A DNA stretch of 64,000 bases, from contig CAJNDT010006024.1 in NCBI GenBank assembly GCA_905221615.1, forward strand, positions 923,017 through 987,016, in the 5' to 3' direction. Made by a program: the position numbers and the translations under genes. The DNA is from Symbiodinium sp. CCMP2592. Lineage: Eukaryota > Sar > Dinophyceae > Suessiales > Symbiodiniaceae. This document shows, piece after piece, positions 1 to 64,000 of this stretch (the stretch's first letter is position 1; every line of letters starts with the position of its first letter). The notes beneath the pieces were generated by a model. The model saw only the letters and a list, made by a program, of their open reading frames with translations. It was not told the DNA's origin and made no database searches.

Positions 1-2324
1 GTCCTAACTAATTGAAATCACCTCAATTGTGTTGACAGTACGCCTCTACTTCGTCACTTTGGCCTGTGTGCGAAGTTCTGATTGCAAAGGTTTCGACGTT
101 CCGCTGCCTCACGATGACTTTCCGTCGGCTCGCGATACCCAGAAACAGGCGGCGATCGTCCTGACATAGCTGCACTTTCCGGAAGTTGTGAACACCGAAG
201 CCTATCTCATAGCTGGTTCGTCCAGGAACGTGGTTCCACGGCAATTCTGAAAATGGGAAGCAATCCTGCCCTCTGTGCCTCATGACACGGTCCTTGTTGT
301 TTACATACGAGCCCAAGTAGGTGGCAAGGAGAACCTGCTTCTCGGCCTCCAAGGCAGGGTGCGAGATCGATATCTTAATATTTCGAATTAAGATGCAGAT
401 GCTGAGGAAGGCGCGGCCCGGCAAACTACCAGAAATAGAACAGGGACCCTTAATGGGGACCCCTACCCTATAATGGGCTATATAATGGGTATAATATAAT
501 AGCTATATTAAGGGTATAAACTGCTATAGTCCTTTGTCCAACAAATCACCCGCGAACTCATGGTTCGTGACATGACAAGGCTTAAACCATCGACAATCAA
601 CACTCAGCAGCTGCATGCAACAGAGCTCTCATGTCGGGAAATGCAACGACAGCATCGTTGAGAGACCAGGTGATGCCAATAGGACCAAAAAGTCATGACC
701 GAACGAACCTCAATTGCATGGAAAACAAGTCGGAACTAGTTGCCATTTGTGTTTTTCCAGCACTTCTGCCATGCTACCACCAACGAGTGCCGACCGCGAC
801 GACCAAGACCAGGAGAGCACCACAAAACCACTGAGCGAAGAGACCAGCAATAGACGGTTCCCGAAGTTGTTTCCCCGACATACTGTACTGCTGCGATTCA
901 AGGGCTTTCGAGAACCACGAGTGGTCCACGTCGCGTTGTCTATAATCTGTGTCGTGATTCTCCAGGAGTCGGCAGCCGCAACTTCATGACAGCGTCGGGA
1001 GACCATGCGGCACACCATGTACGCTGAATTTCATTTGGATTTGAAGGTAAATAGCTTTGCACCTGTCTCTTTCCAAAGCCATACTCTGATCATCGAAGGC
1101 CGAAGCTTCGGGGCTTACCGAAAAACTTAACTTGGCGCTTAAATGCACAGTGCCTTTTGGGGTTACCTTCTTCCTGAAAGTGTGACGAAGGTTTTTTCCC
1201 GTGGAGGCGGCTCGGATAGCATGATGTGATGATGTTGGTGTGGTGGTGAGGTTGGCCTGAGGTCTGTCAGGTTGTCGTGAAGTTTTCTGGCAGGTTAGCT
1301 CCTCTATAGGCTTGCATGAGGTAAGTTGGCTTTGGGGTTTGCTTTTCCAGCCTCAATCTCATATCTCTTAACGCACCTGGGCAGCGAGGCACATCGTAAT
1401 CTTGCACAACATGAATGGAAACAATGGAAGGATGTAAGGATGGAAGAATGAATGCATGGATGGATGTGTACCTGTAGCCTGAAGCGGAGTACTGTGGGTT
1501 TAGAGCAATGTGGAATTCAAGGCGCAGGGCCTTCGACTTGAGTTCGGGCCGGAGTTGGCTTCCATGAGGATTGCTGGCAATCTCAGATGGTTAGTCGTGT
1601 TCGGGAACTTGATTTTATTCACCTTAAGAAGAGTCTTAAACTACATAATGGTGGGCTTTCCATGTGATTCCTACGTTGAAGAAGCCCTGAAACTCCACGC
1701 ACGCGAGACCCTCAAGCCCCTAAACACAAGAAACAAACTACACCCTAAAACCTACAAATACGGTCGTTAACGAGAGCCGAAGCTTAGATTCAAATCTCCC
1801 GTACGGTGCCCCAGGCCGGAGCTCTCATAAAGGGAAGCCCGGTTGGGCTCAAGGCTTGGGGTTTCAGGGTTTAGGGTTGAGGGTTTAGGGGATGGGGTCC
1901 AGAACTTGGGTTATAAGCTGCACACTGAACCCAAAGAGCAAATGGGCCTCACAGCGCCCTGCCTTCGTCATGCGTTGGACGACGGCGTCCGCCAAAGCAA
2001 CCGGGTGCGATGCCTAGCAGGTCTTTTGGCTCAGGTTGTGTTCGAGTCCGTGCCTCAAAAGCGGATCAGGTCTGGATTTGCCTGCAGCAATCAAGAAATG
2101 TCGAAGTTAGTATATGGCTTTATGGAAGATCTTGGACCCATGCTCACACCCCAGAAAGATGGCAGCAGGCGGTGATGCCGCTTGTAACTACCTGTATTCA
2201 ATGTCCGTCTTCATGCAACCACAACCATGTTTGACAGTGGAACATTCTTTCGACCGTTGGTATGGCAATGATGTATGGCAGTACTGATGAACAGTTGCTG
2301 ACTTGATGAACCTCAACTCCCCAC

Positions 2325-2430
2325 ACCCTAAACACCAAACTGCCTAAACCCTAAACCCTGAACCTTAAACCCTGACTGAACCTTAAACCCTAAACCCCAA
2401 ACCTTAAACCCTAAACCCTGAAGCTTAAAC
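2325..2430 (-). repeat. Degenerate CCCTAAA telomere-like array
   Basis: About a dozen imperfect CCCTAAA/CCTTAAA units in tandem. The unit is the complement of TTTAGGG, the plant and dinoflagellate telomere repeat. It is an interstitial relic, because unrelated sequence flanks it on both sides. Confidence 0.8.
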
Positions 2431-2532
2431 ATTGCGCAGCGGCTTCGGGGACTTTGCGCAGCAATGAATTGCCTGCCCGGCGAAGGGCTTCAGGTCAACT
2501 CTTCCTCTGCAGGCCTGGCGGACTCTGATTAA

Positions 2533-2608
2533 TGTAGGGGCCTTGATATTTAGAATAGGGTTTTGGCCACTATACTATCATTATAATAAGGAGCCCCCCA
2601 AAATAGCA
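2533..2608 (+). repeat. Short inverted-repeat element, family B
   Basis: Roughly 75 bp starting TAGGGGCCTT and containing TAGAATAGGGTTTTGG, then an ATACTAT/ATTATAATAAGG segment and a CCCCC-rich end. The same consensus recurs at 10855, 11660, 18532, 19990 and 33728, and in reverse near 6260 and 54551. Length, terminal complementarity and copy number fit a non-autonomous MITE-like element. Confidence 0.7.
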
Positions 2609-2651
2609 TTTGGTAAATATTTAAGCCCTTGTAGTACTCTTCGTGCTACTT

Positions 2652-2752
2652 GTGGCTTAGGGTTTGGAGTTTAGGGTTTAGTATTTAGGGTTTAGGAACT
2701 AGGGTTTAGGGATTAGGTTTTAGGGTGCAGGGTTTAGGGTTTAGGGTCTCTG
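2652..2752 (+). repeat. Degenerate TTTAGGG telomere-like array
   Basis: A run of imperfect TTTAGGG units opposite in orientation to the CCCTAAA array 220 bp upstream. The family B element lies between the two arrays. Confidence 0.75.
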
Positions 2753-4154
2753 GGTATTTGCAGCGCCGATGGCATCAGAAGTAGCAAACAACTGCGACCT
2801 TTACAACTCTGACAGGTTACAGCGTTGGTAAATGTAAGCAAACATCAAGGTTACTTCATGTACGTAGTATGGGCACACCTGTTCAAGATGTGTGGTATGG
2901 AAAATTCCGCGCCGTCAACAAACATAATAGACTTGCTCGACACTTTCTCTATAGACACCTTCTGCGTTTCGCCCACACGTCCCTACATCGAGGCCGAGAT
3001 GAAAGCAGGCTAAGCACGCCAGTAGGTGACGAATCTCAGCAAGACTGCGCATCAATGATTCGTTTCATCCGCTCGGGAAGGATTCCCCTGTGAAAGCCTA
3101 AACGGAGATCAGCTCGGGGGTTCCATGCCTCTGCCTAGTGGTTCAGTGATCTCTTGGTGTGGGCAGTGGTATCGCGGAAGTGGGCCTCTGGCAAAGCTGC
3201 CTTTTGGAAGTGGGGTTTTGTCATCCGGACCTACTGCTTGCGAGGAGGATTCGCAGGATTTCACAGCGAGATCGGGAGACTTTCAGGCCCGCCCTCCTTC
3301 TCAGGCATTGAGGTCTTGGGGGGCAGAGGCATTGCAGGCCACTCCACATCCAGTACATAGAACTCGGAAGCATCAGTCTTGGGTTTGTAGGCCATCGAGT
3401 GTGTCGGCGTGTCACTGGAAGTCGACGGGACTTGCATGTTAATGAAGCAGTGAGCTGCAAAGCCCTGCAAGCCTCCCTAGCTCGAAAGGCCCTGACGTCT
3501 CGCACCCTGCCAAAGCCAAACCTGAACCCTGCACTCTGAGCCTCTAAGCCCTGAAACTCTTCAACTTGTCAAGCACCATCAGTCCCTATGCCCGGCCGGC
3601 TAGGGCCCTATGAACTAAAGAGGACAAAACCTACAATTGTTTTTTCCGAAGCCCCACAATTCTGTGGCCCCATCGAAATTGGATCTCACCGAGGATCCCC
3701 TGGTTGAGGCCCCTCTGGCCCAAAAGGCCCTAAAACCTAAACCCGTAACCGTCCAAATGGCCCTGGAACTTAAACATACTGAAACCCTAAACCCCCTAAA
3801 GGCCTCTCGCACCAAGTCGTTGATCCTTTCTGTGGTTTCACCCAAGCTCGGGGTCTTCTTCAACTTGCGCCCTGAGCGACAGGTCTTTGCAATCCTGTTG
3901 GGGTTCGCCTTTACGGTTTAATGAAGAATTTCGGGTTTCTGTAGGTTTCAGGCGGGCATAATGCCTCGCGAGATGCTTCAACCCCTCCCCAGCCAGCAAT
4001 GCACCGGCACACTGGAGATCACCCTTGCAAAATGTTTTTACGCGCCATAAGAGGCTTCTTCGAAGAGTCGAGCTTCACTCGTGCATGCGGCCCGTGTCCA
4101 GGCCTGCAGCCTCGCCGGCATCGACGGCAGAGATCACTCCTGCGGGATGCACAT

Positions 4155-4255
4155 GGGTCGCTGTCAAAATTAGGGTCCCTCTTTGGGTACCTTGAATAAT
4201 AGGTGCCGTACTATAATAAGGATCCCAAAAGGGACCCTGATTTTGATAACCACCC
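4155..4255 (+). repeat. MITE-like element, family A, with target-site duplication
   Basis: About 101 bp. The left end reads GGGTCGCTGTCAAAATTAGG and the right end is the near-perfect inverse, finishing TTTTGATAACCACCC. It is flanked on both sides by ACAT (4151-4154 and 4256-4259), a 4-bp target-site duplication. It has no coding capacity and is presumably mobilised by a transposase encoded elsewhere. Related copies sit at 9058, 17091, 26290, 32046 and 59526. Confidence 0.85.
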
Positions 4256-5396
4256 ACATGCTTTGTGGCAGCCTTCCAAGGTCTCAGCTTGTGTTGGGGG
4301 TCCATCAAATAAGGATCTTACTATGTTCTGGTACTATATGACAGGGTACTATGTTATAGGGTACTGTATTAGTATAGGCGGTAGAGGTCAACATGTCAGG
4401 TGGGTTTCGTGATGGAAACCCTGTATTTGTGCACACACCCTTGACAAGGTTGCAGACAAGCAACCCTCGGACGAGGAACTTGGAATCTACGGCCAAGGTT
4501 TGTATGCGCTGGCTATCGGATTGCATGGCACGAAAAATCAGCGTATAGGTCCTGCATTCAGCCAACACACCGGTACATGTCCCTTGCAAACCCTCGTGCA
4601 TGGAGGGGAGCAACGAGGCAGACAAGTCTTCCCCTGCACATGCCGTACAACATGATTCGGTAGAGCTTCATGCACTGATTAACAGTGATGATCCCAGGGC
4701 GATGTAGACTTCTCTCTCAGTCTTTTGGAACAAACTGGCTCCCAGGCGCAACATCAAGCGCGCATCAACTACATCGCATTCGTGCAAATTTGCGGGCCAA
4801 GGTGTGACCTTTTTCTTGAACTGCCGAGACAGTCGCTGGCGCATCTGCTGCCGGCAAGCTCACCACTTCCTAGCCACGGCTCGGGATGAAGCTTCTTTTC
4901 TGCTAGGGTTCGGATTCATACATGCTTCCATGTTTGCCAAACATGCCCCTGCAAGGGAGTCCTTGTATTCACGATGCAAGAAACTTGGAAGACAAACACT
5001 ACTGTGATTTTGCATTTTGCGACACTTCGGGTGTACTGAGCTTGTCACTCGTAATTGATCAGGAGTCTTGAATTACATAGGCAAAAACGATGAAGATCGA
5101 GTTACTGACCATGAGCACCTCTAAGAAGGCAGCTAGCTGCTAGTCTGCTAGTCTGGATCAAGGGCCTCCAACCTGAAACCTCTAAGGAACTCGCCTCTAA
5201 ATTCCACTTACTTCTCGAGCTGCGTCAACTAATCAATGCAGAAGGTCCTGCCTCCTCGCTGTCGCTGGTATGCTGCCGACTGGGGACGGCGAATCGCCTG
5301 TAAAAAAAAGATGGGCTGGAGGTCAAAGCCCACAGGCTGGGGGCTCTATGACCTGAAAACACCACATTGCATGTTACTACTATACTAAATACTCCT

Positions 5397-5580
5397 ACGC
5401 CTACTGCTACTCCTACTCCGCCTACTCCGCCTACTCCGCCTACTACTACTACTACTACTACTACTACTATTACTACTCCTGCTGTTGCTGCTACTGCTAC
5501 TCCTGCTGTTGCTGCTACTGCTACTGCTACTGCTACTGCTACTGCTACTCCTACTCCTACTCCTACTCCTACTCCTACTC

Positions 5581-5619
<39 letters not shown>

Positions 5620-5712
5620 TTACTACTACTATTACTACTACTACTACTACTACTACTACCACTACTACTACTATTACTACTCCTGCTGCTGCTACTACTA
5701 CTGCTACTACTC
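5397..5712 (+). repeat. (TAC/TGC/TCC)n microsatellite tract
   Basis: Nearly pure triplet repeat dominated by TAC with blocks of TGC and TCC. The long poly-Thr, poly-Leu and poly-Val open frames across it are by-products of the repeat and are not called as genes. Confidence 0.95.
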
Positions 5713-6254
5713 CGAGTCCCAGTACCTTCACTGAACTTAAGGATGCCACCAGAACTAGGCCGAAGTGTGGTCCGAATTCCACAGACCTGAGACTCCCGCA
5801 CTCGGGGCTTAGTCCGCCACTGTAAGTGGAAACGGCACAGGTGGGACCAAGCATGCCAGCCCGTCACGAAGACGGAGCGTTTCACCGGTACGGAGCGCGT
5901 TCTGGTCGGGTAAAGAGGCCACTCTGACGGGCCACCCGTCGAGCAGATTCGTCGCCTTCACAGAGATTTGTGCACAACGCATATGAGGAGCATCAGACAG
6001 CCCCGCGTGGATGGAGATGCGGAAAATCCTTCCGCGATCAGGCTTCAACAACCAGCCGTCACAGTACGATGCACTCGAAGCCAAAGCCTTGCACGAGATT
6101 TCACCCACGCGCACTTCCACGGCCAACCTTAGGGCCCAAAACCTTCAAATCCTAAAGTCCCTTAACCGGGACGGCAATCCGAAGTCCGAATGGCATAATG
6201 TACGGAACAGGGCCGTATAATAGTTACCAATATAATAGCTACCATGCAATACTA

Positions 6255-6325
6255 TTTTGGGGGATTCTTACTATAATATAGTATCATGGGCCCCAAAACC
6301 ATACTCTAATTATGAAGGTCCCCTA
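6255..6325 (-). repeat. Family B short repeat, reverse orientation
   Basis: The complement of the family B consensus is visible: TACTATAATATAG, then GGGCCCCAAAACCATACTCT and AATTATGAAGGTCCCCTA. The ends are degenerate and no target-site duplication was found. Confidence 0.55.
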
Positions 6326-7783
6326 TATTAAACCCTTATAGTAACCCATGAAACCCTACTCTAATTGCTGTATTAAGGCCCCCTATATGAGTCGGCCTCA
6401 GGAGCGCGTGGGGAAGATCAAGGATGGCCTTAGTCCGGTTCAGGAAGGGTTTTGGATTTAGGATTTAGGGTTTAGGCTGTGAGGGTGGGGGCTCCTGTTT
6501 TCTGGAGGCATGGCTTCTCTGGAGGTATGGAATCCGAAACATCTCAATGAATTGAGGGTTCAGGGCTTATAAGGTTTGGGCTTTTGGGGTTTATGGCGTA
6601 AGAGTTTACGGGGCTTGGAGGTTTTGGTTTAAGGGTGGCTTCTTCCCATCCTCCCCACCTCGTACAATTTTACGGTCTTCCACTGTACATGCAAGCCCCG
6701 GTGCAGACATGGGCCAGTCGCTCCAGGATTCGCTCGGAATGCGAGAAACGTCATGTTCATGGCACCTAAGGTGTCCTATTGGGCTTGCGGTTTGGGGTCT
6801 CCCTCATCAAACAAAGGTGGCAAGAAAATATTGCCATGTCTATGTAGAATCCTTGCTTCACTTGCTTCAGCCTTTTACTACGACAGCTGGCTGTCGTGTT
6901 GGTGTGCTTGTTGCTGATGCTACGCTGTGATTTGCATCCTAGCTTGTAACCTTCACCACAATGAGCTTTGCTAGCGATGCTGCTCCCTCTACGATTTTGC
7001 CGATGCGGCCACCACTTCACCGACCGTTGCAAAAACATCAGTCATCGGTGCTTCGAGTGTTGGATTGCCTTCTTCTCGCATCACCTTGCTACCCCTCGAC
7101 CCCCTGCAGAAAGGTCTGCTACGAGAAGGTTGGGCAAGTGTGCACGCCTAGCCGGCACGCATTGGTCGCATGCGAACTGCATGCCACGTGAAGTCCATGA
7201 ATGCTGGTGTCTTGGCGTCTCGAAGATGCTGGTTTTACCAAGCTTAGCACTCAAAGAGACCAGAGCTTCTGCATCCTGGGCCTCTGTACTGCGACTCACG
7301 TTCGTGCCATATTCACAGGGCGCATGCCACAGACCTACCCGGAGCAGACGGCTGGCCGCACGATGCAGCGGCAGGCGCGAGCCCGGTAGTAAGGTTCGAG
7401 AATAGTACTAATCGTTATTGCTTCTATAATTTACACTTGTATTTACATAGTTATGACGAGCGTTTTGGCACATTTCAGCAAAGGGGAACAGTAAGTAGAA
7501 GAGAGACATGTGTGTGTGTTTTGGACCGCAGGTATAAGGACAGTCGAAAAGTTTGGTTTTTCCACCTGATTGCAGCCACGAACGTAATTGTCAAGAATGT
7601 GATGCTGGAGGAAAAACTGCTGTATTATGCCAAAACACAGGAGTCGAGTTCGACCTTCAACCCAACCCTGACAAGTTGATTATATTGTTGGCGTTGCCAT
7701 CATTATTGGTGTATCATTATTACTGATGAAACCATTACCAATACTAACAACACGAAATAAACAAACCAACAACAAAAGCATGT

Positions 7784-7997
7784 ACTCCTACTCCTACTGC
7801 TGCTGCTACTACTGCCACTGCCACTGCCACCGCCACTGCCACTGCGACTGCGACTGCGACTGCGACTGCGACTGCGACTGCGACTGCGACTGCGACTGCG
7901 ACTGCTACTGCTACTGCTACTGCTACTGCTACTGCTACTGCTATTGCTACTGCTGCTGCTGCTGCTACTGCTACTACTACTACTACTACTACTACTG

Positions 7998-8054
<57 letters not shown>

Positions 8055-8132
8055 CTGCTGTTGCTGCTACTGCTACTCCTGCTGTTGCTGCTACTGCTAC
8101 TGCTACTGCTACTGCTACTGCTACTGCTACTC

Positions 8133-8196
<64 letters not shown>

Positions 8197-8213
8197 TACT
8201 ACTACAACTACTA
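7784..8213 (+). repeat. (TAC/TGC/GAC)n microsatellite tract
   Basis: About 430 bp of triplet repeat with successive blocks of CACTGC, GACTGC, TACTGC and TAC. Part of it (about 8050-8130) shares a specific mosaic of TGC, TCC and TGT interruptions with the tract at 5397-5712. Poly-Cys/Tyr and poly-Leu frames here are artefacts of the repeat. Confidence 0.95.
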
Positions 8214-9057
8214 CTAGTAAAGAATCATAGCAACAGCCATAATAACATTGACAGTAGCAATCATAAAGTATAGTATAGTAGCAGTAGTAGACAGAGAATA
8301 AGAGTCATAGTATGTCATAGTAACAGTAAAAGTGTTTAAGCGCTATCCCTCATTCGGCAGTAGCCCAGTGGGTTTGCTTTGCAGAGCACGGGCTCCGCGG
8401 AAAGTGCGGCCGCCACGAAAACTGGTGCAAAGTGAGACGCGACCTAGTGACTTCGCCTCACCGGTGATCCGCAACTCCTGTCAGGCATGCCTGGTTTACA
8501 CAGAAACAACACCGGCAACTACCAGCTAAGCTCGACCAAAGAACTTTCTTAAGGCTTGGGGGAACGTCTTGGCCCACTGCTTCGTAACCGCATGCCCTTA
8601 CAGCAGAGTTTTGCTGCAGCAAGAGGCCTTCTGCTCTCCTGTCTGTCGCATGCAGGAAGGGTTTTTTGCGATTTCCAGGACTCTTTGGCCCTGACCCACC
8701 CCCACACAATCAAAACTCACACCGGCCCAGCCAGAGAAGTTTCCGACGAGCTTTCAGGAACCCAGCATAGGAACTCCACTAGAATCTGGACACCCTCCCA
8801 TTACAGTCTGTGAGTCCTCCTAGACCCTAAACCCTAAACACATTCTGCGAGTCCTGAACCTTGACAGGATTTCAAGGCAGTGGGTTTTTCAGCCTCGCAG
8901 GATGCTGGTCTTGAGCCCATATCCGCGTGACTTCTTACCGAAGATGCTTGCATCCCTTTGCTACCGTGGTTACGGCTCGCTAACAACTACTTGCATGCAG
9001 CGCTGGAAGATCACTGTTGCGCGCGTTTTGGTCCTAAGATGTTCTACAGTAAGATGA

Positions 9058-9159
9058 GGGTGGTTGTCAAAATTAGGGGTGCCGTTTTGGGTACCTTAAA
9101 TAATAGGTGCCGTCCTATAATAAGGACCAAAAAAGGGACCCTAATTTTGATAACCACCC
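9058..9159 (+). repeat. MITE-like element, family A, with target-site duplication
   Basis: Starts GGGTGGTTGTCAAAATTAGG and ends TTTTGATAACCACCC. The flanks are ATGA on both sides (9054-9057 and 9160-9163), a 4-bp duplication. The interior closely matches the copy at 4155, including GGGTACCTTRAATAATAGG, so the two share a recent origin. Confidence 0.9.
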
Positions 9160-9373
9160 ATGAGGAGCATCAGACTTCCCAGGGTTGGAAACAACGACTT
9201 GGCTTCACAGTGAAGATCTGCGGAAGCAGGGTAGCAATGGTCAGCCGCTGCGAAAGCTGCAAAGCTGCACTCCTCTGACGCCACAAGTTGGCAGGCACCT
9301 TCATGCAGTCGTCGTGTTCGTATACAAGACATTTACCTGGAATCGCCTGGAACCACTCCACCCCTACTAAATG

Positions 9374-9588
9374 GATCATGGGACTTATAGTAACTAGGGG
9401 TATAATTAGGGCAACTATACTTATAACCCAATCCGCCGAGGCCAGAGGCCCAGGCGTCTTGGTGGTTACCTCAGGTACCCTCCACCTAATCCTTTATCCT
9501 GCAGCCCGAATGATTGGTGACACCCTTGCGTTCGTTTGCCACCCCCTTGCCCGGCTTCCCCTCATTTTACCTGATTTGTCGGCCTCCC

Positions 9589-9650
<62 letters not shown>

Positions 9651-9825
9651 CCTACCCATTCTCCTCGCACTTCGTATCAACAACCGTGTAAAGGTTGGGG
9701 TTTGACAGGCCGCCCTAGCATAAAAAAACATCGACTGCCCCCTCGCCCTGCCGCTACACAGCCGAGGCGGGCGGCGTAGCGTTAAAATAAGGTACTTTTA
9801 ACCTTACTTACTAAGTCCCATGATC
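9374..9825 (+). repeat. Family C inverted-repeat element carrying an insertion
   Basis: The ends are GATCATGGGACTTA and its inverse TAAGTCCCATGATC. The element at 35795-35892 has the same ends but only about 98 bp. This copy is about 450 bp and holds a poly-C run and GC-rich sequence between the arms, so it is either an expanded copy or one interrupted by a later insertion. Confidence 0.75.
9591..9647 (+). repeat. 57-base poly-C homopolymer
   Basis: 57 consecutive C residues as written. Homopolymer length may be affected by sequencing or assembly error. Confidence 0.9.
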
Positions 9826-10410
9826 CTCCAAGTACACCCCTCGCCCTCTACCGCGCCTAGGCTCGCAGGCACTTGCGAGTTGGAGTTTCGAAGAAGCGAG
9901 TGAGGAACCATCCTTGCTGCAGTTGCACGGTGCGCTGAGTGTGCAGTGGTGATGGCCGGAGAGTCCGTATCAGGTCTACCAACAGCTTGAGAAGACTGTA
10001 GCTGTGGCTTAATCGCTAAATTTCCGTTTTGGCATTGCAGTGCCCAGGCAGATTAGCAGTTTGGGTTTCTCCACTCAGACGGCAAGCACACACAAAGGGT
10101 TCAGGTTGGCCTCACATGACAGTGTTTGTCAAAGCAGAGCTCGTGCATCGACAAATCGGGCGTCTCGGATGGGGCTTGGGTTGTCTTGGGTACGGTACAG
10201 AGCCACGGTTTAGGGTTTAGGGCTGTGCCTAGCAGGTGGCGTCTTCACGAAAAGCCAAACTCACAGAGTAGAGATCACAACTAGGCTAGACAAGAAGCAT
10301 GGTCTGCCAATGAATCTGATGGAGATGGTACGTTTCGCTTACAAGAGGGGCCTCAATGATTAGAGTGTAGTAACGGATGCTCTGTACAAAGAATCGCACC
10401 GTAGCAGTCC

Positions 10411-10605
10411 TTACACATCCTTATGAACCCTGTTAAAGACCGAAGCCGCCGTTACATAAGGCTCTTCCGTGACAAAGGCTCCGAAGAACAGAGCCACGAC
10501 GAAACATGTGCCAAGCAGCCACCTGGACTTTGGCGGAAAAGCCCGGCTGACTGATACCCTACGCTCGATTATGGGACCTCTTTTCAGTGTCAGCAAGAGC
10601 TGCAT
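10411..10605 (-). other. Possible membrane-protein exon fragment
   Basis: The open frame encodes a basic stretch followed by a hydrophobic segment (WLLGTCFVVALFFGAFV) and a polar tail, which reads like a membrane anchor. It has no recognised family, no convincing start and no mapped splice sites. Similar weak hydrophobic islands occur on the same strand at 12005, 18013, 18585 and 19541, so it may belong to a multi-exon gene or a decayed one. Confidence 0.2.
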
Positions 10606-10854
10606 TCGTCTGGGGGTCCCACAGGCATCAAGAGCTCTAAGAGAATCTATGGGAAGAAATCTACTTACAGGCTTACAGGTCGAAAACCCTTACGATCAGG
10701 TTCCGACGGCAAAGTTCTCTCTGCACAAGGCCTTACTGCTTCCACGCGAGTCCTGACATTGGAATGCTGATTTGAAACCTTGTAGCCCCATTTATCACAG
10801 CAGGAAGTAGCGCATTTCCAGGATTTTCGCTCCAGGGTCGCAAACCGACTCTAC

Positions 10855-10936
10855 TATATAGGGACGTTAATAATTAGAATAGGGTTTTGGTGTATATTAT
10901 ACTATAGTTATAAAGTTATAATAAGGCCCCTATGTT
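10855..10936 (+). repeat. Short inverted-repeat element, family B
   Basis: Contains TTAATAATTAGAATAGGGTT and the TATACTATAGTTATAA segment, and ends TAAGGCCCCTATGTT, the inverse of its own start. It matches the copies at 2533 and 18532. Confidence 0.7.
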
Positions 10937-11659
10937 AAGCGAAGTCCTCGAACCTTTCAAGCAGCCGAAAGTATGTTGTCAAGGACTTTGGAAGCCCGAC
11001 TACGGCGAGTGTGACAGTCCAAGCTCTCCTCCAATCCCTCATCACCCATAAACCCCATAACCTTACGACGGTTTAGGGTTTAGGGTAAGCCTTACGATTT
11101 AATTAAGCTTGAACAAATTATCCTGTGTTGAGCCGTTCAACCCGAAGGCCATGCACCATGAAGCCACGGGGCCATGGTGTCGCCGCATACATGGGCGTGG
11201 GACCCTTCGGGGGGAAGAAGCGGGCACCTTGGTTGTCGCCATATTTGGTTTAGGCTTTAGAGCTTGGGCACCGGGGCGTGAGATGGTTGTACCGAAATCT
11301 AGCTGCAGAATTTCTAGGTACGAGGAGTCTAATGACTTCGCAAAATGCATGCAATATTCGCAATTCACAATACTGACCAATCGCCGAAGTCTACCGCTGA
11401 CAAAGCTACAAGAAGTACCTGTTGTTGCTCATGCTTCCTCACAGCACTCATCTATGCATGAAGTTATCGCAGGAGAGGCTCTCAAAAATGATGCTGGTTA
11501 ACCTATAGCTTATTGTGATCTGTGTGGCCAGTAGCATGCCAGTACTTCTACCGCCGATACTGCCTGCGACACGAGAAAATGGCTGCACAACATCGTCCGC
11601 TTAGGCGGTCACAACAGCCACCATGGAACCCAAACTAGAGGCCCGGACCTGCCTGGGTA

Positions 11660-11738
11660 ATGTAAGAACCTTAATAAGTAGAATAGAGTCCTGGGGCCCC
11701 GTATACTGGAATTATAACAAGGGACCCCCAAAAGCCCC
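11660..11738 (+). repeat. Short inverted-repeat element, family B
   Basis: Starts AATGTAAGAACCTTAATAAG, continues with TAGAATAGAGT, and ends near GGGACCCCCAAAAG, following the family B pattern. Confidence 0.65.
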
Positions 11739-11747
11739 AGGTTCTAA

Positions 11748-11800
11748 TATAGGGGCCTCAACAATTACCTATACATTATAGGTAACTATTGAGGCCTCTA
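11748..11800. repeat. Near-perfect palindrome
   Basis: TAGGGGCCTCAACAATTACC is followed at once by its inverse, ending ACTATTGAGGCCTCTA. This makes a compact hairpin of about 24 paired bases beside a family B element, possibly a related element reduced to its terminal repeats. Confidence 0.75.
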
Positions 11801-12004
11801 AACCCTAAAAACCCTAACTCTATGTTAGAATCCGGGGCTGGTTTTCATGGTCCTCACAGTCACACTTCTCGGGACCGGGTGCTAATCAACCACGAGAATC
11901 GAAACCAGGATTGGGCGCAGTTCAGGATCATGTGCCAGTGAGGTTGCAGAAGCCCTCACAATCATGATGTCCACTTCGTAATTCTTAGAATGCCAAATAT
12001 CAGT

Positions 12005-12295
12005 TCAACCACGAACTGTTGAGATACTGCGTAAAAGAAGATGCCAAAGCATCTTTCCGCTTGAATTGTAGAGGTCCCTTCTCTTCCCACTTTCTTCTGG
12101 GGCACAAAGACTGGTACCCAGGCCCAGCACCATGAAGTGCACCATGTAGAAGGCCATGGCGATGTCTCCTTTGCGAGGCCAAAACACAAACGCGGCCTGT
12201 GGCTCGTGTGCTTGGTCGCTTTGGCGCCCTGTGTGAGGAACGAAACACACAAAAAGCATTTGCGATTGTGACAAACATAATGCAACCGTCTGCAT
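12005..12295 (-). other. Possible membrane-protein exon fragment
   Basis: The frame includes a basic residue pair followed by a hydrophobic run (MAFYMVHFMVLGLGTSL). Its composition resembles a transmembrane segment. Neither boundary is supported by a clear splice site or start, and no family is recognised. Confidence 0.2.
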
Positions 12296-12964
12296 TCTCT
12301 CGAATTTGTAGTCTCAGTATGTGCCCGATTTCACGGTCAGGGCATGCAGACAAGTCACCCATGAACTCCATCGGCTTGCTTCGGCAAAGCTTTGCCAGAG
12401 GTCCATTGTTACCGCACTGCGTCAATGCCCTCGGCGAGGTGTGCATCCAGCTTCTCGCGATCGAATAGTTGAACAAACACAGCGAACAGCGAGCTGTGAC
12501 AATATTGCGCGAGGAAGATCTTCAATCTCTTCCGGAGGGCTTCCTAGCCGACATGTCCAAAACTTTCAGGGCTATTTATTGCGTCACGTGGCAGGATCAG
12601 GTCGATGAAAAGCAGGGGGACGAATGCCTGGCATCGCGGGACGGGAGGCTGGGCTTCTCGTGATGGAAGTAACTCCACTATCCTGGATTATCCTGTCAGT
12701 TCTGCTTCGCAGAAACCGCTGACTCCACAATCGTTCATTCAGCAAAGTACGAGCTTCAAACTCGGAAGCTCCACCGTAAACGACGCCAGGCCCCCGAAAT
12801 TTCCCCGACCCAGAAACCCAAATCGGCCTCCCAGCTTGCACGGACCAAGCCCTCCCGAAGTTGCAGCAGCCGGAAATCCTTCAACGGCACCTGGGAAACC
12901 ACCAGCGTCGGCGCTTCACTACTTGCAGGTAGTTTCGCCAAAAATTGGGGCAGCCATGCGACAA

Positions 12965-13258
12965 CTAGCAGCGTGGGGACACGTTCAACGCGTGCTCAAA
13001 GAAGCGGCTTGCTAGCTCAAAATGCTTCTGGCTGTGCATGAAGAAAGACAGTGAAGTCTCCTCAAAAACGTAGGCACGCAAGATGAACCACCTCTGCAAA
13101 AAGCTTAAGTCTAAGACCAGACGTTTGTATAGCTGCGCTTCGTTTTGCATTGATTCAATGGTCCGAAGAGTAAGGCTGCTCTTTTGCAGCAGCAAATGCA
13201 GCAAATGTGCCAGAACGCGATTGTTCTGAGGCAACCTCTGTTGGGGAATGCCTGTCAA
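12965..13258 (-). other. Possible coding fragment downstream of the TIR-like gene
   Basis: The frame reads like protein: an amphipathic segment (SMQNEAQLYKRLVLDLSFLQ) followed by an aromatic- and Glu-rich segment (VFEETSLSFFMHSQKHFELA). It lies on the same strand, just beyond the stop of the gene ending at 13317. It could be an alternative 3' exon, a separate gene or 3' UTR. No splice sites were resolved. Confidence 0.25.
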
Positions 13259-13316
13259 AAGTCAAGCACAGGCTGGAACACGCTGAGGCGGGGGAGGCAC
13301 TGAAACACTCGCATAC

Positions 13317-15199
13317 TCAGAAGGCCTGGCATCCACTACGGGAACTAAAAGCCAGAAGGGTGAGGACAATCGCGACAATGCCAGCAGCTATGGCACCTGC
13401 TGGTGATATTGGCAGGAGGCCGTTGACGAGAAGGCTGCCTCCAGCCAAGAGAATCATAAACACCAGGAAGACGGCCATGGTCACAAGGCAATCGTTGATC
13501 CATGTTGATCCAAGGGAAGCCCATCGGCTGCAAAGGCTCCACATGACTTTCGTGCAAAACATGAGCCAAAACATCGTTATGCCAAGCCCTAAGCTCGTGA
13601 ACTCAGCCAGCACAACCTCGAGGGGTGCCCCAGCACGCATCATGGCTACACACACATCAACGGCCATGCAAAATGGGCTGATAACTATGAGAAGCGCATA
13701 GCTCAACGGCAGGTCCACTCCGGAAGCGGCCATGAGCTCCTCCCTCAACGGGCCACGCACGTACTCTGTGAAGGCTTCCTCACTGCCATACCAAGCTGAG
13801 ATGGCCAGGTGTACGAAAGCCCTGTCGGCGGCCGAGTGGCATTGCACATTTTGCAGGTCGAAAGTCTCCAGCGATTCGGTGAGTTGTTGCTCCTCTCTCA
13901 TGAACCTTCGGTTGGTGTGTATAAAGAGCACCAGGGGCAAAAAGGAAAGGTTCGCAAGAGCCACAATGCCATGGCCTGTTCTCACCATCACATATATCGC
14001 GCTGCATATACCGCTCGCCACCGTGAGGAGCAGGATCTGGCTCTCGACGAAGAGCGGCTTCAGTTTTAAAGGCTTCTGCGGGTTTGCCTTGCGAAATGCG
14101 GCCAATTCGAAAACGCACCAAAGACCTCAAGCTCGTTTCTGAAAGAGCTGCGGATTAATCATCAGTTCGAAGTGAAAACGGATGGATAGTGTGTCACCAA
14201 GAAACCCAACATACCTTATTCGTAACCCTGGGGCTTTCATACCCAACTCATGATGAGGCTCCAGGAAATCGCCAGCCCTGAGGTCTGCCACTAAGCCTAA
14301 CACAAGTAGCAGCTTTCGGTAGTTGCATCTACAACCAAGGAGCGGGTCAGGTACGGTGGCGACCATAGAACATGCATCTCCTTCGAGATACTCAGGAAGC
14401 CTCCCAGCCCGTAAACGCCTCGCTGCTTCATTCTCCTGTCTGTCTGATGAATGCTGACCACATCGAGAAAACATTTCGGTGAAGAGCATGCGCAGCTGCA
14501 GTACGGAAGAATAAAAAGAGAAATCTGCAATGCCAGTGTGCCGGTCAGGTGAGTCCATGGAGAGAAAGGACATATAGCTTTGAAGCCCATGACATTCACG
14601 GGCCAGGTCAAGGGTGTTGTTGGAAGCACACCAACAGCACTCAGGATGAATACCACTGCCGCACAGCCAAGGCTGAGCATCAGCAAGGTTCGCCAACCAT
14701 GCTGGAACAACAGTGAGAGCACCTTCCTGCTGCCTCGTGTCCTCCAGGTGTGCGAAAAAAACACATCGAACTTGTCAACGGGCTGCGACATGCTCCACAG
14801 CTTCGTCTGAGACTCCAAGTCCAATTCTAGAGGTGAGGTTTTCCACAGCTTGCCGAAGTTTCGGAGGGTGACGACCAGCGGGATCCCCCGCACGATTTCC
14901 CTCTCCACCTTGAAGCTGATGGCGCGTTGGACCATTGGCAAGTCTGCGCTCCACTGTGGGGACATGGACAACGTCAACAACTCTGAGCTCAATGAGCTTC
15001 TCACCGACACTCGGGGAGGAAGAATCTCATCAGGAAGTACCACCTCTAAACCTGACTCGATATCGTCACCGATGGATAAAGACGGTGACGGTGGCTCTGG
15101 AAAGTGATTGTCGTCATGCTGCACAGCGCCGACGACTTCCACAGGCAACGCGACCGGCTGCTCTTCACAGCAAGCGCTGGCGCTGGCATTCGCACCCAT
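13317..15199 (-). CDS. TIR-like multi-pass membrane protein (two exons)
   Basis: The model joins exon 1 (15199-14344) to exon 2 (14125-13317), giving 554 residues. The intron (14343-14126, 218 nt) starts GC and ends AG, and the split Arg codon restores the continuous motif LTRLWCVFELAAF. I chose the start MGANAS because Gly2 and Ser6 fit N-myristoylation and a Cys pair follows; the frame also stays open upstream to 15574. Landmarks are DVFFSHTW near residue 145, then two hydrophobic segments, then CFLDVVSIHQ and VLWSPPYLTR, which resemble the strands and loops of a TIR-type fold. Exon 2 adds about five more hydrophobic segments. From memory this architecture, a TIR-like domain interrupted by membrane segments, is common in dinoflagellates. 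Its function is unknown; signalling or NAD-related roles are only inferred from TIR homology. Confidence 0.75.
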
Positions 15200-15611
15200 G
15201 GCAAGGTGGCTCAGGCATGTGGTAGCTGTGCTGATGAATAGACTTGAGATGCACTCACTATATGGGAGGACCATCAACCCAAAAACTCTGTGCAACAGCG
15301 TTCCCTCCAGGAGCAGATTTTGCTCCAGCTTCCGGGGAACTGCGAGCCCAGGACGGACGCCGGAAGTCGCAGATCTTCTTACCATAGTCACTTTAGGTTT
15401 AAGCTCCTTCAGGGCAATACCGACCGGGGTAACCCAACACTCGACAGCCCGTACCTCCCAAAGTACCAGATCTCTACGGCGAATCAAGGACGCCAAGCTG
15501 CAGAGTTGATTGTAATGCCTAAAGCCAGCACCAGGAGGTACCCGACGCCCAAGGCGGTGGCGCGCCATCCCCACCTGGCGTGCAAAGTTGGGCTTGCAAG
15601 AGCTTACCCAA

Positions 15612-15690
15612 AGGCCCCAAAGTAGTTCCTTTTCGTGTTCATATATAGAACCCTATAAGGTCATCCCCAAAAGGAACTACTTTGGGGCCT
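15612..15690. repeat. Palindromic element with perfect 22-bp arms
   Basis: AGGCCCCAAAGTAGTTCCTT and two more bases at the left are exactly inverted at the right end, around about 35 bp of spacer. It lies upstream of the TIR-like gene and could be a MITE or a transcribed hairpin. Confidence 0.8.
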
Positions 15691-16199
15691 CTGGGAGCGT
15701 CATGAGCAGAAAGAAGTTTCGAGCTCATGGTTTAGATGTGCTTCCTCTGGAAGAGAGCAGACTCAAAAAGGAGTTTCAAGCTTACGGTTTAGATGTCTGT
15801 TTTCTCTTGAACACCTTTTGCCTTCGAAGTCTTAGAATAGGTTCAGGGAAGTCTGGGAGTCTGGGGTTTCATAAGGGCTTCAAGAGCTTCGGAGTTCTGA
15901 GCTTGGGCCCGAAGGCAGCATACTGTAAGTAAGGGCTTCAACATTAATGAGCTTTATACAGTTCCCTCCGAAATTGTCACGTGGCGTTGTGTAAACCAAT
16001 AAACCCCCATTCCATTGCATTCCACGTCTAGGCCCTGCAAGCGAAACCTGCAAGGGCTCTACTGCTGCATGAGGCCTCGCATCCTCCGACTCTGCGGAAC
16101 AGCGCCGGGGAAGGCGGCAAAATGCGGTCAGGTGACCTGGCTGCAAAGTCAGCTCAGCCTTTCTGGTTTCAGGGCAGTCCCAGGCGAAGCACGACATGT

Positions 16200-16524
16200 C
16201 CGCGGTCGTCGTCATGGTCATCGTGATCGCTGTTGTCATCGTCTTAGTTGATGTCGTCACATTAAACGTCACCGTCATCGTCAGCATCATTGTCAGCGCC
16301 AGCATACGAAAACGACCACACGACGAAGACAGCGACGACGACCACGACGATGACGACACTGACAAAAGAACACGAAAATTACAATGACAACGACAACAAC
16401 AACAAGAAGAGCTACCAGGTAGCGCCACGACGGCATCGACGACGCTATCACCAGAACCAGCACCCCGCAACAGCACCACCACCACAACCACACCAACCGC
16501 GACAACAGCAACAACAACAACAGC

Positions 16525-16567
<43 letters not shown>

Positions 16568-16900
16568 CCAACACCAACACCAACACCAACAACTAACCAC
16601 CAACCACCAACCATCAACAGCCAACCAACAACAGACAACAGCCAGCAACCAGCAACCAGCAACCAACAACCAGCAACTAACAACGACAACGACAACAAGA
16701 ACAAGAGCAAGAATCCGAATAAGAATACGAATAAGAATAAGACTAAGAATATGAATAATAATAAGACTAAGCATAAGAGTAATAATAACAATCCGAATAA
16801 AAAGACTAAACAGAAGAGCATTAACAATTAATAGTAACAATAACAACAACAGTAGCAGTAAGAACAACGATAATGCTAAAACAATAACGAGAGCAATAAG
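16200..16900 (+). repeat. Low-complexity CAN/CAA repeat region
   Basis: Degenerate GTCATC and GACGAC units pass into (CAA)n and ACC-rich repeats near 16500-16600, then into AATAAG-type units. Long Gln-rich (plus) and Leu/Val-rich (minus) frames cross it but are repeat artefacts. Confidence 0.85.
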
Positions 16901-17090
16901 CACAATCGCACAAGCACTAGCTTGGCGCCACTTGCACCACCCCCACCGCCGCGAGAACGAGGACGAGGACCAGGACCAGAACGACGAGAGAACAACGAGA
17001 AAACACTAGCCTCAGCGCCGCGGCAGCACACGAATCACAACGCATCATGGGACAGCCGCAAAGATGTGATGTCACGATCATGATACATAC

Positions 17091-17153
17091 GGGTAGTTGT
17101 CAAAGTTCGGTTGCCTTGGGACCCAAAAAGGGAACAGAATTTGACAACCACCC
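17091..17153 (+). repeat. Short MITE-like element, family A, with target-site duplication
   Basis: Only 63 bp. It starts GGGTAGTTGTCAAAGTTCGG and ends AATTTGACAACCACCC. ATAC flanks both sides (17087-17090 and 17154-17157). It is an internally deleted relative of the 100-bp copies at 4155 and 9058. Confidence 0.88.
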
Positions 17154-18012
17154 ATACAACGACAACGTATGGCCTCCACCGTGGATCCGCTCCACGGCGG
17201 CGAGGCAACCCATTGCGAAGACGGGGATCCGGCCTGGGCTGACACTGCTGGGAATCCTCGGAACCTTGAGCCTTAGAGCCTTAGGGCGTGGAAGCCTCAA
17301 AGCTTCGGCGGCTGCTTGCTATACTATTGTGTATCTTATCTATCCTTATTATCTTATTCATCATACCTATCCTGTCTATCCTAGCTATCCTTACGTATCC
17401 TATCTTACCATTCTGGCCGAAATCCTTCGATTTGCGGGCTCGGGGCTCAAAGGCCACGCTCTGGCACTCCAGTAGGACCACTCGAAGTTGTTCAGCCAAA
17501 AGAGGCCAATGCAGACCTCACCGAGGAGATCTACAGTTGCAGATGATGGGAGGCCAAAAGGGGGTTTAGGGTTTCTTTAAAGGGCTCTATAAGGGTTACT
17601 ATCAGGGATACTATAATGGTACTGTAATATAGGGGCCTTCATAATTGGGGGTTGAAGATTCTTGGGGTAGGGATTCCTTAATATGAGCCCTATTATGGGA
17701 ACCCTAATCCCTACTAAACCCCCATAGGCTAAAACCCCTTTTGGCCTCCTATGATCAGAGCGTGGAGAAACCATCTGGTGATTGGATTTTCGGGGTTCGA
17801 CTTGGTAGTCTTGCGACAGGGTTGCTGGTTGCAACTTGTCCTGAATCCTTTGGGCCTTCCATTCTACGTCGTCACCTACTTCGACTTGTCCTTTCTCGGT
17901 TCGATCTGCTTCTCAGTTCCCGGAAATTTCAGAAATCCGCCTGACGACCCCATCAGCGCTGGCGCAGGAGCTCAAATAGTCAGACCCTAAGCTACCCATA
18001 AGCACCAGCTTT

Positions 18013-18141
18013 TCAGCAAGCGGCCAGGGACATGAAGGTTACAGCCTGGAGCCAAAAGAGCAGGTGCACCATCAGGCGTCGTCGCTGGACATTCTGCAGC
18101 CATGAGAGCATGCTCGGGAAGACGATGTAGAAAACGGCCAT
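18013..18141 (-). other. Possible membrane-protein exon fragment
   Basis: An open frame of 42 residues with two hydrophobic stretches around a basic cluster (MAVFYIVFPSML, then RRRLMVHLLFWLQAV). It may be an exon of a multi-pass protein with the islands at 18585 and 19541. No partner exon is confirmed. Confidence 0.3.
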
Positions 18142-18531
18142 GGTTTGCACCTCAGCTGTATATCATAGTTCTGCTTATCACAAACCGACTCAGGCAGTGT
18201 TAGCACCTGATGATGAGCTGAGTTCCGCACTGTCCAGGTCACGAAGTTGCTTGGGAGCTCTATTTGGGAGCCGGAAGGAAGCCAGACCTGGATTGCGAGA
18301 GCCGGCGCTAGGAGTCAGCGTTCGGGGTCTGGTGTACACAGAAACATCGGAGCTTTTGGGGTGCTTTGCTAGGGTTCTGGCGAGCTTCGTGGGATCGACC
18401 TAGTTTAGTGACACATACCGCTGACATGGGGCTCATCATCTGCGTATGATGGAGCCTTCGAAGACTGTGCTTGGGCTGCGAACTTCGACATCCCAAGAGG
18501 TCATCCCCGCAACCGCGCAACCCTCGAAAAT

Positions 18532-18609
18532 AATGTAAGGGCCTTAATGAGTAGAATAGCGGTTTGGGGGCCATTATACTATAATTATAGTAGGGAACCC
18601 CCAAAATAG
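18532..18609 (+). repeat. Short inverted-repeat element, family B
   Basis: Contains AAGGGCCTTAATGAGTAGAA, TTATACTATAATTATAG and GGGAACCCCCAAAATAG, and is close to the copies at 2533 and 19990. Confidence 0.7.
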
Positions 18610-18863
18610 AAAACCGAGAGATGGAGCTTTCGCTTCCGAGGCGCAGTAATGGGAAAGACCCACATGTTGAGGCCCAGAGCCGTCAGCACCAAGTTGAAGT
18701 CCCAGTATGGCGAGGAGAGGAAGGACAGCGAGTGTTCCTGCAACGCCCCTCTGCAGGAACAGGCTGCATGACGGCTGCATGACAAGATGTAAGTTATCAG
18801 AAAGTCGGCAGTGGATTGTGCTGGCACGGTAATGAGGTTCGTGCGATCCCGGGGGTAGTAGAG
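18585..18863 (-). other. Possible degenerate membrane-protein coding fragment
   Basis: The frame contains YYPRDRTNLITVPAQ and SPYWDFNLVLTALGLNMWVF, which read like coding sequence with a hydrophobic end. A one-base shift separates it from an upstream frame with FMMQRIFIKAMLAGLSALL. That suggests either a splice junction I could not place or a frameshifted relic. No family is recognised. Confidence 0.25.
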
Positions 18864-19540
18864 CAGACAACCCCGCCAACATCGCCTTGATAAAGATGCG
18901 CTGCATCATGAAGAAAAGAGCGTTGGTCAGCACGTACATCGGGAAAAGCCTGCTTCGGGCAGGTTTGGGGTTTCGGGTATCTCGGTTTCGGTCCAGGATC
19001 TGAATCCGCTCAGCAGGGGCCTTTCGCTGGTCGAGGCAACTGGCAAGCAGACAGAAATCCGTTCGGTACAGTAGTAGTCATGCCTTGCAAATCGGTTGCG
19101 CCAGAAGCGGCGCTTGTTGAAGTCGGCAATCCGGCTGCTTTCTCCACCCTGCGGCGAAACCCCCAACCACAGACCCCTACACCCACAACCGCGAACTCCC
19201 AAGGTGTACCAAGACACAGCTGCCCTCTGAAGCCCAAACGAATTGCAAATTATTGATGGCTACAAGGCCTCTGTCGAAGGTACCTTGCGGGTCCATTTAG
19301 ACGCTGTACAGCTCAAGCATGCAGCAGGAACCGACAGCACCCAAACACACAGCGTGATGACCATTACTGTGAACACTAGTAGACTAGTAGCAATAGCACT
19401 AGCATTCAAAATGATATTAATATTACGAAGAAGAAGGAGAACAGCAATAGTAGTAGTGGTAATAGCAAAACATGAAATGGTAATAAACGAATGGTCATAC
19501 TAATACGCGATAATACCACCAATAACGATAATCACGGTCA

Positions 19541-19661
19541 TCATAACAACAACGCTGGGCAATGCGGCTGAAGCGCAGCGACCAGGTCCTTCGCATAACC
19601 AAGAGTCATGACGAAGCCGGAGAGCAGGTAGAAAAAACCTCCAGTGAGGGCAAGGAAGAAA
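19541..19661 (-). other. Possible membrane-protein exon
   Basis: After an AG acceptor-like dinucleotide (19663-19662) the frame reads FFLALTGGFFYLLSGFVMTL and then a charged segment (GYAKDLVAAL) before a stop. Composition strongly suggests a transmembrane segment, but the family and joined exons are unknown. Confidence 0.35.
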
Positions 19662-19989
19662 CTGTTGATTTATGAAAATCAAACATGGCGCTCCAGACTT
19701 ACGCAGCTGTACAACCCAAACCCCTGCAGAAACAGCACCAAGACATCACAGTGAGTCAACTGTCAACCTCATAATCTGTCGCAAAACATCGAAGCAGCCT
19801 CTCCCAAAAGCAGTTGGACCCCTAGGAACTCGCTCAAGCCTCAACCAGACACATCACAACACTCGCTTCCAGCACAGTGTCTCATGGATGCGCCACCGAT
19901 CAAGTCCACGTGGATCGGGGAACCGGCGATGTAGTGACCGAAAGCCACGTGTCTGGGCTGAGCCAGGGTTCAACTTTTGGGTTTTATTT

Positions 19990-20071
19990 TAGGGGCCTTA
20001 ATAATTAGAATTCGTACGGGGTTTTGGGGCCCATAATACGATCATCATAATCAGGAACCACCAAAATAGTA
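19990..20071 (+). repeat. Short inverted-repeat element, family B
   Basis: Starts TAGGGGCCTTAATAATTAGA and ends CAGGAACCACCAAAATAGTA, with a GGGGTTTTGGGGCCC core. It has an extra CGTAC insertion relative to other copies. Confidence 0.7.
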
Positions 20072-20422
20072 GTCTGTCGCAATTTTTAGGCCACTATATC
20101 GTACATAAAGTGCAATGGCTTGACTGGTGTGGGGCTCATTGAGGTTATTTTGTCCACAACACGCAAGTTGACAAACTACACGGCTCTGTGCGGTTGTGGC
20201 TCAAGCACAAAAGACACACACAGACACACAACCAGGTGGGTGGGTAGGGTTGGATAGAGCGGGGTGGTGAGGATGGGAGAGGGTCTAGTCAGTAAGAGTC
20301 CATCAGTGCAAACATTATCTCAACTTTGTAGTATATATGCATTAATATTAATATTAATGTCAATATTAATATTAGTATTAAAATTCATATGAATAGTAAT
20401 ATTAATATTAGTATTCAGTTAA

Positions 20423-20425
<3 letters not shown>

Positions 20426-20459
<34 letters not shown>

Positions 20460-20470
20460 CGTATGTTCTC

Positions 20471-20519
<49 letters not shown>

Positions 20520-20535
20520 GTATATATACATATGT
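20426..20535. repeat. (TA)n microsatellite pair
   Basis: Two TA-dinucleotide runs separated by a short TTACGTATGTTC-type spacer and followed by TATG-type variants. The Ile/Tyr open frames here are artefacts. Confidence 0.95.
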
Positions 20536-20691
20536 ATATATACGCATACATATCTGACTGTCTCTGGCTCCCTCTCTCCTCTCCCTGCTCCTGCACAGAA
20601 AAGGCGAGGAGCAGGGCCGCCAGCCCACGGAGTCCGGTCAATGCCAGCGTGTCCACTCGCTCCGAGCCCTGCAAATATCTCGAGATTGCGG

Positions 20692-20850
20692 TTTAGGGTT
20701 TAGGGATTAGGGTTAGGGGTTAGGGGTTAGGGGTTAGGGGTTTAGGGTTTAGGGTTTGGGGCTTGGGGTTTAGGGTTTGGGGTTTGGGTTTAGGGCTTAG
20801 GGTTTAGGGGTGTAGGTCGATCTTGGGTTTAGGGTTTAGGGGTTCAGGTG
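20692..20850 (+). repeat. Degenerate TTTAGGG telomere-like array
   Basis: Tandem TTTAGGG, TTAGGGG and TTTGGGG variants grading into GATTTTGGG. Interstitial, with no sign of a chromosome end. Confidence 0.85.
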
Positions 20851-23027
20851 GATTTTGGGATTAAGGATTTTGGGTTTGGATTTTGGGAAGAGGCAAGGGC
20901 TTTGTGATTTCGAGTTGGAGGAGTGTAGGAATTCAAGGCCGCCACAAACCTGGAGTGCTTTAAAGCCTACAACTTACAACCATAAGACTTAAGCCCCAAC
21001 ATGATCTCTATAGTCTTGGCTGAGCACACGATGTAGGTCCTTCGGATGAGATGGACAGCAACTTTCATACAGGAAGCCCAAGATTTCTCTGGAGTTCTGA
21101 AGGTTCGCGGCCGTTAGGGCGCTAAACCGGAAGGTTCAGATCTACCACGGATAGCATATCTACGCGATTTTCGTGCACATGCTGAGCCCGCACCCTCAAT
21201 GTAGGGCTTGAGCTTTCAGGTGTTAAGGGTTGAGGGTCACTTATATCCCACTTCTGACTGAGAGCTGATAGCTGCCTTGGAGTTGGGCGCCAGCTGTGCG
21301 GTGGCTGAATCTGCTGGAGCCTCCAGGGCAAGGAAGCGACGGGCTTCGGCCAAGATCTCTTGAATCCTAATCAGCGGCAAGTGTGCAAGAATATACAGCC
21401 TACACCTACGTCTTCATTGTCCATCTGTCTACAGCCCTCCTCTAACCGATATGTGAGCGCAGCTGCAGACACAAATACAATCTGCCTACAGATGGTGCCA
21501 GTGATATCAGATGCATCTGCAGATGCAGACATAGTATGCAGACATGCACACACACGCACACACAGGGGGACAGACACGCGCGACACTCATCTTCGTGCTG
21601 TATATGTCGCACGAAAGTTCGGGTCATTCTATCAATTATCTTTTGGGAGCAGGTGGTCTTTCGGGTAACCACCACGGGACGGATGACCTCTGCAGTGCAC
21701 AAGCTCGTGGCGCCTGCATAGTCGCTGCTCTTTGCCCACCACGCCGAGGGCAGCAAAAGATCAAGTTGGCTGCCGCCGTGAGGACAAGCACGGCCACCTC
21801 GATGCGATGCTTCGGTTATTAGATAGGTAGATAGATAGATAGCCCATCAAAACTATAACAGGCCAACACCCAAAAGATAGCACTTTGTCAAACGGCCCAA
21901 TCGACCGAGCCCAAAGCAGAGCCTCGGCTCCTCAGCCTTAAACCTCTATTAGGGTTTAGGGCTTAGGGTTTAGGGTTAGGGTTATCTATGACTTGATGTG
22001 TGACATCAAAGGGGTTCAGAGCCTAGGATTGGCTGTAGGATTCGGGGACGTCAAGTCAATCACGTTTTCAGCAACTCAGGACTCCCAATGAACCTTGCAA
22101 CTTTCATTCTAAGGTCAGCAGCCATCAGGAACAAGTGGGACAAGAACTCCTGAAGGCTCGTCGGCCGCCGATACAGCTTCTTCGGCACTTCTGCTTCTAC
22201 TTGGTTTGTGATGAGCGGTTCACAAACACCAGTTGCTGCTGATGGCTGGTTGTGAAAACTGTCATGATAATGACGGCGAGCAGCCGCTCAAGCATGCTCG
22301 TGACTGTGACAGTGGTCCTCATGAAGATCACCACAATCGTGATGACAATGTTATGTAGTGATAGTATCAGCAGATTTGCCGTGTCAGCGTTACAGTTGTA
22401 GCCGTTGATACATTCTTGATGACGATCATGATTGTGCTTCGCTCATGACCTGATCCTGATTACCATGGTGATGATGGCGGCTAGCGAAGGCAATGATGAC
22501 GATTATGGTGACAGTGCTTTCACGTGATGACGATGCTTCATTGTTCTGTCGGTGATGAAACCGAAGTAGGTGAGGATGCTGGTGGTGATGCGAATCGAAG
22601 AAGGATCGACCCTGCCCTTGTCTCTACACCGGTCTCACTAGTTTGGCCGAGGCTCGATGCAAATGCTGACTCCAGTATCCGCCTGATACACCGACTGCTT
22701 TCTTTGACTCCGGTCGCTGCTGTCTTGATGCTACTACGATTCCTTCTGTCCTTCGCAATCGCTTCGGTCAGATCCTAAGCCTGATGTCGTCGACCATTGA
22801 ATATGCAGCTCGTGGCCAGACCCTTATGAGGATGTGTTCACGCCCGAAACAGGAGAAAGACTACACGCCTCACATCGCCCGTTTGCCAGTGTATGCCGAG
22901 GTCGGTTTGAGCGTAAAGTACGTGTAGATCTTCCTGACTCTAGTTACCGATCATAGCATTGAAATCGTAACATGGAACGACCTGCAAGCAACAAGATCAA
23001 GACAACCAAGTATGTCTGTATCCATAT

Positions 23028-23110
23028 ATAAATATATATGTATATACATATATATACATATGTATATATATATGTGTATATATATATATATGTATTCTAT
23101 ATATACACAC
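23028..23110. repeat. (TA/TATG)n microsatellite
   Basis: TA-dinucleotide runs interrupted by CATATG and GTATG units. Confidence 0.9.
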
Positions 23111-25562
23111 ACGCATATTGGCCTCATTTATAGATATGTACATAAATTGGTCTATACAAATTTATTTGTTTTTATTTATATACACACACACACGTAGCTA
23201 TAGTTGCAGCCAGGAAGCAAAGAAACAGGAGGTTCACGGGTGGAGAGCGGCAAACACACAGTGTCAGTTGAGAACGGTCATCATGACTGCTATGCTTCCG
23301 GATCGTTGTAGTGCTATGACAACAGCAGAAATGTCCACAAATACTTGGCGGCTGTGGGTCGCGATCCCTGTACCCGAAATTCGGGCTGACACCTCACCAC
23401 ATTTCGGATAGGAAAAGCGATTGCACTCGCACACGCTCGGAGGATGGAGGATTGAAAACCTCCAGAGACAATCCCAAACCCACCACACCGACTCGCAGCA
23501 ACAGCGAGAGCGGGTTGAATCTGGTCGAGGCAACTGGACGTACTAGCTTTGAGGAAGAACCGGTGAGAAGGAGCTCGTGGCCCGTGTGTAAAGGTGTGTG
23601 TGTGTGTGTGTGCATATATATATACATATACATAAATATATGTATATACACATAAGTAAGTAAGAGACTTTCCCTGAAACAAAAACAAAAGCTTAAATGT
23701 AAACATGGAGTCTGGCATTCATCCCATGAGCCGCCTCCCACGAGAGCGGCGGAGGCGGCCCGGGATAAGCATCAAGCGACGGGTCCCCGTGGAAGAACAG
23801 CTGCTGGTATAGCCTGCCATCAATGTATCAACCGCAGAACATGCTGAACAGCACTGCTTTAACGTAAGCATATGCAAATGCATAAGTGCACACATACGCA
23901 TACATGCACATACATTAACCTAGGTACATACACATGGATATGCATACATACATGCATACATACATAGTGTGCACATTTCTAGAAAGGTGGATAGAAAGAT
24001 GGGAAGATAGACAGAAAGACATATAGACAAATACAGAGGTAGGCGGATGGATGGATAGATATACTGTTATCATTCTCATTGTCATTAACGTTAGTTTGAC
24101 TACTAGCGTTAGTATTCTTGGTATTATTGGTGCTGTGTTCATTCTTCCCTCTTACTACAAACAAGATTACTACTATCGATTTTAATATTATCGAATCTGT
24201 TATTACTACTACATTACTACAGTTATTATTGTTATTAGTAATAATAGTCGTAGTAGCAGCAGTAGTACTCGTCGTCGTCGTCGTCGGAGTCGTATTGGTA
24301 TGACTATAGCAATATTGATATCAATACTGCTGCTATTGTGCGCTCTTTTCAACAATAATGATAGTGACTGCTATTGTGCTTCGCTGTGTTATTACTTCCC
24401 ATCTTGATTATCCTGGATATTGTTATTTTGGTATAATCCAGAACACACGAGTTCGGCCTTGTGCCGTCCACGTCCAAAACTCCCTCCATGGCTCCGATAT
24501 CACCAGAATTATTAGGGGAGTGATGGTAAACGTGACAGCAGCGACTACCGACTCAGCTCTGGCGGGTTCATGTCTTCAGGGTTTAGGGTTTAGGGCAGTG
24601 TCCTTTGATCTGGGTTCGGATGCTTACTGCGAATTCCTTCGTCAAGAGCTGGCATCGTTCGGGTTGCAATGGAAGTATCACGCGGCTTGGTGGGAAGCGT
24701 CATAAGCAGCTACTTCGTGCTTTGGACCCGAAAAGCGTTTTCAAAGCATGCAGCCAACCCCTACAGCATAGGAGAATCTCATAGTCTATGTCGCCGCACG
24801 CTCACAACACACCCTGAAGAAAAGACTGTGGAAGATCGCTATCTCGCGGGAGCAACCCGAGCTCCCGGCCACTTCTGGGCCCAAGTCCTCAGGGCTGAAC
24901 AGCAGGGCAAGACTTAGGGATTTAGGACGGGGTGCTCGGAGGGCAAAACGGGGAAGAGGCTACGACTTTAGCTTTGTGAGACGTTCTCAGATTTGGGAAT
25001 ATCACCATGGGACACCTTGCCACCAACACCGAAACGCCTGGTACCAGGTACCATGCAATACGTGGCTCACAAACATCAACACTCGCGAACCAATGGATGA
25101 TCCTGGTCGTGTGCATTCCACTTTTTGCTTTGCCAAGGCACATCCAAGCCCGGGTCTTGTGCCACGGCATAGTCATGTCGACTCGGTTTTGAGGCCACTT
25201 GCGGCCTCGCCCGGGGACAGACTGAAGGGCAGTTTTGAAAACCTTTCTGACACTTGTGCAGGTTGGTCTGCCTGCTATGGAGATCCAAAAATCATGCTGG
25301 AGCAAACTGGGTCCATGCGATGGTTCAGAGTTGATAAGCTTTGGGGTTGAGGGCTTAGGAACAAATAAACACAGAACCCATTGCAATGTAGAATTGCGGA
25401 GATATCTGTTGCAACAGGCACGGCCGACACAGGATTCTAGTGTCGGAGCTCCATATAGGCACGGCCTGGTATTGGTTTTCCAAAAAAACCCAACTCTTGA
25501 AGCTAACATGCCCTGCACCCCCAACTCTAAGCCGAAAGCCTCAGATTCTAAGCGACAAGCAA

Positions 25563-25896
25563 AACCTAAACCCTAAACCCTAAACCCTAAACCCCTAAAC
25601 CCCTAAACCCTAAATCCTAACCCCTAAACCCCTAAACCCCTAAACCCTAAATCCTAACCCCTAAACCCCTAAACCCTAAACCCCTTCACCCTAAACCCCC
25701 AAACCCCTAAACCCCTAAACCCCTAAACCCCTAAACCCCTAAACCCTCAGCTGACCTCTGAAGCCGGGAGATGAGAAGGTCCACCTGATGTCGCTAGGTC
25801 AAGGGCCACAAAGGGACCCTGGGTTTAGGGTTTAGGGGTTAGGGTTTAGGGTTTAGGGTTTAGGGTTTAGGGTTTAGGGTTTAGGGTTTAGGGGTT
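25563..25896. repeat. Inverted pair of telomere-like arrays
   Basis: 25563-25747 is CCCTAAA/CCCCTAAA in tandem. After about 70 bp of unique sequence, 25817-25896 is TTTAGGG in tandem. A simple end-to-end telomere fusion would read TTTAGGG then CCCTAAA, so this arrangement is the opposite one. Confidence 0.92.
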
Positions 25897-26289
25897 AAGC
25901 AAGTATGGCTATAAGTTCGTATTGCAACTATGCTCCCACTCTTACTCTTGATGCTGTTTGGGTTGTTCTCTTCAGCACTGCGCAAACCTCTTGATCCACT
26001 TGCGCTGCCGATTCAGCCCGGGTCTCGCAAGCTCTGTAGTGCTTGCCCCGCCCATGCGATGAAGCCCCTCCAGCCCCTATAAGAATTGCACCTTAGTCGA
26101 AGCCCTCCCCAATTACTCCCAAAATCCCAAAACCCTTTAAATCCTGAACCCTAATCCCCTGGTGAATCAAAATCCTCAACTCTCCGGAGTCCAGGTGATC
26201 TTTATGGTGTTTTTATACTTTAGTTACCACCAAGCCTCGGCCTGAAAATCCAAGGGTAATCCAAACCCGCAAGGCTCCGAGTCCTAAAT

Positions 26290-26390
26290 GGGTAGTTCTG
26301 CAAATTAAGGTGCCGTTTAGGATCCTTTCTATCAGGGTGCCATACTATTTCGGGGACCTAAAGAGGGAAACTCATCTAGAGAACTACCCA
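26290..26390 (+). repeat. MITE-like element, family A (diverged)
   Basis: Left end GGGTAGTTCTGCAAATTAAG, right end AGAGAACTACCC. The interior keeps the GGTGCC and CATACTAT segments of other family A copies. No exact target-site duplication was found. Confidence 0.7.
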
Positions 26391-27411
26391 TAATCATACC
26401 TCAAACCGCAAACTGATATGTTCAAAGTCGTGGCGCATTATTACATCCAATCCTTTCCCCGTATTGTCGCGACGGCATCTACGAAGAAGCCAGCTGACGA
26501 GAGTATCAGTTACCGACAATGGTACGGTAGTGGTACTTGCAAAGGCGATACAACAAGACTAAACCCAGTGCATGGGTCCGCAAGATGAGAGCAACTTCAT
26601 CGCCATTGCATATAGATGCGAAGTTCTCAACTCAAGCGGCTCAAAGATAAGCTTCGCAGGGAGGGTGGTTTGTTCGTGGAGCGTGTAGGGATGTAGGGAT
26701 TTTGGGGGCAAGATCTCATATCCTGCACTGGGTCGGCTGCACGTTTGACGAGTCGCTGGGCCCTGGGCAGGGATGGCTCTGGAGGGGGCTGCAGGGAGCT
26801 CCATGGCTTTTGTGGGCCAGGAACATCTGCCGCTGATTTGAACCCGTGATAGTCCTGCTACTTCTCTTCGAACAAAGTCCCCATGCCCAATGGTGTGTTG
26901 CAGTATCCAACATGTGAACCCCGCATCCCGTCGTCGATCTATGCGCTGGGATGCTTTCGCACGTCGCACATGTTCGATCGCGTAGGATCAAGGAGGGGCT
27001 TGAGGAACTTGACATGAACATGATTACTGCCATAGTGGCTGCTAGCATTGGTTGCTATTTCTCTCCTCCAGCCTAGAAGCCCAAAGGAAAACTCTTCTAG
27101 GCCATCTTCCGGAAGCTTTCCAGCAGCACCATATTATGTACACCCAAAGGCACGAAATCGCAAAGACGCATTCTTAAGTGCTGAGGAATCAAACACCCTA
27201 GGGCCGTACGCCCTCCATCCCACATCTAATGCTCCTCAAGGCGTATTCAGCCCTGCGGCCCTGAAGCCACCAGCCCTAGCCTAGAAAACCCCAAACCCTA
27301 AACTTAGCCCTCCAGTTGCAGTTCAAAGGTACGCGAATATCTGCATGTATGTAGGTATGTTCGTTAGCAAGCATGCATGCATGACGAATGCAAGAAAGCA
27401 AGTAAAAGAAC

Positions 27412-27413
<2 letters not shown>

Positions 27414-27441
<28 letters not shown>
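27414..27441. repeat. (GA)n microsatellite
   Basis: GA-dinucleotide run with one interruption. Confidence 0.9.
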
Positions 27442-27443
<2 letters not shown>

Positions 27444-27576
27444 TAATATGTGTTTGTGTGTGTCTGTGGGTGCATTCAACGTTGTATGGAAGGCGCTGGA
27501 TCGCAGTGGATTGGATTGATGGAGGGAACGCATGGTCTGAATGGATGAAGGCATGCTGGGGTCGATGTATGTATGT

Positions 27577-27712
27577 ATGCATATATATATATACACACAT
27601 ATATATATATATGTATATATATATACACACATATAACAATATATTATATATACATATATAACTATACACATACATGTGTGTATATATATATATATATATA
27701 TGCATGGTATGT
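27577..27712. repeat. (TA)n microsatellite cluster
   Basis: Repeated TA runs separated by CACACATA units. Ile/Tyr frames across it are artefacts. Confidence 0.92.
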
Positions 27713-29351
27713 GTGTATGTATGCAAGCCCGAAGCTGGCCTCGGCGATGCCGGCGCCATCGCGGACTCCAGGGCGCCTGCCATACCGAGCCGGACTCGAT
27801 ACCACTGTGGAAGATCGTATGGAAATGGTGAAAATGGGTTCAATAATGGTGATGAGGGTACTGGTGCTGACGATGATGGCGATGACGCTGTGTGTGTGAG
27901 GATTCCGGTTAGTCTTATGGTTCCGACTTCGCCACCGCCGGCATTAACGTTAGTGTCGTTGTCATCCTCCTCCTGCTCTTCTTCTCCTCCTGCTCGTCGT
28001 TGTCACCGTCGTTGAGGTGCCGTCGTCATTGTGTTGATGCTGGTGCAGTCGAACTGATGGTACTACATGATAATGATGGTGTTGACGAAACTAATGATGA
28101 AGAGCACGATGAGGATGATGCTGGCAGGGATATTGTTACTCATGGTGAGGGCAATTGAAAAAGGATGTACAAGAAGGAGCAGAAGCGGTTGGGCAACTTC
28201 ATTGGCTGCGCGCTTTCCAAGTACTGTAAGCAAAGTGCATCTGAGCCTAGACATCAAGAACACGCAAGGCCAAAAGGCCTGCCAGCGGGGTAGCATCGGT
28301 GGGCTCCTGGACAGGCATACGCCAGGTAGTGACTCCAGAGCAAAAGCCGCAACTGAGCCCGGTTACCATATTTCTCAAAATGTGTGCCAAAGCCAACGCA
28401 ACTGAATGTCAAGCTCAAGTCTTTGCGACCGAATACCAAGCACGTACAAATTCTTAGATTTGTACCTAGCTCGACGTTCCCAGGCCAACTCGAAGTTCGA
28501 TCGTCTTTCTCTAGGACAAGCCAACGAACCGTGAGACAGTTGTGCAACCGACATCATACCGGCATGAGAAAGCACGCATGTTCGGACAGTGAGCTGGCAG
28601 CACCTCCATGTGCTGCACGGAGGTATCGTCTGTCCTTTACAGTGCAGGACAGGTCGAATTCGCCCTGCAAACATCCATTCTACTACTGTCACCCAGCCGT
28701 CAAACCTAGCCACGTCCAGTAGCACTGCAATACGTGCTGATGATGCAACGTCCGACTGCAGAAACCTCTGTCAGCATCCCAAAACGCGACGCTGTAATTC
28801 TATCACCATCACCCCGCCTTGGTGACCGATATACCTGGGACTCTGCTCATGCAAGTTGTTGTGGGATTCGCCTGACGACGTTGCTGACTTTATGTGTGGC
28901 TATTGTGTTCTGGGAGAGGTTCTGTCCTTGGATCAAGGGGTTCACTCAGCTTGTAACGAGCTGCGACTTGGCACGGACATTCCAAAGGGCTATGATAAGG
29001 GATCTGTAGTAGGATTCTATGATATAGGGGCTTCAACAATAAGAAAAGGGTTTTGGGGCCTAAAGTCTGTATCTACCGTGGAGGCAGATTTGCTTGTTGC
29101 GTCTCTTCTGTTGAGACCATGTCACACAGCAGGATTCCCTTAAAGCACCTGCAAAACAATAGCAAGAACAGCGTTCATCATAATCGTAATCATATGTTTG
29201 AGCATAGTAGTAACATAAGAAGAATCACTACCATGGTAACAATAGTAATCGTAACAATCAGAAAGCTGAGACCGGCTCGCCCGGATCTGACTTGTGTGCC
29301 GTGTTCTCCGTGAGGCCACCGAGGATCCCTCGCCAACCTTGGGCCCACCAT

Positions 29352-29690
29352 GGAGATTTATATATGTATATATACATACACACATTCTACACATATATAC
29401 ACTCAAACGTACGCGTGCATAAATATACATATATACTTATATACTTATATACATACATACATACATACATATATACATATATACATACATACGTATGTAC
29501 ATATGTACATATGTATATATATATATATACACCCATGTATATATATACATATATATACATATATATACATATATATACATATATATATATATATAGATAT
29601 ATATATATATATATATATGTTTATATATGTATATATATGTACATATATACATGGGTGTATATATATATATATATGTATGCATATGTATTT
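29352..29690. repeat. TA/TACA-rich microsatellite with internal dyad
   Basis: About 340 bp of TATA, TACATA and GTATATA units. The halves mirror each other: TACACCCATGTATA on the left and TACATGGGTGTATA on the right, so the tract could form a long hairpin. Confidence 0.85.
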
Positions 29691-30372
29691 CCTGGGCAAG
29701 GGTTGAGCTGTAAATACGGGAACTAAGTTTGGGGGCTCTGCTTTTTCGGAGGGCTGAAAAGGATAAGGGCTTGAGATTTGGGCCCTTCAAAAGCCGCCGC
29801 ACTTCGCTGAGTGCCCTGCTGTAGAGAGCTTTGCAACAGTGGCGGAGAGATCTCAACTCATGCACCTGTGGCTGGATCGAACGAGTCCACAACAGCAACT
29901 TCATAGCCCTGAATGCTGCTGGCTCTTCAGCTCTTTCAGAAAACCGTGAACAAAAACCACAATAGAGGATGATGGCAGAAATCAGATGGCGAGCCATATG
30001 GCCGAGCTACATCATATTACCACAAATATCTTCTGCTGGGCCGAATTCAAGGCTTTGGGATGTTTAGCATGTTTCGCTCCTTCAAGATCGTTTCGAACCC
30101 TGGACCCTAATCAACCCTAAATCCTAAGCCCTAAAACCCAACTAAACCATTAAGACCCTTAGAGCCTGTCAACTAACGACACATGTTTATCCACATTATA
30201 CGAACAAATATTAAACCCTTTTTAACATCATCTCTCCAGAGGAACTCTGGCCGGAAAAGCAAGGGCCCTGCAACTTCGCTGTGGCTTCGCCAGCCACCGA
30301 AAGCGCAACGGAGCCGAAAAAGGTCCTTCTGCACTACTCGGAAGAACGGGTTTAGGGTCTATGGTTTCGGGC

Positions 30373-30432
30373 TTCCCAGACCTTCCAATATGCTGTAAAA
30401 CTTTGATTAAGGGATGTTGGAAGGTCTGGGAA
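30373..30432. repeat. Compact hairpin, 16-bp perfect arms
   Basis: TTCCCAGACCTTCCAA and its exact inverse TTGGAAGGTCTGGGAA flank about 28 bp. Confidence 0.8.
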
Positions 30433-30974
30433 TATGGGTACACTGTAACTTGTAACAAAATTTGAAAGGCGACACCCTATAAGGAATAGTGGCTGTAATT
30501 GCTCAGTCTTCGATGGTACTAGTATTGCTCTCACCGACATGCGGGATTGTTTCGCCTGCGACGAAGGAAAGGATCTATGGCCAAGTGGCCCGAAACGGTT
30601 TTGGGTTTAGGGTTTAGGGGACCTAATAGACGATTTCATGTCAGGGAACACCTGCACATGCCGATACAACCGCAGATACATGCACGCGCACACATAAATG
30701 CATGCGCATACCTACATATATATATATACACATACATCCATGCCTGCGTGCATGGGGACACACACACAAGCATGTGCCTGCGTGTTTATGTCGTTGTCTC
30801 TGCCTCTCAACGCAACCCGCGCGACTATCAGCCTGAAGCAGACACTTGAATACCATAATCACTTGTTCGACTCTCAAGTAGTGCCAAACTCAGTCAGGAA
30901 TGCTGGCCGCGAAAAGCTCGTTGCCGCACAGCACAAACTGACCAACTTACTGATATCAAATAAAGCAACATCTT

Positions 30975-31100
30975 CCCCGAAACCCCTAAACCCGAAACCC
31001 CTAAACCCTGAACCCCTAAACCCTGAACCCTAAACCCTAAACCCCTAAACCCTAAACCCCTGAACCCTAAACCCCTAAGCCCTGAACCCTAAACCCGAAA
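30975..31100 (-). repeat. CCCTAAA telomere-like array
   Basis: About sixteen CCCTAAA, CCCCTAAA and CCCTGAA units in tandem. Confidence 0.85.
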
Positions 31101-32045
31101 CTGCGACTTCACAGCCGACTCCTGGAGCTCCGCCCTATGCTCCGCTGCCCGGCCTCGGACAAAGTGCAGATCGGCTAAGGGTTTATTTCGTGTTAAGGCT
31201 TATATTTGAACGCCCTTTTCCACCTTGCCTATTTGTCGGTTGGTAGAATCCACATTGTGTGTTAAGATTTAGGGTTTAGGGTTAGGTTTTTTTTAAAGTG
31301 TATTGGCTCTTAGGTTTTAAGGTGCAGGGTCTTAGGATTTAGAGTTCAGCAAGCTGGGGATTAGAGCACTTGGGCTTTGGAGGCTTGGGCAGCAAAGCTT
31401 TGGGTTTAGGTGTTCCGCGTCTTGGAGTTTAGGGCATTTAGAGGTTTGGTATTGAGGAGTTCGTATGAGCAGGGTGCAAGGTTTCCGTGGGGGTTCAACA
31501 TGATCGCCGAGGTCCCTGGATCCTTGAGCTTTACCAATATACATGTTGTGCATACAGACATTTGTATATAGCTTCATGCCAGGTCAGTCGTACCAGCGGA
31601 AGCATGTACATCCGTACATGCCTGTATGTATGTGTATGTGTGTATGTGTGTATTGTATGTGTGTGTGTATATGTATACACTACCATATACAAAAATGAAC
31701 ATATGTGTGCTTATACACATACAGCAGACGAATGTACCTGAGTTTGGAACACATGGAAAACATTGCAAATTCACACAGTGTAACATGGAAAAGCACTTGA
31801 CATATATCGCTCATAGGAAAGCAAGTAAATGTATCATGTCAATCCTTTTCAATTTATATATCAATATCCCAATACATAAAAGCCTACTTACATACTAGTT
31901 TAGGGCTTACATGCGACAAGATACCTGGGGTTCAGCTCCTGGCCCAGTCGGAAGATGGCCAGGCCCAAAGCTGAACGCCGAACCTGGCAGATGCCCCGTG
32001 GAGGGCTCGCAGGATCCGTGGTTTTCCGAGCGCGCGTCACCATTT

Positions 32046-32149
32046 GGGAGTTTCCGAAAATTAGGGGTACCTTAGTTTGCGGGTCCTTTGTAGTAAGGAT
32101 CCTACACTTCAAGGTACTCTATTCGGGTGCCTTATTTTCGGAAACTCCC
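32046..32149 (+). repeat. MITE-like element with GGGAGTTTCC ends and target-site duplication
   Basis: Starts GGGAGTTTCCGAAAATTAGG and ends ATTTTCGGAAACTCCC. ATTT flanks both sides (32042-32045 and 32150-32153). It shares size and the internal GGTACC and TAAGGATCC motifs with family A but has different ends, so it forms a sister subfamily with the copy at 59526. Confidence 0.88.
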
Positions 32150-32289
32150 ATTTCGAATCAGTGTTCTTCCTGCCTGCACCAATCGACTTGTGCTCATATA
32201 AATGACGGAAGACCACGAAGATCAGGCATTGCCGGAAACTCTCTGACACAACCCGGAGAAAGAGGGCAAACGCATGCAAACACAATGCA

Positions 32290-32639
32290 GAACAGCGGAA
32301 TCATCACAATACAGCTGTGCATCATCAAGCGGGAGTAAGTGGCCTTCCCTGCAAGGACGTGCTCCATCGGACGGTCCGCCGCCATCTGCATCTGGGACAC
32401 ACCGATGAGTCGCCACCAGCAAGCGCTTTAGCCCATCGCCCTGCTGTCATGCTCCCTGTGCCGAGGAAGCGTTGGCCCCAGTGGCAACTGGCAGCGTGTT
32501 GAAACTGGCTTACGCCTTTCATACACTTGCTGCCACGCACGTATCCGCCCCACACCCGGCCAGCAGTGTGTCAGGAAGGCCCTGGCGATGCTATCGCCGA
32601 CGCAACCGCATCGTGGCACAAGCCTCCTGTGGGTAAGGC
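32290..32639 (-). repeat. Tandem duplication, copy 1
   Basis: About 350 bp repeated at 33081-33430 with a 791-bp offset and only a few base differences. A more diverged shared segment upstream (from 32239 and 32983) shows the duplicated unit was larger. On the minus strand both copies hold an open frame containing QMAADRPMEHVLAGKATYSR and then a hydrophobic stretch ending MIPLF. This may be a duplicated exon of an unrecognised membrane protein. Confidence 0.9.
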
Positions 32640-33080
32640 CAGAGCTATCCGCTGACACTTCCGACGTGATGCAACATGTCCCACAAACAACGCTTGACTC
32701 GTGCATCATGCAAGCAAACAGCAGATCGCGCTGCTTCAAGGCACGTGAGCAAGCCGCATGCCTACTCCTGCACTCTACACATACTTGTCCAAGGGTATCC
32801 CGTTCTGCAAGCCTCTGGCCGCTGGCCATTCGGAATTTCCACGAATTCTGGTCAAGATCGCATTGCAAGTTTCCCCCATGCTAAGGACATGCCCTTGGTT
32901 CCAATGGGGAGTTTGCTTCTTGAACAGTCTTCCCGAAGATGCATCTGGAACAAAATGGTAGCGAGGTTAACCCTTGCAAGCCCTCTCTGACACAACCAGG
33001 AGAAAGAGGCCAAATCTGCGACCACGGAATGTAATGAGAAGACAAGACACTCCACCACATACACAAGAAAGTGCAGCGCT

Positions 33081-33430
33081 GAACAGCGGAATCATCATAA
33101 AACAGCTGTGCATCATCAAGCGGGAGTAAGTGGCCTTCCCTGCAAGGACGTGCTCCATCGGACGGTCCGCCGCCATCTGCATCTGGGACACACCGATGAG
33201 TCGCCACCAGCAAGCGCTTTAGCCCATCGCCCTGCTGTCATGCTCCCTGTGCCGAGGAAGCGTTGGCCCCAGTGGCAACTGGCAGCGTGTTGAAACTGGC
33301 CTACGCCTTTCATACACTTGCTGCCACGCACGTATCCGCCCCACACCCGGCCAGCAGTGTGTCAGGAAGGCCCTGGCGATGCTATCGCCGACGCAACCGC
33401 ATCGTGGCACAAGCCTCCTGTGGGTAAGGC
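33081..33430 (-). repeat. Tandem duplication, copy 2
   Basis: Second copy of the block at 32290-32639. Within the shared minus-strand frame the visible protein difference is Ile-Val to Phe-Met before MIPLF. The sequence after MIPLF differs between copies, as expected if that point is an exon boundary. Confidence 0.9.
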
Positions 33431-33727
33431 AGAACTCTATGCACGCATTGGACCATATCTGGTCTAACAGCGGAGATGTGCATGCGGTCACCAAGCCAGA
33501 CTAAGGCCGTCGCCACAAAGCGAGAAACATCATGACTGACCGTGTGTTGAAAATATCTTCCGGTCATCAAAACTCTATAGCTTGACCTCCTAGTATGATT
33601 GGGAAGCCTGAACACCCAACCTAAAAAAGTCCTACAAGCCCGAACTATCGAGGAGCTGTGTGCACTTCACGAGCCGTGTGCACTTCAGGAATCGTATTCG
33701 CCTGGTAGATCCTACGTTTAGAACACG

Positions 33728-33813
33728 TAATAGGGGCCATGATAGTTATAACAGGGTTTTGGGGGGATCCTATTGTAGTTATAGTATACTACTGTATTGA
33801 AGCCCCTATTTTG
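33728..33813 (+). repeat. Short inverted-repeat element, family B
   Basis: Starts TAGGGGCCATGATAGTTATA, contains GGGTTTTGGGGGGATCC, and ends GAAGCCCCTATT, the inverse of its start. Confidence 0.7.
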
Positions 33814-33915
33814 AGCGTATATCCGTTACTCAATAGGTTTTTGGAGAGCTCCTGTCATGATTATAGTATATAACCCAAAACCCTAAACCTCACAATAGTC
33901 AGGCCCTTACATAAT

Positions 33916-33917
<2 letters not shown>

Positions 33918-33958
<41 letters not shown>

Positions 33959-34030
33959 CATACATATACATATACATTTCTATATATGTCTATACATATA
34001 GTATATACATACATATATATATATATATGT
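33918..34030. repeat. (TA)n microsatellite cluster
   Basis: Two TA runs with CATACATA-type units between them. Confidence 0.92.
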
Positions 34031-34039
34031 ACACATCCG

Positions 34040-36190
34040 ATAAGTATCCAATACTTGTGCGATGCGCCGCATCTGGCGCCTTCGACTGGCTCATGCGTAC
34101 ACGCCGACACCGCTCGTAGTCTACCTTGTGGGCCATGGCAAAAAAGCAACACTCACCCGAAACCCTAAACCCTAAACCCTAAACCGGCGGCGAGGCTTTC
34201 GAATGGTCGTCAATAATCAGCAGCGGCAGCAATAGCAATCGGCCTATGCATCATGTTTCTAACGCTGGTCCGCTAGTCATGCTCAAGCTTGATCGGAGCT
34301 CTAATGCTCCGAAACATACCACCGGTCGGCATGAGGAAAAATCTCTTGACACCAGCAACACTCAACTTTACATGCCATATTGACAGACCATCTCAACCAG
34401 AGACACCCCAAAAACCAAAACACACTAAAGCCGCCAAGCCCTAGTACTCTAAACTGTGAACGACTTCACTAACAATGAAGTCATCTCCAGGGCCGCAGCC
34501 AGGCGCAGCCACGCCTTGCTAAGTCTGAGTCTAAGGTCTCTCGGGAAAAAGAACCTGGGTTTAGGGTTTAAGAGTTTTCGGGATAAGGGTTCAGGGTTGA
34601 GGGTAATACTCGAGAATGCAGCGGAGACTGTCTGTCTAAATTGCGTTTCAATCAATTGAATGATTAGCTGATTGGCTGGTTTGCTTAATCACATATTCGT
34701 TCACATAAGTAAGGCAGCCTTGTATATAGGTACGTATGCATATGGAGGATACAAACTAGATGCAACATCAGGCCCTTCTATTTGTCACACGCTCTGAGCA
34801 CTACAGTCTTTTGGGCTTGCTCCGAGAGTCGAAGTGAGCAGCTCGAGAAGTTGCTGCAGCAATGGCCCATACACAGAGTGAGGGGACTCTGATACTGTAA
34901 AATACTACGGGAGGGGACTCTGAAAAAATGCCTCGCACGGTACGGCTCCGGGCGACGATGTTCAAGAGTCGCGGACACACAAACGGATGCTAAAGACCAG
35001 CTTCAAGCCATAAGCCGAAACCCTAAACCCCTGTAAATCCAAACCCTCGAATCTATAAGCGCTGAGACCTATATCTATATCTGCATCGTTATCTTCTGTC
35101 TCTCTCTCTCTCTCTCTCTCTCTCCCTTCTATATCTATAACATCTGGACAGATAGACTAGATAGATAGATAACTGGACGTTCAGGTCGCCTGAAATCCTG
35201 CGCGCAGGTGAGTCCAACGATGACCGCGGCGCCAGGCAAGGCCTGGCACAATAAGACCGAGATTTGGGTGTGGGGTCTATAGGGTTTACGGTTTGGGTGC
35301 AGGACGTAGGGTTCAGGGTTTCGGTTCAGGGTTGAGGGTGTAGAGGTTTCAGGGTTTGGGGGATGTAGGGTTTCGGGTTTAGGGTGTAGGCTTGCGACAA
35401 AGCAACCACCCAGACCTGTGTGCGACGGGATTTGGAGCGCTTTGGCCGAAACGTGGCATGGAGAGCATCTAGATTCGAGATCTTCGTCAAAGTAGTTCAG
35501 AGTTCAGAGTACTCATCTTGCACGTGCTCTCGTTCTTCGTCCTGGTTGCGGCGCCTTGCAGCTGCTTGTCACGACACCGGGGCGCAACTTGAACCAGAAC
35601 AGAACAACTTGGTAACTAGGATTTAAAAAATGCTCCAGGCCTCACGGCAAGAACTCAGACTATTTCCGCAACTTGCCCCGCTTAATTAACCAGTTTGGAT
35701 TCTCGGTACACCATCTTCTGCTGGGTTCGAGTCTGCCCTTCTGCTTACACAACAGGCTGCATGCCTCAAATGGTGATAAACACTGTACCTGCAGGATCAT
35801 GGGACTTAGTAAGTAAGGTTATAAATACCTTCATTGGGGTTATCAGTATAGTTACCCTAATTATAACACCCTAGTTACTAAGTCCCATGATCATTTAAGT
35901 ATGCATGCATTACATCTGGTTTGAGGTTCGGGGCTGGACCTGCGCGGTGCCCTGCAGATTTGGCGGCGTACCGCCAGCATCGAAACACCTCGTGGCCATG
36001 ACAAGATGTCGTCCGCACAATTATGCGCTCGTCACATCGTCGTCATAGCTACCAGCCACCAGTACTCTTGTTATGCGTCTCAGTTTTGTGGTCAACAATA
36101 CTATAGGGGCAAAAGGGTCGTAACATGATCTTCTTTGCCACTTCGAGAAGAACTCGCCAGCATCACTGTTTTCCTATGGCTGTTAGTTAG
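34040..36190. other. Gene-free flank left of the large element
   Basis: Contains CCCTAAA relics near 34160, a (CT)n run at about 35098-35126, TTTAGGG-like units at 35270-35395 and the family C element at 35795. No convincing coding frame. Confidence 0.6.
35795..35892 (+). repeat. Family C MITE-like element
   Basis: Starts GATCATGGGACTTAGTAA and ends with the exact inverse TTACTAAGTCCCATGATC. It contains GGTTATAAATACC and GGGGTTATC between the arms. It shares ends with the larger copy at 9374-9825. Confidence 0.85.
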
Positions 36191-36221
36191 TTCTACTGTT
36201 GCTGCTGCTGCCGCGGTCAGA

Positions 36222-36270
36222 CACTGTACTGTTCTGCTAAGATTGTGCGTGTGGCCTAAGTTAAGATATA
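36222..36270 (+). repeat. Left terminal inverted repeat
   Basis: A 49-bp terminal repeat starting CACTGTACTG and ending TTAAGATATA. It matches the inverse of 52402-52449 at 41 of 49 aligned positions, with one gap. Confidence 0.82.
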
Positions 36271-36390
36271 GATGTTAGTAACCCCCTTATAACCCCCCTG
36301 TAACCCCCTTACATCTTTGCCATCCATGTAGTAAGTCCCTACTAACTTGGGGGAAGTTAGTAGAAGGTTGGTTGGAAGAAATAGAAGTTA

Positions 36391-36449
36391 CTAACTTAAG
36401 TTAACTTTTTAGCTAACTTATGTTAACTTATGTTAACTTATTCTAACTT
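36391..36449 (+). repeat. Left subterminal repeats
   Basis: Repeated CTAACTTA and GTTAACTTA units. The same units in the same orientation lie inside the right end. In CACTA elements such subterminal repeats bind the element's regulatory protein; that role is inferred here. Confidence 0.7.
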
Positions 36450-36617
36450 ATTTTGTGTGTTTGTGCTGTTTGTGTGTTGGTGCTTCTTGTTTGTCATTGA
36501 TGCCGTTATTTTGCTTTTTGCGCTGTCGAAGCCAGTGTGTCCGCCGATCGCGTCTGGAAAGACGCTTCAGCAAGTCTATAGGAAAGATGCTATAGAGTAA
36601 GCCGCAGAGCAACATGC

Positions 36618-38357
36618 ATGCTTCCGCCGCAAGCTCTTGCTCCATCGAAGGTGAGGTTGGGAAACCCGCAGCTCGTAGAAAAACCTGCAATGGCCAATGT
36701 CATGGAGGAAATCCAGGGCGCGGTGCAGTACTTGGTGCAAGCGAAGGAGTGCCTCTCGGAGCGGAAGTTCTGGGAAGCCCGCAGCACCCAAGTCGACCGC
36801 TTGGCCGTTCTTTGCTGCGGCTTGCCGTCCAACCAGCACTCCGGCATGGCCATGAAGACACTTCGCGAAGCGGGAGTGTTCTTACCCGAGCAGCTGGAGC
36901 GCTTGGCGGAAGCCCTGGGCAGCAACGCTGCGACTGGAAAGTCGACAGCGGGTGTCCTGTGGCAGCAGGGAAAGTGTCAGGACTACGAGCACTTCTTCAG
37001 GGTCGTGCCAGCCACTTTGTGGCAGCAAATCGGCAAAGGCCGGGAGGCTGAGGAGTGGGAGGTTTTCTCGCTGCTGGCGGACTTCCTCGGAAGAGCCGGG
37101 TGCATCTCGCCGTCAGAGTTCACCTGCCGCAGCCTGACCGCCTTCATGCTGCTCCGCTTCCGGAAGGATGCCTTGTCGATGAGCGCCCAGGAGAAGCACG
37201 ACAAGTACGTCACGTACAAGGACGCTTTGAGGGCGCGGCTGCAAGGGCTGTACGACAGCAACCCCGGGCGGAAGCTCTGGCCTGTGGTCTGGAAGCTGAC
37301 CACGCCGAGCTGCCTGCCGGCAGAGTGGCTGCAGTGCTCTGGTGTGAGCTTGGAGGCAGCACCAACCGCTGTTCAGAGCCCCAAGGAGTCGGAGATCCGG
37401 TGCTTTGGCTTGACCATCGCGTGCAGGGACACGCACAAGGATCTCCAGTCAAGTCGGAAGGGAGACGCCTGCGGCTCCGGAAGCAGCGGAAGCAGCGGCG
37501 GGGACGTCGCGGCGGTCGTGGGGTTGCTTGAAAGGCTGCTTACTGGCTGCCTTCCACTGCAGAAGCCTGTGTCCAACCTGGCAGGGCTGCAGCAGCAGCT
37601 GACTCAAGCGCCAAGCCTCCCCGCACTGACGCAAGCGCAAAGCCTCCCCGCACTGACGCAAGCACAAAGCCTCCCCGCACTGACGCTGCCGCAAGTGCAG
37701 ACACCTGCGGCGGAAGTCCCTCTGCTGGCGCTGCCGGCGCCTGAAGCAGGGCACACAGCTAGCAGCACAGCCTCACCTCCAGCAGAAAAGACAGCTAGCA
37801 GACCGCCAGCCTCACCGCAGGTCGGCAAGCCTTCCGAGGTGCAGCCCCTCGACAGTTCTCAGTCTCAGACTTGCGACTTCAAGGGCAACCCCGCGCTGGC
37901 CTCCCTCGACGCTTTCACCCAGAAGTTCGAGACGCAAAAGAACGAGGTGGACACCGAGGAGGGAGCTGCGGAAGCAGAGCCAAAGAAGTCAAAGGCCAAA
38001 GCAAAGGCCAAGGCTCTGACTGCCGTTGCGAAGCCCAAAGCCACTGCGAAGGCCAAGGCTGCAGCGAAGGCGAAAGCCAAAGCGAAGGCCAAAGCCGGGA
38101 AGGCTGAGACAGCGAAGGAGGGCTTGCGGAAGCAGCAGGGCAAGAAGCAGCAGGACAAGAAGAAGGACAACCTGCTGGCCCTGCGGAAGCAGCTGCTCGC
38201 CAAGGCCGGGGTCTGCTCGGAGCTCGTGAAGAAGTTCGCCGAGGGCTGCCCGAAGTGCCGCAAGCGGCCCTTGTGCACGCTGTCTTGCTGGCAGTCGAGA
38301 GGGTTCAACCCTTCCAAGAAAGCTTGGAAGGACCTCCGTACTGCTGGAAAGCAGTGA
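36618..38357 (+). CDS. Element ORF1: 579-aa Lys/Ala-rich protein with Cys-rich C-terminus
   Basis: A single uninterrupted frame. Residues 1-250 are mixed and probably folded (an EEIQGAVQYLVQAKECL helix, later LWPVVWKL). Residues about 290-410 are a Ser/Gly/Pro linker with three copies of an LTQAQSLPAL-type repeat. Residues about 450-530 are very rich in Lys and Ala, resembling histone-H1-like nucleic-acid-binding tails. The end has a CPKC, then C, then C pattern (CPKCRKRPLCTLSC) that could bind zinc. The first ATG is used; MANVMEEIQ at 36690 is an alternative start. The stop codon lies in a perfect 6-bp hairpin with a GGAA loop (38340-38355). The family is not recognised; a DNA- or RNA-binding accessory protein of the element is inferred. 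Confidence 0.6.
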   Translation: MLPPQALAPSKVRLGNPQLVEKPAMANVMEEIQGAVQYLVQAKECLSERKFWEARSTQVDRLAVLCCGLPSNQHSGMAMKTLREAGVFLPEQLERLAEALGSNAATGKSTAGVLWQQGKCQDYEHFFRVVPATLWQQIGKGREAEEWEVFSLLADFLGRAGCISPSEFTCRSLTAFMLLRFRKDALSMSAQEKHDKYVTYKDALRARLQGLYDSNPGRKLWPVVWKLTTPSCLPAEWLQCSGVSLEAAPTAVQSPKESEIRCFGLTIACRDTHKDLQSSRKGDACGSGSSGSSGGDVAAVVGLLERLLTGCLPLQKPVSNLAGLQQQLTQAPSLPALTQAQSLPALTQAQSLPALTLPQVQTPAAEVPLLALPAPEAGHTASSTASPPAEKTASRPPASPQVGKPSEVQPLDSSQSQTCDFKGNPALASLDAFTQKFETQKNEVDTEEGAAEAEPKKSKAKAKAKALTAVAKPKATAKAKAAAKAKAKAKAKAGKAETAKEGLRKQQGKKQQDKKKDNLLALRKQLLAKAGVCSELVKKFAEGCPKCRKRPLCTLSCWQSRGFNPSKKAWKDLRTAGKQ

Positions 38358-38708
38358 AAGATGGCGAAGCTATCGTCCATCCACTGCGGTCTGCAGGAGC
38401 TTGACCATGTACCATATACGGAAGTATGTAGGCCTTTTGTTCCCTTGTGTTCGTTTTCGAACATCGCCTTCATATCCGTAGAGTTTTACGTGCATGTACA
38501 GCTTTGGAAAAGCACGACCCCACAGCTCCGAAACGCTCAGGGCTGGAAAGGAATAAAAAAATTGATTGCAGCAAGGCCGTCGTGGAGCCGCTTGATGTGG
38601 AGGTTGTTTTGCAAAAGCTGCGCATTCGCACAAGAAGCACATGCAAGCTTGCATCCATGCTTTGACTGCCGCAGCTTTGCTCCCTGCTGGCCCCCCGCTC
38701 TCCCAGCC

Positions 38709-39203
38709 ATGTCGGCGGACACGGAAAGCTCCAGCTCGGCTTCGTCCGTCTTCGACCTCTTGGAGGAGGCATATCAGGAGGCGGAAGCCTCCGAGCCTAC
38801 TCACGAGCAGCGGAAGGCGGCGACTGTCAACGCTGCTCGGGTCGCTGCGAGCTTCGCGCCCCTCATCAACGACTTGCTGCAAGTCCAAGCCTCGTTTTTG
38901 GTTGGTGACACCCAGCTTGAAGAGGCGGAGGCACAGAAGCTGCGGGACTACCTTGCAGAAGGTCGGGAGGTCCTTGCGCAAGCAGAAGAGGAAGTCGCAA
39001 ACTTCTCCCCGAACCTGTGCTGGGGCACGGGGCTGGAAGGCCGAAGGGGGGCAAGAGTCGCCGAGGACTTGCACGAGAAGGTGAGGCTTTCGGAAAACAT
39101 CCGAGCCTGGTTGACTAACGTGCAGCGGGAGCGTTTGCGCCGCATGCGCTACGAGAATCAACAAGCCAAAGCCCGGGCTAAGAGAGCAAGGGTGGATGCC
39201 TGA
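38709..39203 (+). CDS. Element ORF2: 164-aa charged coiled-coil-like protein
   Basis: The chosen ATG opens MSADTESSSSASSVFDLLEE. The frame is also open 116 codons upstream to 38361, but that part is Cys/Trp-rich and lacks protein-like periodicity, so I treat it as leader or intron. The protein is rich in Glu, Ala and Arg with helical segments (LEEAEAQKLRDYLAEGREVL) and a basic end (KARAKRARVDA) that could be a nuclear localisation signal. Codons 23-28 (QEAEAS) lie on a perfect GGAGGC/GCCTCC hairpin with a GGAA loop. It starts 351 bp after ORF1 on the same strand. No family is recognised. Confidence 0.5.
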   Translation: MSADTESSSSASSVFDLLEEAYQEAEASEPTHEQRKAATVNAARVAASFAPLINDLLQVQASFLVGDTQLEEAEAQKLRDYLAEGREVLAQAEEEVANFSPNLCWGTGLEGRRGARVAEDLHEKVRLSENIRAWLTNVQRERLRRMRYENQQAKARAKRARVDA

Positions 39204-39462
39204 GACTCCTGCTTAAGGTAGGCGTGGATCCTTATATAATTAAGACTCCTGTAAAAGCGAAGGGAGCCAGAAGACCTGCGGAAGCGGACTGCGCCAGAAG
39301 AGCCACCGCTCAGTTTTGGAAACATGAGAGACCACAGCTTTGTTCTGTGTGCCTGCAGGATATGTGAGCGCATGCATGAAAACATTCCACCACCATTGCA
39401 ATGACAGACCTTTGGCTTCAAGATTCTTTGCGTAAGATCCTTCTTCTTGGAAAAGAACCGCC

Positions 39463-39840
39463 ATGGCCAGCCCGTCGGAGTTGCTGGAACGTTTGCGTGC
39501 CAGCGCCAGCGCTGTGAGCAAAGTGGCGGAGAGCATATCGCCGGAGAAGGTCGCAGAGAAAGCCGCAGAGCTCCCAGACTTCGTCGACGAAAGTCTCGCT
39601 GCGAAAGCGCCGCCCGCTCCGACACTTGAACAAGGGCCGCAGCTTGAGACCGCGGAAGCAGATGCGACAGCTCTGCAGTCAGAGGCGGAAGCCATGGACG
39701 AGGCGGAAGCCGATGAGAACGAGGCCATAAGAGCCCGGTTTCCGCCAGAGTCTTTCGAGACGCCGGACCGGCCAACCAAGCGTCGGCGCCGTGTTTTGAA
39801 GGAGGCCCCAAAGAAGAAGCCTGCCGGAGCCTTTGCGTGA
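39463..39840 (+). CDS. Element ORF3: 125-aa acidic protein with basic tail
   Basis: Starts at an ATG in a CCGCCATGG context. An N-terminal helix (SELLERLRASASAVSKVAES) is followed by an acidic Ala/Glu-rich middle and a basic C-terminus (RPTKRRRRVLKEAPKKKP) typical of nuclear localisation. It lies 260 bp after ORF2 on the same strand. Gln/Glu-Ala-Glu-Ala codons again carry GCGGAAGC. No homologous family is recognised; a nuclear accessory protein is inferred. Confidence 0.5.
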   Translation: MASPSELLERLRASASAVSKVAESISPEKVAEKAAELPDFVDESLAAKAPPAPTLEQGPQLETAEADATALQSEAEAMDEAEADENEAIRARFPPESFETPDRPTKRRRRVLKEAPKKKPAGAFA

Positions 39841-40746
39841 ACAAGAATTTCACAGTCCTGTGTTGCAGGCTTTTGCACATGAAGGGCTCATGGTTTGCAA
39901 GGTTTATGATTCAACTTCATTTTTTTAGGTCGAAAAAGCTTGTATAAGGTTCAAGGGTTTCGGGTTAAGGGTTTAGGGTTCGGGGTTGACCAAGAGTGTG
40001 TATATGCATGTGTATAGATATATGTGAATGGTATAGTATAATGCATGTTTTGCCATGATTTTCTTTATAGTGACGGCCGGAAGGCCCATGCAGGCTCGCA
40101 TCCTAATTTCCGCAACAAAGCGAAACAGGCCGGGAGGCCCCAGATCAGGCATTGCCATTGAAGGCCGGAAGGCCAGGCCCGGAGGCCGCAGCTCAGGCCG
40201 GAAGGCCGTTGTTTCATGTGTTTCAAGTGCATGTTTTGCAAGGGCGTTGCAGCTTTCTGCCAACACGAGCATGTCATGGTGGAAACTCTGAATGTCCGCG
40301 CCGCTCCACATCTCAAGGTAGGGAGAAAGAAGAAACAACAGCAACACGAACACGTTCTAAGTTCCAGACACTTTCGCTTCTTATGTTGCAGGCTGTGGGG
40401 TTTACCTAGGTATCTGATGATAAACTTTAGGATGGAAGCCTGACTCTTTTCAACTTTAGGTGGAAACCTGACCCTTTTAAACTTTAGGTGGAAACCTGAC
40501 AACTCCCGACACACTCAAACCTGAACTCCCGACACACTCCTCCCTGCGCAGCTTCTCTAAGGCTAGGTCGCGTGTAGCCTGTAGCTGCCAGCCGGCCCAA
40601 AAAGGGCCGCCCTCGAGCTTCCGCTAAAGCGATAGCTGCTGCTACTACTACTACTACCACTACTCCTACTACGACTACTGCTACTACTGCTGCTCCTACT
40701 ACTGCTGCCGGGGAGGCATCGCCGGAAGGCGGAAGCTCGAGGCGCC

Positions 40747-43086
40747 ATGACCCACCGGCACAAACCGCAAGACGCTACGGATCGCTGCTTGCTCCGCTAC
40801 CTGTGGAGCCGGGAGGGCGCCGCCGAACCGTACGCAGACTGGCGCTTTCAGCTAGCCCAGGAATGGGCCACCCACCAATCCAACGTCCAGGACTGATTTG
40901 CCCAAAACCCTTTCCCTAAACCCCTTAACTGTATTCGCGTGCAGGACGACAGAGATTGGTGGAAGGACCCGGAAGGGCGCTGGTGGAAGAAGTTCGACCA
41001 GGCTGACGCCATCCCGGACGGGCACGAGAAGAAGGTCTACAACGGTCAGAAGTGGTGGTGCTACTACAGACGCCTGGCTGCAGACCGGAAGGTCACGAAC
41101 CGAAAGCTCTTTGAATGACTGTGTTTTTGAAATTTTTGGTTTAGCACTTCCTGTTTTTGTTGTGGAGTTCTTTGGTTTAGTTTATCCCTGCAAGGCCCGG
41201 TTGCTGGGGAAAATCAGCCGCCGGAAGGCGGTGCTTCTGCAAGCCGGAAGGCTGTAGTTCTGCATGGTGTGAGCCCTGCAGGCAAAAAGGCTCCTGGGGT
41301 GGTGGTCGTCGACCCCGAGCCAGCTAAGCCTTCCACAGCTGCAGGTCATCGTGTCAATGGGGCTTCTCGGGTTTAAGGTTTATATGTTTGTTAAATGTCG
41401 CAGGCCCAAAGGCGAAGCCGGCGGAAGCCACACGCGACCAGCCCAAGCAGCCAGGCAGGGCCAAAGAAGTTTGACCGGAAGGTCTGTTGTGTTTTCATCC
41501 GACAAGGTCCTCCGGCTCCGGCCAAAGCGCCGCCACCGCCGCCGCCGCCAGGCCCGCCTCCCACTTCCACCGACCCGGGAGGCGCCAAACCCAGGACCTC
41601 ATGCACTGCATGTGCCCCATACAATCATTGGTCAGGGAGCACTGGCAAGCCGCCTTCAGCGGCCCCACCTCCGACGCACACCGTGCCACCGGGAGGTGGC
41701 AAACTTACGACTATATTCAGGTATAGGTACACACACCTCAAACATTGATCAGGCAAGGCGACTCCTGCTGCGTGGCTGGGCACCTCTGCACCCAAAGGCG
41801 TGAATTTCTAAAAACGCCGGAAGGCGCGAAACAGCAGAAGCATTGCATGCAGGCCCGCCACCGAAAGCTTCTACGGATGATGCAGGCAGGGAGTTGGTTG
41901 CAATGGCATGAATTATATACACTTGGCATTGGTCAGGTCAGGCAGCCAAGAAAGCAAGACCCAGTGTAGGCTGGAAAGCCTGGTGTGCATTATATATAGT
42001 GTCAACAATCGACACAGCAAAAACCGTTCAGGCGGAGGCCCGCTGCCGCTGACTGCGCCCACCGTGAAGCCGCCGCCAGCTCACCTAGTCGAGCAGCAAC
42101 GTGGCTCGGATGCAAATCAGACCGGAAGGTCAACCTCAGACCGGAAGGTCTCATAGATTCGATAACTTCATTGCCTGTGCCAGAAGCCGAAGAACTGGAG
42201 CGACACCAAGAAGCTCAAGGCACGACCATGTCCCGTGCCGATGGCTGCGTTGTTTCAAGATATGTCTAGGTACTAGGGAGTCTAGGGTTTAGGGTTTAGG
42301 GGTTGCAGGGTTTAGGGTTTAGGGGTTTAGTATATATATATATATTTATATATATACACATACACATGCAGGTGAGACTGGCTGGGAAGCCGCCGCCCGC
42401 ATCGCAGAGCAGCTCAGAGGCCTGATCCGATTTGTTTCACCACCTGCGTCCGTAGACCGGAAACCTTCAACACATGATGTCGCAGGTGAAGAGGAACTCG
42501 CAATGGAGAGGGCTGCGCTGGAGAGGGATGCGGCGGCGGAAGCTGCTCGGCGAGCGGAGGCGGAAGCGCGCGCTCCGCAAGACGAGCAGATGCACAAGAG
42601 GGAGATGCAGCTGAATGAGATGCGGGACATGGCATCCAAGCGGCGACGCAGACTGCTGCTGCAGGCTGACGCGGCGGAAGCTGCTCCTGCAGAGGCGGCC
42701 GTTTCTGTCGAGGGCCGGAAGGCCAATGCATGCATGCTTGTGTCGCCAGGAGGCCAAACCCTCATCGGCCGAAGTCGGGGACTCAAGAACCCCAGCCCGA
42801 AAACCCCCAAACACAAAGCCTGCACAGGATCCTGCGGGAGCAGCCGCCATGGAGACGTCCGATCCCAGCCAGAACGAGGCAGGGAGGAGCATGCTGTGGA
42901 AAGACCGGAAGGCCCACCCAATCAACGCAGGATCATTCTGCTGCACTTCGCGCCGAGCAGCAGGCTTCCTGCACACAGACCGGAAGGTCCAACCACGAAC
43001 CACTTGCTTGCCTGCAGGAGAACCAGCGGCGGCATTTCAGGTTGGCGAGGGAGGCGTTGATGATTCGCCAGGCAAGAGCCACTTAA
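40747..43086 (+). CDS. Element ORF4: multi-exon gene with 27-59 nt micro-introns
   Basis: This model was built by hand. Exons are 40747-40890, 40945 to about 41101, 41282-41344, 41404-41472, 41507-41594, 41636-41720, 41753-41797, 41853-41909 and from 41937; further exons are likely near 42033, and then 42372-42708, 42749-42902, from 42931, and a last exon ending at the TAA at 43084-43086. Junctions restore sensible reading: VQ|DDRDWWKDPEG, STAA(G)PKAKPAEA, GGAKP(R)EHWQAAFSG, DYIQ|ARRLLL, LHPK|ARHRKLL, SVSV|EAKPSS, MLWK|DHSAALRAEQ. Introns start GA, GC or GT and all end AG. The N-terminal part is Trp/Tyr-rich (RWWKKFDQ, KWWCYYRR), the middle is Pro-rich, and the C-terminal part is a coiled-coil-like Glu/Arg/Ala segment. 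The family is unknown. The junctions before 41282 and around 41966-42371 and 42976-43014 are unresolved, and this may be two genes. Confidence 0.5.
40891..40944 (+). other. GA-AG intron, 54 nt (predicted)
   Basis: CCAG|GACTGATTTG at the donor and CGTGCAG|GACGAC at the acceptor. Without splicing the frame stops at the TGA five bases after the donor; with splicing it continues into the Trp-rich exon. It contains a CCCTAAACCCC stretch. Confidence 0.65.
41473..41506 (+). other. GA-AG micro-intron, 34 nt, starting with a hairpin
   Basis: The predicted donor is the first base of GACCGGAAGGTC, a 4-bp hairpin with a GGAA loop. The acceptor is GACAAG|GTCC. It links the Ala/Lys-rich exon to the Pro-rich exon in frame. 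Confidence 0.45.
41595..41635 (+). other. GA-AG micro-intron, 41 nt
   Basis: Donor CCCAG|GACCTC, acceptor CATTGGTCAG|GGAGC. Removing it shifts the frame into the protein-like EHWQAAFSGPTSDAHR segment. The 3' end CATTGGTCAG recurs at the introns ending 41752 (CATTGATCAG) and 41936. Confidence 0.5.
41721..41752 (+). other. GT-AG micro-intron, 32 nt
   Basis: Donor TTCAG|GTATAGG, acceptor CATTGATCAG|GCAAGG. Splicing joins DYIQ to ARRLLLRGW in phase. Confidence 0.5.
41910..41936 (+). other. GA-AG micro-intron, 27 nt
   Basis: Donor GGCAT|GAATTA, acceptor CATTGGTCAG|GTCAGG. At 27 nt it keeps the frame whether or not it is spliced, so this call rests only on the shared 3' end. Confidence 0.35.
42709..42748 (+). 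other. GA-AG micro-intron, 40 nt, with hairpin
   Basis: Donor CTGTC|GAGGGCC, acceptor TCGCCAG|GAGGCC. It contains GGCCGGAAGGCC four bases after the donor. Splicing joins two protein-like frames (AAVSV and EAKPSSAEVGD). Confidence 0.5.
42903..42930 (+). other. GA-AG micro-intron, 28 nt, starting at a GACCGGAAGGCC motif
   Basis: Donor GGAAA|GACCGG, acceptor AACGCAG|GATCAT. Splicing joins GRSMLWK to DHSAALRAEQQ, and the unspliced frame loses that pattern. 28 nt would be exceptionally short for a spliceosomal intron. Confidence 0.45.
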
Positions 43087-43119
43087 ATTCCCAAGACCCT
43101 TAAACCCGAAACCCTCCTC

Positions 43120-43387
43120 ATGGATCCTCATCCTGGCCAGGCCGAGCTCGAGGAGGAAATGGCGGAAGCTCGCATCATGGAGCTTACCATCGAGCAGGAG
43201 GACCCTTGCTTTTTTTAAGGACCGGAAGGTCGGCAGTGCTGGGAAGCACAAAACACAACAGACCGGAAGGTCGAAACAGGCCGGAAGGTCACAAACTAAC
43301 CCAAACTCCGTGCCACAGGAAGCCAGCGCCCGGGGGCGAACTCTCGCGGAGGAGCGGCGGGAGATGGAGCGCCGCGGCTTCCAGTGA
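43120..43387 (+). CDS. Element ORF5: 48-aa charged microprotein, two exons
   Basis: Exon 1 is 43120-43197 (26 codons from ATG, MDPHPGQAELEEEMAEARIM). Exon 2 is 43319-43387 (22 codons plus TGA, including RTLAEERREMERRG). The intron (43198-43318, 121 nt) starts GA and ends CACAG|GA. It carries three or four GGAA or GGGA hairpins (43220, 43236, 43261 and a wobble-containing one near 43278). The product would be one charged helix. It could also be the C-terminal part of ORF4 with an unrecognised link. No family is recognised. Confidence 0.45.
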
Positions 43388-43389
43388 AG

Positions 43390-43460
43390 CCAGCAGCAGA
43401 CAGCGGCAACAGCAACAGCAACAGGCAGCAACAACAGCAACAGGCAGCAACAACAACAAC
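43390..43460 (+). repeat. CAG/CAA repeat
   Basis: CAGCAGCAGA, then CAACAGCAACAGCAACAGG-type units directly after the ORF5 stop. Confidence 0.85.
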
Positions 43461-43834
43461 CGTGCAATTCGCCGGAAGGCTGAGCTGGATATGGATCCGG
43501 GAGGTTGTTTTGGCTAAGCCCCGTAGCCTCTTCCTGAACCCCACAACCCTAAGCCCTAAATCCTAAACCCTTAATAGCATGATCCAGGTCCAGCTCGACT
43601 ATAGCCTCCGTATTTTTGAAAAGGCACAGGCAGCGGAAGCACTTGGACAGTGTCACAAAAGTTTGGGTGTTGCGGGCTTTGGCGCTTGGGGTGTTTAGGG
43701 TTTCTAGGGTTTGGGGTTTATAGGGTTTGGGGTTTCCAGGGTTTAGGTATAGGAACATCAAGAGCGGTTATAGGTTTCGGGGTTTAGGATTCAAGTTGGG
43801 TTCAAGATAGATTGCTGGGTTCGGGAAACCCAGG

Positions 43835-43990
43835 CCACCACCACCACCACCACCACCACCACCACCACAACCACGACGACCACAAACCACCGCCACCACC
43901 ACCACCACCACCACCACCCCCACCACCACCACCACCCCCACCACCATCACCACCACCACAACCACGACGACCACACCAACACCAAAACCA
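43835..43990 (+). repeat. (CAC)n trinucleotide tract
   Basis: CACCAC and CCACCA units with a repeated CACAACCACGACGACCACA interruption (about 43864 and 43956). A TTTAGGG-like cluster lies just upstream (43690-43790). Confidence 0.9.
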
Positions 43991-44214
43991 ACAAAAGCAG
44001 CAACGACAACAACAATACCAACACTAGGCTGCAGCAGTCCATGCAGTGCTTCGCATGAGCCTATAGCTATGCCTCTTCCGACTTTGCAAGTGTGGCGCTC
44101 TTCCGATCCGGCCAAAAGAATGAGGAGTCGCAGGGTTCGATTGTGGCTACATACAAATACACACACAGGTGAATGCATGCATCCAGGATTACTACAATTT
44201 GGGAAACATGAGAA

Positions 44215-44660
44215 TATGAATTTTTGTCAAATTTACAAAACTGAAAATATGAATTTTTTATGAACTTTTCCGGCCTCGAAATATGAACTTTTTATGAACT
44301 TTTCGGACCTCGAAATATGAACTTTTTATGAACTTTCGGACCTCGAAATATGAACTTTTTATGAACTTTTCGGGCCTCGAAATATGAACTTTTTATGAAC
44401 TTTTCGGCCTGGAAATATGAACTTTTTGGCCTCGGATTCCTTGTAAGGGCCAATAAAAGCTGAAAATATGAACTTTTTGGGGCCTTCGAAATATGAACTT
44501 TTTATGAACTTTTTCGGCTTCGAAATATGAACTTTTTATGAACTTTTCAAGCCTCCAAATATGAACTTTTTATGAACTTTTTCAGCTTCGAAATATGAAC
44601 TTTTTATGAACTTTTCCGGCCTCGAAATATGAACTTTTTATGAACTTTTTCAAGGTCCCT
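44215..44660 (+). repeat. AT-rich tandem repeat (32-36 bp unit)
   Basis: About eleven imperfect copies of a unit whose core is AAATATGAACTTTTTATGAA, with CTTTTC and CGGCCTCG spacers. It joins directly to the CCACC satellite on the right. No coding function is apparent. Confidence 0.92.
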
Positions 44661-44699
44661 TTCAGAAGGTTGGACTGGATCACCAGCCGCAAACCTGTC

Positions 44700-46195
44700 C
44701 ACCACATGCCATCCCCCCACCGTGCTGCCACCAATCCCATTCAAGCCCGCCACCCACCCTGCGCGCAGCACACGACCCACCCCAGCCACCCCTTCACCCC
44801 TCCCCACCACCACCCACACCACCACCCACACACCCACCCACCCGCCCACCCGCCCGCACGCCCGCCCGTCCACCCACCCACCCCCACCCACCCGCCCGCC
44901 AACCCACGCACCCACCCACCCACCCCCACCACCCACCCACCCACCCACCCACCCCCCACCACCCACACCACCACCACCACGCCACCCGCCACCCACCACC
45001 ACCACCCACCACCCACCACGACCACCACCAACAAACCCACCACCACCACCCACCACCACCCACCACCCACCACCCACCACCCACCACCCACCACCCCCAC
45101 CCGCCACCCGCCACCCACCACCACCCACCACCCACCACCACCCCCCACCACCCACCACCCACCACCCACCACCCACCACCCACCACCCACCACCCACCAC
45201 CCACCACCCACCACCCACCACCCCACCACCCACACCACTAACCACCCACACCACTCACCACCCACCACCCCACCACCCACACCACTCACCACCCACACCA
45301 CTCACCACCCACCACCACCCACCACCCACACCACTCACCACCCACACCACTCACCACCCACCACCACTCACCACCCACCACCACCCACCACCCACCACCA
45401 TGACCACACGACGCACCCACCACCACCACCCCCCCCACCGCCCACCACCAACCACACCACCACCACCACCCACCCACCACCCACCACCCACCACCCACCA
45501 CCCACCACCCACCACCCCACCCACCACCACCACCCACCACCCACCACCCACCACCCACCACACCCACCACCCACCACCCACCACCCACCACCAAGCCCCA
45601 CCACCCCCCCCAACATGCACCCCCACCCCCCACCATCCTCCACCTCCACCCACACCCACCACACACACCCAAGCCACCAGCCACCACACCACCTAACGCC
45701 CACCAACCCCAACCACGTTCCACCACCTCACCCAACCCCACCCTGTCCACCATATTCCTCCCACGGGTCCATGGACCCGACCACACCCACCCGCCCTGCA
45801 ACCCACCACCCACCACCCATCACAGCACGGCACCCACCACACGTTGCCCCACCCCAACAAGCCACACCAGCCACACCACCCACCAGCCAACACCCAACCC
45901 CACCCACCACACCCACCACTCCTGGCACCCACCATGTGCCACCCCAGCACCTACACCCAACACCTGTGCACTCACCAACACCCACCCACCACCTGCCACC
46001 CACCAGCACCTGGACCTACCACCCTTTGCACTGCCACACCCACCACTTAAACACCCAGCACGTGCACCCACGTCCACACCGCCAACACCCACCACCCATG
46101 CACCACCACCCACCCCACCCACCACCCACCCACCCACCCACCCACCCACCCCCACCCACCCACCCACCCACCCACCCACCCACAGCCTCACAGCA
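44700..46195 (+). repeat. 1.5-kb CCCACCAC/CCCA satellite of A and C only
   Basis: Built from CCACC, CCCACCAC and CACTCACCA units. From about 44940 to 45600 the plus strand is almost entirely A and C. All reading frames are open (poly-His/Pro/Thr on plus, poly-Gly/Val/Trp on minus), which reflects composition rather than coding. Confidence 0.93.
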
Positions 46196-46225
46196 CCACC
46201 GTTTCGAGATACCGACATATTTATG

Positions 46226-46262
46226 GGTGTATATATATATATACATATATATGTATATGTAT
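46226..46262. repeat. (TA)n microsatellite
   Basis: A TA run with ATGTATATG variants just right of the satellite. Confidence 0.9.
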
Positions 46263-46688
46263 TGATTTTTTGATACATATATGTGTGTATACGTATAACA
46301 CAGATGCCATTGTATTACATATTACAAAGCTCTTGGTGTCACATATGACAATACTTCAATCACACAGACACACGCACACGATATCAAGATTGTCACATCA
46401 TATGACACACACACACACACAGACACAGTTGCCAGCACAATCGATCATGTCCTTCCGGACCAGCTCGCAAAAGGCCAGTTCGCTTATCACAATCGGGCCG
46501 GAAGGCCACTTCGCTTATCACAATCGGGCCAGAAGGCCACTTCGCTTCCTCCTTGCTAGATTCACTAGCATGCATGCATGATAGGTATCATTTTTGCATT
46601 TGTTTTGGTGCACGCCGCAGCCAGCTAGCAACTCTCGGCGGAAGCCTTAACGCCCCCTTCGCTCCTTCGCTCTCTTCCTCTTGCCGGA

Positions 46689-47762
46689 ATGGCACCGAAG
46701 TCGGCGCTCCCCAAGACCGGCGCCAAGGCTGGGCCCAAGAAGAGGGCCCAAAGCCAAGGCCGGGCCCCCGCCTTGCCGACGGAGGACATCAAGAGGTTCA
46801 AGTCCTTCGTCCAGGCGGAAGCCAAAAGGGGAGCGAGGAAGAATGACCAGACGGACTCCTTGGCGGAAGCCTACGATCAGTCCGATCGGGAGGGCAAGAG
46901 GGAGATCCTGGAGAAGTGGTCGAACGACCGCTCCCTGGGATGGGTGGCAGGCTACCTTCGGGAGAAGGCCTTCGTCCACTCGCAGGGATGCGAAACGCGC
47001 TCCTCTTGGCAGACGGAAGCTGCGATCTGTGCTCAGGAGGGTTTGGGCAACCTGGAGCACATTTCCGAGGACAACCGGAAGGTCTTGGACGAGCTGCTCA
47101 AGGACTACGAGGTTCGCGAGCACGAGATCCCGACTTTGGCCGCCCTTGGAATGAAGCAGTACCGGACCAAGAAGACCGAAGAGGTTGAAGCTACCGCGGA
47201 GCAAGACTCCGTTCGCCTCACCCTGAGCGCAACTGGAGTGGACAAGCCTGAGAAGGCCAGCAGCAGCGGCAGCAGGAACAAGGGCAAGAACTCCAACACG
47301 ACGCCCGTTCCGGGAGGTGCCCCTGGCGAGGTGGTGATCAACTACACGGTCCTCTGCGAGAAGACCAAGAAGGAGGTGACCAAGTTGTTGACCCTCGTCC
47401 GGAAGGCCGCTGCAAGTGCGGGCAGAGCCACGGTGGAGCCTAAGGAGTTCAAGGAAGCCGTGAGGCAGGGGCTCAGGGTCGTCCAGGACGCAGCCGACAA
47501 CGCCGAGGACTCGCTGGAGAACGTCACGTTCGACGAGCCCGGCTTGGAAGGCCTGCAGAAGCTCCTGGCGACACTGAAGGAGTCGCACGAAGCCTTCCTT
47601 GCGCTTCTGGCAAAGTGCTGTCCCAAAGCCTTGCCGAAAGCCAAGGCAAAGGCAAAGGCGGAAGCCAAGCCCGACGACTCCGCTGAGCCTGGCACTCCTG
47701 CTGACCCGCCCGCTGCTCCCGCGCCGGCTGCGCCTGCGGCTGCCAACGCTGAGGACAAGTAG
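46689..47762 (+). CDS. Element ORF6: 357-aa protein of unknown family
   Basis: An uninterrupted frame from ATG. The N-terminus is basic (KTGAKAGPKKRAQSQGR). A probably folded helical domain follows at residues 30-150 (EDIKRFKSFVQAEAKR, EKWSNDRSLGWVAGYLREKA). After a Ser/Gly/Asn linker there is a second helical domain at about 215-310 (CEKTKKEVTKLLTLVRKA, LLATLKESHEAFLALLAKC), then a Lys/Ala and Pro/Ala low-complexity tail. Motif-like GCGGAAGC codons (Ala-Glu-Ala) recur, as in ORF1-3. I recall similar N-terminal domains in dinoflagellate repeat-associated proteins but cannot name the family. A nucleic-acid-binding accessory role is possible. Confidence 0.6.
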   Translation: MAPKSALPKTGAKAGPKKRAQSQGRAPALPTEDIKRFKSFVQAEAKRGARKNDQTDSLAEAYDQSDREGKREILEKWSNDRSLGWVAGYLREKAFVHSQGCETRSSWQTEAAICAQEGLGNLEHISEDNRKVLDELLKDYEVREHEIPTLAALGMKQYRTKKTEEVEATAEQDSVRLTLSATGVDKPEKASSSGSRNKGKNSNTTPVPGGAPGEVVINYTVLCEKTKKEVTKLLTLVRKAAASAGRATVEPKEFKEAVRQGLRVVQDAADNAEDSLENVTFDEPGLEGLQKLLATLKESHEAFLALLAKCCPKALPKAKAKAKAEAKPDDSAEPGTPADPPAAPAPAAPAAANAEDK

Positions 47763-48520
47763 CTCGAAGTAGCTTGAAGCCAGAGGCGACCCCCTGCCGG
47801 AAGGAAGCACAGCTGTCCCAGCACAAGCTTGCCAAGACAACAGTTCTAGCAGCGGTGTCGCTCTCTGTCCGCAGTCCATGCGTTTTGAGATCAGCCTGGC
47901 CTGCGTTTCAGACTCGCCGAGCCCATGCGTTTTGTGATCAGCATGGAGCCTTTGGAGTTCTAGCTAGCAAAGCAGTTTTGACGGCAACCTCTCAGTCACC
48001 ATAACCCGGTTTATGTGTCATGCAAATTTGCATAGGGTTTGAGGTTTATTGCTTAAGGGTTTAAGACTTTAAAAAACGAAGTTACTTTCAGTTGTTGCGT
48101 AAGACAAAACTTTCAAGGTTTCACTTGACATTATACTGGGTTCATGGTGAGTTGCGGGAGCACGAAAGCCTAGAAACGTTGGCTCCAAAAGCGAGCCTGC
48201 TTCAGGAACGAAGCACGAACGGAAGTGGCCTGCTGACGGCAAAAATCGAGAGCCGAAGCCTTGTAGCTGCAGCAGCTATCGATTTCGAGAAGTTGCAAGG
48301 CAATTTGTGCGAACCCATTGGGCGGAAACCCAATTACAGCGAAGGCAGTATGTGTGCTCTGTCTACTACGTAAGTTTGCAGTCGATGCGATTAGTTCTGG
48401 CTTGCATATTTCTATGCTGCCCAGCGTTGCCAGGTGGGAAACGTTTCCAATGCTCGCTGTTTATGCAGCCGCATCTGAGACAAGTCCAAGCAGCCCCTCC
48501 CCCGCTCCTTACTGCTCGCC
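47763..48520. other. Intergenic spacer in the element
   Basis: No convincing gene. It contains a direct repeat of CCATGCGTTTTG plus GATCAGC (about 47877 and 47924). The region may hold promoter or leader sequence for the gene at 48524. Confidence 0.5.
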
Positions 48521-48523
48521 GCC

Positions 48524-49183
48524 ATGAGCGCCTTCCAGTGCTGCATTTTGACCTTCGCCGAGTCCCAGGTCGAAGAGCCCGAGCGCCCCAAGTCCTTCCG
48601 CTTCTTCAAGCTCGGCGAAAAGACCACGCGGCAGCTCAACTACATGATGGAGGCTTACGACCGCCAGTTTGATGAGCCGCGAGGCGAAGGTGCGGAAGCG
48701 CAGCCCGAAGGTGAGGTTGAGCAGCCGGAGGAGGAGGAGGAAGTGCCGGAAGGGGTCCGACGCTTCTACCGCCACAGCAAGGTGCGAGTGAGCTTTACCT
48801 ACGCCCAGAACTACCACTTCAAGCTGAAGAAGACCACGGAAGTGGGCGGTCGCAGGGTGTTCATCTTGAAGTCCGTCTCGGGACAGATGACACACCTGTG
48901 GGTGGAAGTCCTGAGCAGCCGGGTCGTCCAGCTTTTTTTGAGGCCCACCCTGCAAGGGGTCCGGGTGACGGCCAGCACCCTGGCCGGGCGACAGCTGGCG
49001 GAAGCCAGGCTTCCACCAAGCTCGACGCTCAAGAGCGCCACGGCTACTTTGCTGGAAAGCATGGACGTGTCGAGTGCGGAAGCCTCCTTCGTGAAGTTTG
49101 TGCTTGGCTCCGAGGCTGCGGTGATGGACCGCCCTTTGCGCAGCTTGAGCACAGTCATCAACGACTTGCGGAAGCGTCGTTGA
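48524..49183 (+). CDS. Element ORF7: 219-aa protein of unknown family
   Basis: An uninterrupted frame from an ATG in a CGCCATGAG context. It has three parts: an N-terminal segment (SFRFFKLGEKTTRQLNYMME), an acidic stretch (EQPEEEEEVPEG), and a C-terminal domain of alternating beta-like segments (KVRVSFTYAQNYHFKLKKTT, GGRRVFILKSVSGQMTHLWV) ending VINDLRKRR. Two perfect GGAA-loop hairpins lie inside the coding sequence (48834-48845 and 48995-49008). It sits 590 bp upstream of the transposase-like gene. The beta-rich C-terminal part could be a DNA-binding fold; this is speculation. Confidence 0.55.
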   Translation: MSAFQCCILTFAESQVEEPERPKSFRFFKLGEKTTRQLNYMMEAYDRQFDEPRGEGAEAQPEGEVEQPEEEEEVPEGVRRFYRHSKVRVSFTYAQNYHFKLKKTTEVGGRRVFILKSVSGQMTHLWVEVLSSRVVQLFLRPTLQGVRVTASTLAGRQLAEARLPPSSTLKSATATLLESMDVSSAEASFVKFVLGSEAAVMDRPLRSLSTVINDLRKRR

Positions 49184-49224
49184 TGACTTTACGAAGGGGT
49201 TTTTTTAAGCTGTCAGGAATGACA

Positions 49225-49301
49225 TGCATGGACTATAGATATGTTCTATAGTACGAGTTTGTTTTGACAAGGTCGTGCAAACTCTAAATATAGTCCATGC
49301 A
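49225..49301. repeat. Inverted repeat downstream of ORF7
   Basis: TGCATGGACTATA and its exact inverse TATAGTCCATGCA flank about 51 bp, starting about 40 bp after the ORF7 stop. It could be a 3'-end hairpin or a small MITE nested in the element. Confidence 0.7.
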
Positions 49302-49771
49302 CAATCCTGGCAGCAGGCATGCTGGAAGGCCCGAAGAGGCTATAGCTGGCAGCAGGCATGCTGGAAAGCCCTGAAAGGGCAGCATGCCTTTGCCCAGTCG
49401 CGAATTTGTTTGGCAGCAACAGGAATGCCCAGAAGAGGCTACCGCACAGGACGGCAGAGAACTTTGAAAAAAAAAGAGGCCTCCAACTGTTTCTGTGTGC
49501 ATGGAACTGCTGCTTCAGCTATACGTGCAGAGGTTGCCACCACCGACGTTGCTCACACGTCTCATGTCAGTTCACTTGTGCGCATGGCGTTGCATCAACC
49601 GCTGCAGCGCAGTGAAATCAAGCTTGCAGACATAGCCTGGAGGTCCGATGACAGATGCTTCAAAAACTATAAACAGAAATGCTTTTTAGCAAGTTCTTCA
49701 AGAAAGCATTTTTGAGACACATCTGCAATTTTTAGTGTAAGTCCTTGTTTACAGATATATAGGAATTCACC

Positions 49772-52015
49772 ATGTCGAAGCGGAAGCTGCCGGAAAGCGA
49801 GACAACCGAGAGGGTTGCTCGCCACGCAGCCAGACGAGATGCTCCGCCGTCTGCCGTTCGCGACCTCGCTGGGGAGCAGGTGGACCCCAGAACAAGGAGG
49901 AAAGCGGAGAAGGCCGCCGTGGATGCTCTCTACGACTACGTGGAGATTCCGCGAGCTGCGGAAGCGGCGGGTGTTGCTGCGGAAGCGGCGGGCGGCGCGG
50001 GAGCGGCTGCCGCGGGAGCGGCTGCTGCGGGAGCTTCTGCCACGGGAGCGGCTGCTGCGGGAGCTTCTGCCACGGGAGCGGCTGCGGAAGCAGAGCCGCT
50101 GAGGTACCCCGTCCTCAACGTCTTCAATGCCTGGGAAGCTTTGGCGCGGGAGTCGCCAGATTTCCAGCGTCTACTCCAGGCGAAGGCGGCAGGCGGAAGC
50201 CTCAGGCTCCGGTTTTCTGTTTATGGTGACGAGGTGACGCCCGGCAACCCGTTGGCGCCGGACAACCGGCAAAGGGCGTATTGCTTTTACATCAGCGCAC
50301 TCGAGTTCGAGGAGTTCCTCCTGTCCGAGATGTGCTGGTTCGTGCTCACCGTTGTGCCCACTGTCACCATGAAAACCGTCAAGGCAGGATTGTCTGGCTT
50401 TGTACGATGTTTGTACCGCCACCTGCGATATCTGCAGCTGGGTGCCAATATCCAGCTCGGCGGAAGTCAGCTCTTCGTGCATGGTGCTGTTTCGCATTGC
50501 TTGTATGATGCAGCGGCTTTGCATGGAGTGCTGGGAAGCACCGGACAGTCAGGAAACAAGCCTTGCTTCCGCTGCGGCAACGTTTACAGTCGCTTCAAGA
50601 AGTTGCCGCCAGACGCTGACCGCCAAGGCCTGCGAACTTTGAACGCCACGGAAAATCAGCTTCGCACTATGACAAATGAGCACATCTTCGAGGTGGTGGA
50701 CCATGTCCTGGCGGCATCCCGAACCCAGCCGTCACTTTTCTCGTAAATGATATTTCGCAGACATGTGTTGTTTTTTGCAGGGTTTTCCAAACAATGGCAA
50801 CTGCTTATATATATAGGTGTATATATACATTAAATACATAGAGGCATTAACACGTTTTTGGGCTACGTGTGTTTGCCCACGGTCTTCGTCAGGAAAACCA
50901 AAGTCAAGCAACTTGTCACAGACGTTGGCTGGAATGCTCTGGAAGGAAGCTTGCTCACGGACGATGCTACTCGGCGCGAAGTGCCACCTTTGATGCACTA
51001 CTTCGATCCCATGCATGTCTTCTTCGTGCAGGGACAGTTTTCCAGGCATGTCGGCTTTCTTTTGAAGGCATTGCAGAAGATGGGCTGGACCCCTGACCGC
51101 ATAGCCGAAGCCTGCACAGATGATTCCATCAAGCACCGAAGAAGCACTCGCAAGGTCGGCCGGGCGCAATTTGCTCGCGAGCTGGGAGACAAATATTTCA
51201 CTGAAGATGGAACTTGGAAAGTCTCCGCATCCAGCCAGCTTGGAGCTGCTCCGTTGCTTCACTTCCTCATTCGTTTCATAGTCTTTCCAACCGTAACTTG
51301 TCCTGACATGAAGAAGGAATTGCAGGCGTTTCTCCTTCTCGGCTCCGTCCTATCTTTGTGGATGCAGATCAAGTTCACTCCTTACGGTGAGACTGTGCGG
51401 AAGCACGCTGAATCTGCTGAAGCTCTGCGGAATCATGCGGAAGCATTGGCATGCCGTTTCCAGAACGCCATCAACGCCTACATTGCTGCTTTTCATGAGG
51501 TCTACGGCTTGGAGAAGATGAGGCCAAAAACACATTACATGCTGCACTTAGTGCAGCAGTACAGAGACCACTGTCGGATGCTGGATGCTTTCGTTCTCGA
51601 GCGCAAACATCGCGCCGCAAAGACCAAAATCGAGCATCTGTCCGGAAAGGGACACAATTCGGTGGTGTCCGTGCTGCACTCCCTTTGGAGTCTGCAGATT
51701 TCCGAAATCCGCGAAGCTCAACCCTTCGGTTTCAGTTGCGACGGAAATCGCTTGGATTCTGGGCCCTACAAGATTGAGCTTGGCCAAGTCGTTTGGTTTC
51801 CTTTGCACCGCAAAGCAGGTTTGGTGGAAGAAATTTGGCTGGAAAAGCAAATCATCTGGATCTCGGTCAAAGCGTTCATGGAAGTCAAGACAGAGCCTGG
51901 GTGTTTAGTGTTTGCAGAACCACTGCAAAGAATGCGAGCCTGCCTGCAGCAGCACCAATTCTTGCTGCCGCCTTGCTGGATGCTGGAAGGAAACTCTTTG
52001 ACGATGTTGTTCTGA
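49772..52015 (+). CDS. Transposase-like protein of the element (at least two exons)
   Basis: Two frames, 49772-50746 (324 codons) and about 50846-52015 (more than 385 codons), are separated by about 100 bp with intron-like features (a TTTTTTGCAG acceptor at 50760 and TA-rich sequence). The first part has a basic N-terminus, Ala/Gly repeats (AAAAGASATGAA), then LRLRFSVYGDEVTPGNPLAP and a Cys pair (CFRCGNVYSRFK). The second has HYFDPMHVFFVQGQFSRHVG and later RPKTHYMLHLVQQY and LDAFVLERKHR. The D of YGDE, the D of FDPMH and the E of LERKHR are plausible catalytic residues of an RNase-H-like DDE transposase, as in the CACTA/Tnp2, Plavaka or KDZ groups. It lies next to the right end. Splice sites are not certain, so the exact product and its integrity are open. 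Confidence 0.65.
50747..50845 (+). other. Probable intron region in the transposase-like gene
   Basis: TCTC|GTAAATG is a possible donor and TTTTTTGCAG|GG (50751-50780) a possible acceptor. A second AG follows the TA-rich segment just before GCATTAACACG. One or two introns are possible; I could not fix phase with confidence. Confidence 0.4.
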
Positions 52016-52328
52016 CTCTGCAGTGGTCGCCGCAGCGAGCGGTCTGAGGAAAAGACTGCAGCCAGTCCGGGGATGCATACTGCATGCACTCATGCGATGC
52101 TGCCCTTAAGTCTCTATATGAGCTGGAAGCCTTGCACTCCCATGAGCCGGAAGGTTTGCATCTCTTTTTAAAGCAGTTGATATTTGCCGGACGTCTTGCG
52201 TGAGTAAATAGTCGCAGAAAGCTTGCGAGTAACTCGGAAAGTTTGCGCCTTTGTGCCTTTGTCTGCCATGGTGTGTCTTTGCGTCTCGATTCTTGTTGTT
52301 TCTCCGTTTCGTTATTTTAAGCCTGTAT

Positions 52329-52384
52329 AAGCTAACTTTTTCTAACTTATGTTAACTTATGTTATCTTTTTAGCTAACTTATTT
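52329..52384 (+). repeat. Right subterminal repeats
   Basis: CTAACTTATGTTAACTTATG and related units, in the same orientation as those at 36391-36449. Confidence 0.7.
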
Positions 52385-52401
52385 AACCTCTTAGTATCAT
52401 G

Positions 52402-52449
52402 TATATCTTAACTTAAGCCACACGCACTATCTTAGTGGGGAGTACGGTG
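52402..52449 (-). repeat. Right terminal inverted repeat
   Basis: 48 bp reading TATATCTTAA to CGGTG, the imperfect inverse of the left end. Confidence 0.82.
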
Positions 52450-54141
52450 TGTTCATGATCATGGTGCTGATGAATGATGATGATGACGGTGATGATGATG
52501 ATGATGATGATGATGGTGATGGTGATGCTGATGATGATGGCGACGATGAGGATGATGTGACGAATGGCCTCAAGGAGTCTTGTGAATATTGCTACTACCT
52601 GACAGCCATGTGATGGCCGCTCTCGCGAAGCACAGTGCCGAAGGCTTGGGATATCTCTAGTCGGACATATCAGCTGATGTGGAAAGGGCGGGCAGTCGTC
52701 ACCACTGTAGCTACATTTGTACTGTAGCTACCCCTGTCAAACGCTTGCAAGTTTTCTGCATATGCGCATGCTTGAATAATGGCTCCTGCCGAGTTCCCCA
52801 TGATTTCAAATCTTCCGTTCTACTCACCTGCGGCTCCAAGTGCCCTTGGCTTTACGACGCAAGATAATCGTTTGGTCAGGTGAACACTCCAGAGGTCCGT
52901 ATTCACAACTGCCTTTATCGCATCCTCTAAGAGAGCTATCTACGAGTACAATCTGCTCCCAATCGTAAGGCGTCTCACACGGGGCACCTGGTGAAGCCTC
53001 CTCCGTGCCGAGCGCAGCAGGAAATCCTTCACAAAAGCCACGATTCGCTCCTGCAGCTGGGTTTGACAGGCTTCTGGATTTTTTATGATTCTATAACCCC
53101 CCCTTAGAACCATAATAAAAATGACAAGAAAATTCCCCTGGTTGTATATGAAAAAACAAAAGAATCCTAAGGAGACTACAGCTTTCTGGGATCGGATGTG
53201 GAACCCATCGCAAGAGACCAAGGCATCTTGCTCTTTGAACAGTTACCAGGGGCGGACTTTGGCTACTCGAGCGATGATGTACTGAACATCAACGACGTTG
53301 CGGCCTCTATTGGTCAACGCGCTTGCATTGAAGGATCTTCTTCAGCCAAAATCTCACACACAGCACCTAGGGAAGGGAGCAACAGCACCCCCAAATTCAC
53401 CCTTAGCCTTAAACCCAAAAGCCCAACCTAATCCCGAGACCCTAGAACCCAAACCGTGAATGCCCTCCCTTAGCCCAGCTCCCCCTGGAAAATTCCTCGC
53501 TCGCTCTCTGCCGCGCCGTCTCGTGTCGTCGGCTCAGCTCCTCACACTACAAAGCAGGCTCGGGGTCGTGAGTTATGCTGCTATAAGGTAGGGGCCTTTA
53601 TGATTAGACTGCTGTTTTTGGGGTATTTAAACAAATACTAAGTATGCATATATAGTATTGTGCATATTGGTAGTTATTCAGACGTCTAGATTGTGCAGGC
53701 CGATGGCTTCAAGCTGGCTGGGGATTAGGGTTTAGAGTTTAGTGTCTCGTTCTCGTACGTACTCGGTTGAAAAAACTGCATGCTGCTACGTAAAGGATCA
53801 CACCTGAAAATGCGATCAGCCCTTCTCAAGACGTCGTCTCGTGCCATATAGTCATGGTACAGATCGAATTTGCCCTTGCTTTGTTAAAGCCGTTGCTTCA
53901 CCACCGCTGTGCAGAACAAGCTAAGTTGTGAGGTGAGAATGTACAGCACTACGGCAGGACAGAGCCGACTGCACTAGTGCAGGCCGCAAGCACCTGCCTC
54001 TACGGTTCTCCTTTTAGGTACCAGCACATATAGTCACGATCGTAACAATAGTAATGTTGGAGACCACAATACCGTACAACGACCAGCATAGCATACTCAT
54101 CTGAGAATCAAAGTAGCAAAACCTGGAATAGGGGTTGGTAG

Positions 54142-54240
54142 GGTTGATGATATAAATCCTGCATTACCCACTATAAGGAATATACCATAATTCCCATAGT
54201 TTAGGATCCTTAAGGTAATGCAGGATTTACATCATCAACC
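54142..54240. repeat. MITE-like element with GGTTGATGAT ends
   Basis: GGTTGATGATATAAATCCTG at the left is mirrored by CAGGATTTACATCATCAACC at the right, with GCATTACC/GGTAATGC continuing the arms inward. The whole is 99 bp. No target-site duplication is obvious. Confidence 0.85.
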
Positions 54241-54550
54241 GTATGACTCTTGCTACGAACAGCACTGCAGGGCCTGCGACACTCGCAGCCAGCGTGTTGA
54301 AGCCAGCGCAAGCACAACCTTCAAGAGATTGAGCAGCAGGCTCCCCACTGCACGGAGCTTAAGGAAATTATAGGTATAGGGTCCTCAACAAGTATAAGCA
54401 AAGTTGTCGCTATTTCACTAATTCTACCATTAGGGAGTTTAGGGTAATACAGTGAGCCAGTACTCCGACCCATGCATAGTGTCACCTGTGACGGAGCATA
54501 CGGATTGTCTGTTTTGGGAAACTGGTGAAGTCAAAGCTCCGGGTTTCGTG

Positions 54551-54615
54551 GTATACTACACTTTAATTGATTAGGAAACCCCCAAGACCCTATTCTAATT
54601 ACCAAGGCCCCGATA
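54551..54615 (-). repeat. Family B short repeat, reverse orientation
   Basis: TATACTACACTTTAATTGAT, then GGAAACCCCCAAGACCCTAT and TCTAATTACCAAGGCCCC, the complement of the family B pattern. Confidence 0.6.
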
Positions 54616-55196
54616 ATAAATAAACCCGAGCTGAACCCGCAGCTGTGTCAGCTCGCTCGCCTCTTTCCTGCCTACATCGAGCTTCTCTTCGCTGACCACC
54701 CGCCTGACACCGGCAATCAGTCGCTCAGGGAGTCGCCACACTTCCCTCCGTTTAGGGTTTAGGGTATTACATGGTACAGCCTACTGAGAGCCCTGAACTC
54801 AGCATCACTAAGATGCTGCTTCTTGCAAGTTCGTGGCTATCAGCGGCACCCCGAAAAAGAATGGAATCCAAATCTCAGGTCAGGTTTAACGTTTCGCACC
54901 TATGATGTGCTGAGCTGCCTGAGCAAAAGGGACTAGTTTTTACAGCGATAACAAAAAAGGAAATTGTTTGCGTTGTGCACAAACGATGAGCCAGGCAGAT
55001 TTCTCTCTACTCTTCCAGAGCAGTGTATATGCACTCCGCTTCAAGAAGCAAGATGAAACCTTTGAGCTTTGAGTCTGCTTGCTCGCCGGTTTTACACGAG
55101 AAGGCGATGACAACATCCCATGAACCGCTATGGAGTTGGACACTTCGCGATTTCGGGCTGCTCCTGTCTTGGCGGCACAAGGTAATAAAGCAAAAG

Positions 55197-55281
55197 CCAG
55201 AAAGTTGGAATATGATTATCCTAAACCCTTTATGGTAAATTATAAGGTATCCTACCCTGAAACCATATTCCAACTTTCTGG
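55197..55281. repeat. Palindromic element, 17-bp arms
   Basis: CCAGAAAGTTGGAATAT and its exact inverse ATATTCCAACTTTCTGG enclose about 50 bp containing CCTAAACCCTTTATGG. Confidence 0.82.
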
Positions 55282-56339
55282 AGTTCCCTTTAGAGTGCTC
55301 AGGAACAGCCTCCAACGAAGCCAACTTCGTTGCAGCCACTGTTCTCTCCAGCGGCGCTGCAGCCATGCCTCCGCGAAGGGAACCCTGGACACGCGTTGTA
55401 GCAAGAAGCACCAGTTAGCGGTAAGAGAAGACATGAGCAGACGAGAGTAAGTGGTTGTCAAAGCAACAAACCGGGTTCGGGACCACACCGTCCTGCACGA
55501 TAAACAAATTGCGAAAACGCATGGAGTCATTGCTACGCCCATAGCTTTAGGATACAAGGTGCAACTAGTCATACTGGAATCGCGCTCTGGTTGCTATTCT
55601 TGCGATGGCTGGGAAAATGAGGTAGTTACGTCTTAAGATCCTCACTATAAGCACCCAAACAAGGTACCTATATTCAGAGTACCTACAGCTCTATTCAAGC
55701 AGTGCTCGCGTCGTTTTGGACAGAACCGTTTCACGCCTTGGGCTCGATCATTATGGCTTTAGGAGGAAACCGAAGGGCCGTCACAATTGGAAAAGGGTCT
55801 TGCGGTACATGGCACTACATTAAAACCCCAGTAACATCCTCTTTTGGATAGGAACACCACTGGACCACAGGAATGCCGCGAAGGGTTTGGAATTGCAGGT
55901 GTTGCTTTTAGGCTTGAAGTCTCGAGCTACCGTTGCGGTTTAGGAGTTGTGGTTTTCAGTACAGCCTACTTACAGCCACCGTCTAACTGACGGCAGTCAT
56001 ATGACAATCGCCTCCGGGACCATGCGAAGCATCCCTGGAAGTCCTGCCATCCCCGCAAGCATCTGACGCTGTGTATATACATACGTGTATGTTCATGTAT
56101 ATACATGTGTATGTGTGTATATATATATATGTGTGTATGTATATGTACATACACATACATACATACATGCGTACATACATACGTACATACATACTTAAAC
56201 ATACATACCTTCATCTCGCATGTGTAGATAGTTAGATAGATAGCTAAATAGATAGTGTTGGTTTTTGTTACCTTCTCTCTCCCTGTCTCTCTCCCCTCGA
56301 GCTCATGACTGGTGGCCTTTACAGGCGGCTGGCTTTTAG

Positions 56340-56386
56340 GGTTTCGGGGTTCGGGGTTTAGGGTTTATAAACCCTAAACCCTAAAC
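56340..56386. repeat. Small telomere-like palindrome
   Basis: TTTAGGGTTTATAAACCCTAAA is a perfect 22-bp inverted repeat formed by TTTAGGG meeting CCCTAAA, with extra units on each side. Confidence 0.8.
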
Positions 56387-56476
56387 CTGGTGCAGTCTGA
56401 CTCGTCTTTTCTCGCCTTCCACATAGAGGTCGTTAACCATGAAGCTACAGCAACAGAGCATCTGCTGCGAAACCGC

Positions 56477-56852
56477 TCACTCAATTAGGAGCGAGTGCTG
56501 CCGATCATCCGCCAGCTGAAACAACATCAGCCCCTCCATGATGCTCTTGAGGTCTTCGGGCATTTTATCCCAAGAAGAGCGGGTTAGCTCCCAGACCTCT
56601 GCATACCCGGACATGCGTGATGATACCTGCAGCATGGGCAGCATCTTGTGATCTACAAGACCCTCCTCGCCGTGCAGGAAGAAGGAAGTCTTTCCCACGA
56701 TATGTCCAGGGGGGTACCGAGCCCTCAAGCGCTTGTTGCCTCTTCCAGTGAAGCCCTTCACCTCGGCGTGAAGCTTGCCGCTTCTGGCGACTGTGATGTC
56801 CTCCCCAATCTGCTCAAACTGGGCGATGGCGCCCCGGAATATCAGGTACAAC
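56477..56852 (-). CDS. SulP transporter last exon: CNB-like domain
   Basis: Acceptor CCCAG|GTTGTACC (AG at 56854-56853). 124 residues to a stop, including ARYPPGHIVGKTSFFLHGEE, YAEVWELTRSSWDKMPEDL and a final LADDRQHSLLIE. It could in principle belong to a separate CNB-domain gene, but strand, spacing and the known pairing with SulP support one gene. Confidence 0.6.
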
Positions 56853-59800
56853 CTGGGCTCTTGAAATCTGAGTTACCATAGCAAGGAGATCATACTATAT
56901 GATATAGATCCCTATTATGGTACCTGAAATAAACTCCTTAACGAAATTCCAGCAACGTGGGCTCTTGGTCGTGCGTAAGGCTCGTATAATGGGGCAGCCC
57001 ATTACGAACTTGGCACAGTGGCCGGAGCCTCGCGAGTGTGCCGCGAGGGACGAAGTTCATGTCTTCAAACGCTTGCTCGGGAAGCCGCTCGCCTTCGGGT
57101 TACTTTGTTACATTGTAGAAGCTTATATTACATTTGAAAGTCTATTATACTATACTATACCATACCATACCACACTATACTATGGAATAGTACCTGTAGT
57201 AAACGACCTGACGCGGACAAAGACACGCTGCCTTACACTACCCCGGCAACCCGACGCTTCGTGTTGAACCGCTGTCCTTGCTGACACGCTCGTCTATAGG
57301 CACTCTTGTACTCCTCAACATGAGCATTGTAGCAGTACCTGGCGTGGAGACTCAAACCGGCGGGAGAATCCGATGTGGGGTCAATAGGATCCTCGAAGCA
57401 ATACAATAGTCAGGGGCGAGTTATTCGCTTGGGAGGGTGGGGCAAGCAGCAAGAAATCTTGGGTCTGTGTTTTCTACTGACGCCAAATACATCTCAATGC
57501 GTGACATGAGACATGATACTGGCTTTCCTGTCTGAGTCTATTCCTCATGCATACATTATGACAGCTCAACATTTCCTGGTATCTCGTACCGTACAAGCTA
57601 AGGCTGATGGCATGATATAGCCTACTTCTACGGGGGCGATACGGGAACATCACTGTAAATCAGTATTCAAACCGTTCAAACCCTTACATGAGTCCCATCT
57701 TGCAGCCGAAGCACTCTCCCAGCAGCAAATCGTTGCAATAGTCCTTGGGAGCAAACTAAGCTGGGTGACAGCAACCGATGGGCCCTAAACCCTACATCTC
57801 AGACCAGGATTTTGCAACTTTGGCGTCTAAACGCTAGATTGCAGGCTACGATTTTCTGACTTTTTGGGGTCACGCCATGCTTTAGCATCAGCCCTTCGGG
57901 TACCGACCGACGAATACTTGATAGCTGTCATGGCCAGGCCATCATCAACGGGAGACCCAAGGTTCAGGGCACTTAGGGCTTAAAGGGTTTAGGGTCTAGG
58001 GTTAACAAAGTCAAACAGAAGCAGAAGCAAGGGCTCTTGCGAGACGTTGTTCTCAGTTGATTGCACAGCCTCGAAACTCGCTTATCAATCGCCGAACAAT
58101 TGCCCAGGTACCAAGGCATCCGACTCGGTGTCGAAGGCATCAAATGCACCCGCGCCCAATGGGCGGAAGTTGCATGTCATCCGTCGGTGCAACCTCACGG
58201 AGGTTTCGACAGAACACATGTCAAACCTTCAACACCGGAAGAATGAAAACCTCTCAAGATTATGCCCGGGTGCCGTCCACTGGTTCCCTGGCAGGACTCG
58301 GCATCCAAGTCTGTGTCGAAATCCTCGAACATCTTCAGCTCCTCGGTGGCGATGTCTACGCCACGGTCTTGGAGGACCTCTCTGCCAGCGGAATTCTGCG
58401 TTTTGGGGCTTGAGGTCTGTAGGGTGTTGCCACTTGATGCCCCGGCTGCTGGTCCAATAAGCTTTTGCCACACCTTTTGCCGCGTCGCTTAAATGCCACA
58501 CCGACATTTATTTAGTTTTGCCTTCCGTCTTCAACCTGTCTGCTGCAACTATAGACATGTCGCAACAGTCTCCCTCAACCCACAAACGCGAAGCACTACC
58601 TGAAAAGCCAAGGACATGTCTTACGAGGCAGACAAGCTACTACAGCTGGCATCATGACCTCTATACCACCACTGCGAATAATCATAACTCAGTCATTAAC
58701 TAAACCCTAAACTCATGGCCTAGGCCGCCCACCTTCGATGGTGGGCGGCGCTTGAGCTTCTCGACATCGATGGCGCAGGTCGATCCAGGACGCTCGCCCG
58801 CCGTTCCACAGACAGGGGTACTGTAGCACCCGGTAGGGACACGTTTTGCCGGAACCAGAAGCCCGGGGCTTGGAAGCTCCAGCGAGCAGAGTTCCAGGAG
58901 CTAGGGGCCTCCTGGCTGGTCTTAGGGGGGACTTGGACAAAATTTGCGTTGCCGCTGTTCCGCACCACTGGGCCCGCCTGGCCGCCCCCCCTCTGCTGGC
59001 CCCCCCTGCCCTTCCTGGCCCTCCTGACCTCCTGGCCCCGCCGGCCCGTACCTCTTGCCGTACTCTGCCCTACTCTGCCCTGCCTTTTCGGAGCAGAAGC
59101 TTGGCTGCAGAAATGTGTGGTTGTTGTTACCAACATGGACCTAACAGAGTTCAGGTCCTAAACCCTTTTAAAAGGTATAGGTTTGGGTGGTTTGCCGCCT
59201 CAGACGGCGTGGGGTGGGTGAGTTATGTGATGGCCCGCCACAGTCGGGCCATGGCTGCGATTCGCAGGCAACAAAACCGCTAATAAATCCTACAATCCCT
59301 GTTACACTACCGCTACGCAATCTTGCAGCAAACCCTAAACCCTGAACCCTGAACCCTATACCCTAAACCCAAACCAGAAACCTTCAGCAAAGCTGAAGGT
59401 CAGCCTGGCGCAGAGCGGGGTCCGGTGACTTGATTGCTCCAGCCATGGAGAGCTCCTCAGGGGTTAGGGTTTAGGGTTTATGGTTTAGGGTTTAGGGTTC
59501 CATGAAACAAGACGGCAAATGACATGGGAGTTTCCGAAAATAGGGGGCCCTAATATAGTACCCTAAATAGTAGGATCCTTAGTATAAGGACCTCAAAATA
59601 AGGAACCCCTAATTTTCGGAACTGGTGACAATAAGCATGCTACCAACTGCTAAGACTGCTTACCACTAACACTGCAACAACCACGCAGCGGCAGCAGTAG
59701 GGGTCGTCGTCTTGGTGTTGATGGTAGTAATCGCAGTGGTAGTCGCCGCAGTGGTATTAGTAGCGGTAGTGGCAGTGGTCTTGGCGGTGGTAGCGCTAGT

Positions 59801-61386
59801 GGTAGTTGTGGCCGTGCTGGCACTGAGTAGTGGGCGTAGTAGAAGTAATAGTAGCAGTGATTAGCAGGAGTAGTAGTCTTAGCAGTGGTGGTGGTGGTAG
59901 TAGTAGTAGCAGTAGTAGTGGTGGTAGTAGTAGTGGCAGTAGTCGTACGCGGGTGGTGGCCGTAGCATCAGTAGTACAGTCGTCGTCGTTGTCGTCGTCG
60001 CGCAACTGTATTATTCTACTAACTGTATATAATATAAGATGCTGAATTCTTGCATATTAGTATATATGTGTTTGTTGCGTATTGTAGTAACTGGCACTGG
60101 TCGTCGACGTCATGTACGTGGTCGTCTGCATCCATCGTCCTCACGCAATACTGCGACCTCTCGGTATTGACATAGCTGTCAGCGTCATCGTGGTCATGCC
60201 GGTCCTCGTCACCAAGTCGACAGTCATCATGGCACCATCACCACCACTGTCGCCTCTAAAGAATAGCATAGCTATCATCAGCCACAACAACAATGTAACA
60301 AACACAACAAAATCATCAGGAGCAGCATTATCATAATTGCCGCCGGCACGACATGCATGCTAATCGATCACAACAGAATTGGACTTCCACACACTTAGTA
60401 GCATGGCCCAGGAAGGTACAGATGTCTGGTTGCAGGATTGGGGAGGGTGGGGGGTGTGCCGGACATGCGTTGTGGCAGTGAGAGCCGGTGCGAGGCTGTG
60501 CAAGTTTGTCGAGTTGGATAACTCCTGGAAGACGTCTGGGGACATTCGGCTGAAGAAGACATGGACGCCACTGCGGAAGGCCTTCTCCACCTGCCGAGGG
60601 CAAAAATCCAGAAACTACGTCTGTAACGAGCCGGAGCCGGAACCCATCAGGATATGATTGTTGTACTGCCTTATCAAGGACTCCCAGAAAAAAATCGTCT
60701 GCTGCAAGGGCTTCGACTGGGCCGAGACACGGAGGTCTTGACTTGCTTGGCGGCAGATGCGTCAATGTCAATCCTAGTTTATGGTTGGGGGAGGACTAAA
60801 AATGCGTATTTTTATCCCTTATTGGGTTTAAGTACCCATAAAATGTAAAATGTTACCCAACTACGACAAAGAATCACTCGCGAGAAGCTCAAGACGCAGT
60901 ACTTCAGGCGCCCCGCGGCGTCGTCGGTGGCGGTGTTCAAGACTTGGGAAACTTGCTCAGCGGAGCCGAAGAAAAGCCGACCCTGCAGGAAGAGCAGAAC
61001 GATTCGGTCTCCTTCCTTTCGTAAGACACGGAGCTCCCAAACAGGGCGCTTCGTACGACCCATACTCAGGTGTCCGGAGCTCACGCCACTGACCGGAGTG
61101 CCCTGCGAGCTTTGCCACAAGAACTCGAAGATGCTCAGTGCCAACCCGGTGCCAATGCCTGCGAAAGGTGACCACACCACGGCAACAGCAATGCACGCGA
61201 GGGTGATACCGTACTCAGGAGAGGGTAGCCGGACGCCAGCCAAGGTCACCTTTGAGGTTGGCAGATGACGGTAGGACAGCAGCGCATCCTCCACGAGGCT
61301 GATGGAGCTATTCATAAACAGTGCTCCCAAGAACCATGTGGGGATGAGGTAGCCGATCGGCACACCGGAAAGGAAGAGGCCCCCAC
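56477..61386 (-). CDS. SulP/SLC26-type anion transporter with STAS and CNB-like domains (partial)
   Basis: The exons found are 61386-60876, 60773-60743, 60590 to about 60490, 58377 to about 58290, and 56852-56477 (stop). Exon 1 encodes the last transporter helices (VPIGYLIPTWFLGALFMNS, ACIAVAVVWSPFAGIGTGLAL) and the start of a STAS domain (ELRVLRKEGDRIVLLFLQGR). Splicing gives VI|DIDASAAKQ|VEKAFRSGVHVFF, the characteristic STAS core. Intron 1 (60875-60774, 102 nt) is GA-AG; intron 2 (60742-60591, 152 nt) is GT-AG. The last exon (LYLIFRGAIAQFEQ, YPPGHIVGKTSFF) resembles a cyclic-nucleotide-binding fold. The family moves sulfate, bicarbonate or other anions across membranes; the substrate is not predictable here. 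The N-terminal exons are not found, so the gene is partial here or degraded. Confidence 0.7.
58285..58377 (-). CDS. Probable SulP transporter exon: post-STAS linker
   Basis: After AGAG the frame reads VLQDRGVDIATEELKMFEDF and then DTDLDAE, resembling the FxxLDxALE segment that follows the STAS domain in SulP proteins. The boundaries are approximate. Confidence 0.45.
58713..59330. other. GC-rich region with overlapping frames, no supported gene
   Basis: Frames of 138 and 145 codons overlap on opposite strands with Arg/Pro/Ala-rich composition and no recognisable motif. The region lies inside the SulP gene and is probably intronic. Confidence 0.5.
59455..59510 (+). repeat. TTTAGGG telomere-like relic
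   Basis: GGGTTTAGGGTTTATGG and similar units. A CCCTAAA relic of opposite orientation lies at about 59330-59375. Confidence 0.8.
59526..59624 (+). repeat. MITE-like element with GGGAGTTTCC left end
   Basis: GGGAGTTTCCGAAAATAGG at the left, CCTAATTTTCGGAAC at the right (right end degenerate). Sister of the copy at 32046. Confidence 0.75.
59680..60000 (+). repeat. GTA/GTG/GTC trinucleotide-rich tract
   Basis: Degenerate repeats of AGTAGTGGTG and GTCGTC units. Ser-rich and Val-rich frames here are artefacts. Confidence 0.85.
60490..60590 (-). CDS. SulP transporter exon: STAS core continuation
   Basis: After GGCAG the frame reads VEKAFRSGVHVFFSRMSPDV and then FQELSNS, matching the second half of a STAS domain. 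The 3' end of the exon is uncertain; the frame stays open to 60360. Confidence 0.6.
60876..61386 (-). CDS. SulP transporter exon: final membrane helices and STAS start
   Basis: This is the most recognisable exon. The 5' boundary is placed at a CCATCCACCTC-side acceptor (AG at 61388-61387), which is tentative, since the frame stays open to about 61435. The 3' donor is the GA after CGAGT (60876), restoring SRVIDIDAS. Confidence 0.72.
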
Positions 61387-62617
61387 CTCCATCCAGGGAA
61401 CGAAATATAAGGGCTTCGGTGTCAACAACAACCAAACTCCAACGCCCTTAAAAGACAATTTCACAGAAATGACCCAACTAACATGAACTCTGAAAGGAGA
61501 CCCAATACCAATCCAAATCACGAGCCGAGAAGCAGAAAAGAGCACAGGTAAACACGGACACGCGGTGGCTGCCGCCGTCCATTCGAAGCTGCACTGAGCT
61601 TCCTTGTAACAGAGGCCACATCTACAGCGTAATGCAAGCACAGATGCCTACTAGAGCTGCACAGCTTCGAGATACTCAGTTTATGAGAACGGTAGCTGTG
61701 TCAACTGAAAACTACCTGGCCTCATGAAACCGCAATATGCCAACAATTCTGCAGATCCACAAAACTCGAACCTGAGGCCTCAACCCTAAACCGCCAACCC
61801 TGAACCCACAGACCCTAAAGTGACCCTAAACCCTTAAACCCTGAAGCCCAAATATCCTCATAACTGCATACCAAAACCCTACATCAACCTGTTTCCAAAC
61901 GAGAGAAGGCGTCCCAGGCGGTGAAAGGCGATGATGCCACCACACATGCCCAGCAGAAGGTCCTGGGTTCTGGGGTTCTCAAGTCTGTCAGGGGTTTGGG
62001 TTTGGGGTTTAAGGTTCAGGTTTATAATGTATAGAGCTTGGAGTGGTGGTGAGGTTTATGGAGCTTTAGGACGCTATGAGTGCTAGGGTTTCTAAGTTTA
62101 GTGCTTAGGGTTCAGTGTCTGGGGGGTTTTTAGGGGGTGTGGGTTCAGCATCCTTTATTAAGTGCGAGGGTTCATTGCTGGCACAGAGTTGGGTTACGGC
62201 CTTGGGTTCAGTTATCAAGCCGCTTGGGCTCGGGCGCCAAACGGTTCTTGAACCACGCTTTTGGAAATAACAAAGCGCGTTGAATGCCAAGGATGCTCAC
62301 CTTCTTCAGAAACTCAAGATGCTTCGAGTTCCAGTGGCTCCTGTTCTAACAACCAACGCTGCCAAGGCACCACCCAGCCCACTGTGAGCAGCTCCCGGTC
62401 ATAGTCTAGTGCCTGCAAGGACGTGGCAGCTCCTCTTGCTACCAACCCTGTTCATGTGTCCGCATCAGCGAATATCACGAAATATGACCGGCTACTAGTT
62501 CATGCAGCGATGTATGGAGGTGGCGGTGCGAGTGATTGATGATGCTGGTCAGCGTGCTGCAGTCATGTTCGCGATATCTGTCGTACCTGTCGCAGTAGTA
62601 GGGACAAACCCGCCGCC

Positions 62618-63044
62618 ATCATGCATATATATATATATATATTAATATATATATTATATTTTATATTATATATATTATATAATATATATTATATATTATA
62701 TATTATATATTATATATTATATATTATATATTATATATTATATATTATATATTATATATTATATATTATATATTATATATTATATATTATATATTACATA
62801 TTACATATTACATATTACATATTATATATTATATGTTATATATTATATATTATATATTATATATTATATATTATATATTATATATTATATATTATATATT
62901 ATATATTATATATTATATATTATATATTATATATTATATATTATATATTATATATTACATATTACATATTATATATTATATATTATATATTACATATTAT
63001 ATATTATATATTAGATATTAGATATTATATATTATATATTATAC
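62618..63044. repeat. (ATTATAT)n heptanucleotide satellite, about 430 bp
   Basis: A near-perfect 7-bp repeat with occasional ATTACAT and ATTAGAT variants. The Ile/Tyr/Leu open frame over it is an artefact. Confidence 0.95.
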
Positions 63045-63049
63045 GTGCA

Positions 63050-64000
63050 TGCAAGAAGGTCTTGGAATCGGTTGCACAGCAATCCCAAAGCAGGCCGAAC
63101 CCAACTGCCCGAATTGAGGCTGTTGCACTCCAGACCTCAGACCCTTCTAAACCCTAAGCCCAGAAGAGCCCCAAGGAGATCCTATGCTTCAGTTTAAACT
63201 CGTACAAACCGGCTCGAACCCCCATAGACCCTCATAAACTCTTCTAGACCTCTATCTACCCTCTCATGAAACCCTACAAGCCAACATCAACCTTTCTGAC
63301 CCTAGCCCCCAAACCCTAACCCCTCCTAAGAGCCTCGAGCCCCCTAAGATCCGGCCCAGGTGCATCCGTGGGCGCCGGATCTCCCGGAGGTCCAGTTGGG
63401 AACCTCGAGGGGGACGTGCTTTGGTGTTTTTTTTATCAAAGTGTAGTATGGTGAATTGCTTTTATTGCGGTGTATACTAGCATCTTCTAGTACGTGATAG
63501 TGCATGTTGTTGTCGACCACTATAGCATATCATTATTCATCACAGTTTTTTGTTTGTAAATTCAAAGATGCTGTAGACTAATCTAGTTCATTGTAGCTCT
63601 GTGCAGGGCGAGCTTAGCTTCCAGGTTTGTGGTGTGGGGCTGCGATTTAGGCTTTCGTCTAAGCCTAGCCTTCGAACATTGAGTTCATGGGATCGCAAAT
63701 TTTCAGGTGCAGGGGTTGGACGAGAGGGCGGGCCTTCTCGCAAACATCTGAGGCTTGTACTTTCGTTCTGGCCTATGTACGGGGACAAATCACTATGAAT
63801 GTGGCACGAGTAATCCCATTCCGGGGCATTTAGAACCCGCGATTCGGGCGATCAGAACCGTAATGAAACTCTGAAACCCTACTGTCACCCTACTTTCAAG
63901 ATCTGCAGATCTGCACACAATTTACAGCTGTTTCAAAGAGGGCAGGTGCTAGCTGTTAAGCTCGAGTCGGAGAGCAAGGGAGACCTTCGCTGTCGAAGAG
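63050..64000. other. No recognisable gene
   Basis: Mixed sequence with CCCTAAA relics near 63140-63320 and short overlapping frames. Nothing supported. Confidence 0.6.

Follow-up and report, generated by a model that had tools for sequence, protein, structure and literature searches.

GGAA and GGGA tetraloop hairpins along one strand of a DNA transposon in Symbiodinium sp. CCMP2592

In bacteria, hairpins that recur with variable stems and a GGA-containing loop are familiar from the CsrB/RsmZ titration RNAs and from the sites recognised by CsrA/RsmE. The palindromes known as REPs share sequence and are spread over bacterial genomes. In PMC2817692 they are tied to a family of REP-associated tyrosine transposases. 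Dispersed packaging signals in RNA viruses (MS2, HBV pregenome) are portrayed in PMC6281560 and PMC7612645 as many short stem-loops distributed sequence-wide, overlapping coding sequence and having a common loop motif while the remainder varies. A GGAA loop also caps helix 45 of small-subunit rRNA, where, according to PMC6698656, the KsgA/TFB1M methyltransferases contact it largely via the loop and phosphate backbone.

The locus described here lies in a window of 64,000 nucleotides, the whole stretch of DNA that was analysed. It is a transposon carrying 46 perfect hairpins which have a GGRA loop in common and 24 different 4-nt arms. Dispersed packaging signals provide the closest functional likeness, a likeness of architecture; the element differs from those described in being a DNA transposon with inverted ends, in its stricter loop and in that no coat protein was found among its translated stretches. 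The GGA of CsrA/RsmE sites is present here, GGAA holding it directly and GGGA one base shifted, whereas the element's sites lie in transposon ORFs and spacers, CsrA sites use larger loops, and no CsrA-family protein was found in the nine stretches of the element that were translated. Helix 45 resembles the hairpins in its GGAA loop on a stem, but it occurs once in the rRNA, on a stem particular to it, and the element's GGGA loops would lack one of the two adenines targeted there. REPs likewise are many small palindromes associated with a transposase family, whereas the array here lies in one element and only its loop is common.

The element and its encoded proteins

The initial annotation had recognised a mobile 16-kb element and gave 36931-51446 as the interval of its hairpins; the element's mobility was borne out, and the inverted ends set its true bounds at 36237-52435.

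36237..52435, + strand (that of the hairpins and ORF1-ORF7): whole element, 16,199 bp, with inverted ends
36237..36281, + strand: left terminal inverted repeat, 89% complementary to 52391-52435
52391..52435, - strand: right terminal inverted repeat, pairing with 36237-36281

The terminal inverted repeats are 45 nt each, and the outer 18 bases of the left one occur within the window at the two element ends only. Further copies start at the same base in different flanking DNA, the left boundary having been read at eight loci and the right boundary in the window alone. TG adjoins both ends of the window copy, two bases being too short as proof of a target-site duplication. Inverted ends, a precise boundary and copies at differing sites (eight loci for the left end, the window for the right) show that the element is a mobile DNA transposon with terminal inverted repeats. 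The family is young, with about a dozen near-identical copies in the genome. The sequence used by dinoflagellates as spliced leader has 429 exact matches in this genome and none with the pattern reversed, which marks the host as a dinoflagellate; it was absent from the window with up to three mismatches allowed.

36618..38357, + strand: ORF1, 579 aa, with a Lys/Ala-rich stretch followed by a C-terminal Cys cluster
38709..39203, + strand: ORF2, 164 aa
39463..39840, + strand: ORF3, 125 aa
46689..47762, + strand: ORF4, 357 aa
48524..49183, + strand: ORF5, 219 aa
49772..50746, + strand: ORF6, N-terminal part of a putative transposase, with tblastx matches to related families
50834..52015, + strand: ORF7, C-terminal part of the putative transposase

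The + coding direction is backed by homology for ORF1, ORF6 and ORF7 and was chosen by us for ORF2-ORF5; the - strand also holds long open frames, for example 410 codons at 46647-47879. The C-terminal portion of ORF1 combines a basic stretch with the Cys cluster, and its homologues are present in related transposon families. ORF4 occurs in this genome in the family copies and one relic (C2369) only, while ORF7 has 12 near-identical and 95 distant matches. Searches against Pfam gave no match for ORF1, ORF2, ORF5, ORF6 or ORF7 and sub-threshold matches only for ORF3 and ORF4. No Pfam family above cut-off and no PDB sequence match indicated a superfamily for the putative transposase, which looks DDE-like from the conserved D and E positions of its consensus. 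Capsid and reverse transcriptase families were absent by Pfam from the nine translated stretches, and Pfam, Rfam and PDB-sequence searches for a binding protein or known RNA yielded nothing above cut-off or convincing.

The hairpin array

Over the whole element, 46 of 219 GGRA sites (GGAA or GGGA) on the + strand and 1 of 88 on the - strand are loops of perfect hairpins, whose stems measure 4-7 bp. The exact pattern search gave the following + strand hairpins, loops in brackets.

36550..36565, +, GCGTCT[GGAA]AGACGC
36655..36666, +, GGTT[GGGA]AACC
36931..36944, +, CGACT[GGAA]AGTCG
37966..37977, +, CTGC[GGAA]GCAG
38181..38192, +, CTGC[GGAA]GCAG
38340..38355, +, ACTGCT[GGAA]AGCAGT; outer A-T pair is G.T in 4 of 7 other copies read
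38416..38427, +, ATAC[GGAA]GTAT
38777..38792, +, GGAGGC[GGAA]GCCTCC
39444..39457, +, TTCTT[GGAA]AAGAA
40075..40086, +, GGCC[GGAA]GGCC
40128..40139, +, GGCC[GGGA]GGCC
40163..40174, +, GGCC[GGAA]GGCC
40196..40207, +, GGCC[GGAA]GGCC
40458..40469, +, AGGT[GGAA]ACCT
40486..40497, +, AGGT[GGAA]ACCT
40720..40731, +, CGCC[GGAA]GGCG
40855..40868, +, GCCCA[GGAA]TGGGC
41083..41094, +, GACC[GGAA]GGTC
41218..41231, +, CCGCC[GGAA]GGCGG; copy 1 of a 23-bp tandem repeat
41242..41253, +, AGCC[GGAA]GGCT; copy 2 of the repeat, pair 4 A-T against C-G in copy 1
41473..41484, +, GACC[GGAA]GGTC
41684..41701, +, TGCCACC[GGGA]GGTGGCA
41815..41826, +, CGCC[GGAA]GGCG
41968..41981, +, AGGCT[GGAA]AGCCT
42120..42131, +, GACC[GGAA]GGTC
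42138..42151, +, AGACC[GGAA]GGTCT
42380..42391, +, GGCT[GGGA]AGCC
42713..42724, +, GGCC[GGAA]GGCC
42832..42843, +, CTGC[GGGA]GCAG
42978..42989, +, GACC[GGAA]GGTC
43220..43231, +, GACC[GGAA]GGTC
43236..43249, +, GTGCT[GGGA]AGCAC
43261..43272, +, GACC[GGAA]GGTC
46496..46507, +, GGCC[GGAA]GGCC; the following tandem copy is GGCC[AGAA]GGCC
46955..46968, +, CCTTC[GGGA]GAAGG
46980..46993, +, TCGCA[GGGA]TGCGA
48834..48845, +, CCAC[GGAA]GTGG
48995..49008, +, CTGGC[GGAA]GCCAG
49050..49061, +, TGCT[GGAA]AGCA
49211..49224, +, TGTCA[GGAA]TGACA
50009..50022, +, GCCGC[GGGA]GCGGC
50082..50093, +, CTGC[GGAA]GCAG
50191..50202, +, AGGC[GGAA]GCCT
50528..50541, +, GTGCT[GGGA]AGCAC
51395..51406, +, GTGC[GGAA]GCAC
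51435..51446, +, ATGC[GGAA]GCAT

The array is confirmed as real, and it is stronger than the initial annotation stated. That reading gave more than 30 such loops, all on the plus strand; within 36931-51446 alone there are 44 exact matches to NNNN-GGRA-N'N'N'N' on the + strand (35 of 136 GGAA and 9 of 57 GGGA sites) and one on the - strand (1 of 46 and 0 of 35), so that the strand bias is strong (46 of 47 over the whole element) with a single exception. Dinucleotide shuffles of the same interval (n = 300) gave a mean of 0.49 hairpins and a maximum of 3. When the left arms of the + sites were re-paired at random with their right arms (2000 rounds), the mean was 3.08 and the maximum 10 against the 46 observed, and sliding one arm by 1-4 bases left 0-5. 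Codon bias had been discounted from the outset, correctly: codon-preserving shuffles of the seven ORFs (n = 500) produced a mean of 1.2 and a maximum of 7 hairpins against 17 observed. Among Glu codons after G, at least two flanking pairs accompanied 20 of 41 GAA codons compared with 4 of 48 GAG codons. Hairpin density was alike inside the ORFs (17 in 6480 bp) and outside them (29 in 9719 bp), which lends little support to the proposal that they are splicing signals. Counting 3-bp stems too, the element holds 65 hairpins with a median gap of 140 bp.

Only two hairpins had been reported from the other 48 kb. Five lie on the + strand outside 36931-51446, of which two (36550, 36655) fall inside the true element; beyond it, the window has 3 on the + and 1 on the - strand in 47.8 kb. 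Background levels were likewise found in 130 kb of sampled host DNA (2 on +, 4 on -) and in related transposon families at twelve loci of the same genome (51 kb; 1 on each strand), in agreement with the claim that, among the DNA sampled, the array is specific to the element. ORF1, ORF6 and ORF7 together contain 11 hairpins in 3873 bp, against 1 in 15,354 bp of coding strand in eight ORFs of related families (Fisher p 2e-7). Since those families are at background despite having ORF1 and transposase homologues, these proteins alone do not account for the hairpins, which arose in place, within and beyond ORFs, in one young family.

When all 256 tetraloops were compared with 3-bp stems, only GGAA (52 against 8.0 expected) and GGGA (13 against 2.1) stood out. 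With 4-bp stems, GGAA gave 36 of 156 sites and GGGA 10 of 63. There were none at the element's GAAA (89), GCAA (95), GTAA (14), GGAG (108), TGAA (68), CGAA (73) or GGTA (10) sites, and the 2 at 80 GGCA sites represent one tandem duplication. The description of the loops as GNRA tetraloops therefore applies to GGAA and GGGA and not to other GNRA loops, the rule being GGRA: the purine at loop position 3 follows the GNRA rule, and G is fixed at position 2. The closing pair is C-G in 31 hairpins, T-A in 12, A-T in 3 and never G-C, and excess pairing spans pairs 1-5, not 6-8.

The strand bias, the rule that the third loop base is a purine and the want of a common stem sequence point to folding of a single strand. 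In stems whose remaining three of four pairs were intact, pair 3 was G.T 10 times (1.5 expected) and A.C twice (0.9 expected). Over pairs 1-4, G.T mismatches numbered 14 (3.8 expected), A.C 10 (3.0) and others 22 (12.2). As the G.T excess is limited to pair 3 and the other mismatches are also raised, RNA is hardly told from DNA by this measure. Folded in 204-nt context, only 21 of the 46 hairpins had a mean pair probability above 0.5.

Covariation, as claimed initially, holds across sites within one element and not across homologues, where the copies are too alike for it to be demonstrable. In copy C423, eighteen hairpins of at least 4 bp, together 232 bases, carry none of the 46 substitutions (4.1 expected, p 0.014); in the pooled data 1 of 68 changes lay in hairpins against 5.0 expected (p 0.04, a value that includes any exon constraint). 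Among the matches listed, all seven GACC hairpins recur in each of five other copies (C125 twice, C423, C580, C581). Two substitutions in C423 disrupt the 3-bp hairpin at 40971, and at one 4-bp site C423 has a tetraloop where six copies, the window's among them, have a loop of 5 bases. These patterns weakly suggest that selection may maintain the hairpin sites.

Candidate functions and their alternatives

Candidate docking or binding sites on transcripts remain the best reading of the hairpins. We put at roughly 55% the probability that small stem-loops form in the element's + strand, most likely in its RNA, and that a trans-acting factor reads the loop, marking transcripts for multivalent binding. 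Each GGAA or GGGA loop, closed by a pyrimidine-purine pair or rarely by A-T, would form a GNRA tetraloop with fixed G at position 2. The stem sequence being free and the loop sequence fixed, something would seem to read the loop on a short helix, probably an RNA-binding factor of host or element origin acting in trans. Scattered through coding and other sequence, numerous sites that are individually weak and interchangeable may then mark the transcripts multivalently, to the possible profit of RNP or particle packaging, export, translation or shelter from silencing.

The hairpins might instead act in single-stranded + strand DNA in replication or transposition, as with Y1/REP transposases and rolling-circle origins. 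One-strand bias suits a DNA strand equally well, and DNA is able to form stable d(cGNNAg) loops. A purine at position 3 would not, however, be demanded of GNNA loops in DNA, yet GGCA (2 of 80, from one duplication) and GGTA (0 of 10) fall far below GGAA (36 of 156). In addition, a DDE-like transposase, as this one looks to be, is of a type without need of single-stranded DNA, and ORF1, ORF6 and ORF7, with their homology-backed direction, sit on the hairpin strand; we consider this explanation unlikely. Slightly less likely again is a mutational process in which template switching or snap-back synthesis at GGRA perfects imperfect palindromes without selection. It would act alike within and outside ORFs with no binding factor, and the tandem copies at 41218-41253 do differ by a paired change. 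Against it, such a process must leave the sampled host DNA and related families untouched and has no reason to prefer GNRA loops with G in the second position to the rest. Nor do the copies compared differ by any large-scale gain or loss of hairpins.

Packaging signals proper, by which a Gag-like or coat protein (ORF1 or ORF4) recognising GGRA loops would pack the element's RNA into particles, seem improbable. The architecture is that of published signals as given in PMC6281560, with dispersed structures, a common motif and varying sequence, and ORF1 ends in a basic stretch and Cys cluster; yet no capsid or reverse transcriptase family emerged from the nine translated stretches, ORF1 homologues also occur in families at background hairpin level, and the ends are of DNA-transposon type. 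The idea of tiny self-spreading palindromes is little supported, for the 46 hairpins have 24 arms, 46 of 47 point the same way, and related families are at background in their homologous genes. REP-like repeats were rejected on the same arm diversity, which leaves no conserved stem or repeat sequence, and on the 46:1 strand ratio and the 130 kb of host DNA at background, where both orientations at many loci would be looked for. A purely statistical origin, through base composition, codon bias or tandem duplication, could draw on the greater frequency of GGAA on the + strand (136 against 46) and on the hairpins within tandem repeats, but it has next to no probability: it is refuted by the dinucleotide, codon and arm re-pairing controls, which the signal survives with 24 different arms.

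Returning to transcript binding sites, we propose tentatively, at somewhat under even odds, that the transposon evolved an element-wide, loop-coded RNA address label. It would comprise some fifty to seventy-five interchangeable GGRA tetraloop hairpins, which tag every stretch of the transcript, and a dedicated binding protein, packaging-signal-like without a known capsid, and would have evolved in place over the element's own coding sequence. Among the entries listed by literature searches, none was comparable to the GGRA hairpin array. If the hairpins mark RNA, this would be a DNA transposon with an RNA-level identity code resembling those of RNA viruses; we know of no other. Gene control in dinoflagellates is thought to be largely post-transcriptional, and the array would point to a new tetraloop-reading protein in these organisms. 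It would also be a rare case in which a single genome suffices to recognise RNA structure under selection over coding sequence.

The element and its copies

The window corresponds to C5162:923017-987016 (contig C5162) in a genome of 1.098 Gb. The host is a dinoflagellate; the dinoflagellate spliced-leader sequence yielded 429 exact matches in the genome against 0 for the reversed pattern, with none located within the 64-kb window. The feature under study is a putative DNA transposon, read here on the + strand:

36237-52435, + strand: element of 16,199 bp with 45-nt inverted ends, 89% complementary

All eight loci fetched with a probe for ORF1, which encodes a protein with a Lys/Ala-rich stretch and a C-terminal Cys cluster, start with CTAAGAT (the window's own copy, L001, included), and the left-end flanks of the seven non-window loci differ from that of the window. 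Approximately 20 bases are missing just inside the element end in L003. Two loci on contig C125 (L005 and L006), approximately 9.4 kb apart, have the same left flank, which suggests a duplication of the left part of the element together with its flank. The ORF1 probe matched the genome at 98-100% at 11 places, plus one 85% piece, and a transposase-end probe matched at least 12 places at 98-100% and at least 95 at 25-40% (of 358 candidates, 107 received a score). The element family is young, with about a dozen copies. No Pfam family scored above cut-off for any element protein, and scans of viral contigs with the TIR, ORF1, ORF4, ORF5 and ORF7 found no relatives.

A tandem repeat of 34 bp, AAATATGAACTTTTTATGAACTTTTCCGGCCTCG, is present in approximately 12 copies at window 44245-44649. 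It is followed at 44807-46183 by 1.4 kb of low-complexity CCACC-type sequence; judging by how far apart the matches on either side lie, this stretch may be longer in two other copies, by approximately 14 kb in C580 and by 4 kb in C581.

Hairpin counts, loops and stems

Exact hairpins in which a stem of 4 bp or longer closes a GGAA or GGGA loop (GGRA hairpins) numbered 44 on the + strand and 1 on the - strand of the interval 36931-51446, where the initial annotation had placed a dense one-stranded family. The same rule gave 46 and 1, respectively, for the whole element, and the strand bias is thus upheld. Dinucleotide shuffles of the interval yielded a mean of 0.49 and a maximum of 3 (n=300), in agreement with the excess originally claimed. 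Re-pairing of arms among the 219 GGRA sites of the whole element yielded a mean of 3.08 and a maximum of 10 (n=2000); together these two controls rule out an origin by chance or composition. When the set was restricted to the 145 sites whose loop follows a pyrimidine and precedes a purine, hairpins numbered 43 against 3.7 after re-pairing, and sliding one arm by 1-4 bases left 0-5 hairpins. Since 65 sites were found against 9.1 expected for stems of at least 3 bp, and 103 against 29 for at least 2 bp, the excess amounts to about 55-75 sites. Regular spacing was rejected, the gaps among the 65 sites having a coefficient of variation of 1.0 (one 3-kb gap omitted). The low-complexity stretch is without 4-bp GGRA hairpins.

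When all 256 tetraloops were compared at 3-bp stems, GGAA and GGGA alone stood out; a comparable excess was not found for other tetraloops, UNCG-like and other GNRA loops included. At 4 bp, stems enclosed 36 of 156 GGAA and 10 of 63 GGGA sites, compared with 2/80 for GGCA, both within the tandem pair at 49307-49378, and single cases for AGAA (1/81), CGGA (1/116), GAGA (1/54) and GGGT (1/54); the remaining single-base variants gave zero 4-bp hairpins in the element. The closing pair was C-G in 31 hairpins, T-A in 12, A-T in 3 and G-C in 0, and pairing exceeded expectation at pairs 1-5, not at 6-8. The arms are as variable as first described, with 24 different 4-nt arms among 46 hairpins, and therefore no sequence-specific binder of double-stranded DNA accounts for them.

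Seven ORFs, our choice on the + strand, where direction is confirmed by homology only for ORF1, ORF6 and ORF7 (the latter two being the N- and C-terminal parts of a putative transposase) and long open frames exist on the - strand too, contained 17 hairpins against a mean of 1.2 and at most 7 in synonymous-codon shuffles (n=500). The excess survives preservation of the codons, as had been proposed, and codon bias is ruled out. Pairing accompanies the GAA spelling of Glu: among G-preceded Glu codons, at least two flanking pairs were present at 20/41 GAA and 4/48 GAG (Fisher p 2.5e-5). Hairpin density was alike within the ORFs (17 in 6480 bp) and outside (29 in 9719 bp), giving no sign of the suggested link to splicing. 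Nor was there a sign of a link to the inverted ends, which contain 0 hairpins. An apparent non-canonical intron was noted by eye in an element gene at window 40891-40944, flanked by CCAG/GAC and GCAG/GAC repeats.

Host background, related transposons and possible conservation

Host DNA was sampled blind in thirteen stretches of 10 kb (20 were requested, of which 7 fell on contigs that were too short), and these contained 2 hairpins on the + strand and 4 on the -; the 47.8 kb of window outside the element contained 3 and 1, and 51 kb from twelve loci of related transposon families, with ORF1 and/or transposase homologues, 1 and 1. One related locus (L023, contig C1258), which encodes both an ORF1 homologue of 541 aa and a transposase of 688 aa, had no 4-bp hairpin. 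Eight related-family ORFs, drawn from the 7 of 12 loci for which long ORFs were listed, held 1 coding-strand hairpin in 15,354 bp compared with 11 in 3873 bp for ORF1, ORF6 and ORF7 of the element. As far as sampled, neither the host nor the related transposons are rich in such hairpins, and the claimed element specificity stands. It follows that the hairpins arose in place, within genes that are older.

Host DNA at L012:5501 has a lone 7-bp GGAA hairpin, CGGTGCC[GGAA]GGCACCG, and the 7-mer ATATATT occurs in 60 copies at window 62625-63043. In both ORF1 (window 37981-38310) and its homologue (L023:4091-5713, - strand), a Lys/Ala-rich stretch precedes a common Cys cluster, C-x2-CR-x2-P-x-CT-x2-C, possibly a nucleic-acid-binding module common to related transposons.

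The sequence GACCGGAAGGTC has a genome count of 408 (reversed control 333), of which element-family copies would account for about 81 if all sites were intact; GGCCGGAAGGCC has a count of 553 (reversed control 138). At many places among the matches listed, both occur on the same strand at a distance of 768 bp. At one of these, L038 (C3:755500-755799), 3 of 6 frames are open across the 300 bases. One of these frames resembles retroelement coding sequence, and on its strand one of four GGRA sites is a hairpin. From these 300 bases, the locus reads as a high-copy repeat, perhaps a retroelement, with two sites and not a dense array; the genome may still contain another hairpin-rich family.

Between the copy on contig C423 and the window (40700-43300) there were 46 substitutions and 14 gap positions. 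None of the 46 fell in the 232 bases of eighteen hairpins of at least 4 bp (4.1 expected, p 0.014); two hit one 3-bp hairpin (40971), breaking its third pair. Eight copies compared over 36237-39090 (the window and eight loci, one being the window's own copy) had 22 SNPs, two at the edge of the L003 gap, with one in a hairpin, changing an outer A-T to G.T. Pooled, 1 of 68 changes fell in hairpins against 5.0 expected (p 0.04), a weak lean towards hairpin conservation among copies. At one more site C423 forms a perfect tetraloop hairpin, and in six copies, the window's included, the loop there has five bases. Relic pieces are 84% (C897), 86% (C2369) and 76-93% (C5021) identical; of seven element hairpins of at least 3 bp with a counterpart there, the relics keep two in full (3 bp) and show the other five weakened or missing, which could reflect gain or decay.

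Probable RNA folding and a proposed loop-reading factor

The hairpins lie on the same strand as ORF1, ORF6 and ORF7, and loop position 3 is A or G, matching the RNA GNRA requirement. At pair 3, G.T occurred 10 times (1.5 expected) and A.C twice (0.9 expected; binomial p 0.02); pairs 1-4 taken together differ little in this respect (G.T 14, A.C 10). Judged on these patterns, folding in RNA is favoured over folding in DNA by about three to one. A GNRA loop is stable without G at position 2, which argues that a partner recognizes the loop. Thermodynamic folding in local context supported 21 of 46 hairpins; many would therefore depend on assistance or face competition from alternative folds. Rfam gave no match in the element at gathering scores. 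Among the papers listed in the literature searches, none described such hairpins for dinoflagellates or transposons, which does not prove their absence in print.

Dispersed packaging signals are a published model with the same design (PMC6281560); the likeness is one of design, without implying membership of the element hairpins. Likewise, TFB1M on rRNA helix 45 is a protein known to engage a GGAA tetraloop (PMC6698656), again an analogue without implied membership. In the element, the proposed factor would read GGRA loops on short stems, for which element transcripts would offer dozens of equivalent sites.
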